A stretch of DNA of 64,000 bases from Marinobacter gelidimuriae (GTDB lineage Bacteria > Pseudomonadota > Gammaproteobacteria > Pseudomonadales > Oleiphilaceae): the NCBI RefSeq assembly GCF_000372805.1, contig NZ_KB889872.1, positions 1 through 64,000 of the forward strand, in the 5' to 3' direction. Made by a program: the position numbers and the translations under genes. The notes beneath the pieces are model-generated. The model saw only the letters and a program-made list of their open reading frames with translations, was not told where the DNA came from and made no database searches. Shown one piece after another: positions 1-64,000 of the stretch (position 1 is its first letter; each line of letters starts with the position of its first letter).

Positions 1-27
1 AACCATGCCTATCCGGTTCGTTGCCAA
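1..27 (+). repeat. Left terminal inverted repeat of the IS1595-type element
   Basis: Perfect 27-bp inverted copy of 1044-1070. It starts at the first base of the window. Confidence 0.92.
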
Positions 28-49
28 AGTGAGAAATCGATGCTAATTT

Positions 50-1042
50 ATGCCGATGGACCAGCGCGGCTTCCCGACTTCGATCCCGGAATTTCAGCGG
101 GCGTTTCCCGATGACGCAGCTTGCGCGCGCTACCTTGAACACCTTCGCTGGCCGGATGGGTTCGCCTGCCCGAGGTGCGGCGCCGTCGACGCGCCCTACC
201 GTTTCTCCAAGCGCCAAACCGTTGTTTTGCGCTGCCGGCATTGCCAATCCAATATCTCGCTTACCGCTGGGACGGCCATGCACGGCAGTCGCATGGCCTT
301 GTCGACTTGGTTCTGGGGTGCCTACCTGATGACGACGCAGACGCCGGGGATGTCGGCCGTGCAGTTCCAGCGTCAGCTTGGGCTGTCGCGCTATGAGACC
401 GCCTTTCAGATCTTGCACAAATTGCGCGCCAGCATGATCCGCCCCGACCGCGACACCGTTGGAACCGAGTGGCCAGTCGAGGTTGACGAGACTTTGGTCG
501 GCGGTCGCACCCGCGGCGAAGGACGCGGAATCCACCACAAAGCCTTGGTGGCAGGGGCAATCGAGGTCCGCCAGCGGTCGATGGACACGGCCGGGCGAAA
601 GCACCGAAACACGCACTACGCTGGCAGATTGCGGCTGAGTGTCGTGGCTGACCGGGAAGGCGCGACGCTGACGAGGTTCGTGCAGGAGAACGTCGTGGTG
701 AAAGCGGTGGTGCGCACGGACGGATGGGGCGGGTACGGAAATCTGGCGAGCTTGGGCTACGCCCATGAGGCGATAACGCTCAATGGCGATGGCACCAAAA
801 CTGACGCCCACCTTCCTGCGATCCATATCGCATTCTCCAATCTCAAGACCTGGTTGATGGGCACTCACCATGGCGTCAGTAAGCAGCATCTACAAGCGTA
901 TCTCAACGAGTTCACGTTCCGTTTCAACCGGCGTTTCTACCCAATGACGGCCTTCAACTCCATCCTCGGCCTGGCTTCTCATACCGAAGCACCAACCTAC
1001 GATTCGCTTTATCACGGTTCGTGGATTCACCCAGGAGCATAA
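50..1042 (+). CDS. IS1595-family (ISXO2-like) transposase
   Basis: 330 aa. It catalyses movement of the surrounding IS. The N-terminal third has a zinc ribbon with CxxC pairs (CPRCG near residue 40 and CRHC near residue 62), followed by the SLTAGTAMHGSRM segment typical of ISXO2 transposases. The catalytic core shows EVDETLVGG (first Asp), a TDGWGGYG motif (second Asp), then FSNLKTWLMG (Asn) and YLNEFTFRFNRR at the C-terminus, the order expected for the DDE-like fold of IS1595 enzymes. It fills almost the whole element. The start at ATG 50 has only a weak upstream Shine-Dalgarno signal, as is common for transposases. No frameshift or internal stop is present. Confidence 0.92.
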   Translation: MPMDQRGFPTSIPEFQRAFPDDAACARYLEHLRWPDGFACPRCGAVDAPYRFSKRQTVVLRCRHCQSNISLTAGTAMHGSRMALSTWFWGAYLMTTQTPGMSAVQFQRQLGLSRYETAFQILHKLRASMIRPDRDTVGTEWPVEVDETLVGGRTRGEGRGIHHKALVAGAIEVRQRSMDTAGRKHRNTHYAGRLRLSVVADREGATLTRFVQENVVVKAVVRTDGWGGYGNLASLGYAHEAITLNGDGTKTDAHLPAIHIAFSNLKTWLMGTHHGVSKQHLQAYLNEFTFRFNRRFYPMTAFNSILGLASHTEAPTYDSLYHGSWIHPGA

Positions 1043-1043
1043 A

Positions 1044-1070
1044 TTGGCAACGAACCGGATAGGCATGGTT
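1044..1070 (-). repeat. Right terminal inverted repeat of the IS1595-type element
   Basis: Perfect 27-bp inverted copy of 1-27. It begins one base after the transposase stop codon. Confidence 0.92.
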
Positions 1071-1106
1071 CAAACCTAATGGCATCATGGGCAAAGGGGC
1101 AGCGGC

Positions 1107-2054
1107 ATGAAGATCAAGATTTTATGGGCCTTGCTGACTTTGGTGATTGCGGGGCTGATTGCGGTGCCTTGGATTGTCTCTTACTTTTATATTTTCATTT
1201 TTACCGAAATTCTTATTCTAGGCTTGTTCGCAGTCAGTTTTAATCTGATTTTTGGCTATACAGGAATGCTGAGTTTCGGGCATGCGGCCTTCTTCGGTAT
1301 CGGCTCCTACGCTATGGCACTGATGCTAATACATCTGGAGTGGCCGTTCGTTGTCAGCCTACTGGTATCCATGGGTGCCTCCGCGCTATTGGCCTTGATC
1401 ATTGGTTTTTTCTGCGTTCGGCTGAATGAAGTGTATTTCGCCATGTTGACTCTGGCCTTTGGCATGATGGTTTTTGCTATTGCATACCAATGGCGCTCAG
1501 TCACCAATGGCAGTGACGGGCTAGCGGGCTTTTCCCTGGGCTCATTCGGGCTCGGGCTTGATCTGACTCTGGCGAATCCAGCTGTCTACTATCACGTGGT
1601 GCTAGCCATTGTTGTTATTGCCTCGGCGGTGCTATATCTGATTTGTCGTAGTTCATTCGGCATGATTCTGAGAGCTATTCGCCAGAATCATGAGCGGGTG
1701 TCATTTGCCGGCCTGAATGTGCGCACTTATCGGTTGGTGGCTTTTGTGATTGCAGGCTCTTTTGCTGGCTTGGCAGGTGGTCTAATGGCTCCGTTCCTTC
1801 GAGTTGCGAGCCCTGAACTGCTGCATTGGTCGATGTCTGCAGAGCCGATACTAATGGCTATCCTGGGTGGCACAGGCTACTTCTTAGGACCGTTCGTTGG
1901 CTCGGCGGTGTTTGTACTGCTGGAAACCTGGATAACCAGCTTTACCGAGTCCTGGATGCTTGTTCTCGGTATTATTCTCGCCCTGATGGTCATTTTCTTC
2001 CGCAAGGGCTTACTGGGTACCGTCCTTGACTGGTGGATGGAGATAAAGAAATGA
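1107..2054 (+). CDS. livM: Branched-chain amino-acid ABC transporter permease LivM
   Basis: 315 aa, inner-membrane permease of the high-affinity leucine/isoleucine/valine importer. The sequence is a run of hydrophobic helices and carries the family motif GYTGMLSFGHAAFFGIGSY near residue 50 and the cytoplasmic RAIRQNHERVSFAGLNV loop that docks on the ATPase. Length and ending are normal. An AGGGG-type ribosome site stands just before ATG 1107. It overlaps livG by an ATGA junction, so translation is probably coupled. The partner permease LivH and the periplasmic binding protein are not in the window; livH would be expected directly upstream, where the IS now lies. The ligand could be another amino acid or amide, since the family is broad. 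Confidence 0.9.
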   Translation: MKIKILWALLTLVIAGLIAVPWIVSYFYIFIFTEILILGLFAVSFNLIFGYTGMLSFGHAAFFGIGSYAMALMLIHLEWPFVVSLLVSMGASALLALIIGFFCVRLNEVYFAMLTLAFGMMVFAIAYQWRSVTNGSDGLAGFSLGSFGLGLDLTLANPAVYYHVVLAIVVIASAVLYLICRSSFGMILRAIRQNHERVSFAGLNVRTYRLVAFVIAGSFAGLAGGLMAPFLRVASPELLHWSMSAEPILMAILGGTGYFLGPFVGSAVFVLLETWITSFTESWMLVLGIILALMVIFFRKGLLGTVLDWWMEIKK

Positions 2055-2839
2055 TTAATCCAATTCTCACCATATCGAACCTTACCAAACGTTTTGGTGG
2101 AAACGCTGCGGTTTCGAGCATCAATCTGGACGTCATGCGGAAGGAGACCATGGCTATCATTGGCCCCAACGGCGCGGGCAAGACAACGTTTTACAACATG
2201 GTTTCTGGCCGGATGCAGCCCTCTGAGGGCAATATCACGCTTGATGGTAAAGACATCACTGGCCTGCCACCCCATAAAATTAGCAGATTGGGAATTTCAC
2301 GTTCTTTCCAGATCAACAACATTTTTCCTGAGATGACGGTCCAAGAAAACGTTGAAGTGGTGTTGTCGGCTTTTCATGGCCACAGTCGCAAGCTGTTTAA
2401 TATTGCGTCTCGAAACACCGGTATTCAGCAGGAAGCGGTAGAGCTCCTCAAGCGCCTGGGTGTCGATAGCCTCAAGGATCAACGTGCCGAGGTCATCAGT
2501 TATGGCGACAAGCGTCTGTTAGAAATAGCGATGGTTCTGGCGACGCGTCCAAAATTGGTTCTGCTGGACGAGCCAACGGCAGGAATGACGCCGGAGGAAA
2601 CCCGACGAACCACAAGACTGATCAAAAGTCTGGCAGACAGTGGTGACTATACGTTCCTCATCACCGAGCATGATATGGATGTGGTCTTCGATTTAGCGGA
2701 TCGCATTCTCGTCATGCACCGTGGTGAAAAATTGTTTGCAGGCACTCCAGCGGAAGTGAAGAGCCATCCTGAGGTTCGGCGTGCCTACTTGGGTGAAGAC
2801 GAAGACGAAGACGAAGTGACCGAGGAGACCGGCGCATGA
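2051..2839 (+). CDS. livG: Branched-chain amino-acid ABC transporter ATPase LivG
   Basis: 262 aa cytoplasmic ATPase that powers the LivHM channel. Walker A is GPNGAGKTTF, the signature region reads ISYGDKRLLEIAM, and Walker B with the Asp-Glu pair is LVLLDEPTAGMTPEE, which is the LivG subtype. The ORF is open from 2033, but ATG 2051 is preferred because GGAG lies 8 bases upstream and it forms the ATGA overlap with livM. The C-terminus ends in a very acidic tail (EDEDEDEVTEE), longer than in most LivG proteins. It overlaps livF by four bases, so livM-livG-livF form one translationally coupled operon. Confidence 0.92.
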   Translation: MINPILTISNLTKRFGGNAAVSSINLDVMRKETMAIIGPNGAGKTTFYNMVSGRMQPSEGNITLDGKDITGLPPHKISRLGISRSFQINNIFPEMTVQENVEVVLSAFHGHSRKLFNIASRNTGIQQEAVELLKRLGVDSLKDQRAEVISYGDKRLLEIAMVLATRPKLVLLDEPTAGMTPEETRRTTRLIKSLADSGDYTFLITEHDMDVVFDLADRILVMHRGEKLFAGTPAEVKSHPEVRRAYLGEDEDEDEVTEETGA

Positions 2840-3540
2840 TTCTTGATGTTCGCAATATCCAGACGTTCTATGGCGAAAGCCAAGCGCTTCAGGGCGTTAC
2901 TCTTCAACTGGAAGAGGGTGAGACGGTTTGTCTACTCGGCCGGAACGGAGCCGGAAAGAGTACAACACTGAAAAGTATTATTGGTTTAACACCTCCGCGA
3001 TCTGGTGAGGTGATCTTTAACGGCAAGCGAATTCAGGGTTTGCCGCCGCACCGAATTGCCCGTTCAGGCATTGGTTATGTGCCGGAGGATCGCCGGATTT
3101 TTCCCAGCCTGAGCGTCCGGGACAACCTCGAAGTGGCCGCTTATCAGCGCAAGGGAAGTGCCGCCCGTTGGACAGTGGATAATATCCTCAAGAAATACGA
3201 AATGTTGGGAGAGCGAGAAGATCAAGACGGAGCTACTTTGTCTGGCGGACAGCAGCAAATGCTGGCAGTAGCTCGGTCGTTGATGACTCAGCCAAGGCTG
3301 CTGTTGCTGGATGAACCCAATGAGGGACTGGCCCCGGTTATTGTGCAGCAGATTGGGGAGTTGATTGACGATCTTAGTCAGACCACGACCATACTGTTCA
3401 CTGACCAGAGTGTTCGATTCGCACTGAAACATGCCCGGAAAGCCTACATTCTGGAAAAGGGGCAGGTTGTCCATCAGGCCACTAGTGACGAACTGCGAGC
3501 TGACCAGGCCACTCAGGAAAGGTTCTTGTCGGTCGCGTAA
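2836..3540 (+). CDS. livF: Branched-chain amino-acid ABC transporter ATPase LivF
   Basis: 234 aa, second ATPase of the Liv importer. It shows Walker A GRNGAGKSTT, ABC signature LSGGQQQMLAVARSL and Walker B LLLLDEPNEGLAP, the last being diagnostic for LivF. It starts in an ATGA overlap with livG and ends 32 bp before the TetR-type regulator gene. Length is normal. The Asn in DEPNEGLAP replaces the more usual Thr/Ser and is also common in homologues. Substrate assignment rests on family only. Confidence 0.92.
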   Translation: MILDVRNIQTFYGESQALQGVTLQLEEGETVCLLGRNGAGKSTTLKSIIGLTPPRSGEVIFNGKRIQGLPPHRIARSGIGYVPEDRRIFPSLSVRDNLEVAAYQRKGSAARWTVDNILKKYEMLGEREDQDGATLSGGQQQMLAVARSLMTQPRLLLLDEPNEGLAPVIVQQIGELIDDLSQTTTILFTDQSVRFALKHARKAYILEKGQVVHQATSDELRADQATQERFLSVA

Positions 3541-3572
3541 TCTGGATTGGAATAATCGCTGTAGGAGCGGAT

Positions 3573-4265
3573 ATGATTGAAAATTATGAAGCGTTTCGCG
3601 GCGAATTGAGCCTGTCGAAGGAGGATGTGATCCGTGATGTTTACCGTCAAAACAAAGACCGCATAAGCATTAAAAAGGAGGCAACTGCGGTCAAAAACCT
3701 GACACGGATTATTGAGTCAACCCTTCGACTGGCCAATTCCAAGGGTTTTCATGCGATGACATTGAGAGATTTGTGCGCCGATTCAGGGATGAGCATGGGC
3801 GGGCTATACGCCTACATTAGCAACAAAGCCGACCTGATTCATTTGATTCAAAGCCACGGTTTTATTATCACGCGCCGGACTCTTCTTCATTACACAAGCC
3901 AGGTCGAGGATATACGCGATCGATTGTTTGCCGCCATCAAGGCCCATCTATATCTGAGCGAACAAATGCGAGCCTGGTTCTACTTTTCCTACATGGAAGC
4001 AAAGAGTCTACCGGCTCCACAAAAGCGTGACGCTATTGCGATCGAACTTGAAATTGAAGAGATCTTTCTGGATTTGATTGAAGATGGCATCAAAAAAAAA
4101 ATATACGGCGCAAAAAACGCGCGTTTAGTTTCCCTAATGACAAAGGCCTTGTTGCAGGATTGGTATTTGAAGCGCCGAAAATATCGTGATCAAGGCGTTG
4201 GCGTCGACGACTACGCTGTATTTGTCCGGGATGTGATTGAAAGCTATTTGCTCTGGAAACGCTGA
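3573..4265 (+). CDS. TetR/AcrR-family transcriptional regulator
   Basis: 230 aa. A TetR-type helix-turn-helix spans about residues 62-86 (MTLRDLCADSGMSMGGLYAY), preceded by an unusually long N-terminal segment of about 40 residues. The rest is the helical ligand-binding and dimer domain with no recognisable specificity. A TAGGAG ribosome site precedes ATG 3573. It follows livF by 32 bp on the same strand, so it may be the last gene of the liv operon. It would then be a candidate local regulator of a transporter whose ligand may not be an ordinary branched-chain amino acid. Base composition is slightly more AT-rich than the core genes. Confidence 0.85.
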   Translation: MIENYEAFRGELSLSKEDVIRDVYRQNKDRISIKKEATAVKNLTRIIESTLRLANSKGFHAMTLRDLCADSGMSMGGLYAYISNKADLIHLIQSHGFIITRRTLLHYTSQVEDIRDRLFAAIKAHLYLSEQMRAWFYFSYMEAKSLPAPQKRDAIAIELEIEEIFLDLIEDGIKKKIYGAKNARLVSLMTKALLQDWYLKRRKYRDQGVGVDDYAVFVRDVIESYLLWKR

Positions 4266-4407
4266 GTCTTCCGCGTAAGCACGCTTACATCAACGGCAAA
4301 AAGACTCCCCAAAAACGCAAAGTTAACTGCGGCGCTTGTTCTTATCCAGCCATGCTGAAACAATCGCGGGAATAACTTTCTATCACCCCCTATCACTGTG
4401 GCTTACC

Positions 4408-4650
4408 ATGCAACTATTAATTCGTAATCTCGCCCGCACCACCACCGAACAGGAAATCCGCGAGCTGTTTGAGGCACACGGCACCGTAACCGAATGCACT
4501 CTGGTTCTGGATAAAGAAACCGGCAAATCAAAAGGGTTCGGTTTCGTGGAGATGCCCGATGCAAAACAGGCGAAACTGGCCAAGGCAAAGTTGCACGAGA
4601 CCCGTCTGGGCACCAACAAAATACGAGTAAAAACGGCTCAGGAAAAATAG
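4408..4650 (+). CDS. Small RRM-domain RNA-binding protein
   Basis: 80 aa if begun at ATG 4408; the open frame extends back to 4336 but homologous proteins begin as MxLLIRNL. It is a single RNA-recognition motif: RNP2 is LLIRNL at residues 3-8 and RNP1 is KGFGFVEM at residues 42-49, carrying the aromatic residues that stack on RNA. Proteins of this type are common in marine gammaproteobacteria and some are cold-inducible; the RNA target here is unknown. It stands alone between the TetR gene and a convergent oxidoreductase gene. No strong ribosome site is seen. Confidence 0.85.
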   Translation: MQLLIRNLARTTTEQEIRELFEAHGTVTECTLVLDKETGKSKGFGFVEMPDAKQAKLAKAKLHETRLGTNKIRVKTAQEK

Positions 4651-4687
4651 CAAGCCGGGGCTTTATGGCCAGAATTTTAAGACCCGG

Positions 4688-5686
4688 CTAATTCTTGAGA
4701 GCAGCCAGAATCTCAAACGAACGCAAGCGGTCTTGCTGGTTATAAAGATCGCAGGTGAAAAGAAGCTCATCCGCCTGGGTGTGCTGCAAAAGCGTTTGCA
4801 GTTTTTGTTTGATGGTGTCGCCACTGCCAATCATCGCCAGGCCCAGAAAATCTCGCACGGTTTGCTCTTCCTGGGGATGCCACAGGCCATCCATGCTCGC
4901 CACTGGCGGGCGCATCTTCAGGCTCTGGCCACGGATTAACGACAGTATGCGTTGATAGGTGGTGGTGGCCAACAACTCGGCTTGCTCATCGGTGTCGGCC
5001 GCAACCAAGGGCACACCCAGCATTACATAGGGCTTGTCCAACAATTCCGACGGCTGAAACTGGCTGCGGTATATGTCTATAGCCTGCATCATCATGCGCG
5101 GCGCAAAATGCGACGCAAAGGCGTAAGGCAAACCCTTCTTTGCCGCCAGTTGTGCGCTGAACAAGCTGGAACCCAACAACCAGATCGGCACGTTGCTGTC
5201 CACACCCGGCATAGCCACAACCTTTTGGCCTGGCTGGCGCGGCCCCAGAAATGCCTGCAGCTCTTCCACGTCCGCAGGAAAGTCATCCACACTTCCGCTC
5301 AGGTGTTTGCGCAAAGCGCGGGATGTGAGCGGGTCAGTGCCAGGCGCGCGGCCCAAACCCAGGTCAATACGGCCAGGGTAAAGCGCTTCCAACGTGCCGA
5401 ACTGTTCGGCGATCACGATGGGCGCGTGGTTTGGCAGCATCACACCCCCTGCTCCCACGCGCATTTTCTGCGTGCCCGCCGCCAGATAACCAATCACAAC
5501 CGCGGTGGCCGAGCTAACAATGGCATCCATATTGTGGTGTTCGGCCACCCAGTAACGGTTGAAGCCTAACTGTTCCACATGTTTGGCCAGCGCCAGTGAA
5601 CGATGTAAAGCCGGCGTTGCGCCTTCATCGTTGTCTTTTGTGGAGGCTAAATCCAATACTGAAAACGCCACTTCGTTTATGTTCAT
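4688..5686 (-). CDS. Luciferase-like flavin-dependent monooxygenase (YhbW/MsnO8 type)
   Basis: 332 aa. The sequence is a bacterial luciferase-like TIM barrel: AFSVLDLA start, the conserved YWVAEHHNM segment near residue 45, [20 protein letters not shown] near residue 80, and [12 protein letters not shown] near residue 110, all hallmarks of the single-component LLM subgroup represented by E. coli YhbW. It probably binds reduced FMN or F420-like flavin; the substrate is unknown. Full length, with no disruption. It converges with the RRM gene and has its own upstream region of 110 bp. Confidence 0.88.
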
Positions 5687-5796
5687 TGCCAGTCACCCTT
5701 TCACTTTATGCTGTCGCGATTTGAATAGCTCGCGTAATAGTAGCTAGTTATGACGATAACACACCCGCACAGGCAATAAGACTTACAGACGGGACA

Positions 5797-6084
5797 CTAA
5801 GGAACGGCACGCTCGACTATGCACTCGTAGCCGCCCATTTCGAATTCACGGCAGATGAACGGGCGCTTCTGATAAATTGAGCAAGACATGGTGTGGCGGT
5901 CCAGCGCGGCGCACCAGCCGTCGTCCAGTCGGGCCATGGTGCGGCTGCCCCACTGGTCCGTTGCAATGAAGCGCTCTGGCACGCCGGTCTCTGTAATCAG
6001 CATGACTTCGAGGCGACAACAGCAAGCCTGACAGCTTGAGCAGCTGATGGTGCTGTCTGGCAGATTCTCGGCTTCAATCCTCAT
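5797..6084 (-). CDS. YkgJ-family cysteine cluster protein
   Basis: 95 aa from ATG 6084; the frame is open to 6135. It belongs to the YkgJ (zinc/iron-chelating) family: clustered cysteines at residues 15, 18, 21-23, 58, 68, 78 and 88, with the typical CSIYQKRPFICREF block. Function of the family is not established; metal binding is inferred from the cysteines. Its start forms an ATGA overlap with the last codons of the damaged tnsC frame. That overlap is probably accidental, since the tnsC homology ends around 6140. This gene may mark the chromosomal side of the truncated transposon. Confidence 0.75.
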   Translation of the reverse strand: MRIEAENLPDSTISCSSCQACCCRLEVMLITETGVPERFIATDQWGSRTMARLDDGWCAALDRHTMSCSIYQKRPFICREFEMGGYECIVERAVP

Positions 6085-7233
6085 TGGAATGGGCCATTGT
6101 ATTCTCCGCGAGCGTTGTGACTGAAGGTAAGCCACTGATCTGTTTTAAACACTAGGCCCGATTGCTGAACGGCATCCAGCATTTGTTCCTCGTTCGCCGC
6201 CTGGGAGTGCATAAAACGAAAATCGTCCGAGTCGAGAGTGTGCCACTCCTTTACTTTGATCGATTTGGTTTTTTGCTTTCTCTTCGCCGGTGGCGACTGC
6301 TCCAAAGACTGATACCAGTTCAGAATGATGGGCATCAGATCTTTAATCTGTAAGTCGGTGTGCTCTTCAAACGCTCTTTGGATCAGAGGTTCCAAAAAAT
6401 CGGACTCGTAGCCCATATCAACCAGCATGTTATGCAACCGGATTGCCTGGTCGTTACCTCCGTACTGCACCGATTTTCGGATCTGATCCTTACTGGATTC
6501 CAGCAGGTTACTGAGTTCCAAAATTTTCTTATCAATATCCGGAATTGTGAGATCAGAATAGCGGGCTATTTTGCTGGGATCGCCCGACCGCAGTGCTTCC
6601 ATCATGGGATGAATTGGTTTCAGCTCATCTTGATAGACCGCTGTCATGATGTTGGGCGTGATACGTTCCGTGCCCGTCACCACCGCTCGAATCTGGGATA
6701 GCACAAACAGCTTAATGACGACATCCATGATGCCCTGAGAAAGGTTGAACCACAGACCTCTCAGTTCATCGGAGATCTCCTCACTGGCTTTGGTCAACCA
6801 CTGGTATTTCCAGAGTTTGCTCGTGAACGCGCCCCATTCGGTGCGCAGCACGTTTTCTTCAGGAGCAGGCTTGCTCAGAGGTTCCCATAATATCGCGCTC
6901 GTACCCGTTCTGTATATGGGCCGAGAGGTCTCCGGTCGCCAGGTTTCTTCCTACATACCCCTGGCGTAGCATAATCGAGATTTTGGATTCCAGCTCGATA
7001 TGGCGTGCTAATGGCTGAAAGAAACCATCGAGTAGTTGGGAGATAATGTGAATTCTGGTTTCACCATCAAGGTAACTATCCGCCGGCCGGAGCTTTATGC
7101 TTCCTCTAAGCCCGACCTTTAGCTGTTTGCGCTCAAGGATGGGCGGCAACGCCTCAATCAATGGATTTCCCTGGTAGCCTGGAACCTCTGTCTTCCGGTA
7201 AACCGCACTCACCATTCCTGCGGGTAGTGTCAT
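6081..7233 (-). pseudogene. tnsC: tnsC pseudogene lacking the AAA+ ATPase core
   Basis: Two reading frames together resemble the two ends of Tn7 TnsC, the ATP-dependent regulator that links target selector and transposase. The 5' piece (7233-6859) matches the N-terminus (EALPP near the start, MLRQGYVGRNLATGDL, IQNGYER). The 3' piece (about 6880-6081) matches the C-terminal part (EWGAFTSKLW, LSQGIMDVVIKLFVL, VYQDELKPIHPMMEALRSG). The middle of roughly 190 residues, with Walker A and Walker B, is absent and the two parts are out of frame. The junction lies around 6870-6885. The last residues before 6081 are probably not transposon-derived. The gene starts in a four-base overlap with tnsB. Confidence 0.85.
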
Positions 7234-9302
7234 TCGTCGTCTCCAAACAGCTCGTCTATGAAGTCCGGGAAAGAGCCTTCATCCGGTTTTCCATGCAGGT
7301 AGGTTACCTCAGACTTCGGTTTGCTGTTGTCAGGCTGGCGTGCTTTTGTTTGCTCAGTTCTCTGAGCATCCCGCTCTTGCTTTCGATTATCGCGTATGCC
7401 CCTGACTGTCGCCGCTTTGGATTGTTTGAATACTGTGGGGCGTGAACGTTCAGCGTCTTTGATGGTTCGGCTGACCAGGTTTTCGAGGTCTCGCTTGCTT
7501 GTTGTTTCAGCAACCTTTGCGGTGCTGGCAGCTTGCCGTTGCTGCTCCTGACTGGCCCACAGCTCCCACATCGACTTGCCTCGATACTGGCGTGAACGAT
7601 CAGTCAGAGCGCACACCCAGTATTCTGAGCTGCCATCTTCAGGGAAAAGATAGATATGATCAGCAACTGCGGGATCATAGGCAGCACGCAGGTTAGTTAC
7701 CCTGCGCTCACCGTTGCGATGCAGCCAACCGGATGCCAACAGCTCTTTCGATGTGTAGTAAGCACCAAAACAGCTCACCCCCAGATCGGACAAATAGACT
7801 TTTTGCCTTGGCAATAAGGCAAGTCGTAGAGCGTCTTCAGATACATTTCTCAGTCGGCCGGTACGGTATTGTATGCCCCAGTTCCAAATGTTGAGCGGGG
7901 TTAATGCCATATCATTGGGCATATCCGCATCACGATCATATTTTGGCAGCACAGCGTACTGATTCCGGTGCAGAATGGAGGCGAGCATAATGCGCGTAAA
8001 GTCTTCCAGTGTCAGCGTTGCATCCAATCGATAATCCTTGCCTCCCTGCTTTCTGACTTTTGTGCCGGTCACAACGCCAGGAGCAAACGGTTTGAACTCG
8101 GCCTGCAGAGTGCGGAAGTAGCGCTCGACAATGCCTTTCGCATCGCCCCGGAAAGGTGGGGTGATTTCTATCCGGACACCGAAAGCTTTTTCCAGTGACT
8201 CTATCTGGTAGCCCAGCAATTCACCTCGATCCGCTAGGATCGCATCGGGTATCCCAACGGTGGGCCATTGCTCACTGGTAATTTCAAGACCATACCGACC
8301 ACACAGATCGGTCTTATCAGACATCGAGGTGACCAAAGCACCCATGGCCGTCACATAGGACGGATTTTCCAGCCCAACATAAAAGCCTGTTACCATCCGG
8401 CTGAAGACATCGACCACTACGTATAACGTGGGGCGGCCAATTACGTTGTGTCGATCGGCCGACAAGAGGTAGATGTCGGCAATTGTCGCGTCGATTTCAT
8501 ATCTTGATCCTGGGCCCAGTACGCCAGCCGTGGCGGTACCAATTAATGGGCGGACGTCCTTTTGGTAGGTTATTCTGTTGGTACGTAAACGAATCCGATC
8601 AGCTTTCTTGTACTCACGTTCATAGAAGTACCGGAGTTGAATCACCGTTGGGTAATCCTCTCGGTGCACATCTGGATTTGCCGCCTCAAACATATCCATG
8701 AATTTTCTGTGGGCATAGGGCAAGGCGCGCCCCTTATCATTGACGTAATGCCGATCAAGTACGATGCGGAACATTCCCTCAATAGACGAATCAACTGTAA
8801 TGCCAGTGCCTGGGGCCGTTTTTCGGGGCCGCCCCAGTTTCTTCTTGGAAGTTTTCTTCTGGTCTTTTCCACCGGACTTGCTGTAATCCGGTAACAGCGC
8901 GTTGGGTATTGCCCCCCGCTGCCAATATTGTCGAAGATTCTTGTAGAGGGTTTTTCGTGGCGTACCAGTTTCGTCACTACGGGCTTGCACCAACTGCCCC
9001 CTGCCGCTGCGATAATAAATCTCTTCGTCAGCCAGCAACGGCGCGATCAGTTCATTTCGTTCATCGCGGATTTTCTGGGCATTGGCCCCCTGCTGAACAG
9101 GAATAGTTGCGAGATAGGAAAAAGGATCGTCTAATTTCCGCAGGGACTCATCAAGTATCCACTGCTCAATTTGGTCTGTTGTGACAACTTCCGGAAAAGC
9201 TTTGGCTGAATCAATATTAATCCAAATGACAAAATTTCCAGACATCGTCAGTATCCGGTACCGCTCATCCCCCATCTGAATGACATCATTGATTCGCTGC
9301 AT
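7230..9302 (-). CDS. tnsB: Tn7-like transposase TnsB (DDE strand-transfer subunit)
   Basis: 690 aa, close to the 702 aa of Tn7 TnsB. It is a DDE/RNase H-fold recombinase that binds the transposon ends, cuts the 3' ends and joins them to target DNA. The catalytic triad can be placed as D271 (RYEIDATIADIY), D358 (PDAILADRGELLG) and E393 (FRGDAKGIVERYFRTL), nearly the same spacing as in Tn7. An N-terminal helix-turn-helix region and the Mu-type C-terminal beta barrel are present. The frame is uninterrupted, unlike both neighbours. It overlaps the end of tnsA by 17 bases and tnsC by four. Its likely binding sites are the GTTACCAACTTTATT repeats at 10156-10210 and 12618-12652. Confidence 0.92.
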   Translation of the reverse strand: MQRINDVIQMGDERYRILTMSGNFVIWINIDSAKAFPEVVTTDQIEQWILDESLRKLDDPFSYLATIPVQQGANAQKIRDERNELIAPLLADEEIYYRSGRGQLVQARSDETGTPRKTLYKNLRQYWQRGAIPNALLPDYSKSGGKDQKKTSKKKLGRPRKTAPGTGITVDSSIEGMFRIVLDRHYVNDKGRALPYAHRKFMDMFEAANPDVHREDYPTVIQLRYFYEREYKKADRIRLRTNRITYQKDVRPLIGTATAGVLGPGSRYEIDATIADIYLLSADRHNVIGRPTLYVVVDVFSRMVTGFYVGLENPSYVTAMGALVTSMSDKTDLCGRYGLEITSEQWPTVGIPDAILADRGELLGYQIESLEKAFGVRIEITPPFRGDAKGIVERYFRTLQAEFKPFAPGVVTGTKVRKQGGKDYRLDATLTLEDFTRIMLASILHRNQYAVLPKYDRDADMPNDMALTPLNIWNWGIQYRTGRLRNVSEDALRLALLPRQKVYLSDLGVSCFGAYYTSKELLASGWLHRNGERRVTNLRAAYDPAVADHIYLFPEDGSSEYWVCALTDRSRQYRGKSMWELWASQEQQRQAASTAKVAETTSKRDLENLVSRTIKDAERSRPTVFKQSKAATVRGIRDNRKQERDAQRTEQTKARQPDNSKPKSEVTYLHGKPDEGSFPDFIDELFGDDE

Positions 9303-10106
9303 AACTCGCCCTCAACAATGTTATGTCCTCAACAACCTGAAGATCTCGCGCTACCAATCGACTCCAGGGAGTTGAGATATCAAATGTCAGTGCCCTTAGA
9401 GCCATCAACGCTCGTAATCGCGCCAGGGAGGTGCCGGCTTCCAGCGAATAGGACCGGTCAATCAACATTCCGATATCCGGGAGCTTGGTATTGGGGTTAG
9501 CTTCCAGAGAGTCGACGTAGACGGGAAGGCTGTTAAACAGTATCTCCAGACTCTCACTTTGGACTCTGGCGGAATAAAGAATGTCCAGATTTTTCACCAC
9601 GGTTTTGGGGATCTGCTTTTCAGTGAGTAGATACCAGGAAATGCCCTTCTTTTCCAATAGCGGCGCTCAAGCTCCAGCTTTTCGACAGTTCGTGGGTCTT
9701 TAAGATCAGAGGAATCTTTAACCTGAATAGCCAATCGCTCAGGCCCGGACGGCGCGAAGAGATCAACAACAAAATCGGAGGACATGATCTTTGTATACCC
9801 GCCCACTTCAGGGTGCCGAATGTTGGCTTCTTCAGCAAGAATCAGAGTGTCTTCTAAACGGAGGGGGAATTGCTCGCGGATGTCAGTGACGGCTGGATTC
9901 CACTCCAGCAAAAGAAAGGCCGCCAGTTCCATGTCAGAGAGAAGGTGATGAGTCCGTTGCGTAAGATGGCCCATCACCCGATGTGAACGGCCTCGGGAAG
10001 ATAGATCTCTGACAGTGAGCCAGGGGTGGTAGTCCTTGCCGTTCCCGCTGCCTCTTCCTTCTTTGATCCACTTCTGGACACGTTTTTCGAGCTTGTAATC
10101 GGTCAT
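9286..10106 (-). pseudogene. tnsA: tnsA with single-base frameshift (TnsA endonuclease)
   Basis: TnsA is the restriction-enzyme-like nuclease that cuts the 5' ends of Tn7. The first frame (10106-9594) has the nuclease core with E60 (LLSDMELAAF), D111 (SSDFVVDLF) and QVK at 128-130, in the order of Tn7 TnsA. After ERRYWK the frame changes and ends out of register. The C-terminal TnsC-binding part continues in the -1 frame (ISWYLLTEKQIPKTVVKN) down to 9286. The shift maps to a run of four A (minus strand; T at 9650-9653). One more A would restore a single frame of about 273 codons. This can be a real mutation or a sequencing error in a homopolymer. No canonical slippery heptamer is seen. Confidence 0.85.
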
Positions 10107-10155
10107 TCCCTAGATTCCTGGAAAGAATGACCTGACTTTGCCACAACGTTCGTGA

Positions 10156-10221
10156 GTTACCAACTTTATTACAAAGTTACCAACTCTTTTAAGTTGTTAC
10201 CAACTTTATTATGATCCCACA
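10156..10221 (-). repeat. Tn7-like right end with three TnsB-type binding sites
   Basis: Three copies of GTTACCAACTTTATT lie exactly 20 bp apart at 10156-10170, 10176-10190 (degenerate, ends CTCTTTT) and 10196-10210. The outer terminus is CCACA ending at 10221. This matches the architecture of Tn7 right ends, where overlapping or evenly spaced 22-bp TnsB sites precede a TGTGG terminus. tnsA begins 50 bp inward, so the array may also repress the tns promoter. The five bases outside the end are CCGTG (10222-10226). Confidence 0.85.
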
Positions 10222-10962
10222 CCGTGGCCAACATGTGGAAGATCATCCTTGAGCAAGAGCACGATTATGACATCGAGCTATCCGATATCGGAAAGAGCGT
10301 TCTCTACAGTGGCCTGGCCAACGAGGACGTCGATATCTCCATGGAGATCTGGCTGCCTACCACCGATGCCTCCTTCCTCGCGCCTTACGAGGATGAAATT
10401 GATGTACACGATGTCTGGTACGAAGGCACTGCCCTGGGCTTGGTGGTGCCGAGCTACGCCGAGATCGACACCATTCCCGAGCTTGGCGAGAACGCCGAGG
10501 CGTATGAATACCAGGGTAGATCGGCCATCCTTGGCATCGGTCCCGGCTCGGCCATCGCCAGCCTGACCGACGATGCCATCGACGCCTACGAGTTGCCATT
10601 TAATCAGGTCAACAGTTCGGGCCCGGCGATGATGGCGGCGCTAGACGCGTGAGAAACCGATCGTCGTCACGCTGTGGAGCCCGCACTGGGCCTTCGCCGA
10701 GTACGACCTCAAGTACCTGGAGGACCCCGAGGGTGTCTATGGCGAGAGCGATGACATTCACTGGATGTCGCGCAAGGACTTCGCTGACGAGGATCCATGG
10801 CTCACCGCCGTGCTCAATGACTGGTACATGGACGATGACACTCTGGGTGGCCTGATGGCGGAAATCGAGCAGACCGGTGATCCGGTGGAGGGCGCCCAGA
10901 CCTGGATCGACGAGAATCGCAATCTGATCGACGAATGGGTGGCGGCTGGCGACGCTGACTGA
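10222..10962 (+). pseudogene. Truncated, frameshifted glycine betaine ABC substrate-binding protein (OpuAC type)
   Basis: The frame entering at the transposon end reads as mature OpuAC domain sequence (ANMWKIILEQEHDYDIEL, then AIGLANEDVDI-like GLANEDVDISMEIWLPTTDA, and YEGTALGLVVPSYAEI). It stops at 10652 and continues in another frame with EKPIVVTLWSPHWAFAEYDL, then WMSRKDFADEDPWL to a normal end at 10962. Thus the signal peptide and N-terminus are missing and there is one frameshift around 10650 (one extra base, or two missing). The 5' cut coincides with the Tn7-like right end, so the element may have inserted into this gene and its other half was later lost. The sequence is distinctly GC-rich and rich in Asp/Glu, suggesting a halophile-type origin different from its neighbours. 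Confidence 0.8.
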
Positions 10963-11478
10963 TCCCGCATTGAATATGATACCGGCACCCCAGAAACGTC
11001 ACGGCCTCATGTCGCTAATAAAAGGTAGCTGAAGGATTGTCGATGTTTCCGGAATATGGTCAGGCAGCCAATGGTTGGCTGCCTGACCATCCACCCCCAA
11101 TCCATACTGTCGCAAAAATTGCGAAGACCAGGTGGCTGACACGGTCTCAGAGATAGCTGTGTGGTCAACCTGGGACTGCCCACCTGGACCGAGATCTTGT
11201 AAGTAGTGGGGGCTCAAGTTCAAAGATAGTCGTGCTTTACTTAGGCGAAACCAACCCCGGCCCAGCTCTATCATCAGTCGCATCGTGATGTGAATGACAC
11301 CTTGCAGCAAGCGATGTGGATGGCCTCTAGATGTTTGATGGTCAAGGGCGAATGAATCCGAATCCGTTGTCCGATCAGGAGATCCGGGATCTGGCCCGAT
11401 CCGGCAAACCCTACGCACATGCGTTTCAGAGCATTCCCGGTGGCGAAACGCGTTAGCAATGGAAACGACCTCCTTGAC
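10963..11478 (+). other. Gene-free stretch between opuAC fragment and toxin gene
   Basis: No convincing gene. An open frame of 139 codons on the minus strand (10999-11418) has no recognisable domain, no ribosome site and an Arg/Pro/Ser-rich composition like that of an antisense frame. The only clear structure is the hairpin at 11056-11090. The stretch may be debris of an older mobile element. Confidence 0.5.
11056..11090. repeat. Perfect 15-bp inverted repeat (hairpin)
   Basis: Arms ATGGTCAGGCAGCCA (11056-11070) and its exact complement (11076-11090) flank a 5-base loop. It is not followed by a T run on either strand, so an ordinary intrinsic terminator is unlikely. It could be a transposon-related palindrome or a protein-binding site. 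Confidence 0.8.
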
Positions 11479-12012
11479 TCACGGATCACCTAGCGTCTGT
11501 GCGATGGCATCGCAGATATCAATAGGAAGCCAAAGCTTTAGGCCGCTCTCATCGATAATCTCGAAATCATCACCGCCCCGGCTAAGGTAAAACGCCTTCG
11601 CGTCATTGTCTTTTGCGTCAATCACCAAGCCGACACCCCCGACTCTTTTGGAGGTCTCTGATGCTTCTTTGATCGCAAAGGTGAGAAGGCGCTTTCCGTA
11701 GCTGGAGCCCTTGTATCGATTGTCGACGGCCATTTTTGCAAGGAGTAAGGCAGGGACAGGATTTTTCAGTTTCCGCGCAGGCTTGCACTCAACGGGTAGG
11801 TCAACGGTTGTGTAGGTTAGCGTGATGTACGCCATGATCGTGTTTGGATCGGAGGGGGCTTCTATCACGAATGTTCGGGTTATTCGCTTGTCAGATGAAG
11901 CTCTGGCGCTGTGAGCCAGGAATTCATTCAGGTCAGCATAACCGCAATCAAAAGCTTTGCGGTTATGGCGTTTCTGGATCGGCGTGAGCCTCGTTTGTTG
12001 CGTTAGTGTCAT
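11479..12012 (-). CDS. GNAT-family acetyltransferase toxin (TacT-like)
   Basis: 177 aa. It resembles the GNAT toxins that acetylate aminoacyl-tRNA and block translation. The start region KRHNRKAFDCGYADLNEFL, the acetyl-CoA binding loop in MAVDNRYKGSSYGKRLL (residues 95-110), and Tyr142 in KAFYLSRGG, the position of the catalytic Tyr, are visible. It overlaps the upstream DUF1778-type antitoxin gene by 50 bases and both are read from the promoter at 12379-12407. Such pairs are frequent in mobile elements and would favour retention of this region. The tRNA specificity cannot be read from the sequence. Confidence 0.88.
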   Translation of the reverse strand: MTLTQQTRLTPIQKRHNRKAFDCGYADLNEFLAHSARASSDKRITRTFVIEAPSDPNTIMAYITLTYTTVDLPVECKPARKLKNPVPALLLAKMAVDNRYKGSSYGKRLLTFAIKEASETSKRVGGVGLVIDAKDNDAKAFYLSRGGDDFEIIDESGLKLWLPIDICDAIAQTLGDP

Positions 12013-12298
12013 TTACGGACTCCTTGTAGTCGAGCGCATCCTGCATGAGCTTGCTCGATGGCTTCCGAGGTTTCCGATCCAAGATTTCCAGCATCCTATT
12101 TCCTGTCTCAACAGAAACCCGAATGCGGGTAATCCGATCCACCACTTCTTCAGCTTTTGAGCGGGCTGAATCAATGAGAAACTGGCTCATTGTCATCCCA
12201 GATAGCTCAGCAGCTTGCGCGATAAATTGCTGCGTTTGTGTATCCACTCGTGCGACGAGACGGGGATCTTTACCCGCCTGATTAGTCTGAGTTTTCAT
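11963..12298 (-). CDS. DUF1778 ribbon-helix-helix antitoxin (TacA-like)
   Basis: 111 aa from ATG 12298, chosen because AAGGA lies just upstream; the frame is open to 12388. Residues 11-50 (PRLVARVDTQTQQFIAQAAE, then SGMTMSQFLIDSA) form the ribbon-helix-helix DNA-binding fold of DUF1778 antitoxins, and the C-terminal tail should wrap the GNAT toxin. It is the first gene of the pair and probably represses the promoter upstream together with the toxin. The tail is longer than in TacA of Salmonella (88 aa class), with a disordered, acidic end. Confidence 0.87.
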   Translation of the reverse strand: MKTQTNQAGKDPRLVARVDTQTQQFIAQAAELSGMTMSQFLIDSARSKAEEVVDRITRIRVSVETGNRMLEILDRKPRKPSSKLMQDALDYKESVNDTNATNEAHADPETP

Positions 12299-12378
12299 TT
12301 CCTTGCTCCCGCTATTTATATGACTTCCCGACCGAGCGTTTTTTCTTAAATGGCCCTTATTGGTCAGTGTTGGAAACG

Positions 12379-12407
12379 ATGATAACAAGAGTTCTCATCT
12401 ATGTCAA
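12379..12407 (-). promoter_or_regulatory. Sigma-70 promoter of the toxin-antitoxin operon
   Basis: On the minus strand a perfect -35 TTGACA and a -10 TATCAT are separated by 17 bases. The predicted start of transcription is about 70-75 bases upstream of the antitoxin ATG. A loose inverted repeat TGTGTG...CACACA just upstream (12411-12431) may be an operator, which is an inference. Confidence 0.7.
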
Positions 12408-12531
12408 TTTGTGTGACAAAACGGCACACAGGGTTTGGGGCTGTGGACTTGAAGAGGTCCAGCCTTCGGCCTTCAACGACCAGGTGTGTTGCTCTGGTGC
12501 GTTAAATTAATTGGAAGCGCCTGCAACCTTC

Positions 12532-12663
12532 TGTGGAAGGCGCTAAAAAATAAAGTTGGTAACTTTGTCCCAGCATTACACTCCTTATCGACAGCAGATC
12601 AGTGGCTTACCCCATTAGTTACCAACTTTATTACCTTGTTACCAACTTTATTATCACGCCACA
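12532..12663 (-). mobile_element. 132-bp mini Tn7-like element (left and right ends only) at attTn7
   Basis: A left-type terminus TGTGGAAGGCG begins at 12532 with one site AATAAAGTTGGTAAC at 12549-12563. A right-type terminus ends CCACA at 12663 with two sites GTTACCAACTTTATT at 12618-12632 and 12638-12652, again 20 bp apart. The right terminus is 24 bp past the glmS stop codon, the normal Tn7 insertion position and orientation. Only about 50 bp separates the two end regions and no gene lies between. The five flanking bases differ (CCTTC left, ACCGT right), so it may be a deletion relic or two ends from different elements brought together, not a simple insertion. Confidence 0.65.
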
Positions 12664-12687
12664 ACCGTTGGCAGCTGCGATCTTTGC

Positions 12688-14520
12688 CTACTCCACCGTA
12701 ACACTCTTCGCCAGATTTCGAGGCTGGTCCACGTCAGTACCTTTCAACACGGCAACGTGATACGACAGCAACTGCAAAGGCACGGTGTAAACGATGGGCG
12801 CGGTAATCTCGTGTACCGACGGCAGTGACAACACGTGCAGGCCTTCTTCCGCTTTTACATTGGCTTGAGAGTCGGCAAACACAAACAGCTCACCGCCGCG
12901 GGCGCGGACTTCTTCAAGGTTGGACTTGAGCTTTTCCAGCATAGCGTTGTTCGGGGCGACGGTGACGACCGGCATGTCGCTGTCTACCAGCGCCAGCGGG
13001 CCATGTTTGAGCTCGCCAGCCGGATAGGCTTCGGCGTGTATGTAGGAAATTTCTTTCAGTTTCAGCGCACCTTCCAGCGCCACCGGGAACAAAGAGCCAC
13101 GGCCCAGGAACAGGCTGTGGACTTTGTCCAAAAAGGCGCCAGACAGCTCGGCGATGGCGCTGTCTAAAGCCAACACCTGTTCGACCTGTCCCGGCACCTT
13201 ATGAAGCGCCTCTACGATTTCGGCTTCGCGCTCTTCAGTCAGGCCGTTGTGGCGCGCCAACGCCAGAGTGAAAATCAGCAGCGCGGTGAGCTGGGTGGTA
13301 AAGGCTTTGGTGGAGGCCACACCAATTTCCGGCCCGGCCTGGGTCATCATCACCAAATCGGATTCGCGCACCAGCGAGCTGCCTGGCACGTTACAAATGG
13401 CCAAAGCGGCGCGAAAGCCGGCTTTTTTAGCCTGACGCAAGGCCGCCAGGGTATCAGCGGTTTCACCGGACTGGGAAATGCACAGGAACAGGGTGTCGGG
13501 CTGGATTACGTGTTTGCGATAGCGGAATTCGGACGCCACCTCCACTGAGCAGGGCACACCGGCCAGGTCTTCAATCCAGTAACGGGCCACCATGCCGGCG
13601 TGGTAACTGGTGCCACAGGCAATAATCTGCACGTGGCGCACATCCTTGAGCAGGTCTCCAGCGGACGTGCCCAGCGCTTGTTCCATCACTTTTTTGGCGG
13701 TCACCCGGCCTTCCATGGTGGCTTTGATCACCCGCGGCTGCTCAAAGATTTCCTTCAGCATGAAGTGACGATATTCGCCCTTATCAGCGGAATCGCTGCC
13801 GTGTTCAAAGCGACTCACTGTGCGTTCTACCACTTGCCCTTCGCGGTCGCGAATTTCCATGCGGTCGCGGCGAATGTCTGCCATATCGCCTTCTTCCAAA
13901 AACATGAAGCTGTCGGTTACCGGCAGCAGCGCAAGTTGGTCAGATGCGATGAAGTTCTCGCCGATGCCTACGCCAATCACCAGCGGACTGCCTTCGCGGC
14001 ACACGACCATGTGATCGGGTTCATCGGCGTGTATGACCGCCAGGGCGTAAGCGCCTCGCAGATGGCTGATCGCCTGGCTAACCGCTTGATACAGATCGCC
14101 GTTGATGCGGTATTTTTTTTCGATCAGGTGGGCGATCACTTCGGTGTCGGTTTGCGAGGTAAATTCGAAGCCTTCAGCTTTCAGTTCCTCACGCAGGTCC
14201 TGATAGTTTTCGATAATGCCGTTGTGAACGATGGCAAGTCGGTCGCCAGACATGTGTGGATGGGCATTTATCTGCGAGGGCGCACCGTGGGTGGCCCAAC
14301 GTGTATGGGCGATGCCCACAGGACCCGCCGGCGGATTGGCAGCAATAGCTTCAGCCAAAGCAGCCACTTTGCCCACTTCGCGGGCGCGATGCACCTGTGC
14401 TGCGGAGTCAATCACGGCCATACCTGCTGAATCGTAACCGCGGTATTCAAGGCGACGCAGTCCCTCAAGAAGTATGCCGTGAACGTCCCGTTCTGAAACC
14501 GCACCTACAATGCCACACAT
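12688..14520 (-). CDS. glmS: Glutamine-fructose-6-phosphate aminotransferase GlmS
   Basis: 610 aa. It converts fructose-6-phosphate and glutamine to glucosamine-6-phosphate, the first step to UDP-GlcNAc for peptidoglycan and lipid A. The start at ATG 14520 gives MCGIVGAV with the catalytic N-terminal Cys of the class-II glutamine amidotransferase; the open frame extends further upstream but would block that Cys. Two SIS sugar-isomerase domains follow ([23 protein letters not shown], then [20 protein letters not shown]). The C-terminus KSVTVE is the conserved TnsD recognition region, consistent with the Tn7-type end 24 bp downstream. glmU lies 79 bp upstream on the same strand. Confidence 0.97.
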
Positions 14521-14599
14521 GCTGTTTGTCCTGTTCGTCGTAAAGTTTGTCGTGAAAACGGTGAAAAAAGTTCTGGAAAGCCGTAAAAAGCAATCGTGC

Positions 14600-15964
14600 T
14601 CAGTGTTTTTTCGGCTGTTCCCAGCCGGGTATATTGCGCTGGCGCCCGCGGGCAACCGCCAGTTCTTGCTCTGCGACATCGTTGGTGATGGTCGAGCCTG
14701 CGCCAACAGTGGCACCAGCGCCAATAGTGACCGGTGCTACCAAGGCACTGTTGGAACCGATAAACACGCCATCGCCCAACACCGTCTGGAACTTGTTCAC
14801 ACCATCATAGTTGCAGGTGATGGTACCGGCACCCACGTTCACGCCAGCACCCAGCGTAGCATCGCCGATGTAGCTAAGGTGGTTAATTTTGCTGCCTTCA
14901 CCCAGGATGGTTTTCTTGGTCTCAACAAAATTACCCACTTTGGTGTTGGCCGCTAACTGTGTACCCGGCCGCAAGCGCGCAAAGGGTCCAACTTGGGCAT
15001 TTTCACCCACGCTGGCTTGCTCGATCACGCTGTGAGCGTGAATCTGCGCGCCGTCAGCTATGGTCGCATCGGTGATCACACAGCCGGGGCCAATAGACAC
15101 ATGGCTACCCAGGGTCACCTTACCAATAAACACCACGTTGACATCAATCAGCACGTCGTTACCAATGCTAAGTTCACCACGCACGTCTACCCGCGCCGGG
15201 TCCGCCAAGGTGGCTCCTTCTGTCATCAGGCGTTCGGCTTCGCGGTTTTGATACCAGCGCTCAAGCTCAGCCAACTGCACACGGTTGTTCACGCCTTGTA
15301 CTTCAAACGCATTGCTCGGTTGAGCAACGCTGACCGTCATACCTGCCTCCACCGCCATGGCGATGATATCGGTCAGGTAGTATTCACCTTGGGCGTTGCT
15401 ACTGGAAAGCTGTGGCAACCAGGTTTTCAGATGGCGAGCACTGACGGCAAGGATGCCGGTGTTCACTTCGCAAATCGCCAGCTGTTCCGCACTGGCGTCT
15501 TTTTGTTCCACGATGGCTGTTACCTGGCCTGCACTGTTGCGCAGAATACGGCCGTAGCCCTGGGGGTTATCCAGAGTGACCGTTAGCAACCCGAGGGTTT
15601 TTTCATCCAGGTTCTGAACCAGGCCTTGCAGCGTGTCCGCCGTGGTCAGCGGTACATCGCCATAAAGTACGAGCACCCGCGCATCATCCGGTAAGTCTGG
15701 CAATGCCTGGGCAACGGCATGACCGGTGCCCAGGCATTGCTCCTGCATGACCCAGCTGACGTTATGGCCCGCAGAGGCGGCTTTGACCTGTTCGGCGCCA
15801 TGACCAATCACCCCGTGAATCCCCGCCGCGCCCAAGGTTTTGGCAGTCACTATCACGTGGTGCAGCATGGATCGCCCGGCAACCTTGTGCAGCACCTTTG
15901 GCAGCGATGATTTCATCCGGGAGCCCTGGCCTGCGGCCAGAATAACAACGTGCAGCGGTAACAT
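14600..15964 (-). CDS. glmU: Bifunctional UDP-N-acetylglucosamine pyrophosphorylase / GlcN-1-P acetyltransferase
   Basis: 454 aa, catalysing the last two steps to UDP-GlcNAc. The N-terminal uridylyltransferase shows [18 protein letters not shown]; the C-terminal half is a left-handed beta helix of hexapeptide repeats with NFVETKK and [10 protein letters not shown], the acetyltransferase part. ATG 15964 is preferred by homology ([12 protein letters not shown]); another ATG at 15976 lies too close to the AAAGG ribosome site. It is followed by glmS, forming the usual glmU-glmS pair, and is separated from atpC by a strong terminator. Confidence 0.96.
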
Positions 15965-16012
15965 GAGGTAACTCATCCTTTGTGGTCAGACTCTGTTTAA
16001 CAGTGATGCAGA

Positions 16013-16105
16013 TAATAAAAAAGCCGCATCCTTGCAATGGGTGCCGGCATTGCACTCACCCAATACGGTGACACAACACCCGCTACCCACGTCGGGATGC
16101 GGCTT
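16013..16105 (-). terminator. Terminator of the ATP synthase operon
   Basis: On the minus strand, arms AAGCCGCATCC (16095-16105) and GGATGCGGCTT (16021-16031) pair perfectly over 11 bp and are followed by a run of six T. The enclosed 63 bases contain a second stem TGCAAT...ATTGCA, so the structure is branched rather than a simple hairpin. Confidence 0.8.
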
Positions 16106-16132
16106 GTTCAGGGCGAGCCCTGCCGAACGCTG

Positions 16133-16555
16133 TTAACGAACGTTCTTACGCAGTTTTTGCAATGTGCGTAGCTGAGCGGCGGCTTCTGCCAGCTCGGCCG
16201 CGGCACGGTAATACTCGAACTCGCCCGTTTTATTCGCCAGTGTCGCTTCGGCGTCTTTCTGGGCCTGCAATGCTGCGGCCTCGTCGACGTCTTTCGCGCG
16301 CACCGCGGTGTCGGCCATCAGGGTGACAAGATTCGGCTGTACTTCCAGGTAGCCCCCGGACACATACAGAATTTCTTCTTCACCACCTTGCTTGATGATC
16401 CGCACAGCGCCCGGTTTGAGCGCAGACAGCAGCGGAGCATGGCCTAACTGAATGCCCAACTCACCCTCGGAGCCAGTAGCGATCAGCATCTCTACCAGAC
16501 CGGAGTAAATCTTCTTTTCAGCGCTTACGACGTCGCAATGTACAGTCATAGCCAT
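16133..16555 (-). CDS. atpC: F1 ATP synthase epsilon subunit
   Basis: 140 aa. It is the regulatory subunit of the central stalk. It shows the beta-sandwich N-terminal domain ([39 protein letters not shown]) and the helical C-terminal hairpin rich in Ala and Glu. It is the last gene of the atpIBEFHAGDC operon, 35 bp after atpD. AGAGG lies 8 bases before ATG 16555. The branched terminator follows at 16013-16105. Confidence 0.96.
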
Positions 16556-16590
16556 TATCTAAACCTCTTGGGTCAGAAATTGAAAGAGAT

Positions 16591-18905
<2,315 letters not shown>

Positions 18906-18971
18906 AGGTCACTGCCCTTTCAAGTTAGACACTCATTTGGACCACAGGCCCGCCGCAGCGGGCCGGCGCTG

Positions 18972-20516
18972 TTACCAGGTTTGAGTGGTCTTGAATTTCT
19001 CCAGCGCAGCTTTCAGGCCAGCGGCAACGTCGTCATTGTAGTTGCCAGCGGAACCGATTTTCTCAAGCAGGTCTTTTTGCTCTGCACGCATCCAGTCCAA
19101 CAACTGGGTTTCAAACTCAACCACCTTGGTAACGTCTACGTCATCAAGGAAGCCTTCGTTGGCGGCGTACAGAACGGTGCCCATTTCAGCCACAGACATC
19201 GGGCTGTACTGGTTCTGCTTCATCAGCTCGGTGACGCGCTGACCGTGCTCAAGCTGCTTACGGGTGGATTCGTCGAGATCCGAGGCGAACTGGGCAAAAG
19301 CTGCCAGTTCACGGTACTGAGCCAGAGCCAGACGAATGTTACCGCCCAGTTTCTTCATGATCTTGGTTTGAGCGGCACCACCTACCCGTGATACCGAAAT
19401 ACCGGCATTCATGGCCGGACGGATACCGGAGTTGAACATGTTGGTCTCAAGGAAGATCTGGCCGTCAGTGATGGAAATTACGTTGGTCGGTACGAAGGCC
19501 GACACGTCACCCGCCTGGGTTTCAATGATCGGCAGCGCGGTCAGAGAACCGGTCTTGCCTTTCACTTCACCGTTGGTGAACTTTTCAACGTAGTCCGCAT
19601 TCACACGGGAGGCACGCTCCAGCAGACGGGAGTGCAAATAGAACACATCACCCGGATAGGCTTCACGGCCTGGCGGACGACGCAACAGCAGAGAGATCTG
19701 GCGGTAAGCAACAGCCTGCTTTGACAGGTCGTCGTACACAATCAGAGCGTCTTCGCCACGGTCACGAAAGTATTCGCCCATGGTGGTGCCGGAATACGGT
19801 GCCAAAAACTGCATGGCTGCCGGATCTGCCGCGCCTGCAGCCACCACAATGGTATGATCCATCGCGCCGTGCTCTTCCAGCTTGCGCACAATCGCAGCGA
19901 TCGACGACTGCTTCTGACCGATGGCAACGTAGATGCATTTGATGCCGGAATTCTTCTGGTTGATGATCGCGTCGATGGCAACAGCGGTCTTACCAATCTG
20001 GCGGTCACCGATGATCAGCTCGCGCTGGCCACGGCCAACCGGAACCATGGTGTCGATCGCTTTCATACCGGTTTGAATAGGCTGGTCAACCGACTGACGT
20101 TCGATAACACCCGGTGCAACCTTTTCAACCGCATCGGTCAGGGTGGTACCCAGCTCGCCCTTGCCATCAATAGGATTGCCCAGACCGTCTACAACGCGGC
20201 CCATCAATTCCGGGCCAACCGGAACTTCCAGGATACGCCCAGTGCAACGAACTTTCTGGCCTTCGGCCAGATCTTCGTAGTCACCCAGAACTACGGCGCC
20301 GACAGAGTCGCGCTCCAGGTTCAGAGCGATGCCGAATTCGCCGTTGGCGAATTCGATCATTTCGCCCGACATAACGTCGGCCAGACCGTGGATAAGCACA
20401 ATACCGTCTGCTACAGACAGGATGGTGCCTTCATTTTTTGCTTCAGAAGAGATATCGAGTTTTTCGATTCTCTTCTTGATGATGTCACTGATCTCGGATG
20501 GATTCAGTTGCTGCAT
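18972..20516 (-). CDS. atpA: F1 ATP synthase alpha subunit
   Basis: 514 aa, the non-catalytic nucleotide-binding subunit. The P-loop is [15 protein letters not shown] near residue 170, and the [17 protein letters not shown] segment contains the signature Ser and Arg finger. The N-terminus [20 protein letters not shown] contacts the delta subunit. Length equals that of E. coli (513). It follows atpH by 28 bp. Confidence 0.97.
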
Positions 20517-20544
20517 GCCAATATCCTCAAACCTTATGCTGAAA

Positions 20545-21081
20545 TCAGGAGCCCAGAGCGTCGGCCAGTTTAGTCAGCTTTCCGCGTACAGATGCGTCAA
20601 TCACCATATCGCCAGTGCGGATAATCACACCACCAATCAGTGACTTGTCTAATGACGCTGCGAGTGATACTTGCCGCTCGAGCTTCTTCGAGAGTGCCTG
20701 GGCGAGCTTGTTTTGCTGTTCGTCCGTCAGTTCAAAGGCTGCGGTCACTTCGATATCAACCGTGCGCTTCAAATTAGCCCAGTACGTGTCGAAGAGAGCT
20801 GCAATCTCGGTAAGAAGAGCGAGCCGGCCGTTTTCAGCCAGCACAGCAAAGAAGTTGCGTACCTGATCTGAGTCGCCGGCTTCAGCAACCTCCAGAATCA
20901 TGTCTGCCTTCTTCTGCTCTTCCAGACCCGGATTCGCGAGAAGCTGTCGAATGTCTTTAATCGCAGTGACCTGTCCGGCGATCGTCAGTACCCGGTACCA
21001 CTCAGCAAGCTGGTCGTGCTCCCGGGCTACAGAAAATGCTGCCTTTGCGTAAGGACGGGCCAGCGTTCTCAGTTCTGCCAT
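20545..21081 (-). CDS. atpH: F1 ATP synthase delta subunit
   Basis: 178 aa, the peripheral-stalk subunit joining F1 to the b dimer. The helical N-terminal domain begins [20 protein letters not shown] and the conserved C-terminal [20 protein letters not shown] is present. Lies 15 bp after atpF. Confidence 0.95.
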
Positions 21082-21096
21082 GATGAACCTCGTCGT

Positions 21097-21567
21097 TTAA
21101 AGTTCTGCCGCCAGTTTTTCCAACATTTCGTTGTGCTTGGAGGCATCGACAGAGGTTTCAAGAATCTTCTCGGCACCCGCAATGGCTATGACGCCAATTT
21201 CTGACCGCAGCGCCTCACGAGCCTGATTCAGTTCTTGTACAATTTCGGCCTTGGCCTGCTCAATCAGCTTCTCACCTTCTTTGCGGGCGTCACCCTTGGA
21301 TGCTTCCACAATCTGGGCAGCGCGCTTGTTAGCCTGCTCAATAAGGCCGGCGGCCTGCTGCTTGGCTTCACGCAGTTCCTGAGCTGACTTTTCCTGCGCC
21401 AGTTCAAGGTCACGTTCCGCACGATCTGAAGCAGCAAGTCCGTCAGCGATCTTCTTTTGTCGTTCCTGCAAAGCGGCAATGACCGGAGGCCAGACCAACT
21501 TCATGCAGAAAACAACAAAGATAAAGAACGCGATGGCTTGACCAAGAATCGTCAAATTAATGTTCAC
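21097..21567 (-). CDS. atpF: Fo ATP synthase subunit b
   Basis: 156 aa. One N-terminal transmembrane helix (about residues 5-25, [20 protein letters not shown]) is followed by a long charged coiled coil, the peripheral stalk. Length equals E. coli subunit b. It sits between atpE and atpH. Confidence 0.96.
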
Positions 21568-21630
21568 GTCTTCACCTCTCGCCTGTTATGTAAGAAAACA
21601 CCTTTCCAGAACATTCCGGTGGCGATTCGA

Positions 21631-21903
<273 letters not shown>

Positions 21904-21968
21904 TCAGTTTAGTTTTTCAGTTTAAGGGTTAAGGGTTAAGGGTTTAGAACTACGTTTTCAATACAAAA

Positions 21969-22853
<885 letters not shown>

Positions 22854-22863
22854 TCAGGTCCTG

Positions 22864-23259
22864 TTAGCGTCGCTGCGTGCTGTTTACCAAAAACGGCGTG
22901 AACCAGTTGGCGACCAGCATGATCGCAAATGTTAAAAAAAGTGCCGCTACGTCAAGCGGCTGAATCCATTTAAACACCACCGTAAACGAGATGGCGCACA
23001 GAATGAGTTTTCCGGACTCACCCTGATAAAAAGAGCTCATGATCTTTTTGGCAGACCGCGCACCGGAGTAGCGGAATGCCTTAAGCGCAAAATAACCGTG
23101 GGGCAGCAGAAAAATGAGACCGCCCAGAAGCGCTGAATAACCGGAAACCTGACCACGCAACAAAAACGCCAGGCTAACCAGGACAAGTACCACACTTTCT
23201 ACTGCAAACCATCGTTCGATGGGCGGGCGTTGAATGCCACCCGGAGCTGGTTTGGCCAT
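22864..23259 (-). CDS. atpI: ATP synthase assembly protein AtpI
   Basis: 131 aa, first gene of the atp operon. It has four predicted membrane segments (VESVVLVLVSLAFLLRG, YSALLGGLIFLLPHGYFALK and two near the C-terminus). AtpI helps c-ring assembly but is often dispensable. The 258 bp upstream, as far as parB, should hold the operon promoter; I see no unambiguous -35/-10 pair there. Confidence 0.92.
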   Translation of the reverse strand: MAKPAPGGIQRPPIERWFAVESVVLVLVSLAFLLRGQVSGYSALLGGLIFLLPHGYFALKAFRYSGARSAKKIMSSFYQGESGKLILCAISFTVVFKWIQPLDVAALFLTFAIMLVANWFTPFLVNSTQRR

Positions 23260-23517
23260 GTTTGTCCTAGAATTCAGTGCTTTTAACCGATGCCGCCTGA
23301 AAAATTAGCCGGCACACTGACATTAGCGCCGCAGATTGTATATGTTCAATGTGCATGAATCAACAGAACCCGAACCGCGTGAAACTTCAGTATAACTGGG
23401 TCTGGCTCTTATTCGACACAAATAGGCATTCTCTCAATTTTTCACCACTACATATTGTGCATCACAGCGGCAGCAAACTTTTGGAGGGGACTCGAAAGTT
23501 CAAGAAAATCCAACGAT

Positions 23518-24393
23518 TTAACGGATGTGACCCAAAATTCCATCAAGCTCATCAAGTGAACTGTACTCAATCACCAGCTTGCCTTTGCCACGCTGGCTGT
23601 GATTAATCGCCACCCGAGCGCCCAGACGCTCGGCCAGATCGTCCTGCAGGGCCCGGATATTTGCGTCCACCCTGGGCTTGGCCGCTTTGCCGCTGTCGGG
23701 TTTCTCCTGCTGCAGCTGGCGCACTAGAGCTTCGGTTTGGCGCACCGATAGTGAACGTGCCACTACCTGCCGGGCCACCTGCATTTGCTGCTCTGGCGCC
23801 AGAGTCAGCATGGCGCGGCCATGGCCCATTTCAAGATCGCCGTGTTCCAGCATCAGCCGCACATCTTCAGTCAAGCCAATCAGGCGCAGCAAGTTGGTGA
23901 TGGTGGTACGTGACTTGCCGACCGCTTCGGCCACTTGAGCCTGAGTCAGCCCGAACTCGTCCTGTAAACGTTGCAGGGCAAACGCTTCCTCGATGGGGTT
24001 CAGGTTTTCGCGCTGAATGTTCTCGATCAGGGCCATAGCGATGGCCGCTTCGTCTGATACGTCCCGAATAATAGCCGGTATCGACTCCAGGCCGGCCATC
24101 TGGGCGGCGCGCCAACGGCGCTCACCAGCGATCAGTTCAAAGTGTTCGGCGGCCAGAGGGCGTACCACAACGGGCTGCATCACGCCTTGTTGGCGGATGG
24201 AGTCGGCCAGCTCTTGCAAGGCTGCCGGGTCCATGTCGCGGCGCGGCTGATAGCGGCCACGCTGAATCAAATCCAAAGCAATATCCCGCAGCTCGCCGTC
24301 TTGGCTGGCCGGTGTCTGCTCCAGATTTACGCGGGAATTTGCTAATAGGGCTCCTAGCCCGCGTTCCCCAAGTCCTCGTTTTTTCGCCGCCAT
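23518..24393 (-). CDS. parB: Chromosome partitioning protein ParB
   Basis: 291 aa CTP-dependent DNA clamp that loads at parS and spreads. ATG 24393 (MAAKKRGLG) is preferred; the frame continues to a TTG at 24405 with a poor ribosome site. It contains the ParB/Srx nuclease-like box (RYQPRRDMDP, LIAGERRWRAAQ), the GxxR-type VRPL region and the helix-turn-helix (FGLTQAQVAEAVGKSRTTITNLLRL), then the C-terminal dimer domain. Its target sites TGTTCCACGTGGAAC(A/C) occur twice within recF at 44845 and 45484. It is 58 bp downstream of parA. Confidence 0.95.
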   Translation of the reverse strand: MAAKKRGLGERGLGALLANSRVNLEQTPASQDGELRDIALDLIQRGRYQPRRDMDPAALQELADSIRQQGVMQPVVVRPLAAEHFELIAGERRWRAAQMAGLESIPAIIRDVSDEAAIAMALIENIQRENLNPIEEAFALQRLQDEFGLTQAQVAEAVGKSRTTITNLLRLIGLTEDVRLMLEHGDLEMGHGRAMLTLAPEQQMQVARQVVARSLSVRQTEALVRQLQQEKPDSGKAAKPRVDANIRALQDDLAERLGARVAINHSQRGKGKLVIEYSSLDELDGILGHIR

Positions 24394-24451
24394 GGTGTCA
24401 GCCAATGTTTCCGTTAATGTCCATCAAATTGGGTTTTGCGTTGGCGGCATC

Positions 24452-25246
24452 TTACACGGCAACCGCGTTAGATGCTTTCTTTGCTCCGTACCGGCGAACC
24501 ATTTCACCCGCCAGAGCCAGATAGGCAATAGCGCCTTTCGAGGCTTTGTCGTACTTCAAGGCAGGCATGCCGTGGCTGGGTGCTTCCGCCAGGCGCACGT
24601 TACGGGGAATGACGACGCGGTACACTTTATCGCCAAAAAATTCGGTGAGCTGGCCAGACACATCCCGCGTCAAACTGCTGCGGGGGTCGTACATGGTGCG
24701 CAGAATGCCCTCAACCTGCAGATTGGGGTTTACCGTTTCCTGAATCTGCTGCACCGTGTTCATGAGCGCTGCCAGGCCTTCCAACGCGTAATACTCACAT
24801 TGCATCGGAATCAGAATGGAATCGGCGAACGACAGCGCATTCACCGTCAGCAGGTTCAGCGATGGGGGGCAATCAATCAGCACGTAATCGTAGTTGTCAC
24901 GAAGCGGGTTCAGAGCTTGACGCAGACGATGCTCGCGGCCAATTTCCATCATCAGCTCCACTTCAGCTGCCGTCAAATCACCGTTACCCGGCATAATGTC
25001 ATAATCGCCCATCTCGTTGTAAATGATGATCTCACTGGCGCTAGCGCGCTTGGTGAGCAAATCATAACCAGAGAGTTGCAGGCCGTTTTTATCAATGCCG
25101 CTGCCCATGGTGGCATTGCCCTGGGGGTCCATGTCTACCAGTAGCACCCGGCGTTTGGTCGCTGCCAGAGATGCGGCAAGGTTGACGCAGGTGGTGGTTT
25201 TACCCACACCGCCTTTTTGATTGGTCACCGCAATCACGCGCGCCAT
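24452..25246 (-). CDS. parA: Chromosome partitioning ATPase ParA (Soj-like)
   Basis: 264 aa from ATG 25246, chosen because a perfect AGGAGG stands 7 bases upstream; the frame extends to 25330 and would overlap rsmG. It has the deviant Walker A KGGVGKTT with the signature Lys, the IDCPPSLNLLTVNAL Walker B region, and the C-terminal helix typical of Soj/ParA. It forms ATP-dependent gradients that move ParB-parS complexes. Order rsmG-parA-parB is standard near gammaproteobacterial origins. Confidence 0.95.
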   Translation of the reverse strand: MARVIAVTNQKGGVGKTTTCVNLAASLAATKRRVLLVDMDPQGNATMGSGIDKNGLQLSGYDLLTKRASASEIIIYNEMGDYDIMPGNGDLTAAEVELMMEIGREHRLRQALNPLRDNYDYVLIDCPPSLNLLTVNALSFADSILIPMQCEYYALEGLAALMNTVQQIQETVNPNLQVEGILRTMYDPRSSLTRDVSGQLTEFFGDKVYRVVIPRNVRLAEAPSHGMPALKYDKASKGAIAYLALAGEMVRRYGAKKASNAVAV

Positions 25247-25304
25247 CGCTTGCCTCCTGTGCCGGAATGGGTTGTCGGTTAAAGGATCAGCGCTGCTGAA
25301 TTCC

Positions 25305-25952
25305 TCAGTGTGGGTGTCCGTTGCGGCCAATAATTAGCACATTACGTTCGCCCTCTACGCCGGGTACTGCCAGCCTATGGCTAGAGTTTACCTGCCAGCC
25401 ACGGCCAAGGGCAGCCACTTCATCAGCGGGATACTGGCCTTTCATGGCAATAAACTCACCGTTACCTGCTAGCAGGTGGTCGCACCAGTTCACCTGGTTG
25501 TCCAGCGCGGCAAACCCACGGCTGCTGATCTGGGTAAACAGCTCACGGGGCTGGTACGCCTCGGCGCGATTGTGAATAACGTCTAGGTTGCGCAGTCCCA
25601 ACTCCAGCACACACTGCTTAAGGAAGCGGGTTTTCTTACCGTTACTGTCCAGCAGTGTAAAGCGCGTATCTGGTAGGCCAATGGCCAGCGGAATTCCCGG
25701 CAAACCGCCACCAGCGCCGGCGTCTAGCAAGTGGTAGGTGGTCACAAACGGCACAATGCTGAGGCTGTCCAGCAGTTGTCGCGACACCATCTCGCGCTCG
25801 TCACGCACGGCGGTCAGATTGAAAGCCTTGTTCCATTTGGCCAGCAACGCCAAAAATGCCAACAACTGTCGCTGTTGGCTGGCGTCGAGCTTGAGCTCCA
25901 TTTGCGCCAGGCCTTCGTCAAGCTGGCGCTGCCATACCGGATTCTGTGCCAT
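25305..25952 (-). CDS. rsmG: 16S rRNA m7G527 methyltransferase RsmG
   Basis: 215 aa. It methylates N7 of G527 of 16S rRNA. The SAM-binding motif is LLDAGAGGGLPGIPLAI near residue 75, with the NLTAVRDEREMVSRQLLDSL block before it. The start codon follows the mnmG stop immediately, so the two are co-translated. The C-terminus is normal. Confidence 0.95.
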   Translation of the reverse strand: MAQNPVWQRQLDEGLAQMELKLDASQQRQLLAFLALLAKWNKAFNLTAVRDEREMVSRQLLDSLSIVPFVTTYHLLDAGAGGGLPGIPLAIGLPDTRFTLLDSNGKKTRFLKQCVLELGLRNLDVIHNRAEAYQPRELFTQISSRGFAALDNQVNWCDHLLAGNGEFIAMKGQYPADEVAALGRGWQVNSSHRLAVPGVEGERNVLIIGRNGHPH

Positions 25953-27839
25953 TTACGCGCTCTGCTTGCGCAACAATTCGCGCTTTTTCATATGCACCAG
26001 AATCTGGCTTATGGCGGCCGGTGTAACGCCTTGAACTCGGGACGCCTGGGCGACGGTTTCGGGTCGCACAGCTCCTAGCTTCTGCTTGATTTCGTTGGAT
26101 AATCCGCCAATTATGCCATAATCCAGATCGACTGGCAGCGCGGTGTTCTCGTTTTTGCGCAGGCGCTCAATCTCATCGGCCTGGCGCGAAATATAGCCTT
26201 CGTACTTAATCTCGATTTCAACCTGGTCAGCCACTACGGCGTCATCGGCCCGATATTCCGCGATATCAGCAATGTGAGCGTACACTATTTCCGGGCGCCG
26301 CAGCAGCTCGGCCAACGTGTGGTCTCGGCTCAGAGGCTGCTTCAGATACTGATTGGCACGCTCACCCGCCGCGGTGTTCGGATGCACACGCGTGCCTTCC
26401 AGGCGACTGCGCTCGGTGCCTATGGCTTCGCGCTTGGTGTTGAATTTACGCCAGCGCTCGTCGTCTACCAGGCCCAGTTCGCGGCCGCTGTCGGTCAGGC
26501 GCAGGTCGGCGTTGTCTTCGCGCAAAATGAGTCGGTATTCGGCTCGGCTGGTGAACATGCGATAGGGCTCGGAAGTACCCATGGTGATCAAGTCATCCAC
26601 CAGTACACCAATGTAGGCCTCATCACGGCGCGGATACCAGGCGTCTTTTTCCTGCGCCTGCCGTGCAGCGTTAATGCCCGCAAGCAAGCCCTGGGCTGCC
26701 GCTTCCTCGTAACCGGTAGTACCGTTAATCTGGCCGGCCAAATACAGACCCTGAATGAACTTGGTTTCCAGGGTGTGGCGTAAATCCTGCGGGTTCAGAT
26801 AATCGTATTCGATAGCGTAGCCCGGGCGCATGATGTGGGCCTTTTCAAAACCCGGAATCGACTGCACTGCCCTAACCTGGATATCAAACGGCAAGCTGGT
26901 GGAAATGCCGTTGGGATAAAGCTCATGCGTGGTCAGGCCTTCAGGCTCGACAAAAATCTGGTGCGAGCTCTTGTCGGCAAACCGGCTTACCTTGTCTTCT
27001 AAAGACGGGCAGTAGCGTGGGCCAACACCGTCAATTTTGCCGGTGAACATCGGTGAGCGGTCAAAGCCGCTGCGAATAATGTCGTGGGTTTCTTCGGTGG
27101 TACGGGTGATGTGGCAGCAAACCTGCCGTGGGTGTTCCTCGCGGGAACCCATAAACGACATAACTGGCGATGGGTCATCGCCCCATTGTTGCTGCATCAC
27201 TGAAAAGTCTACGCTGCGGGCATCAATGCGCGGCGGTGTGCCGGTTTTCAGTCGGCCGACGTTAAACGGTAGTTCCCGCAGGCGCTGGGCCAGCGCATTG
27301 GCCGGAGCATCGCCAGCACGGCCACCGGCCTGATTCTTCATGCCGATGTGTATTACGCCGCCCAGAAACGTGCCGGTGGTCAGCACCACTGTTTTTCCCA
27401 GGAAACGGATGCCGGTCTGGGTGATTACGCCGGTTACCCGCTCGTTCTCCACAATCAGATCATCGGCGGACTGCTGGAACAGAGTCAAATTAGGCTGGTT
27501 TTCCAGTATTTCGCGGATAGCCGCTTTGTACAGAATGCGGTCGGTCTGGGCGCGGGTAGCGCGCACGGCGGGACCCTTGCGGCCATTCAACACGCGAAAC
27601 TGGATGCCGGCCCTGTCCGTGGCATGGGCCATGGCTCCGCCTAACGCGTCAATTTCTTTTACCAGATGGCTTTTGCCAATACCGCCAATGGCCGGGTTGC
27701 AGGACATCTGCCCCAGAGTTTCAATGTTGTGGGTCAGCAACAGGGTGTGTGAACCCATACGCGCCGCTGCCAACGCGGCTTCGGTGCCCGAATGGCCACC
27801 ACCAATAACAATGACATCGAAACGGGTCGGAAAATCCAC
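25953..27839 (-). CDS. mnmG: tRNA uridine-5-carboxymethylaminomethyl modification enzyme MnmG
   Basis: 628 aa FAD enzyme. With MnmE it installs cmnm5 at U34 of several tRNAs. The N-terminal FAD motif is [19 protein letters not shown], and the family signatures [20 protein letters not shown] and [19 protein letters not shown] are present, with the C-terminal helical MnmE-binding domain ([18 protein letters not shown]). Length equals that of E. coli (629). Its partner mnmE is 7.7 kb away, separated by an accessory block. Confidence 0.96.
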
Positions 27840-28152
27840 AAATCACCTCAAACAACGGGAACAGAATCAAGTAAAAACAAGGCGGCGAGTATAACGCCTC
27901 GGCTGCTAAATTGCAGTCGGGATGTGCAAATTTTAACCAGTTAAGGCAACCCTTAGCAAAATTCGTCAACGGCCTCGGAAATGGCTGTGAAATTGGCTAA
28001 ATTTCAACCGCTTGCCAGACCTTTTTCAAGTCCGTCACTATAAAGTTATCCACAGATCGACGCATTTGTTTATTGCCCTTATTAACAGCATAACAATCTG
28101 TTTTGTATATCTTTTAAAAAAAAATTTCAATTGCTGCCCTCAGCTTGTTCAC
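27840..28152. other. AT-rich intergenic region with DnaA boxes upstream of mnmG
   Basis: 313 bp without a gene. Two perfect DnaA boxes TTATCCACA occur at 28046-28054 and 28157-28165 (the second overlaps the start of the neighbouring stop-codon region). Between them is a strongly AT-rich tract (about 28075-28135) containing a run of nine A. In enteric bacteria oriC lies next to this gene. Here the stronger candidate origin is at 39770-40200, so this may be a second DnaA-binding locus or an ancestral origin flank. It should also contain the mnmG promoter. Confidence 0.55.
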
Positions 28153-29496
28153 TTATTTATCCACATGGTTGACGGTTGATTCCTGCTCTTTGTAGCGGCG
28201 AATCCGTAACACCAGCGGCAGCACCAACAGATTCACCACAGACAAGATCAACAAAAACAATGGAATACTCAAACCGGCAATTCCCAGCAGAAGCATACCC
28301 GCCAGCGCACTGACCAGCATAAACAACGAATTGATGACGTTCAGCGCGGCGATAATGCGGGCGCGTTTATGGGCCTCGGTGGCACTCTGAATATAAGCGT
28401 ACAAAGGCACAATAAAGAGCCCGCCGGCGGCGCCGATCAACACCAGATCGACCAGCAGCCTCCAGTATTCAGGTTGGCTCAGTAACAACCACCAGGTGGT
28501 TGGCACGGCGCTGGCCGGCAGTGCAAAAAAAAGATCGATACCCGGTAAGGTTAAACCCAAGGTGCCCCAGGGCACGGGCGCCAGGCTGACACTGTGGTGG
28601 GTTAGCCGCTCACACAACACCGAACCACTGGCAATTCCGACAATAAACAGTGACAGCAACAAGGTAACAACGGTTTCATCGCCCTGCAGATACAGCCGGG
28701 CAAAATTGGGGAACTGGGTTAGATAGGCTGCGCCCAAAAACCAGAACCAGGAGATGGCCAATATCGCCAGCAACACCGGGCGCTGTTCGGCGGCCACCGC
28801 CATCAGACGCCAACTTTCCCGCAGGGGCTGCCAGCGCATGGGGCTCATTGATTTTGGTAATTCCGGCGCGGCCGTAGCGGGTATTTGGCGCGCACTCAGG
28901 TAGCCCAATAGCGCCATAATAACCACAGCAAAGGCTATCAGCGGGGTTGCCAGGGGGAAACTGGCCAGTACGCCAGCGGCAATGGTGCCCAGCAGTATAG
29001 CCAAGAATGTGCCGCCGCTCACCAGACCATTACCGCCTACCAGCTCGCTGGGTTCCAGCACCTGGGGCAAAATGGAATATTTGACCGGGCCAAAAAAAGC
29101 AGACTGAGTGCCCATCAAGAACAGCAGACACAGCAATACGCCGTACCAACCTTGCCACAGCGCTAACGCAGCCAAGGTCATGATGACGATTTCTGAGGCT
29201 TTCACCCAGCGAATAATGCGGGCTTTTTCGTGGCGGTCAGCCAACTGGCCGGCCAGCCCGGAAAACAGAAAATAAGGCACAATGAACAAAAACGCCGCCA
29301 GATTAACCACCAGGTCCACCGGCAGGCCGGCCCAGCCTACGGTGGTAAAGGTGATCAGCAGCAAGAGCGCGTTTTTGTAAAGGTTGTCGTTGAAAGCGCC
29401 GCTGAACTGGGTCAGGTAAAACGGCAAAAATCGCCGCTGGCGCAATAGCTGAAATTGGCTCGAACTGCTATTCGTACTGGTATCAGGACTGCTCAC
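28153..29496 (-). CDS. MFS transporter, lysophospholipid transporter-like (LplT/Aas type)
   Basis: 447 aa from GTG 29496, which has GGAAG 6 bases upstream; the frame is open to 29574 but would overlap the upstream gene much more. About twelve hydrophobic helices. The N-terminal FYLTQFSGAFNDNLYKNALL and GTQSAFFGPVKYSILP motifs are typical of the MFS domain found in LplT and fused acyltransferases. LplT flips lysophospholipids into the inner membrane; an acyltransferase partner is not nearby, so the substrate is inferred. It overlaps the chimeric gene upstream by 14 bases. Confidence 0.82.
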   Translation of the reverse strand: MSSPDTSTNSSSSQFQLLRQRRFLPFYLTQFSGAFNDNLYKNALLLLITFTTVGWAGLPVDLVVNLAAFLFIVPYFLFSGLAGQLADRHEKARIIRWVKASEIVIMTLAALALWQGWYGVLLCLLFLMGTQSAFFGPVKYSILPQVLEPSELVGGNGLVSGGTFLAILLGTIAAGVLASFPLATPLIAFAVVIMALLGYLSARQIPATAAPELPKSMSPMRWQPLRESWRLMAVAAEQRPVLLAILAISWFWFLGAAYLTQFPNFARLYLQGDETVVTLLLSLFIVGIASGSVLCERLTHHSVSLAPVPWGTLGLTLPGIDLFFALPASAVPTTWWLLLSQPEYWRLLVDLVLIGAAGGLFIVPLYAYIQSATEAHKRARIIAALNVINSLFMLVSALAGMLLLGIAGLSIPLFLLILSVVNLLVLPLVLRIRRYKEQESTVNHVDK

Positions 29497-30514
29497 TGAG
29501 CGCTTCCAACTTTCGCTCAACGGTGTTGGCAGAGCTGGCAAAGCGCGCCAGCAGATTGTACAGCACCGGCACAATGAACAGCGTCATGCTGGTGGCGAAC
29601 ACCAGCCCGCCCAGTATAACCACGCCAATGGCGGCACGGCTTTCGGCGCCGGTGGCCAGTACCAGAGGAACAGCACCAAACACCGTAGAGATGGTGGTCA
29701 TCAGTACCGGGCGGAAGCGCAATACGGAGCCTTCCACAATGGCGTCGCGTACCGAGTAGCCCTGATCCCGCAGCTGATTGGCAAATTCGACAATCAAAAT
29801 GCCGTTTTTCGCCATCAACCCCAACAGCATAATAATGCCAATCTGGCTGTAAATATTCAGGCTGATGCCGGTCAGCCAGAGCGCCATGAGCGCACCGGCA
29901 AACGGCGCGCTGATACGGTGGTTTTCAAGATTTACTCTGGCGGCTACGCGCTGTGCCTGAAGCACGTCGGCTGCGGTGCGCAGCTCGTCCATCTGGGCAA
30001 TAGCGATGCTGTTACTGGAGCTTAACTGGCGGGCGCGATCGTATTGGCGTTTGGCCTGGGCCTGGCGATCATCGAGGCGTAACAGCAAATCACCTTTGGC
30101 CACCTCAAGCATATAATTCATGTGTATGGCATTGCCCGACCAGCGCATAGTGCCGGCTTCGGTGACGTCACCGGCGGCGCGATAACTCTCGCCGTCTGGC
30201 GTTAAGGTCCATACACGGGTTTGTACTTCGCCATCATCAAAGCGGAACACCTCGTCTAACGTGCCCACGCCCTGCTCGGTCCATGATGCCGTGATATCCG
30301 CGTCAAAAGTACGAATAACAGCGCCAGACCAGTCTTTGACCACACCGCGGGCAGACAGGTTGCCAGCGAAGAATTGGTCGGGCACCAACGCCGGTGAGCG
30401 ATCTTGATAATCATCCAACGATGGGCCGGCACAGCCGCCAAGTAGAAAGAACGGTAGCAGTATCCACAGTCGTTTCCAGCCCCATACACGGCTGAAACAC
30501 AAAATTTGCATCAT
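29483..30514 (-). CDS. Chimeric ORF: DUF3833 lipoprotein / efflux adaptor / RND pump fragments
   Basis: 343 aa from ATG 30514 (GGGAG upstream). Residues 1-28 are a lipoprotein signal ending in the lipobox LLGGC. Residues to about 138 match DUF3833 lipoproteins (MRWSGNAIHMNYML). At about 139 (near 30100) the sequence changes to a HlyD-type periplasmic adaptor (KGDLLLRLDDRQAQAKRQ, then ENHRISAPFAG). At about 206 (near 29896) it changes again to the C-terminal membrane part of an RND pump (IGIIMLLGLMAKNGILIVEF, VLRFRPVLMTTISTVFG). Each source protein lacks most of its length, so transport activity is improbable. The simplest reading is two in-frame deletions across three consecutive genes. Misassembly is the alternative. 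Confidence 0.8.
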   Translation of the reverse strand: MMQILCFSRVWGWKRLWILLPFFLLGGCAGPSLDDYQDRSPALVPDQFFAGNLSARGVVKDWSGAVIRTFDADITASWTEQGVGTLDEVFRFDDGEVQTRVWTLTPDGESYRAAGDVTEAGTMRWSGNAIHMNYMLEVAKGDLLLRLDDRQAQAKRQYDRARQLSSSNSIAIAQMDELRTAADVLQAQRVAARVNLENHRISAPFAGALMALWLTGISLNIYSQIGIIMLLGLMAKNGILIVEFANQLRDQGYSVRDAIVEGSVLRFRPVLMTTISTVFGAVPLVLATGAESRAAIGVVILGGLVFATSMTLFIVPVLYNLLARFASSANTVERKLEALSEQS

Positions 30515-30644
30515 TTTTACACTCCCTGGGACTATGGCGTGGTGCGGCGGCCACGATATAGCAACCACCGCAAGAATAGCGCTTGTTTGGGGAGACTACG
30601 CTGGCGCCTGGGGTTCCGATCAGATTTCGGTGGGCGCCAGAGTT

Positions 30645-32120
30645 TCAGAACAGACCGGCGTTAAGCCAAAGGTGGGAAAGTATGGCCAGCACGTAGCCTA
30701 GGGCAATAGCCGGAGTCCAGCGCAGGTGACTCATAAAGGTGTAGTGGCCACGGGCCTGGCCCATCAGTGCCACACCGGCAGCCGAGCCAATAGACAGCAT
30801 CGAACCGCCCACACCCGCTGTCAGGGTAACCAGCAGCCACTGGCCGTGGGACATATCCGGGTTCATCGACAGCACCGCGAACATCACCGGTATGTTATCC
30901 ACCACCGCCGATAAAATACCCACCGCAGCGTTAGCCAGGGTGTGGTTCCAGCCAGTGTAAATAAGCGTGGAAATTTCGCTCAGGTAACCGATATAACCAA
31001 GACCACCCACCGCCAGCACCACACCGTAGAAGAACAACAGGGTGTCCCATTCAGCACGGGCAATCGGGTTGAACACGTTAAACGGCAGCGCCTTGTCCAG
31101 GCGGTTCAGCAGGCGGAAATCCTGGTGCACCTCAGCCCGTTTGCGTTCATTTTCCACATGCCGTTTGAAAGTCCGGCCCAGATAATAACCAAATATCTGG
31201 AGGTATCCCAGACCCATCATCATGCCCACCACCGGCGGCAAGTGCAGGAAGTTGCTGCCGCAAACAGCGGTGATAATGGTCAACAGAAACAACGCCACGG
31301 TGCGGCGTGCACCACGCTTCATAATGACCGCTTCCGTCGCCGGGTTGGGCGTGTCATTGGGAATAAAGAAACTCATGATGATGGCCGGTACCATAAAGCT
31401 GATAAGCGCCGGTATAAACAGGTCAAAAAACTCGGTGAAATTAACCACGCCCTTTTGCCACACCATCAGCGTGGTGATGTCGCCAAAGGGCGAAAATGCA
31501 CCACCGGCGTTGGCCGCCACCACAATGTTAATACAGCCCAGGCTGATAAATTTCGGACTGTTCTCACCCACTTTTAGCAGTACCGCGCACATCAGCAACG
31601 CGGTAGTCAGGTTATCGGCCACCGGCGATATACAAAATGCCAACACACCGGTAATCCAGAACAGACTCCGGTAACTGAAACCTTTGCCAACCAACCAGGC
31701 CCGCAAGGCGTCAAACAGCTGCCGCTCCTCCATAGCGTTTATGTAGGTCATCGCCACCAACAAAAACAGCATCAGCTCGGAAAATTCCAGCAGGTTGTGG
31801 CGCAGTGCCACCGCGGTGCTTTCGTTATCACCATTGGCCACGTAAACCGCGGCTACCGCAAACCAGATCAAACCCGCGGCTATCAGCACCGGCTTGGATT
31901 TTCGCAGGTGCAACTTTTCTTCCATCATCACGAAAATATAGGCGATTACAAACAGCAGAATGGCGATGTAACCCACCGGATGGTTGGTCAGGTCCATGGT
32001 CTCGGCCGGTGCGGCCAAGGCAGAACCACTAAAAGCAAATAGGGCAAAAAATACACTGAGAAGGAAGACCGGCCAGCGCCGGGCGGCCACAGCTAGGGAG
32101 AGTAACATTGAGAGTGACAT
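30645..32120 (-). CDS. nhaD: Na+/H+ antiporter NhaD
   Basis: 491 aa from ATG 32120 (AGGTG 8 bases upstream); the frame is open further to 32207. It begins with a cleavable-looking signal (LLSVFFALFAFSGSALAAP) and then multiple membrane helices. Characteristic NhaD segments are visible: ISPVADNLTTALLMCAVLL, NAGGAFSPFGDITTLMVW and the C-terminal SAVVDNIPVMFAVLSMNPD. It exports Na+ (and Li+) in exchange for protons, as expected in a marine or halophilic host. Single gene with own upstream region. Confidence 0.93.
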   Translation of the reverse strand: MSLSMLLSLAVAARRWPVFLLSVFFALFAFSGSALAAPAETMDLTNHPVGYIAILLFVIAYIFVMMEEKLHLRKSKPVLIAAGLIWFAVAAVYVANGDNESTAVALRHNLLEFSELMLFLLVAMTYINAMEERQLFDALRAWLVGKGFSYRSLFWITGVLAFCISPVADNLTTALLMCAVLLKVGENSPKFISLGCINIVVAANAGGAFSPFGDITTLMVWQKGVVNFTEFFDLFIPALISFMVPAIIMSFFIPNDTPNPATEAVIMKRGARRTVALFLLTIITAVCGSNFLHLPPVVGMMMGLGYLQIFGYYLGRTFKRHVENERKRAEVHQDFRLLNRLDKALPFNVFNPIARAEWDTLLFFYGVVLAVGGLGYIGYLSEISTLIYTGWNHTLANAAVGILSAVVDNIPVMFAVLSMNPDMSHGQWLLVTLTAGVGGSMLSIGSAAGVALMGQARGHYTFMSHLRWTPAIALGYVLAILSHLWLNAGLF

Positions 32121-32333
32121 TAATAGGCACCTAAACGTGTTCTTGGGTTTTGGTAATTTAGAGTGCGCTCTAAGAGTGGGCTCTATTAGAGCGCAAAGCG
32201 GTTGCAAAGAGCTTGACTGATGTCGTTTAAAGCCGCTTTTTCGTTAACTACCCATTGGCTTGCATAGTGAAGATTTCAGCAATTGACATCCGGCGCCGTA
32301 CCGCTATCTGCGGTAACGGCGCCGAGCTTGTCC

Positions 32334-34025
32334 TCAGGACTCGGGCAGATCCGTCACTGCACCGGTCGACGCCGAACTAACGGTGCGCGCGTACTTGGCT
32401 AGCACACCGCGGGTGTAGCGCGGTTGCGGTTGCTGCCAAGCTTCGCGGCGGCGTTGCAGTTCGTCGTCACTGACGCTCAGTTCAATACTGTCGGCCACGG
32501 CGTCAATCACAATTTCGTCGCCGTCTTGCACCAAGGCAATAGGGCCGCCGTCAAAGGCTTCCGGAGTAACGTGGCCTACTACAAAGCCGTGGCTACCACC
32601 GGAGAAACGACCGTCGGTTATCAAAGCCACATCGCTGCCCAGCCCACGGCCCATAATCGCCGAGGTGGGTGACAGCATTTCGCGCATGCCAGGGCCGCCG
32701 CGTGGGCCTTCATAGCGGATCACCAGCACATCGCCAGCCACCACGGTGCCATCCAGAATTCGCGCCTGGGCTTCTTCTTCCGAACCAAACACCCGCGCCC
32801 GACCTTTAAAGTGGGTGCCTTCTTTACCGGTAATTTTTGCCACAGAGCCTTCCGGCGCCAGATTACCAAACAAAATGCGCAGATGGCTTTCCGCTTTGAT
32901 CGGCTGATCCAGAGGCATGATGATTTTCTGGCCGTCGGCGTAGGGTTCTACCGTGGCCAGGTTTTCCGCCAGGGTTTTGCCGGTTACCGTCAGACAGTCG
33001 CCGTGCAACATGCCGGCGTCTAGCAGCATTTTCATCAGCGGCTGAATGCCGCCAATGGCCACCCATTCGCTCATCATGTAGTGACCGCTAGGGCGCAGGT
33101 CCGCCAACAATGGAACCTTTTTACCAATGCGGGTGAAGTCATCCAGGCTTAGCTCTACACCCACCGTGTGGGCCATGCCAATCAGGTGCAGTACAGCGTT
33201 GGTGGAACCACCCAGAGTGATGATCACAGTGATAGCGTTTTCAAAGGCGGGTTGGGTCATGATGTCGGAGGGTTTGATATCCCGGTCCAACAGATTCATG
33301 ACCGCGGCGCCGGCGGCTTCGCAGTCGGCTTTTTTGTCATTCGACACTGCGTTCTGCGCCGAGCTGCCGGGCAGGCTCATACCCAGCGCTTCGATGGCCG
33401 AGGCCATGGTGTTGGCGGTGTACATACCGCCACAGGAACCGGGGCCCGGAATGGCGGTTTCTTCAATCTGCTTCACTTCGATCAGCGACATCTCGCCCTT
33501 GGCATGGGCGCCCACCGCTTCGAACACGGAAATAATGTCGGTGTGGCCTTCGCCGGGCAAAATAGTACCGCCGTAAACAAACACGCTAGGCCGGTTCAGC
33601 CGCGCCAGGCCCATGATGCAGCCAGGCATGTTTTTGTCACAGCCGCCAATGGCTACCAGACCGTCAAAACCTTCACAACCGGCCACAGTTTCAATGGAGT
33701 CGGCGATGACTTCCCGCGACACCAGGGAATACTTCATGCCTTCGGTGCCGTTGGCAATGCCATCAGAAATCGTAATGGTGTTAAAAATAACGCCTTTGCC
33801 ACCGGCCTGGTCCGCACCCTTACAAGCAATGTCGGCCAGCTCGTTGATGTGACTGTTACACGGGGTAACCATGCTCCAGGTGGAGGCAATGCCGATCTGC
33901 GGTTTGCTGAAATCTTCGTCGTTAAAACCGACGGCCCTCAGCATGGAGCGGCTGGCGGATTTAGCCACACCGTCCACAACCGGGGCGGAGAAACGGCGGC
34001 GAGGGTCTTGGGGGGTATCACTCAT
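32334..34025 (-). CDS. ilvD: Dihydroxy-acid dehydratase IlvD
   Basis: 563 aa. It dehydrates dihydroxy acids to the 2-keto acids that precede valine, isoleucine, leucine and CoA. Iron-sulfur ligands are in [19 protein letters not shown] and [13 protein letters not shown], and the C-terminal [20 protein letters not shown] and [16 protein letters not shown] motifs are intact. The length fits the shorter IlvD subgroup (about 560 aa) rather than the 616-aa E. coli type. Monocistronic between nhaD and a decayed region. Confidence 0.95.
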
Positions 34026-34170
34026 GGCGCTGTATCCTTATTTTTGTCGTCCTGTCGTTTGCGGGTAACAGGCGGCTTTAAGAGGGTTGGGCCACAAGTT
34101 TACACCAGAACTCCACAGCGCTGAAATATTACCGCGGCTGACGGCACAAAATGGGTCACACTTTTCTCAA

Positions 34171-34900
34171 TCACTCAAATGCCGTTCCCGACGGAGCCAT
34201 TGCCGGCACGCCCGACTGGGTGTCGCTGCACATTCTGGACGGTGGCCAAACCGGTGACAGCGGCCAGGTGCATTTCCAGGCCATCTTCACAATTAGTTTG
34301 ATGGTAACGCCACTCGCTGAGTCCTCAAATGCCTGATTAATTTGCTGAAAATCATAAAACTTGATCAGTTTGTCAAACGGAAACTGCCCCGCTTTGTAGT
34401 ACGCAATCAACTGCGGAATAAACACCCTGGGGATAGAATCACCTTCAATGACACCTATCATGCTCTTGCCTTCGGCCATCAAGTCATTATGAATATCAAG
34501 CTTTACTTCGGGCGTAATGCCGACGATCGCGCAGGTTCCCAGTGGCCGCAGGGCATTCAATGACTGCTTGACCACCTGGGGCACACCGGTGGTTTCAAGC
34601 GCATAATGACTGCCTCCACCGGTAAGCTTTTTGACTTCCGCTACCACATCGACTTTTTTACCGTTGAAAACATGGGTTGCGCCCAGTTCCAGAGCCAAAT
34701 TAAGCCGGCTGTCATGAACATCCACCGCGATGATGTACTGGCAGCCAACTATTCTGGCCGCCATAACGGCGCTAAGGCCCACAGCACCAGCACCGTAAAC
34801 CACCACACTGGAACCGAATTCCGGCTTCAGGCGATTCAGAATCGTTCCTGCGCCAGTCTGGAGACCACACCCCAACGGACCCGGCAGTGCCAGATCAACA
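34171..34900 (-). pseudogene. Remnant of a zinc alcohol dehydrogenase (aryl/benzyl alcohol type)
   Basis: The NAD-binding and C-terminal half of a medium-chain alcohol dehydrogenase: [18 protein letters not shown], Rossmann motif VVVYGAGAVGLSAVMAA, then YALETTGVPQVV and a normal ending near KLIVKM. The catalytic N-terminal half with the zinc ligands is missing. The 5' side joins directly to an aldehyde dehydrogenase fragment at about 34900. The 3' side has no stop at the expected place: the frame runs on about 36 codons into unrelated sequence. That tail (34151-34283) read on the plus strand gives TPDWVSLHILDGGQTGDSG, possibly a YchJ-like fragment. Not expected to be functional. Confidence 0.75.
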
Positions 34901-35299
34901 TCCGGTTGATGGCCATGCAGATCTGGCCCTGGTGCAAAAACTTGCCAAAAATCGCTGCTTTTACAGCCTGCTCGACGTCTGCATCTTCCAGCACCACAAA
35001 CGGGTACTGCCAGACTCGTGGATCAGCCAGTCAATGATCTCTTCTTTGCGTTGGTCAAAAATGGACACTGCTTTATGCATCAATGCGGCGCGTTCGGCGA
35101 GAGGCGCTTCTGCCCAGTCAACCTGAGCTTCTGCGGCTTTTTTGTAGGCCGCATCCAGATCGGCAGACGTCGCAGAACGAATGAAAACCAGTGTTTCGCC
35201 GGTGTATGGGTTCACAACGGCACGGGCATCTTTGCCGCTACCTTCGCGCCACTCCCTTGCCAGCGGTTGCAAATGAAAATTCCGGTAGTATTCAGCCAT
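34901..35299 (-). pseudogene. Remnant of an aldehyde dehydrogenase (benzaldehyde dehydrogenase type) with internal deletion
   Basis: Codons 1-99 from ATG 35299 match the N-terminus of XylC-like aldehyde dehydrogenases ([32 protein letters not shown]). At about 35000 the frame jumps to a segment that belongs much later in the protein ([20 protein letters not shown], then [14 protein letters not shown]), including the region of the catalytic Cys, and this breaks off at about 34902 against the alcohol dehydrogenase piece. About 150 residues between are missing. In known pathways such a gene pair oxidises aryl alcohols to acids via the aldehyde, so this looks like a collapsed benzyl-alcohol type gene pair. 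Confidence 0.75.
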
Positions 35300-35477
35300 G
35301 AATTTGTCCTAACATTCAAAATATTAGAATTCTATAAGCACCAAACTACAGTGTAGCCCTTACTAAAAAGCTTGCTACCAAAATAACCAATTCAAGACCT
35401 GTTATTCCAAGACAGAGTGACAGGCAAATTCATTTGAGGCCTCGAGTTCTGGCAACCTGTTGGCATATCGGAGGATA

Positions 35478-35502
35478 GGGGACAGATTTTAAATCTGTCC
35501 CC
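35478..35502. repeat. Palindromic GGGGACAGATTT repeat
   Basis: Arms GGGGACAGATTT and AAATCTGTCCCC are perfect complements around a single central T. This palindrome is of a type that I recall occurring repeatedly between genes of gammaproteobacteria, often near REP-associated transposases. It is 18 bp downstream of mnmE on the minus strand but lacks a T tail, so termination is uncertain. Confidence 0.7.
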
Positions 35503-35519
35503 GTTTGGAGATAGCGCTA

Positions 35520-36890
35520 TTACTTCCCGATGCAAAACGAGCCAAAAATCTTGCCCAAAAGCTCATCCGGCGTTATTTGTCCGGTAATTTCTCCCAATGC
35601 ATCCTGCGCAGCGCGCAGATCCTCCGCTAGCAGTTCACCGGCGCCGTAGCCTTCTAGCTGAGCCTGGCCCTGAACCAGAAAGTCCGCAGCGCGTTCAAGC
35701 GCGTCCAAATGGCGGCGGCGAGCCAGGAAGCCGCCCTCAGTGGTGCTGGCGAAGCCCATACATTGCTTAAGGTGGTCCCTTAGTGCGTCCAAACCCGCGC
35801 TGGATTTGGCTGCCAAGCGCACCACCGGGGCCTGCTGCGGTGATGATTCGGATAAACCTACGCTTTCACCCGATAAATCCACCTTGTTGCGGATGACCGT
35901 AATCGGCGCGGCAACTGGCAGTTGGTCAATAAAATCTGGCCAAATTTTATGGGGGTTGGTTTTATCGGTGGTGGTGGCATCCACCATGAGCAGTATGCGG
36001 TCGGCTTGGTGAATTTCATCCCATGCGCGGGCAATGCCAATCTGTTCCACTTCGTCTGGGCTATCGCGCAGGCCGGCGGTGTCGATGATGTGCAGCGGCA
36101 TGCCGTCAATGTGAATGTGTTCCCGTAATACGTCGCGGGTAGTGCCTTCGATAGCGGTCACAATCGCTGCCTCACGGCCGGCAAGGGCGTTCAGCAGGCT
36201 GGATTTACCGGCGTTGGGCCTGCCGGCGATCACCACTTTCATGCCATCGCGCAAAATGGTGCCCTGCTGGGCTTCCAGCATGATGCCCTGAAGCTGGTCT
36301 CGTAGATTCTGAAGATCGGTGGCAACTTTTCCATCGGCCAGAAAATCGATTTCTTCTTCCGGAAAATCGATAGCGGCTTCCACATAAATCCGCAGGTGGG
36401 TAACAGCTTCTACCAGCGTTTCGATGCGCCGAGAGAACACGCCTTGCATAGAGCGCACCGCGCATCTGGCTGCCTGTTCCGAGCTGCTCTCAATCAGATC
36501 GGCAATGGCTTCTGCCTGGGCCAGGTCGAGCTTGTCATTAAGAAAGGCCCGCTCCGAGAATTCTCCGGGCCTGGCCAGCCTTGCGCCCAGAGCGCATACC
36601 TCTCGTAGCAGCAGGTCCAGAATTACGGTTCCGCCATGGCCCTGGAGTTCGAACACGTCTTCTCCAGTGAACGAGTGGGGGTTTGGAAAAAACAGGCCAA
36701 TGCCTTCGTCTATCAGTTCGCCCTGGCGGTCTTTAAACGGGCCGTAGTGGGCATAGCGCGGTTTGGGTGCGTATCCAAGCAGGCTGTGGGCAATAACGGT
36801 TGCCTGGGGGCCAGAAACCCGCACAATGCCGACGCCGGCTTGGCCGGGTGCGGTGGCGATGGCTGCAATCGTTTCTGTGGGGTGATCCAT
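35520..36890 (-). CDS. mnmE: tRNA modification GTPase MnmE
   Basis: 456 aa. It acts with MnmG in U34 modification. The N-terminal tetrahydrofolate-binding domain starts [20 protein letters not shown]. The inserted Ras-like G domain carries [16 protein letters not shown] near residue 225 and DTAGLRD. The C-terminal catalytic motif is FCIGK at the end, with the needed Cys. GGAG lies 8 bases before ATG 36890. It follows yidC at 125 bp. Confidence 0.96.
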
Positions 36891-36967
36891 GGCCGCGGCT
36901 CCAGGGTAATATGAGCGGGATAAGATGGTTTAAAACGCTTGGTTTTCCACAGTACTGAAACAACAAA

Positions 36968-36984
36968 GGCCCCGTAACGGAGCC
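36968..36984 (-). terminator. Possible terminator downstream of yidC
   Basis: Minus-strand hairpin GGCTCC-GTTAC-GGGGCC (one G-T pair) followed by TTTGTTGTTT. Short, moderate strength. It lies 31 bp past the yidC stop. Confidence 0.5.
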
Positions 36985-37014
36985 ATTGCTGGATAACCTG
37001 ACTGATTGGACTCT

Positions 37015-38718
37015 TTAGTGCTTTTTTCCCGCCATTTGGGCTTCAATCTTGCGAGTAATGTACCACTGCTGACTGATAGACAGAACGTTGTTCACGACCC
37101 AGTACAGTACCAGACCTGCCGGGAACCACAGGAAGAAGATGGTGAATACGACCGGCATCAACTTCATGATTTTCGCCTGCATGGGGTCTGGCGGCGTGGG
37201 GTTCAGGTGCATCTGCAACATCATGCTGGCACCCATGATAATCGGCAGAATGAAGTACGGGTCCATCACCGACAAATCGTGAATCCACAGCGCGAAAGGT
37301 GCGTGGCGCAGTTGCACGCTTTCAAACAGAACCCAGTACAGGGAAATAAACACTGGCATTTGGACCACTATGGGCAAACAGCCGCCCAACGGGTTGATTT
37401 TCTCACGCTTGTACAGCGCCATCATTTCTGTCGACATACGCTGGCGGTCATCACCGTACAGTTCTTTCATACGGGCTAACTTAGGCGCTACGGCCCGCAT
37501 TCGTGCCATAGAGCGGTAACTGGTTGCTGAAAGATGGAAGAACAGGCTTTTAACCAACACGGTCAGCAGTATGATCGATACACCCCAGTTACCGATGATG
37601 CCGTGAAACCAGTTCAGCACAACAAACAATGGAAGTGAGATGAAGAACAGCCAGCCAAAGTCCACGGTACGGTCCAGGTTTGGAGCCACCGTTTCCAGCC
37701 GATCAATAATTTTTGGACCAACGTAGGCCGATGCGCCTACTTCCACGGTTGTACCAGCGGGTACGCTAGTTGCCGGATACACAAAACCCATAACGGCCAA
37801 AGGGCCGCGGCGGGTGGTTTGGAACTGGGCCTGTTGGTCTGGCTCTGGTATCCAGGCTGCCAGGAAATAGTGCTGTAGAAACGCCATCCAGCCGTTGGTG
37901 ACAGACTGGTTGATCGGTTTGTCTTTAAGATCGTCAAAGTCATACTTTTCATACGGATCTTCAGGCGTGCTGACGACTAATCCCAAGTAAGCTTTGATAC
38001 CCATGCTGTTCTGGGACGTTGGATCACCGGCCTGGTCACGCACAATTTTGCCGGTAAAGTTCGCTTGCCACTCACTTTCTGACTGGTTATCGATCAAATA
38101 GCGAATATCGATCTGGTAGTCATCGCGGTTGAAAGTGAAGCGTTTGATGATATTTACGCCGCTGTCAGTGGTGTAGTTTAAATCCACTGCAAGCTGATTT
38201 TTGCCTTCCGCCATCTGGTAGCTATTCTGGGTGGAGCTGTACACCGGTGCATCGCCATTGCGGCTGTTATCCGGGCCATCGCGACCTATTAATCCGCTTT
38301 CCAGCACGTATAGCCTGTTTTGGGTATTCGACAGCAGTTTCAATGGCTCGTTGCCGTTCAGTTCTCTGTCATATTGCAGAAGGGAGCTGCTGACGAGATT
38401 ACCGCTGACTCGGTCTATGGTGATATCAAGCACATCGGTTATGACGTGAACGTACTGATTGCTGACGTTGCCGGCGTTATTTGTACTGCTTAGTGACGTT
38501 CCGCTTTCCGGTGTGGCGAACTCATCGGAGCTGCCGGCGTTGGCGTCGGCAGCTTCAGGCAACGTCATAGTGTCGCTGTTGCCAGCGGCAGAAAAGTCCG
38601 CCGGCTCGCTGTTTTGAGCAACTGGCACAGGCTGGTGATAGTCCTCGTTCCAGGCGAGTACCATCAAATAACTGACAATTGCCAGGCCGGCAAAAAGTAC
38701 GATGCGTTTGATATCCAT
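37015..38718 (-). CDS. yidC: Membrane protein insertase YidC
   Basis: 567 aa from ATG 38718 (MDIKRIV); the open frame runs upstream to 38793 but would overlap yidD. It has the N-terminal membrane anchor, the large periplasmic beta domain typical of Gram-negative YidC, then the conserved core (NWGVSIILLTVLVKSLFFHL, MKELYGDDRQRMSTEMMALY, GGCLPIVVQMPVFISLYWVL) and a basic C-terminus. It inserts membrane proteins such as Fo subunit c. Last of the rpmH-rnpA-yidD-yidC cluster. Confidence 0.96.
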   Translation of the reverse strand: MDIKRIVLFAGLAIVSYLMVLAWNEDYHQPVPVAQNSEPADFSAAGNSDTMTLPEAADANAGSSDEFATPESGTSLSSTNNAGNVSNQYVHVITDVLDITIDRVSGNLVSSSLLQYDRELNGNEPLKLLSNTQNRLYVLESGLIGRDGPDNSRNGDAPVYSSTQNSYQMAEGKNQLAVDLNYTTDSGVNIIKRFTFNRDDYQIDIRYLIDNQSESEWQANFTGKIVRDQAGDPTSQNSMGIKAYLGLVVSTPEDPYEKYDFDDLKDKPINQSVTNGWMAFLQHYFLAAWIPEPDQQAQFQTTRRGPLAVMGFVYPATSVPAGTTVEVGASAYVGPKIIDRLETVAPNLDRTVDFGWLFFISLPLFVVLNWFHGIIGNWGVSIILLTVLVKSLFFHLSATSYRSMARMRAVAPKLARMKELYGDDRQRMSTEMMALYKREKINPLGGCLPIVVQMPVFISLYWVLFESVQLRHAPFALWIHDLSVMDPYFILPIIMGASMMLQMHLNPTPPDPMQAKIMKLMPVVFTIFFLWFPAGLVLYWVVNNVLSISQQWYITRKIEAQMAGKKH

Positions 38719-38722
38719 AAAT

Positions 38723-38986
38723 TTACTGTCTGGGTTCGTGAGTTGTTGGAACTTGATGGCGCTTGGCAGAACAGGTATCCGGAACCGGATCATAACCGGA
38801 ACTCCCCCATGGATGACACCGCAGCAATCGTTTTAGCGCGAGCAAAGAGCCTTTAGCGGCGCCGTGCTGGGTAATAGCTTGGGCAGCGTAATCTGAACAG
38901 GTGGGGTAATAACGGCAACGGCTGGGTAGCATCGGACTTAGACAATACTGGTAAAAACGAATGGGCAGTAGCAAAAGCTGGCGCAT
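38723..38986 (-). CDS. yidD: Membrane protein insertion efficiency factor YidD
   Basis: 87 aa. It shows the family core [30 protein letters not shown] and [14 protein letters not shown] with the three conserved Cys. Its start overlaps the rnpA stop as TAATG. It probably assists YidC next to the membrane. Confidence 0.93.
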
Positions 38987-39402
38987 TATTCCGTTCCTTT
39001 TGCTTTACCTGGTGGTATCGAGGCTACGGATGCCGGGGTAGATTGCAGTTTGCTGTATTTGCGTTCCAATCGCTGCCAGAGATCCAGCAGGGCCAGGTTG
39101 ACCTGATTGTTATCTAACTGGGCTAAGCCCTGACGGCCAAGAACAATGATGTCCAGCGCCGGGAGTTGCTGTTTCAACCTGAATGTTTCACGAATTCGGC
39201 GTTTAACACGGTTGCGCTGAACAGCCAGCTTCAGGTTCTTTTTTGCAAATATAAGACCGATTCTGGCATGTCCCAGAGAATTGGGCGTTGCCAGAATCAG
39301 AAAATTCCGGTGCGGAATTTTCAGTTGCACGTCATCGAAGACTTTGCCGTAATCAGCCGGTTTGAGCAGGCGATGTGATTTCGGAAAGTTCAAAGCCTTC
39401 AT
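38986..39402 (-). CDS. rnpA: Ribonuclease P protein component
   Basis: 138 aa from ATG 39402 ([13 protein letters not shown]); a TTG at 39414 is possible but lacks a ribosome site. The RNA-binding motif [13 protein letters not shown] is intact, preceded by the [11 protein letters not shown] strand. It activates RNase P RNA in tRNA 5' processing. The C-terminal tail is longer than usual and Pro/Ala-rich. Directly downstream of rpmH. Confidence 0.94.
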
Positions 39403-39417
39403 GAGGCAGACCAAAAT

Positions 39418-39552
39418 TTACGCAGACAGACGTGCGCGACCTTTTGCACGACGGCGAGCCAGAACTTTACGGCCGTTTGCAGTGGCCATACGGGCACGAA
39501 AGCCGTGAACGCGCTTACGCTTCAGTACGCTTGGTTGAAACGTTCTTTTCAT
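39418..39552 (-). CDS. rpmH: 50S ribosomal protein L34
   Basis: 44 aa, [18 protein letters not shown] start and the Arg-rich body are diagnostic. ATG 39552 is used by all homologues; the frame is open further to 39711, which is not coding. First gene of the cluster, reading away from oriC. Confidence 0.97.
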
Positions 39553-39769
39553 GGGAATGATCTCACAATTCTGGATTAGGAATTCAGTCTGTGGTTGGAA
39601 AATGAACAACCAAAACAGGAGCGGCATTCTATGCAAATCCCGGTGGGAATTCAACGCTAATAAAAGGGTTGTTTTTATGGACACTGGAATAAGCTCAACG
39701 GGCTCGGCCAATTGCCTTTTTCAGCGGGTGCTTCGTTCGAGCAAAAAACCTGAAAACACGTTTAGCTAA

Positions 39770-40200
39770 CTGTAGTAATTGTTCTTTTATAATTCTCTTT
39801 AAAGATTGAATACTACTGTTATTACGTAGGCCTTTTTCTGTGGATAAGCGATTTAAAACGATATAAATCATGGAGGTGTCCAGTTGGCGAAGGTGATGAT
39901 AAGTGCCAGTGGGGGCTGTGGATAAGGGTGATATGAATTGTGGATAACTTAAGACCGAGAATATAGGGTTAGTTATGCACCGTGCGTACTCAGGTTTTCC
40001 ACAGGGGTTAGTGGTGGATGTACACACACCTCTGTGCGTAACTTTTGTGCTTTTTATTTTCTGTACACAAGGCTGTCAGTAAGTCTATAAGACTATGAAA
40101 CACATTGTTATTTTTTTCCACAGGCTGTTTATGAATTGCTTCGAGTGCTTTTACTGATGGCCTCGGCAGGGTAGAATCGCGAGTTCTCTTCAAAGGCCGG
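39770..40200. other. oriC: Chromosomal replication origin (oriC)
   Basis: Between divergent rpmH and dnaA. Three perfect DnaA boxes (TTATCCACA on the minus strand) are at 39839-39847, 39917-39925 and 39939-39947. One-mismatch boxes are at 39973-39981 (TTATGCACC), 39995-40003 and 40114-40122 (both TTTTCCACA) and 40033-40041 (reverse TTACGCACA). AT-rich tracts suited to unwinding occur at 39781-39830 and 39850-39870. Most core genes on each side are transcribed away from it. The dnaA and rpmH promoters should also lie here. Confidence 0.85.
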
Positions 40201-40265
40201 TGGTGCAAGAATCGCAAGGCCTCAGAAAAACGCAGTGTTTTGTTATCAGGTGGTGCCGATACGGT

Positions 40266-41705
40266 ATGTGGCAGCAATGTCTTGAAGTACTCCGGGACGA
40301 GTTTCCGGCACAGCAGTTCAACACCTGGTTGCGACCTTTGCAGCCAGATTTGCTCGATGGCCAATTGGTTCTTTTTGCTCCGAACCGATTTGTAATGGAC
40401 TGGGTGAATGAAAAATACCTTCGCCGTATCGAAGAAATACTGAAAGAGCTGAACGGTGGCCACGCCCCCAGAGTGGGTATAAAGGTGGGTTCTGCGCCCA
40501 AAGCCGGTGATTCAGAGCGCCCCGAGCCGACAGCAACCAATACCAGGCCGGTGATAAAAAACGATCGCGGTGAATCGGTAAGCCAGCAGATCAGGCCGGC
40601 AGCGCCCGTAACTGCGCCAGCAGCTTCGCGTCCAAGAACATCTGGTACCCGGCCCGGTGCTCAGGTTGAAGGTGATACAAAGCACCAGGGCTTCCTGAAC
40701 GAGACATTCACATTTCAGACCTTCATTGAGGGCAAGTCCAACCAGTTGGCCCGCGCTGCGTCTATGCAGGTCGCAGAAAACCCTGGCGGTGCCTATAACC
40801 CACTATTTTTATACGGCGGCGTTGGTCTGGGTAAAACCCACTTGATGCACGCGGTGGGCAATGAAATTGTGCGTCGCAATCCGAATGCGAAGGTCGCCTA
40901 TCTTCGTTCAGAACGCTTTGTGGCGGACATGGTAAAAGCACTGCAGCTGAACGCCATCAACGAATTTAAACGTTATTACCGCTCGGTAGACGCTCTGCTG
41001 ATTGATGACATTCAGTTTTTTGCCCGGAAAGAGCGCTCCCAGGAAGAATTTTTTCACACCTTTAACGCGTTGCTTGAGGGTGGCCAGCAGGTCATTGTGA
41101 CCAGTGACCGATTCCCGAAAGAAATTGTGGATCTGGAAGAACGACTGAAATCCCGCTTTGGCTGGGGTCTGACGGTGATGGTTGAGCCGCCGGAGCTGGA
41201 AACCCGGGTGGCGATCCTGATGAAAAAAGCCGAGCAGGTGAACGTAAAGCTCAGCAGCGAAGCGGCTTTTTTTATTGCTCAGAAAATTCGTTCGAACGTG
41301 CGCGAACTGGAAGGGGCTTTACGCCTGGTAATTGCCAACGCTCACTTTACGGGCTCGGAAATCACGCCGCCGTTTATTCGCGAAAGTCTGAAAGATTTGC
41401 TGGCACTGCATGAAAAACAGGTCAGTATTGATAACATTCAACGCACGGTTGCGGAATATTACAAAATCAAAGTGGCGGATCTGCATTCCAAGCGCCGCAC
41501 ACGTAATGTGACCCGTCCGCGCCAAGTGGCTATGTCACTGTCGAAAGAGCTGACGAATCACAGTTTGCCGGAGATTGGCGGTGCTTTTGGTGGCCGAGAC
41601 CACACCACAGTGCTTCACGCCTGCAAAAAAATCGTAGAATTGCAGGAGAGTGACCCGGGTATTCGAGAAGACTACCAGAACTTTATGCGACTATTGACCA
41701 GTTGA
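40266..41705 (+). CDS. dnaA: Replication initiator DnaA
   Basis: 479 aa from ATG 40266 ([19 protein letters not shown]), chosen by homology to the N-terminal DnaB-binding domain; the frame is open from 40200 and AGGTGG lies 12 bases before the chosen ATG. The linker is Pro/Ala-rich. The AAA+ domain has Walker [10 protein letters not shown] (about 184-192) and Walker B LLIDDIQ (about 244-250). The C-terminal helix-turn-helix shows the signature [19 protein letters not shown]. It binds the boxes in oriC and starts replication. First gene of the rightward cluster. Confidence 0.96.
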
Positions 41706-41776
41706 CAGCTGCGCTACTGCGTTCTGTCTGCCGGCTTTGAACCCTGACAAATTTCACCAAAAGAATGTTGAGTGCC

Positions 41777-42880
41777 ATGAAACTGACGATCAGCCGTGAA
41801 TCCCTGCTCACCCCGCTGCAAAGCATTGCCGGCGTGGTTGAAAAGAAACAGACCATGCCGGTGCTCTCCAACGTGTTGCTGGTAGCCGAGGACAACACCC
41901 TGACCCTGACCGGCACTAATATGGAAGTGGAGCTAGTAGCGCGCATCACTCCGGTTCATATAGATCAGCCTGGGCGTATAACGGTGCCGGCACGCAAGCT
42001 TGCGGACATTTGCCGCGCGCTGGGTGAGGAATCGCCCATCGAGCTGGACCAGCAGGGCGACCGCCTGCGTCTGCGCTGTGGCAAAAGCCACTTCACCCTG
42101 GCGACCTTGCCGGCCGAGCATTTTCCCAATGTGGAAGACGAAGCTGAGAGTTTCCGTTTGGAGCTGCCGCAAAAAGAGCTGCGGCGTATGTTCGATAGCA
42201 CCGCGTTTGCCATGGCTCAGCAGGATGTTCGTTATTACTTGAACGGTTTGCTGTTGGAAGTTGCGGCAGATCACGTTCGTACCGTAGCCACCGATGGTCA
42301 CCGCCTGGCGATGGCCCATCAGGATGTTGAAACCGGTTGCCCAGAGGCGCGTCAGGTGATCGTGCCGCGTAAAGGCGTGCTAGAGCTTGCGCGCTTACTG
42401 GATGACGTGGACACACCGGTCACCCTGGTGATTGGCGATAATCACTTGCGCGCAACCGTGGGCAGTTATACGTTCACGTCCAAGCTGATTGAGGGAAAAT
42501 TCCCCGATTACAACCGGGTTATCCCCCGCGGGGGCGACAAAGTAGTGTTGGCCGATCGCATTACCCTGAAGAATACTCTGCAGCGGGCAGGTATTCTGTC
42601 TCATGAAAATATTCGCGGTGTGCGTTTAAATCTGGCCGCCAATGAACTCCAGGTGTTTGCCAATAACCCGGACCAGGAACAGGCGGAAGACGCGTTGCCG
42701 GTAGATTATCAGGGTGAAACCCTGCAAATCGGCTTCAATGTCGGCTATCTGATAGACGTCATGAACGCGTTGGATGATGACCAGGTAAAGGTCACTTTGT
42801 CGAACCCTAATAGCAGCGCGTTAATCGAATCCCAGACGGATGCTCGTTGCCTCTATGTGGTTATGCCAATGCGTTTGTAG
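41777..42880 (+). CDS. dnaN: DNA polymerase III beta sliding clamp
   Basis: 367 aa from ATG 41777 (MKLTISRESLLTPLQ), equal to E. coli length; a second ATG at 41765 adds four residues. Three clamp domains are present and the C-terminus CLYVVMPMRL is typical, forming the partner-binding pocket. It follows dnaA by 71 bp, probably in one operon. Confidence 0.96.
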   Translation: MKLTISRESLLTPLQSIAGVVEKKQTMPVLSNVLLVAEDNTLTLTGTNMEVELVARITPVHIDQPGRITVPARKLADICRALGEESPIELDQQGDRLRLRCGKSHFTLATLPAEHFPNVEDEAESFRLELPQKELRRMFDSTAFAMAQQDVRYYLNGLLLEVAADHVRTVATDGHRLAMAHQDVETGCPEARQVIVPRKGVLELARLLDDVDTPVTLVIGDNHLRATVGSYTFTSKLIEGKFPDYNRVIPRGGDKVVLADRITLKNTLQRAGILSHENIRGVRLNLAANELQVFANNPDQEQAEDALPVDYQGETLQIGFNVGYLIDVMNALDDDQVKVTLSNPNSSALIESQTDARCLYVVMPMRL

Positions 42881-42990
42881 GTTGCCGCGGCACCCCACAA
42901 ACAGCCGGCGCGAGCACCCCGCGTATAGTCGGTGTATGCAACTCACGGATAAAAAGTTCTGAAAGGTTTTAATAACAGGAGTTCCGGGGC

Positions 42991-44265
42991 ATGGTCACAC
43001 GTTTAAAAGACGGTATAAAAGGTGCTTTTCGTATTGGTCAGACCATGAGCGTGCTCGGGCGTATTGGGTTTAACTGGGTGCGCGGTGACCGCCCCCCTGC
43101 TCCGCGTTTGTTGCGGCAGACCTTTGAGTCCCTTGGTGCCACCTATATAAAGCTGGGGCAATTCATTGCCAGCTCACCGACCTTTTTTCCGAAAGAGTAT
43201 GTGGAAGAGTTTCAGGGTTGCCTGGATAGCACCCCAAGCCTGCCGTATCGGGTGATCCGCAAAATCATTGAGGAAGAATTGGGCCGTCCGGTGGAAGAGG
43301 TGTTCACAGATATAGATCCGGTAGCCTTGGCCTCGGCATCCATCGCCCAGGTGCATGTCGCGAGGTTGATCAGCGGCGAAGAAGTGGTTATCAAGGTGCA
43401 AAAGCCCGGCGTGCGCAATATTCTGCTCACGGACCTGAACTTTTTGTACGTATCTGCCCGAATCCTTGAAACTTTAGCTCCAAAGCTGTCGTGGACATCG
43501 TTATCCGATATTGTTGATGAAATTCAGCGCACGATGATGGAAGAGTGCGATTTTATCAAGGAAGCCAATAACCTTGAGGTTTTCAGGCAGTTTCTACACG
43601 ACACTCATAACACCGACGCCACCGTGCCCAAGGTGTATGAGCAGTGTAGCTCCCGCCGCATTTTAATAATGGAACGTTTTTACGGTGTTCCTTTGACCGA
43701 TCTGGACAGTATTCGCGGATACACAAACAATCCGGAAGGAACCCTGATTACTGCCATGAACACCTGGTTTTCCAGCCTTACGCAATGCGATTTTTTTCAC
43801 GCCGATGTACACGCCGGTAATCTGATGGTGTTGCGCGACGGTCGGGTTGGGTTTATCGACTTCGGGATAGTTGGGCGAATTTCGCCCGACACCTGGCAGG
43901 CGGTGAACGATTTTATTCAGACTGTGCTGGTGGGCAATTTCGACGGCATGGCCGATGCAATGATCCGCATTGGGGTTACTCGACACACGGTTGAAGCCAG
44001 TTTGCTTGCTAATGATTTGCGCACGCTTTACTCTAAGATGGATCAGATGGTGCCAGATACCGTTGCTTACACGGCGGACCGGGCCGAAGACGACGTAAAT
44101 CATCTGCTGATGGATATGGTCAAAGTAGGGGAAAGCCATGGGCTGCACTTCCCGCGGGAATTTGCGTTGCTGTTGAAGCAATTTTTGTATTTTGACCGTT
44201 ACGTACACATATTGGCGCCGGAAATGGACATGTTCATGGACGACCGCTTAAAGATGTTGCACTAG
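42991..44265 (+). CDS. ABC1/UbiB-family atypical kinase-like protein
   Basis: 424 aa. ABC1/AarF/UbiB fold: the family KxGQ motif is TYIKLGQFIASSPTFFP (K54, G56, Q57), ASASIAQVHVA is the Ala-rich loop replacing the P-loop, VVIKVQKPGV has the invariant Lys, and DVHAGNLMVLRDG followed by FIDFGIVG supplies the metal-binding Asn and Asp. UbiB proteins act in ubiquinone biosynthesis or lipid handling as ATPases. No C-terminal membrane helices are evident, unlike UbiB itself, so it is a paralogue of unknown role. It lies between dnaN and recF, which are normally adjacent. GGAG stands upstream of ATG 42991. Confidence 0.85.
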   Translation: MVTRLKDGIKGAFRIGQTMSVLGRIGFNWVRGDRPPAPRLLRQTFESLGATYIKLGQFIASSPTFFPKEYVEEFQGCLDSTPSLPYRVIRKIIEEELGRPVEEVFTDIDPVALASASIAQVHVARLISGEEVVIKVQKPGVRNILLTDLNFLYVSARILETLAPKLSWTSLSDIVDEIQRTMMEECDFIKEANNLEVFRQFLHDTHNTDATVPKVYEQCSSRRILIMERFYGVPLTDLDSIRGYTNNPEGTLITAMNTWFSSLTQCDFFHADVHAGNLMVLRDGRVGFIDFGIVGRISPDTWQAVNDFIQTVLVGNFDGMADAMIRIGVTRHTVEASLLANDLRTLYSKMDQMVPDTVAYTADRAEDDVNHLLMDMVKVGESHGLHFPREFALLLKQFLYFDRYVHILAPEMDMFMDDRLKMLH

Positions 44266-44288
44266 GGGCTTTGGCCCTTAGTTTTTTT

Positions 44289-47991
<3,703 letters not shown>

Positions 47992-48010
47992 TCTTTCTAA
48001 AATTCGGGAT

Positions 48011-48048
48011 AAAAAAACGGCGAAGATTTACATCTTCGCCGTTTTTTT
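48011..48048. terminator. Bidirectional terminator between gyrB and the VC0807-type gene
   Basis: A 17-bp perfect inverted repeat (AAAAAAACGGCGAAGAT and its complement) with loop TTAC. Each strand ends in seven T, so it can stop both convergent genes. Confidence 0.92.
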
Positions 48049-48064
48049 ATACTTGAAATTTACT

Positions 48065-48787
48065 TTATTTATCAGCTAGATGAGAAGCCATTACCTGTTC
48101 TAACTTATAACCCGTCAAGCGGCTGATGGTGCGCCACAAATACCAGAAAATAAGCATCATCATCACCATAGAAGGAATGGCAATCATCGGATAGCTGACC
48201 AGCGTCATTCTCCCCAGTTCCTCGTTGAACGCTTGGGTGCCGGCGTCACTGGTCACAATCCAGCGTGCAAGCACGTAGTTCATGATGGATGAGAACAGAA
48301 AAGTAGCGGCAAAAAAGTAGCTGGCGTTCAGCAACCGGGCTTCAAATTCTGCGACTTTGCCCTTCTCTGCCAACGTTTGGTGAATCTTATCCACGTCCAG
48401 CACGTTGGGGTTGTACAGCAAGGTGCGCACCAGTGGGTAACGGGTGCGTGTAGACACCAGCACTGCCAGACCAATCACCGCAGGCACCGCGGCTTCTTTG
48501 ATGGCCAGCCAGCCGGCGTCCAGTTCCAGCAAGCCAATGCCGCCGGTGAGGGTCACACTGATTATCCCCAACAGGGCGATAAAGTTCTTTTTTCCATAGC
48601 GAATTAATTCAAACAGACCCCAGCCCAGGGGAAACGCCAGGCCAACAATCAGCGCATTTACGCTGCCCAGGTATTCATCGCCGCTGAACTTCATCAGAAT
48701 AACGGAAGGGATAACAATACTGACCAGCAGGTCTATCCAGGGCCTGGGTTTGTGATCGGATACAGATGCAGTATTCGGTGACGTCAT
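48065..48787 (-). CDS. VC0807-family membrane protein
   Basis: 240 aa with about six hydrophobic helices (WIDLLVSIVIPSVILMKFSG, ALIVGLAFPLGWGLFELI, ISVTLTGGIGLLELD, AAVPAVIGLAVLVSTRTRYP, FFAATFLFSSIMNYVLARWI and a C-terminal pair). It matches a family of uncharacterised integral membrane proteins named after Vibrio VC0807; no function is established. Convergent to gyrB and apparently monocistronic. Confidence 0.75.
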   Translation of the reverse strand: MTSPNTASVSDHKPRPWIDLLVSIVIPSVILMKFSGDEYLGSVNALIVGLAFPLGWGLFELIRYGKKNFIALLGIISVTLTGGIGLLELDAGWLAIKEAAVPAVIGLAVLVSTRTRYPLVRTLLYNPNVLDVDKIHQTLAEKGKVAEFEARLLNASYFFAATFLFSSIMNYVLARWIVTSDAGTQAFNEELGRMTLVSYPMIAIPSMVMMMLIFWYLWRTISRLTGYKLEQVMASHLADK

Positions 48788-48934
48788 GATTCTGCCTGGT
48801 TAATGAAACGGCGACGAGGCTGGCAAAGTTACGCGAGCCTCACTGGGCACAGTATACGAGAAATAAGGGCACCTGGGTAAATACGCCGAGCCTGGCACGG
48901 TCGATTCAATTTCTGGTGACTAACAGACACAAAA

Positions 48935-48957
48935 AAGCCGGGCACTTTGCCCGGCTT
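48935..48957 (-). terminator. Terminator of gabT
   Basis: Arms AAGCCGGGCA and TGCCCGGCTT with a 3-base loop, followed on the minus strand by a T run. It lies 22 bp after the gabT stop. Confidence 0.88.
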
Positions 48958-48978
48958 ATCAGAGTAAGCGAGTGCGGA

Positions 48979-50256
48979 TTAGGCGCCAGCTTCTTTCAAA
49001 CACTGCTCCAAAATGGCCAAACCTTCTTCCAGTACCTCGTCTTCGATGGTAACCGGCATCAGAAAACGTAGCGTGTTGCCGTACAAACCACAGCCAAGCA
49101 AAATCAACCCTTTGGCTTTGGCAAGTTTGGTAATAGCTCCGACCAGCTCTGGCATGGGTTTGTGGGTATCTTTACTTTCTACCAATTCAAACGCGGCCAT
49201 GGAACCCAGGGTACGCACGTTGTCAACGTGGGCAAACTGCTCCTGCCACTGGCTGAAGCGTTGGTTCAGTTTTTCGCCCAGGCGCTGGCTTTTGCCCAGA
49301 ATATCCTCGGTCTCGAATACTTCAAACACCGCTAGCGCAGCTGCACAGGCAGTGGGGCTGCCGGCGTAGGTGCCGCCCAAAGAGTTGGGACCACACGAGT
49401 CCATGATTTTGTCGGTGCCCACAATGGCAGAAATTGGCATACCGTCGGCCATGCTCTTGGCCATGGTCATCATGTCTGGTTCAACGCCTGTGTGCTCAAT
49501 TGCAAACATCTTGCCGGTACGGCCAAACCCGCTTTGTACTTCATCCACAATCAACACGATGCCGTTGTCATCGCAGATTGTGCGCAGGGCTTTCATAAAG
49601 CTGGTAGGTGCCGGGTAGAAGCCGCCCTCGCCCAATACGGGTTCAATAACAATGGCGGCGGTGTTGCGGGCCGGTGAGTCCGCTTTCATGGTCATGGCCA
49701 GGCCACGCAGCGCTTCGTCTTCGCTGACGCCGTGATAGGGCACTGGATAGGGAGCCCGGTACACCATGCCCGGCATGGGGCCGAAGTCGGTCTGGTAAGG
49801 AGCCGCTTTGCCGTTCATTGCCATGGTCATGAAGGTGCGGCCGTGATAGCCGCCATCGAAACAAATCACGTTAGTGCGACCGGTCGCTGCGCGGGCAATC
49901 TTCACCGCGTTTTCCAGGGCTTCGGCTCCGGAATTGGCCAGCATAACTTTGGCGTGGCCGCGAACAGGTACCACGTCGCTGAGTTTCTGCGCCAGCCGCA
50001 CATAGCCCTCGTAGGGCATGACCGTCTGGCAAGTGTGCATTAGTTTGTCCAGCTGGGCTTTTATTGCTTCCACCACTTTCGGATGGCGGTGGCCGATGTT
50101 CAGCACGCCAATACCGCCGGCGAAGTCGATCATGCGTTTGCCGTCTGCATCCCACAGCTCGGCGTTGGTGGCATGGTCTGCAAACTGCTCGTTGGGGCTT
50201 GCGGCTCCGGCGGCTACGTAACGTTCTTTAAGTGCTTGAAGTTCTTTGTTACTCAC
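48979..50256 (-). CDS. gabT: 4-aminobutyrate aminotransferase GabT
   Basis: 425 aa PLP enzyme that transfers the amino group of GABA to 2-oxoglutarate, giving succinate semialdehyde. It shows the class-III features ANSGAEALENAVKIARAATG, CFDGGYHGRT, IVDEVQSGFGRTGKMF with D238, and the PLP Lys K267 in MAKSMADGMPISAIVG. A succinate-semialdehyde dehydrogenase gene (gabD), a frequent neighbour, is absent. Could also use 5-aminovalerate. Confidence 0.9.
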   Translation of the reverse strand: MSNKELQALKERYVAAGAASPNEQFADHATNAELWDADGKRMIDFAGGIGVLNIGHRHPKVVEAIKAQLDKLMHTCQTVMPYEGYVRLAQKLSDVVPVRGHAKVMLANSGAEALENAVKIARAATGRTNVICFDGGYHGRTFMTMAMNGKAAPYQTDFGPMPGMVYRAPYPVPYHGVSEDEALRGLAMTMKADSPARNTAAIVIEPVLGEGGFYPAPTSFMKALRTICDDNGIVLIVDEVQSGFGRTGKMFAIEHTGVEPDMMTMAKSMADGMPISAIVGTDKIMDSCGPNSLGGTYAGSPTACAAALAVFEVFETEDILGKSQRLGEKLNQRFSQWQEQFAHVDNVRTLGSMAAFELVESKDTHKPMPELVGAITKLAKAKGLILLGCGLYGNTLRFLMPVTIEDEVLEEGLAILEQCLKEAGA

Positions 50257-50355
50257 GTTGCTGTTCTCCCTGAGTGGGTATATTTGGACGAACCTGGATT
50301 AAATTTGGTTCGATTTATTGCAAAATTATGAGAGCTACGGTAGCACAAAACAACG

Positions 50356-52116
50356 CTATTCTCCAGTTTGGCTGCGGAACTGGAGCTGCGCCAGGCGCTG
50401 GTAGAGGCTGTTTTCCTGCATTAATTGCTGATGGCTGCCCACCGCCAGTAAACGGCCTTGGTCAAACACCGCAATGCGATCTGCATCCCGCACCGTGGCC
50501 AGGCGGTGGGCAATCACCAGCGTGGTACGGCCGGTTGTGAGTGCTGGCATGGCCTGCTGAACCAGGTTCTCGCTATGGGCATCCAGCGCGCTGGTGGCTT
50601 CGTCTAGCAGCAGAATGGGAGCATCCGCCAATAGCGCACGGGCAATGGCCAGGCGTTGCTTCTGGCCACCGGACAGCCCCAACCCGCCATCACCCAGTCG
50701 GGTTTGGTAGCCGTCGGGTAGAGCCACGATAAACTCATGGGCGTGGGCAATGCCGGCGGCCTCTTCGACATCTGCCTGAGTCGCCTGCGGACGTGCGTAG
50801 CGAATGTTATCGGCAACCGTACCGTGGAACAGCGCAGGGTTCTGTGGCACCAAGGCAAAGCAGCAGCGCAGGGCTTGCAGTGATACATCACGGGTATCCG
50901 TGCCATCAATGCGCACGCAGCCGCCGCTGGGTTGATAAAAGTGTAGCAGTAGATCAAACAAGGTGGATTTGCCCGCCCCTGATGGTCCCACGATCGCTAA
51001 CGTCTCGCCTGCCCGCACCTCAAGGCACACGTCCTGCAGGGCGGGTTGAGCACTGCGGCCCGGGTAGCTGAACGTCAGGTGTTCAAGACGTATTCCACCT
51101 TTTACCGGCTGAGGAAACTGCTCGGGTAAATCGACCGCGCGCTGAAACTCAGACTTGGTCTGCAATAGTTCGAACAGTCGTGCGGCCGACCCTGCCGCCC
51201 GTTGCAGTTCTCCGATCACTTCGCTGATGGCGCCGGCGGCAACACCTACTAATAAGCTGTAAAATACAAAGGCGGCCAGCTCGCCTGGTGTAATGCGGCC
51301 GTAAATCACATCCAGACCCCCAATCCAGATCACCACGCCCACCGCTCCCATCACCAGAGTAATGGCCATGGTGGTTAGCCAGGCGCGCTGGCGAATGCGG
51401 GCATGGGCGATATCAAAGGCGTTTTCAGAAACTTCAGAAAAATGCTGGCGGTCGTGGGGCTGATGGTTAAACGCCTGCACGGTTTTTATCTGGGTTAAAT
51501 TTTCGCCCACGTAGCTGCCCACATCGGCTACCCGGTCTTGGCTTAAGCGCGACAGCTGCCGCACGCGGCGGCCAAAAATAACGATGGGCACAATCACCAG
51601 CGGAAAACCCAGCACTATTACTGACGCCAGCTTGGCGTTGGTGATAAACAACAGCAGCAAACCGCCGACCAGCATCAGCGCGTTTCGCAGCGCAATCGAC
51701 ACCGTGGAGCCAATCACTGATTGCAGCACCGTGGTATCAGCCGTAAATCGCGACTGTATTTCCAGCGCCCGGTTGCTCTCGAAAAATCCTGGGTTCAGAT
51801 CAATCAAGTGGTTGAACACCCGTTTACGGATATCGGCGACTACCCGCTCGCCAATCCACGACACCAGATAAAACCGGGCGAAAGAACCCGCCGCCAGGCC
51901 AAGAACCAAAACAAAAAACAGTCCCACAGCCCGCGCCAGATTGGCCGGTGACTCGGTGGCCAACCCTTGGTCCACCAGAATACGTAGCCCCTGACCTAAT
52001 CCAAGGGTGATTCCCGCCGTAATAACTAGGGCCACTATCGCACCAGCAACGGCTTTGCGATAGGGATGAATAAACCCGACAACCAGTTTCAAAGCCTCGC
52101 GATGAACGGTGTTGAT
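50356..52116 (-). CDS. ABC exporter, MsbA/ABCB type (possible ATC start)
   Basis: About 578-586 aa half-transporter: six membrane helices, then an ATPase with VGPSGAGKSTLFDLLL, LGLSGGQKQRLAIARALL and ILLLDEATSALDAH. Family members export lipids or drugs; the substrate here is unknown. The start is unclear. No ATG or GTG lies near the expected N-terminus. TTG 52092 has only GAGG 3 bases away. A perfect AGGAGG at 52123-52128 stands 6 bases before an in-frame ATC at 52116, giving an N-terminus (x)NTVHREALKLVVGF. I give the ATC boundary as the outer limit. Divergent from the Atm1-like exporter at 52225. Confidence 0.85.
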   Translation of the reverse strand: MNTVHREALKLVVGFIHPYRKAVAGAIVALVITAGITLGLGQGLRILVDQGLATESPANLARAVGLFFVLVLGLAAGSFARFYLVSWIGERVVADIRKRVFNHLIDLNPGFFESNRALEIQSRFTADTTVLQSVIGSTVSIALRNALMLVGGLLLLFITNAKLASVIVLGFPLVIVPIVIFGRRVRQLSRLSQDRVADVGSYVGENLTQIKTVQAFNHQPHDRQHFSEVSENAFDIAHARIRQRAWLTTMAITLVMGAVGVVIWIGGLDVIYGRITPGELAAFVFYSLLVGVAAGAISEVIGELQRAAGSAARLFELLQTKSEFQRAVDLPEQFPQPVKGGIRLEHLTFSYPGRSAQPALQDVCLEVRAGETLAIVGPSGAGKSTLFDLLLHFYQPSGGCVRIDGTDTRDVSLQALRCCFALVPQNPALFHGTVADNIRYARPQATQADVEEAAGIAHAHEFIVALPDGYQTRLGDGGLGLSGGQKQRLAIARALLADAPILLLDEATSALDAHSENLVQQAMPALTTGRTTLVIAHRLATVRDADRIAVFDQGRLLAVGSHQQLMQENSLYQRLAQLQFRSQTGE

Positions 52117-52224
52117 AGTGTGCCTCCTGATGAGTGGGTACTGTAAACTCCCGCAGACTTACGATCTGTATTGCCAAAGGGTTTATCATACGCCCCTCTG
52201 CTCTGTGACCATTAAGGAATCTCT

Positions 52225-53844
52225 GTGCGCCCCTACGCCGATAACGACTACCCTGCCAACCATAAGCCGGACTGGAAAATCATCGCCGGCCTGTGGCCCT
52301 ACCTGGCGGAATACCGTGGCCGGGTGATACTGGCGGTCAGCATGCTGATCATGGCGAAAGTGGCCATAGTCACTACGCCGATTGCATTGAAATACATCGT
52401 CGATTATCTGGATCAAAATCGTGGCGCTGACATGGTGCTGTGGATCCCGCTGATGTTAGTGCTGGCCTATGGCGCGCTGCGTTTTGGTAGCACCCTGTTC
52501 AATATTGTGCCCACCCTGCTCGAAATCGCGATGGTGGCAGGCATTCTGCTGGTCGCCTTCAACGTCAGTTACGTGCTGGCGATACTGGTGTCAGTGGTGG
52601 TATTCGTGGTTTTTTCTATCCGCGTGACCGAATGGCGCACGGCCTTCGTGCGCGAAGCCAACAACCGCGACAACCAGTCTAACTCCCGTGCTATCGACAG
52701 CCTGCTGAACTACGAAACCGTTAAATACTTTAATAACGAGCGCTTTGAAGCCGAGCAATACGACGAAGATCTGGATTTGTGGGAGCAGGCGAGGCTTAAA
52801 AACCGCACGTCTATGGCGGTGCTGAACATTGGCCAGGCGTTTATTATTGGGTCCTCTATGGTGGCCATTATGGCCATGGCCGTACGCGAAGTGGCCAGTG
52901 GGCAGATGACCCTGGGCGACTTCACCATGGTGAATGCCTACCTGATCCAGTTGTTCATTCCGCTGAATGCTTTGGGGTTTGTGTACCGCGAAATTCGCCA
53001 GTCACTGGTGAATGTAGAGCGCCTGTTCGGTTTATTGGGCGACAAGCCGGCGATTGAAGACGCCGCCGATGCCAAAGCCCTGGCGATCACAAAAGGTGAC
53101 GTGCAATTCCACGACGTGCGCTTCAGCTACCATCAGGAACGGGCCATTTTGAAAGGCGTGAACATCACCATACCCGCAGGCCACACCATTGCGGTAGTTG
53201 GCGCCAGCGGTGCTGGTAAATCCACCTTGGCACGGCTGCTGTTCCGCTTTTTTGATGTAAACAGCGGCAGCATCACCATTGATGGGCAAGACATTCGCAA
53301 CATTACCCAAGATAGCCTGCGCTCGGCCATTGGTGTGGTGCCGCAAGACACCGTGCTGTTCAACGACACCCTTTACAGCAACCTGGCCTACGGCCGCCCC
53401 GGCGCCAGCGAAGCCGAAATACACCACGCGGTCCGCCAGGCCAACCTGGATGGGTTTATCCGTAGCCTGCCGGATGGCTATAGCACCAGAGTGGGTGAAC
53501 GTGGACTGAAGCTTTCCGGTGGCGAAAAACAACGCGTTGCCATTGCTCGTGTATTACTGAAAAACCCGCCGTTGCTGATTTTGGACGAAGCCACTTCATC
53601 GCTGGACTCGATCTCTGAACAGGCCATTCTGGATGCCCTTAACGAGGTTACCCAACAGCGCACGACGTTGGTAATCGCGCACCGCCTATCCACTGTGCGC
53701 GACGCCGACACCATTCTGGTGATGGACGAGGGCCAGATTGTGGAGAGCGGTGGGCATAATGAGTTGCTGGCGAAAGATGGTTACTACGCAAGGCTTTGGT
53801 TACAGCAACAGCATAGCGATGATGAAACATCAGCAGAGAATTAA
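52225..53844 (+). CDS. ABC exporter of the Atm1/HMT1 class with an internal in-frame deletion
   Basis: 539 aa, while the class is about 600. The ATPase domain is complete: VGASGAGKSTLARLLFRFFD, LKLSGGEKQRVAIARVLL, LILDEATSSLDSISE. In the membrane domain, GALRFGSTLFN (residues 84-93) is followed directly by IVPTLLEIAMVAGILL. In normal family members these are separated by about 60 residues (the RDVVFA...RQTGG...DIERGTRGISFLL region, which ends in another LFN). The deletion probably arose between two LFN-encoding stretches (52495-52503). The lost part includes a transmembrane and coupling segment, so function is doubtful. Normal role: export of glutathione-linked species or lipids. Confidence 0.83.
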   Translation: MRPYADNDYPANHKPDWKIIAGLWPYLAEYRGRVILAVSMLIMAKVAIVTTPIALKYIVDYLDQNRGADMVLWIPLMLVLAYGALRFGSTLFNIVPTLLEIAMVAGILLVAFNVSYVLAILVSVVVFVVFSIRVTEWRTAFVREANNRDNQSNSRAIDSLLNYETVKYFNNERFEAEQYDEDLDLWEQARLKNRTSMAVLNIGQAFIIGSSMVAIMAMAVREVASGQMTLGDFTMVNAYLIQLFIPLNALGFVYREIRQSLVNVERLFGLLGDKPAIEDAADAKALAITKGDVQFHDVRFSYHQERAILKGVNITIPAGHTIAVVGASGAGKSTLARLLFRFFDVNSGSITIDGQDIRNITQDSLRSAIGVVPQDTVLFNDTLYSNLAYGRPGASEAEIHHAVRQANLDGFIRSLPDGYSTRVGERGLKLSGGEKQRVAIARVLLKNPPLLILDEATSSLDSISEQAILDALNEVTQQRTTLVIAHRLSTVRDADTILVMDEGQIVESGGHNELLAKDGYYARLWLQQQHSDDETSAEN

Positions 53845-53873
53845 ATGCCAGCGTCACCGCCATAGCAGCATTA

Positions 53874-56264
53874 TCAGTTCACTGGTGTCGCACCAAGCAC
53901 CGCACCCAACCCCGAAGCCCGCACCACCTGCTGCCCCACGCTGTCGCTGAATACGCTGGCGTCACCGGTTATCAAACTGAACCAGTTTCTTGCCCGGGTA
54001 ATGCCGGTGTAAATCAGCTCTCGCGTTAATACCGGGCTTACTCGGTCGGGCAGTATCAGGCAGGTGTGGTTGAACTCCGAACCCTGGGCTTTATGCACGG
54101 TCATGGCGTACACGGTTTCCAGCTGTTGCAGTCGGCTGGGTGAAATCCAGCGGATGTCGCCGCTGCCGTCGCTGGTGGGAAAAGCCACGCGCAACACTGT
54201 CTGTGTTTTCTCGTCATCGCTTTGCGGGTCCGTGACCGCGCCCATGGCCAAGGGAACGCTGAAGGTAATGCCGACGTCGCCGTTCATCAGCCCCAGGTTG
54301 TAATCGTTACCGGTAACCAGCACCGGCCGCCCGGCGTACCAGCCTTCGGCTCGCGGAATCAGCCGTTGCGCCAGCAGGTGACGGGCGATCAAGTCGTTCA
54401 GCCCATCTACGCCCCAGGGCCCTCGGCGCAGGGCGCAAAGTATTTGAAAATCACTGAAAGCTTGCAATACCGATTTGGCCAGTTGGTCCCACTGCCCGGT
54501 TGTGCTGTTGCTGTCCAGATTGTGATCCTGCATCAGTGTTAAGTAGCGGCGGTAACCCACCGGTGGCGGAAGAGGCTGGCCGTTGCCATCAACTCGTCCT
54601 TCCCCGTTATTATTGAACGCCTGCTGGCTACCACTGACCGCATGGCCACAGATCAGCGCTTGGGTGCTCTCCAGGGATGATTTTTTGCTGCGGCCATTCA
54701 GCCACACTACGTCCTCAAAGGTTGCGTCACGGGCCTGCTGCAGGGTGTCGGCGCTCAGCGTGTTGGTGTTAACCGCTTCGGCCAGATGGCGAATGCCGCT
54801 GCCTTCGGCAAAGCGGTAACTCTTACGCAGCATGGCCACCGCCTGGTCCAGAGGCTGGCCGTTTGAACCCTGCAAGACCGCTGGAATGTCGGTGCCGGTG
54901 ACGGCTTTCAGCCATTGCACTGTTGCTGGCAGATAATGCCCGTCAGACGCGCGCTGGCACAATTCGCCCAGCACCGCACCGGCATCTACCGAGGCTAGCT
55001 GATCTTTGTCGCCCAGAAGTATCAGCTGGGCGCTTGCCGGCAGTGCATCGAACACCGACGCCATCATATCCAGATCCACCATGGAGGCTTCGTCAATCAC
55101 CAGAATATCCACCAACAGGGGGTTGTCCCGGTTGTGGCGGAATTTGCGAGTGTTCGGACGGCTGCCAAGCAGCCTGTGCAGGGTGGTTACCTTGGTGGGT
55201 ATATCCGCCAATGCGACCTGCCCCGGTAATTGTGCCAAGGGCAGCCGGCTGACAGCGCCGCCGATGGATTCGTTCAGTCGCGCCGCGGCTTTGCCTGTCG
55301 GCGCGGCCAGGCGAATGCGGTACTTTCTACCTTTCTTCCCGTCCCGCCCTTCCCGCTCCGGTGACTCGCCTGCGACTGACTGCAAGGCCGCAAGCAGGTT
55401 GACCACAGTGGTGGTTTTGCCGGTGCCGGGGCCGCCGGTAATCACTGCAAAGCGGTTGCGGGCCGCCAGGGCACAGGCCAGCTTTTGGTAATCGACAGAG
55501 CTTTGGGGATTCTGCGAGTTTAAAGCGCTTTGAGAATTTTGAGAGCTTTGAGAATTTAAAGAGCCCTGCGGTTTAAACAGCACGTCCAGCGCCTGGGTCA
55601 AAGTGGCCGCCGCGGGCGATAGCGGGTCAGTCAGAGGGGATGGCTGCGCCAGTCGCTGTTGAATGCCGGCAGCAATGTACTGTTCGTAGCGCCAGAAGCG
55701 GCGCAGGTACAGCCGGGTTCCACTCAGCACCAGCGGCGTGGTGTGCGAGCCATCACTGACCGCTAACGCATCGTTCAGTACGGCAAGGCACTCCGGCACG
55801 GACACCTGTGCCAACAGATCACTTGGCCGGGTTTGGCCAGGGTCGGTGTTTGTCGGATCTGCGAAAAGCTCTTTATCAGAACTGGCCCGGCTTGCCTTGT
55901 TCTGGCTGCTGGCTGCCGTTGGCTCTTCGGGCGGCAGTGACAATGTTGTTGCGGCATCAGCCATCAGAGTCGCAAGGTCCACGCACACGTGGCCGCGGCC
56001 CACTTGATGGGAGACCAGTGCGGCGAGCAGTAAAACCAGTGGTGCCGGTGCTTTACCCTGTTCGTCTGATAAATCCCGGATCAGCTGCGCAAAGCGTACG
56101 TCTAGCGGGCGTATCCAGCCGGCTTGTTGCCATGCGTCCAGCTGTTCTAGCAGAGCATCGGTGTGCTGCAGGGCAAGCCTGTTATCACGGGAGCTGGCGA
56201 CAACAGGTGTCGTCTCGTCCAGATCAAAGGCAAACTGGTCATCGAAATTCCGGGTTTTGCTCAT
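53874..56264 (-). CDS. recD: Exodeoxyribonuclease V alpha subunit RecD
   Basis: 796 aa, longer than E. coli RecD (608). It is the 5'-3' helicase of RecBCD. The P-loop is GGPGTGKTTT (277-286), helicase motif II appears as LVIDEASMVDLDMM, and the C-terminal TVHKAQGSEFNHTCLILPD and YTGITRARNWFSLI motifs are present. Extra length comes from a variable N-terminal segment (about 105-150) and from a repeat insert at residues 234-251 (three hexapeptides of type x-S-x-N-S-Q) just before the helicase core. It overlaps recB by four bases. Confidence 0.93.
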   Translation of the reverse strand: MSKTRNFDDQFAFDLDETTPVVASSRDNRLALQHTDALLEQLDAWQQAGWIRPLDVRFAQLIRDLSDEQGKAPAPLVLLLAALVSHQVGRGHVCVDLATLMADAATTLSLPPEEPTAASSQNKASRASSDKELFADPTNTDPGQTRPSDLLAQVSVPECLAVLNDALAVSDGSHTTPLVLSGTRLYLRRFWRYEQYIAAGIQQRLAQPSPLTDPLSPAAATLTQALDVLFKPQGSLNSQSSQNSQSALNSQNPQSSVDYQKLACALAARNRFAVITGGPGTGKTTTVVNLLAALQSVAGESPEREGRDGKKGRKYRIRLAAPTGKAAARLNESIGGAVSRLPLAQLPGQVALADIPTKVTTLHRLLGSRPNTRKFRHNRDNPLLVDILVIDEASMVDLDMMASVFDALPASAQLILLGDKDQLASVDAGAVLGELCQRASDGHYLPATVQWLKAVTGTDIPAVLQGSNGQPLDQAVAMLRKSYRFAEGSGIRHLAEAVNTNTLSADTLQQARDATFEDVVWLNGRSKKSSLESTQALICGHAVSGSQQAFNNNGEGRVDGNGQPLPPPVGYRRYLTLMQDHNLDSNSTTGQWDQLAKSVLQAFSDFQILCALRRGPWGVDGLNDLIARHLLAQRLIPRAEGWYAGRPVLVTGNDYNLGLMNGDVGITFSVPLAMGAVTDPQSDDEKTQTVLRVAFPTSDGSGDIRWISPSRLQQLETVYAMTVHKAQGSEFNHTCLILPDRVSPVLTRELIYTGITRARNWFSLITGDASVFSDSVGQQVVRASGLGAVLGATPVN
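55512..55565 (-). repeat. Three 18-bp tandem repeats inside recD
   Basis: Minus-strand units at 55565-55548, 55547-55530 and 55529-55512 read GGCTCTTTAAATTCTCAA, AGCTCTCAAAATTCTCAA and AGCGCTTTAAACTCGCAG. They encode GSLNSQ, SSQNSQ and SALNSQ. The unit length keeps the frame. Confidence 0.85.
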
Positions 56265-59200
56265 GCTGCTTCCTCCGCGGCGGCGGCTTCGCCATCAAAC
56301 ATGGCATCCAGTTGCTCCATCAAGGCTTTCGGTGGCTTGTCGCAAAACGCCCCGGCTCCGGGCGCATGGATGCCGCGCAAAAACAGATAAACCGCACCGC
56401 CCACGTGTTGATCGTAATCGTAATCTGGCAGACGTGCTTTCAGCAGCCGGTGCAGGGCCAGCAGATAAAGTACATATTGCAGGTCATAGCGTTTTTCTAA
56501 AATGGCTTCGCCCATGGCCTGGTTGGTGTAGGCGCTGTCGTTGTCACCCAGCACATTGGATTTGTAGTCCAGCACGTAATACTGCCCGTTGTGTTCAAAC
56601 ACCAGATCAATAAAACCTTTGAGCATGCCGTTGAAACGCCCGCCTTCTACTCGTGGACGGTCAGCGCCATTGAGGGTGTGTTGGGTAACCAACTTGTCCA
56701 GTGCGCGGGTGCTGACGTTGCGGCTTTCAAACCAGAACTCCAGTTCCGGGCGCAGCGTTTTCAGGCTGGCCAGGCTGGTGCTGTCGCCGCTATTACTGCT
56801 GTCACTGCCATGGCCCAGCGGCAGCGGCTGGCGGATCAGCGCGAGTATCCAATGTTCCAGAGTGTCTACCCAATCGCTCCAGCCCCGGGTACTGCAGCGG
56901 CGGGTGAGCTGTTCTCGCAGCAGCGGTGGGTTGTCCACAAGGTGTTGCAGGCCCTGTTGTACACACCATTCCAGAATATCGTGCAGAAAGGTGCCGGGGC
57001 CTGCGCCTTTGGGAAAATAGTGCAGGCTGTGGCTGAGCACAATGGCAGCGTCTTCTTCATCGTTGGTGTGCGTGCTTTCTTCGAGCAGGTTCTGGGTTTC
57101 AGCGTCTTCGAACTCGCTGTCAAACACAATGCCGGTGCCAGACAGGCCGCCGTATTCCAGGGATGAGTAGCTGGCAATCCACCAGTCTTCGCGAGCCTCG
57201 CGGGTAGACACCCGTGCGAGCCCCAGGGCTCCAGGCGCCGGTTCTGCATAGTGCTGGCCGGTGGCTTCCGGTAACGATTCCACGAAGAGTTCGCTGTGGT
57301 CAACGGCCAGCTGCTGCAGGGCGCCACTCAGCGAGTGTTTGGCGGCAGGGTTACCGCTTAGCAGATACCCCAAGCCGCTAAGCTGCCAGTTTTCAATTTC
57401 GGTCACGCCTACCCAGGTGGCAAACCGGGCGCGAGTCAAGGCGACGTAGAGTTTGCGGATGTCTTCGCCCAGGCGCTCTTTGTCCGCCTGTTCGACGTCG
57501 TTTGGTGTGGGGTCGAACACGGTGATCAGCTGGTCGTTGTCGTCGTGATAACGCACAAACGCCTGTTTCTCGTTTTCAGCGCGGCAGGCGGTGCCAAAGG
57601 GCAAAAATACCAGCGGGTATTCCAGGCCTTTGGATTTGTGAACGGTGATCACTTTTACCAGGCCGGCGTCGCTTTCCAGGCGCAGGGTGCGGTGTTCGTC
57701 TTCGTCGTCGGCGGCCCGCAGAATGGCGGTGAAGTGGTGCACCAGTGCGTGTTCGCCGTCTAGCTGCAGGCTGTCTTGCTGCAGCAGCTCGGCAATGTGC
57801 AGAATGTCGGTTAGCCGGCGCTCGCCGCCGACGCGCTGCAGCAGCCTGCCGGGTACGTCAAAGTCCATCAGGAAACTGCGCAACATGGGCAGCACTCCCT
57901 GGCTTTGCCACTGCTGCTGGTAGCCCATGAAGCGCTCGATTTCACGCTCCAGGGCCATCTCGTTGGTCAGTAGCTGGTCAAGATAGGCCCAGGGCAAGCC
58001 GAGGGTTGGTGTGGCCAGGGCCGCGCGTGCATAGGCCAGCTGGCGGGGTTCGGCAAAGGCTTTTAGCCAACACAGCACTTCTTTTGACTCTGGAGACGCC
58101 AGTACCGAATCCCGGTCAGACAGGTACACGCTTTTTATTCCCCGTTGCCCTAGTGCATCTCGTACCGCTGCAGCTTCTTTACGGTTGTTCACCAGAATGG
58201 CAATGTCTTTGGGTTCTACCGGCTCGATGTCACTCAGGTCGGTTTCCAGCGCAAAACCGGCCAGACTTTGCTGCCCTAACGTCAGCAGGCGCGTAATTTC
58301 ACTGGCGCAGGTGCCAGCCACATCAAGGGTGGCGTTGCCTTTGGCCAGGCCTTTGCGATTGCCGCTTTTGTCGGTGTTTTCGCTTTCACTGGCCCACAGC
58401 GTCAGGCTGGGTTGCAGCTCGCCGTTGGTGGCCCAAAGGCGCTTGGTGCCGTTGGCCTCTACCGCCTGAAATGGCAGCGCTGAGGCATTGCCTTTGCCGA
58501 ATAGAAAAGCGCCTTCGGGGCTGTGTTGGTCGCCATACTCGAACACCCGGTTCACCGCCGCCACCATAGGCCGGGACGAGCGGAAGTTGCGGCCCAGTGT
58601 CCAGGTACGGTCGCGGGCGCCGGTGCGGGCGTCCAGATAGGTGTAAATGTCGGCGCCGCGGAAGCCGTAAATGGCCTGTTTCGGATCGCCGATCATGAGT
58701 AGGCAGGTGTCCGGATGATTCTCTGCCACCCGGTAAATGCGGTCGAAGATGCGGTACTGAACCGGATCGGTGTCCTGAAACTCGTCTATTAACGCGACCG
58801 GGAACTGGCGGCGGATGGTGGCCGCCAGTTGATCACCACGGGGGCCGTGCAAAGCGTCATCCAGCCGGGTGAGCAGGTCATCAAAACCCATTTCCGAACG
58901 CTTCTGTTTTTCCGATTCCAACCGCGCCGCAATCCAATGGGTCGAGTGGCGAAGAATATCGGCCTCGGCGCTGGGCAGGTTCTCGCGAAAGGCGATCAGT
59001 TCTGCGATAACGTCAAAAGCCTGGTGATGTGGCACATCGCCATCGCCTTTGAGTTTTGTCGCAAGCACGTCTGGTGTCTGGTTCTGAAAGCCGGCTTTCT
59101 CCAGCCCGACCGGGTAGAGTTCATCGGAGTTTGCCCAGTCTAGTAATGTGTCCCAGGCCGTAATCATCGGTTTCATACTGCCGCCGTGCAGGCGTTTGCT

Positions 59201-60016
59201 TTTGTTCAGTGCCAGCAGCATGTCGGTCACTTCGGGCTTCCAGTCCGCCCAGGGGTGGGCTTTCAGTGTTTGTGACTGCTCTTTGCGCTGCTGCATTGTG
59301 GCCTCAATCAGCTGTTCTACATCGCCGCTAGTCGCGTCGAGAGAATCAACAGCCAAGAGCAGATTGCGCACCGCCTTTTGCAGTTGGTCCGGGGTTTTCC
59401 AGTGGTCAATAACCTCGTCCATCAGCTCCGCTGATAACGGATAGATAAACGTACGCCAGTAATCCCGCACCACTTCGTCCATCAGGCTGCTTTGGTCGGT
59501 TTCCAGGGTAAGCCGGAACAAGCTGCCGCTGTCGAAGGCGTGTTCGCTGAGCATTCGGTTGCACCAGGCGTGAATGGTAGACACCGCGGCTTCGTCCATC
59601 CACTCCGCTGCCAATAGCAGTTTTTTGCGGCAGTCTGGCCAGGTGGCCGGATCTGGATAGCTGTCATCCCGCAGCTGGTGAATCAGCGCGGTTTCTGCCG
59701 TAGGCGTGGTGCTGCCGGCGGCATTGGAAAACACCTCGGCGGCCTGGGTCAGCCGAACGCGAATGCGATCCCGCAGCTCTTTGGTGGCAGCGTCGGTAAA
59801 GGTCACCACCAGCAGGTTTGGCGGTACCAGGCCCGCGGCCAGGGCGCTGCCTTCCGGCTGACTGTGGCCCAGTACCAGGCGCACGTACAAAATGGCAATG
59901 GTGAAGGTTTTGCCGGTGCCGGCGCTGGCTTCAATCAGGGTGCTGCCGTTCAGGGGGAGCGCGAATGGGTCAAGATTGGGGTTTGGTTTTACTATAAAAG
60001 GTGTAGTAGCCGTCAT
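56261..60016 (-). CDS. recB: Exodeoxyribonuclease V beta subunit RecB
   Basis: 1251 aa, the 3'-5' helicase and nuclease subunit of RecBCD. The UvrD-type P-loop is ASAGTGKTFTIAILY (about 30-44), motif II FPVALIDEFQDTDPVQY, motif IV-VI regions YGFRGADIYTYL and VHKSKGLEYPLVFLPF, and the C-terminal nuclease motif VLDYKSN with the metal-binding Asp and Lys. Overlaps recC and recD by ATGA junctions, so the three subunits are translated together. Confidence 0.96.
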   Translation of the reverse strand: MTATTPFIVKPNPNLDPFALPLNGSTLIEASAGTGKTFTIAILYVRLVLGHSQPEGSALAAGLVPPNLLVVTFTDAATKELRDRIRVRLTQAAEVFSNAAGSTTPTAETALIHQLRDDSYPDPATWPDCRKKLLLAAEWMDEAAVSTIHAWCNRMLSEHAFDSGSLFRLTLETDQSSLMDEVVRDYWRTFIYPLSAELMDEVIDHWKTPDQLQKAVRNLLLAVDSLDATSGDVEQLIEATMQQRKEQSQTLKAHPWADWKPEVTDMLLALNKSKRLHGGSMKPMITAWDTLLDWANSDELYPVGLEKAGFQNQTPDVLATKLKGDGDVPHHQAFDVIAELIAFRENLPSAEADILRHSTHWIAARLESEKQKRSEMGFDDLLTRLDDALHGPRGDQLAATIRRQFPVALIDEFQDTDPVQYRIFDRIYRVAENHPDTCLLMIGDPKQAIYGFRGADIYTYLDARTGARDRTWTLGRNFRSSRPMVAAVNRVFEYGDQHSPEGAFLFGKGNASALPFQAVEANGTKRLWATNGELQPSLTLWASESENTDKSGNRKGLAKGNATLDVAGTCASEITRLLTLGQQSLAGFALETDLSDIEPVEPKDIAILVNNRKEAAAVRDALGQRGIKSVYLSDRDSVLASPESKEVLCWLKAFAEPRQLAYARAALATPTLGLPWAYLDQLLTNEMALEREIERFMGYQQQWQSQGVLPMLRSFLMDFDVPGRLLQRVGGERRLTDILHIAELLQQDSLQLDGEHALVHHFTAILRAADDEDEHRTLRLESDAGLVKVITVHKSKGLEYPLVFLPFGTACRAENEKQAFVRYHDDNDQLITVFDPTPNDVEQADKERLGEDIRKLYVALTRARFATWVGVTEIENWQLSGLGYLLSGNPAAKHSLSGALQQLAVDHSELFVESLPEATGQHYAEPAPGALGLARVSTREAREDWWIASYSSLEYGGLSGTGIVFDSEFEDAETQNLLEESTHTNDEEDAAIVLSHSLHYFPKGAGPGTFLHDILEWCVQQGLQHLVDNPPLLREQLTRRCSTRGWSDWVDTLEHWILALIRQPLPLGHGSDSSNSGDSTSLASLKTLRPELEFWFESRNVSTRALDKLVTQHTLNGADRPRVEGGRFNGMLKGFIDLVFEHNGQYYVLDYKSNVLGDNDSAYTNQAMGEAILEKRYDLQYVLYLLALHRLLKARLPDYDYDQHVGGAVYLFLRGIHAPGAGAFCDKPPKALMEQLDAMFDGEAAAAEEAA

Positions 60017-63000
60017 ACCTTGTCCTCAAACTGACCGGCGGCGGATTTGTCTTGCTCGGCTTCCCACAGGGGCACGTAGAGCTCGTGCAACAGGGCTTCA
60101 AATTCGCCGCTTTCCAGCAGCAGTTCAGCGCTTTCAAAGGCGCCGCGCAAATAGCCGGTGTCGCGTTCCAGCGCGGTGGTGTACGCCTGTTCGGCGTCGC
60201 TGATGGCGCGTTCGTGCTCACCGAGAAACTTTTTGCTTTGGTAAAAGCTGTAAATCCAGGCGAAACCGGCTTCACAGTGCACCGGTAACGCGCGGGTGCT
60301 CGCGTCCATCCAGCGCGCCAATATGGCGTCCAGGTGCTTACTTGCCGTTTCCTTTGCCAGAGGTGCGAAGCGCACATTGCGCTTTTCTTCTTTGCCCAGA
60401 ATCAGGGTTTCAAAGGGCTGCGCTGCGATTTGCCCGGCCAGGTGAATCACCCAGTCGCGCATCAGATTGGCGTAGCGAATTTTTTTGGTATTGCCGCTGC
60501 CAGTGAGCAGGCTGGAGCCCGCGATGACCAATCGGCAGAGTTTGCCTTCGTGGTTGCGGCGCAGGTGATCAATCAGGTCCAGCACCTCCACCGAGCCGGT
60601 GCTGTTGGCCAGACGATATTCAAACGCCAGCGGTTCGCCGACTTCCTCGGGCCATTCGGCCAGCGCGCTTTGATAACGTTCGAACAAATTTGGCAGGCGG
60701 CCAGACAGCTCGTTGCGCAGCCGGTGCTCGGTGGTGCCCATGCCCAGGTCACCGCGCCGGGCCATGCAATCCAGGGTGGTTTCCAGGCGGTGTTCCAAGT
60801 CTTCCTCGCTACTGGCTTTTAGCAAACCCTGCTCAATCAGTTCGGTGTCCAGGCGCCATCGGTCAAGGCCGTTCAAATCAAAGTTTTCGGTGTCGGTATC
60901 GTCGTCTTCCACGTCTTCAAAGCGCACCTGAAGGCGGCGCTGGTAAAACGTGTCTATCGGTTTTTTCAAAAAACCGGACAGGTCATTCAGGGTGACGGGT
61001 TCTTCCGGCTGCTGGTACGCTAATGCCTGCTGCTGCGCGTCCGTCGAGACAGTGCCGTGGGCACGTCGCCATTCGTGTTCGTAGGTGAACAAGCTGCGGG
61101 CGTGTCGGGTTTGGGGAAAATAGTCGCGGCTGAACGGTTGTAGCGGATGGCAGGTCGTCAGTGCGTCCGTTACCGCGACATCGGGTTGCCCTGGCAGTTG
61201 CCACAAGCCGTTCAAGTGATCCTGCAATTGGCCCACCAGCACCGATGGCGGCCTTGGTGAGTCGTCGCGAATGCTGCGCCCTACCCAGCTGATGTAAAGC
61301 TGTTCGCGGGCAGACAGCATGGCTTCCAGAAACAGATAGCGATCGTCTTCCCGGCGGGAACGGTCACCGGGCCGATAGTCCTGCGCCATCAGGTCGAAAT
61401 CTACCGGCGGCCGCGAGCGCGGGTAATCGCCGTCGTTCATGCCCAGCAGGCACACAGTGCGGAACGGTATGGCGCGCATGGGCATCAGTGTGGCGAAGTT
61501 CACTTTGCCGGCCAGAAAACGCTGGTTCAGGCCGCCTTCATCCAGGCCGTCCAATAGCACGTCTTTCACAATGTTCAGAGGCAGCCGCTGTTGCTCTAAC
61601 CCCGCGGCCAGTGTGTCTTCCAGCCACTGTTCCAACTGGCGGCGAAAGCGGTTCAGCAGCAAAAGGTCATGGCCTTCTACCTTGTGGAAAAACTGTTCCA
61701 GCATGGCGGCGAACAGCGCTTCCCATTGTTGCGGTGTGCGGCTTGCCTGTAGGTCTTGCCACACTTTTTCCAGGCGGTAAACAAAGTCGCCAAGGCGCCC
61801 GGCCAGGCTGGCCTGCAAACCGCCAATCTCGCCGTAGGGCTGAACGCCAGCCCAGGGCTCGTCGTCGCCCATGCCGTAACCGAGCAGCATCGAACGCAGT
61901 CCGGATTGCCAAGTGTTGCGATCCAGATCGGCTGGCAGCTCCAGGCTTTCCCGGTGGGCACCGTGCAGGCCCCAGCGAATATTGGCACCTTCTACCCAGC
62001 GCCGCGCCAAGGGGATTTCCTCTTCGGCAATCTCGAACCGATCGCGAATGCCAGGCACTTCTAACAGGCTGATGATTTCGCTCACCCCAAAGCGGTGTCG
62101 CGGCAGCGACATCAGGGTTTCCAGGGCTATCAATACCGGTTCGTGGTTGCGCTGGCCCTGATCGGAAATGGTAAACGGAATATGGCGTTTGCGCCCGGCG
62201 GTATAGCGGCCAAACACCGCCTGAATGTGGGGTGCATACACGTTGATGTCGGGCACCATTACCATGATGTCGCGGGGGCGCAAGGTGGCATCGGCGTTAA
62301 ACGTGGCCAGCAGCTGGTCGTGCAGTATTTCCACTTCACGCTGCGGGCTGTGGGCGTTGTGAAACACCATGGAATGGTCATCTTGCAGATCAAGCTCGCG
62401 TTGTTCATCGCGAATTTCCTGTAGCGGCGTCAGGTTGTAAATATCGTTCTGCAATTGGTTAAGCAGGCAGGTTGTCTGACCTGCACCGTGCTCGGAAAAG
62501 ATGTCGATCTTCTGATCCGGCGTCTGGAAGCTGTTGCGGTACTCGTCAGGGTTGTCGAATTCGTCCAGCAGGCGAATGTAATCCCGGCCCTGTTTACCCC
62601 AGGCCGCCAACAGCGGATTGGCGTGTTGGTGCAGCTGGTCGACATCGTCAATCTGCGACAGCGTGGGGTGGCTGGCACCGCGCTTGCGCTCAGCTTTGAG
62701 CAGTTCGCGATCGCTGACAATATCGGCCCAGTAGAACTGCGAAGGGTTGTGAACGCAGAGCACTACCTGGCTAAAACGGCTAAGCACGTATAGGGCTTCA
62801 AGCGCCTGGCGTGGCAAAGACGATACACCAAACACCACAATGCGTTTTGGTAAGCGGCTCGGATGGGAAGGCGCGGCAACCTGTTGGCCCTGTTTCATAA
62901 AACGGGTGTGAATCTGCGAGCGGCTGGTGTGTGCTTCGGCGCCGGTGTCTTCCACCAGCTTGCGCCACAGCATTGGCTGCCAGCGGGTGTCTTCCTCAAT

Positions 63001-63579
63001 CGGCTTTTCGCCGTTACGGGTGCTGATTACTACATCACGGCCATGCTCCCAGGCCGCCAGCCAATCGGCGCGGAACACCTGGTACTGGTCAAACAGATCC
63101 GCCACTTTCTCTGCCAGCTGGAATGCCCGCAAATCGGTGTCGCTGCCGTTCAGAAAGCGCGCCAGCGGGTTGAACGCCTCATCTGTGAGAACAAGTTCCG
63201 GTAACAGCCGGTAAAGCCGCCACACCAGCCGGCGTTTATCAAAGGGGGATTGCTCTGGCACCTCGCCGTCCGGCAGCACGGCGCGGTAGGCCTGCCAGAT
63301 GAATCGCGCCGGAAACAGAAAATCCATACCGGCGGCAATGCCCAAGCCACCTTCGCTGCCATTCTCTGAGCGCTTTTCCGCCAGCGCCAGCTTTAGCCAC
63401 TGGGCAATACCGTTGCTTTGCACCAGAAACGTCTCGCTTTGCAGCGGCGGCAGTGGGTTTTGTTGGCAGATAAACACCACTGCCCGGCGCAGATCTTCTA
63501 GATGATTGGCGTGAACGGCGTGAAAACCGGGGGTAATATGGGAGTTTTCACTGGTGGCATTTGTGGACGGAGCGGCCAT
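60013..63579 (-). CDS. recC: Exodeoxyribonuclease V gamma subunit RecC
   Basis: 1188 aa (E. coli 1122). It is the helicase-like but inactive subunit that recognises Chi and splits the duplex. Typical segments are IAAGMDFLFPARFIWQAYRA, IVVFGVSSLPRQALEAL, DIMVMVPDINVYAPHIQAVF and FRTVCLLGMNDGDYPRSRPP. First gene of recC-recB-recD. Its upstream region is 132 bp, shared with the divergent small ORF at 63712. Confidence 0.95.
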   Translation of the reverse strand: MAAPSTNATSENSHITPGFHAVHANHLEDLRRAVVFICQQNPLPPLQSETFLVQSNGIAQWLKLALAEKRSENGSEGGLGIAAGMDFLFPARFIWQAYRAVLPDGEVPEQSPFDKRRLVWRLYRLLPELVLTDEAFNPLARFLNGSDTDLRAFQLAEKVADLFDQYQVFRADWLAAWEHGRDVVISTRNGEKPIEEDTRWQPMLWRKLVEDTGAEAHTSRSQIHTRFMKQGQQVAAPSHPSRLPKRIVVFGVSSLPRQALEALYVLSRFSQVVLCVHNPSQFYWADIVSDRELLKAERKRGASHPTLSQIDDVDQLHQHANPLLAAWGKQGRDYIRLLDEFDNPDEYRNSFQTPDQKIDIFSEHGAGQTTCLLNQLQNDIYNLTPLQEIRDEQRELDLQDDHSMVFHNAHSPQREVEILHDQLLATFNADATLRPRDIMVMVPDINVYAPHIQAVFGRYTAGRKRHIPFTISDQGQRNHEPVLIALETLMSLPRHRFGVSEIISLLEVPGIRDRFEIAEEEIPLARRWVEGANIRWGLHGAHRESLELPADLDRNTWQSGLRSMLLGYGMGDDEPWAGVQPYGEIGGLQASLAGRLGDFVYRLEKVWQDLQASRTPQQWEALFAAMLEQFFHKVEGHDLLLLNRFRRQLEQWLEDTLAAGLEQQRLPLNIVKDVLLDGLDEGGLNQRFLAGKVNFATLMPMRAIPFRTVCLLGMNDGDYPRSRPPVDFDLMAQDYRPGDRSRREDDRYLFLEAMLSAREQLYISWVGRSIRDDSPRPPSVLVGQLQDHLNGLWQLPGQPDVAVTDALTTCHPLQPFSRDYFPQTRHARSLFTYEHEWRRAHGTVSTDAQQQALAYQQPEEPVTLNDLSGFLKKPIDTFYQRRLQVRFEDVEDDDTDTENFDLNGLDRWRLDTELIEQGLLKASSEEDLEHRLETTLDCMARRGDLGMGTTEHRLRNELSGRLPNLFERYQSALAEWPEEVGEPLAFEYRLANSTGSVEVLDLIDHLRRNHEGKLCRLVIAGSSLLTGSGNTKKIRYANLMRDWVIHLAGQIAAQPFETLILGKEEKRNVRFAPLAKETASKHLDAILARWMDASTRALPVHCEAGFAWIYSFYQSKKFLGEHERAISDAEQAYTTALERDTGYLRGAFESAELLLESGEFEALLHELYVPLWEAEQDKSAAGQFEDKV

Positions 63580-63711
63580 GGTCTTCCTTGTCTGGTATGG
63601 GGTTCAATCCCGATGCGTCAGCTTAGCGTATGTGACCACAGAAGCGGACAGTCTGAAACCCTGCGCGATGGAAAATCGTCGCAAGGTAAATACCTTACTG
63701 AACGGGTGATC

Positions 63712-63855
63712 ATGAGCAGAATAGAGTTGGTCAAAAGTGCTGTGAATGAACAGCTGAACGACAGTTACGATCTGCTGGCCATGCGACTGCTGTTCTCGCC
63801 AGAGCACGTTGTTGTAAACATACAAAAGGAAAGCGTAACTATTCAGCTGGTTTGA
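63712..63855 (+). CDS. Small hypothetical protein
   Basis: 47 aa: starts MSRIELVKSAVNEQLNDSYD, mixed helix then strand (HVVVNIQKESVTIQLV). The frame is open upstream to 63502, but that part overlaps recC antisense. No family recognised. A weak GGGTG ribosome site lies just upstream. Its last 13 bases overlap the convergent transposase tail. Could be spurious. Confidence 0.4.
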   Translation: MSRIELVKSAVNEQLNDSYDLLAMRLLFSPEHVVVNIQKESVTIQLV

Positions 63856-63998
63856 TTTAAAACGGTCGTATCATTACCCGCACCCACCGCCATGAACGGC
63901 GGCACACGCCCCTCGAACAAATGCATCAGGGCTTTCGAGGCAGACACGTTCTGCTTACGCGCCGTCGACAAATAACTGCGCACGCGACAGAAAATCTC
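63843..63998 (-). CDS. C-terminal fragment of an IS66-type transposase (runs off window)
   Basis: The last 51 codons before TGA 63843 read EIFCRVRSYLSTARKQNV, then ALMHLFEGRVPPFM and a short Gly/Asn tail. The CRxRSYLSTARKQ pattern is typical of the end of IS66 ORF C transposases. The rest lies beyond 64000, so intactness cannot be judged. Confidence 0.55.
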   Translation of the reverse strand, partial: EIFCRVRSYLSTARKQNVSASKALMHLFEGRVPPFMAVGAGNDTTVLNQTS

Positions 63999-64000
63999 GG

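Follow-up and report, generated by a model that had tools for sequence, protein, structure and literature searches.

The window analysed here is a stretch of 64,000 nucleotides of Marinobacter gelidimuriae (contig NZ_KB889872.1, positions 1 to 64,000), which harbors on its minus strand an open reading frame composed of the front of a DUF3833 lipoprotein, a piece of a HlyD-like efflux adaptor and the tail of an RND permease. The reference relative, here called G004, is a one-contig genome that is about 92–93% identical in the sampled parts, and alignment to it, together with Pfam and NCBIfam profiles and inspection by eye, delimits the following features:

30522..30527, minus strand, Shine-Dalgarno-like AGGGAG with the ATG 7 nt downstream (by eye)
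29483..30514, minus strand, fusion ORF of 343 codons plus stop, from ATG at 30514 to TGA at 29483
30099..30514, minus strand, DUF3833 lipoprotein front (Pfam and alignment to G004)
30089..30104, minus strand, junction J1, 471 bp lost relative to G004
29905..30098, minus strand, HlyD/RND_mfp adaptor piece, hairpin region (NCBIfam and alignment to G004)
30053..30055, minus strand, junction J2, 36 bp (12 residues) lost within the adaptor piece
29895..29904, minus strand, junction J3, 3282 bp lost
29486..29904, minus strand, RND permease tail, last membrane helices (Pfam and alignment to G004)
28153..29496, minus strand, LplT-like MFS gene, probable GTG start at 29496 (by eye)

The extent of the frame, its three parts and the ribosome site ahead of it agree with what an earlier note had read from the letters. 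The DUF3833 front carries in its translation a signal sequence with an LLGGC lipobox, recognised by eye, and its family match (residues 23–146 of the fusion, E = 1.8e-34) reaches 119.1 bits against a Pfam gathering threshold of 25, which places it in the family with only positions 2–128 of 163 covered; about 45 C-terminal codons of the G004 gene are missing. The adaptor piece matches RND_mfp (TIGR01730) at residues 140–209 (E = 3.9e-7), and with 29.3 bits under the curated cut-off of 94.9 the fusion ORF does not qualify as an adaptor of that family. Nor is it a full-length RND permease of about 1000 residues, since ACR_tran is matched at residues 205–322 (E = 3.3e-43) by profile positions 900–1020 of 1021 only, and the NCBIfam RND cut-offs are far out of reach (for example, 156.8 against 1250 bits). 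The downstream LplT-like MFS gene is equal in length to its G004 counterpart, and its probable start overlaps the fusion stop by 14 nt.

In G004, separate ORFs for DUF3833, the adaptor (372 codons from stop to stop) and the RND pump (1032 codons) follow one another in the order and direction of the parts of the fusion, with the MFS gene next. Three losses of 471, 36 and 3282 bp separate the fusion locus from this arrangement, and each of them joins frames. The J1 loss takes in the end of DUF3833, the intergenic gap and the start of the adaptor, while the J3 loss removes roughly the second half of the adaptor together with 86% of the RND gene, counted from its start. Further small in-frame losses lie near 29649 (6 bp, in the RND tail) and near 30178 (3 bp), and all five length changes at the locus keep the frame. 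The joins that the earlier note had placed near 30100 and 29896 fall within a few bases of J1 and J3 and are in frame, as it had said; of its suggested double deletion the deletion origin holds, but not the number, as the 36-bp loss near 30053 had been missed. At J1 the two G004 flanks agree at 13 of 16 bases, 7 of them consecutive, and in protein both read VA-x-GD, followed slightly further on by DD, which indicates that the join between the two unrelated genes formed where they happened to resemble each other. The exact flank matches at J2 and J3 are 3 and 4 bases, inside weaker similarity. Because the three pieces are colinear with a single operon and 93.5, 86.5 and 94.6% identical to it in nucleotides, their combination is not due to chance. 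When the amino-acid differences are polarised by relatives, 5 fall on the branch of the window, 7 on that of G004 and 2 are unclear. The retained pieces thus have no excess of amino-acid change on the window branch, so the event looks recent, although a constrained or kept product would fit this pattern as well.

The same locus was sought in 38 genomes, comprising the window's own, 24 of the same genus and 13 of the same order. Among the matches listed, only the window's own genome has a match covering the whole fusion. In 23 of the 24 same-genus genomes, G015 being the sole exception, the RND tail is at least 75% identical and part of an open frame of 1032–1086 codons, and a separate DUF3833 match occurs in at least 20 of the 24. 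A set of 42 named loci, mostly from Marinobacter with a few other genera, was drawn from the best matches of a longer list: the RND tail was matched in all 42, the adaptor in 40 and DUF3833 in 28, and no single match spans the fusion in any of them. In 28 of these loci, as in G004, the three pieces are apart and in order, which is the arrangement expected if the chimeric ORF derives from deletions. DUF3833 is unmatched in the other 14, some of which have little upstream DNA or belong to other genera; not every locus therefore shows the complete order of three genes. The missing stretch, searched in the window's own assembly by scoring 40 of 57 first-look candidates, returned the retained pieces and a weak paralogue of 70–79% identity on contig C56 only; as far as the assembly reaches, the lost DNA is thus absent from the rest of the genome. 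Separate full-length genes at the locus, which the earlier note had named as the finding that would speak against a fusion, were likewise sought in the assembly and not found.

It is very likely that the ORF is a recent deletion scar of an operon encoding the DUF3833 lipoprotein, the adaptor, the RND pump and the LplT-like MFS protein. Illegitimate recombination by slippage or annealing, either in three events or in a single complex one that jumped three times, would have joined short imperfect repeats so that one frame was kept, and the locus may represent one case of ongoing genome shrinkage. Judging from the sequence, the scar is probably non-functional. Its product, if made and stable, would be a periplasm-facing piece of lipoprotein anchored to the inner membrane through about three RND helices, its sorting being predicted from the signal sequence, and would presumably have no function of its own. 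As this product lacks most of the pump and of the adaptor, efflux by this system has most likely been lost.

It could be argued that the fusion is instead a selected, functional membrane-anchored lipoprotein, with a periplasmic front, the adaptor hairpin as a spacer and the RND helices as an anchor. In that sense, the five length changes are all in frame, the ribosome site is kept, amino-acid change is not in excess, and the positive-inside tendency suggests that the last three RND helices would place the front in the periplasm, as an exported lipoprotein needs. This proposal is nevertheless highly improbable, given that the fusion is confined to one genome among the matches listed and the named loci, that DUF3833 is without its end, the adaptor piece without 12 residues and the RND tail without two that are present in G004, and that similar losses affect many other sampled genes. 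The novel fusion that the earlier note had considered, taken as a selected new protein to be sought in relatives, is unlikely, as the relatives keep separate genes and none carries a spanning match.

Losses of this kind were counted on contigs sampled for the RND, RecB-type or MutS hits on them, not at random, after dropping alignments below 78% identity (75% under narrower criteria) or half covered by a better one; the stretches L145 and L146 were left out of the analysis. Under one set of criteria, 87 clean losses relative to G004 were found in 504 kb of alignment, with closely similar densities in the first sample (54 in 317 kb, 0.171 per kb) and the second (33 in 187 kb, 0.176 per kb). In this count J1 and J2 form one join of 507 bp, and the transposase pieces of contig C104 are omitted, their G004 stretch having been assigned to the other set. 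For the contigs of the first sample, the 54 losses (36 coding, 23 in frame) were obtained without filling in small pieces; filling them in raised the number to 65 (44 coding, of which 27 in frame), and a further count arrived at 52 (36 coding, of which 23 in frame). The reverse comparison yielded 16 and 3 losses (0.051 and 0.016 per kb), and a control pair of the genus with 89.6% identity yielded 6 and 2 in 150 kb (0.040 and 0.013 per kb), or 3 and 1 under the narrower criteria. Together the 87 losses amount to 82.7 kb, which, if scaled up, would cover a large share of the gap between genome sizes of 3.63 and 4.45 Mb. They are clustered, with 37% of neighbouring joins less than 500 bp apart against 8% under random spread, and exact microhomology of at least 5 bp is present at 15% of 52 joins, compared with 0.7% of joins drawn at random. 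Of the 35 G004 genes affected in the first sample, ten were checked in Pfam, and nine pass a family cut-off, among them a class-III aminotransferase, a dicarboxylate symporter and an RND pump, with profiles nearly fully matched; the tenth, a secretin-like ORF, falls below it. Therefore, G004 likely represents the older state in the first sample, while polarisation with further relatives covers the fusion locus only. A second HlyD adaptor/RND pair (L133 18518-19314, G000 C60 38518-39314) shows in-frame losses of 216, 273 and 1644 bp, and other RND matches in open frames of 1034–1134 codons remain in the genome.

An assembly or library artefact, in which the joins would be chimeras absent from the organism, has to be weighed against a deletion scar, as the genome is a draft of 136 contigs, the evidence comes from the assembly only and the density of joins is unusually high. 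Chimeras produced by whole-genome amplification are mostly inverted. The sampled contigs, in contrast, run mainly in one direction along G004, broken by clean losses, and the minority direction makes up 0 to 2.5% of the aligned bases on five first-sample contigs. The assembly is listed as 100% complete, the search of its other contigs did not find the missing DNA, and a frame-blind process would not be expected to leave 38 of 56 coding joins in frame, above the matched expectation. Contigs C46 and C84 share a 95-bp end, which suggests an assembly word length of around 95 bases, a span that greatly exceeds the similarity at the joins. An artefact is thus very unlikely.

Coding joins are those with both ends in ORFs of one direction, and the 38 of 56 in frame (23/36 in the first sample, 15/20 in the second) compare with 19 expected at one third; without the two joins of the fusion locus the count is 36 of 54. 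Since codon structure makes in-frame similarity commoner, controls were matched for junction similarity, and they predict 24.8 or 25.8 in-frame joins of 56 (z 3.7 and 3.4, both optimistic, since simple stop-to-stop frames served as control ORFs and joins that share a gene are not independent of each other). Codon-phased similarity was rejected as the sole cause, as it explains part of the excess and leaves about 13 joins. Losses above 1 kb are in frame in 9 of 13 cases. This excess, large losses included, is not predicted by neutral decay and counts against reading the ORF as a mere scar. By exact microhomology, the in-frame joins are 14/28 at 0–1 bp, 11/14 at 2–4 bp and 13/14 at 5 bp or more; the excess lies mostly where joins have homology, which counts against selection as the pure cause. 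Coding joins of the reverse and control comparisons are in frame in 3/6, 0/1, 1/1 and 0/1 cases, too few to compare.

The frame could also be kept because a broken one would be polar on the LplT-like gene that overlaps the RND stop. The 14-nt overlap and the unchanged length of the MFS gene at the fusion locus are consistent with such polarity. Across the sample, however, a close downstream partner is not commoner for in-frame joins: 8/27 in-frame joins have one against 4/17 out-of-frame joins (p 0.74), and pooled joins give 7/38 against 4/18 for a partner within 30 bp (p 0.73); widening the distance to 100 and 200 bp gives p 1.0 and 0.57. The overlap itself is not general among relatives, as a long ORF clearly starts at the RND stop in 1 of 12 loci (L051). 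Coupling to downstream genes was accordingly rejected as the general reason for frame keeping, and polarity at the fusion locus is an unlikely explanation. A repair defect was also rejected as the cause, given full-length matches to MutS and RecB in the window genome; Ku, the third repair family searched, was found in neither this genome nor G004.

The simplest idea is that frames may be kept by selection against out-of-frame translation; another is a similarity-driven process that the controls would capture only in part. A broader proposal, which we consider rather doubtful, is that deletion at short imperfect repeats proceeds at a high rate in this lineage and is frame-filtered by some pressure, even where genes are destroyed or merged, so that translatable mini-genes and fusions accumulate, a few of them perhaps being put to use. 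Chimeric ORFs made from gene remnants are known to arise in shrinking genomes, as the orphan genes of Rickettsia. The fusion ORF resembles them in being short and in arising from deletions that join remnants of neighbouring genes. It differs in its setting, a Marinobacter genome of 3.6 Mb where the matches to MutS and RecB are full-length and where joins in frame are measurably in excess. Deletions between short direct repeats, of the lacI type, are attributed to slippage or annealing; the joins described here also lie at short, often imperfect repeats, but the losses cluster within hundreds of bases and keep the frame more often than codon-phased similarity predicts. The titles and abstract openings of the literature searched revealed neither a study of this genome nor one describing in-frame deletions of this type, and, judged by title, none of the papers naming DUF3833 concerns its function. 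Taken alone, the fusion ORF is probably a scar; considered with the many other losses, it suggests that the genome is in the course of shrinking through in-frame deletions, alongside a one-contig relative that keeps the genes. The in-frame pattern of the sampled genome deserves more attention than the fusion ORF; if the shrinkage is real, it would offer a test case for why bacteria keep frames in genes being lost, and for whether such fusions seed new proteins.

Elsewhere in the window, positions 1–12688 are not colinear with G004 around the fusion locus, and their pieces match G004 at about 3.247, 0.157 and 3.215 Mb. At 34171–35299, three pieces adjoin: the front of an aldehyde dehydrogenase, a stretch of 105 bp with 96% identity to G004, and the back of a zinc alcohol dehydrogenase. 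The 487-bp step at 35004 is out of frame, although the aldehyde dehydrogenase front matches G004 at only 74% and may not be its direct counterpart. At 52225–53844 lies an ORF that by eye resembles an ABC exporter; compared with an ORF of 600 codons in G004, it shows an in-frame loss of 195 bp, or 65 residues, near 52516. On contig C104 (L129 15096-15810, G000 C104 55096-55810), three pieces are 97–99.7% identical to a transposase-gene region of G004, with 402 and 363 bp removed between them, so that these losses lie within what looks like a very recent insertion.
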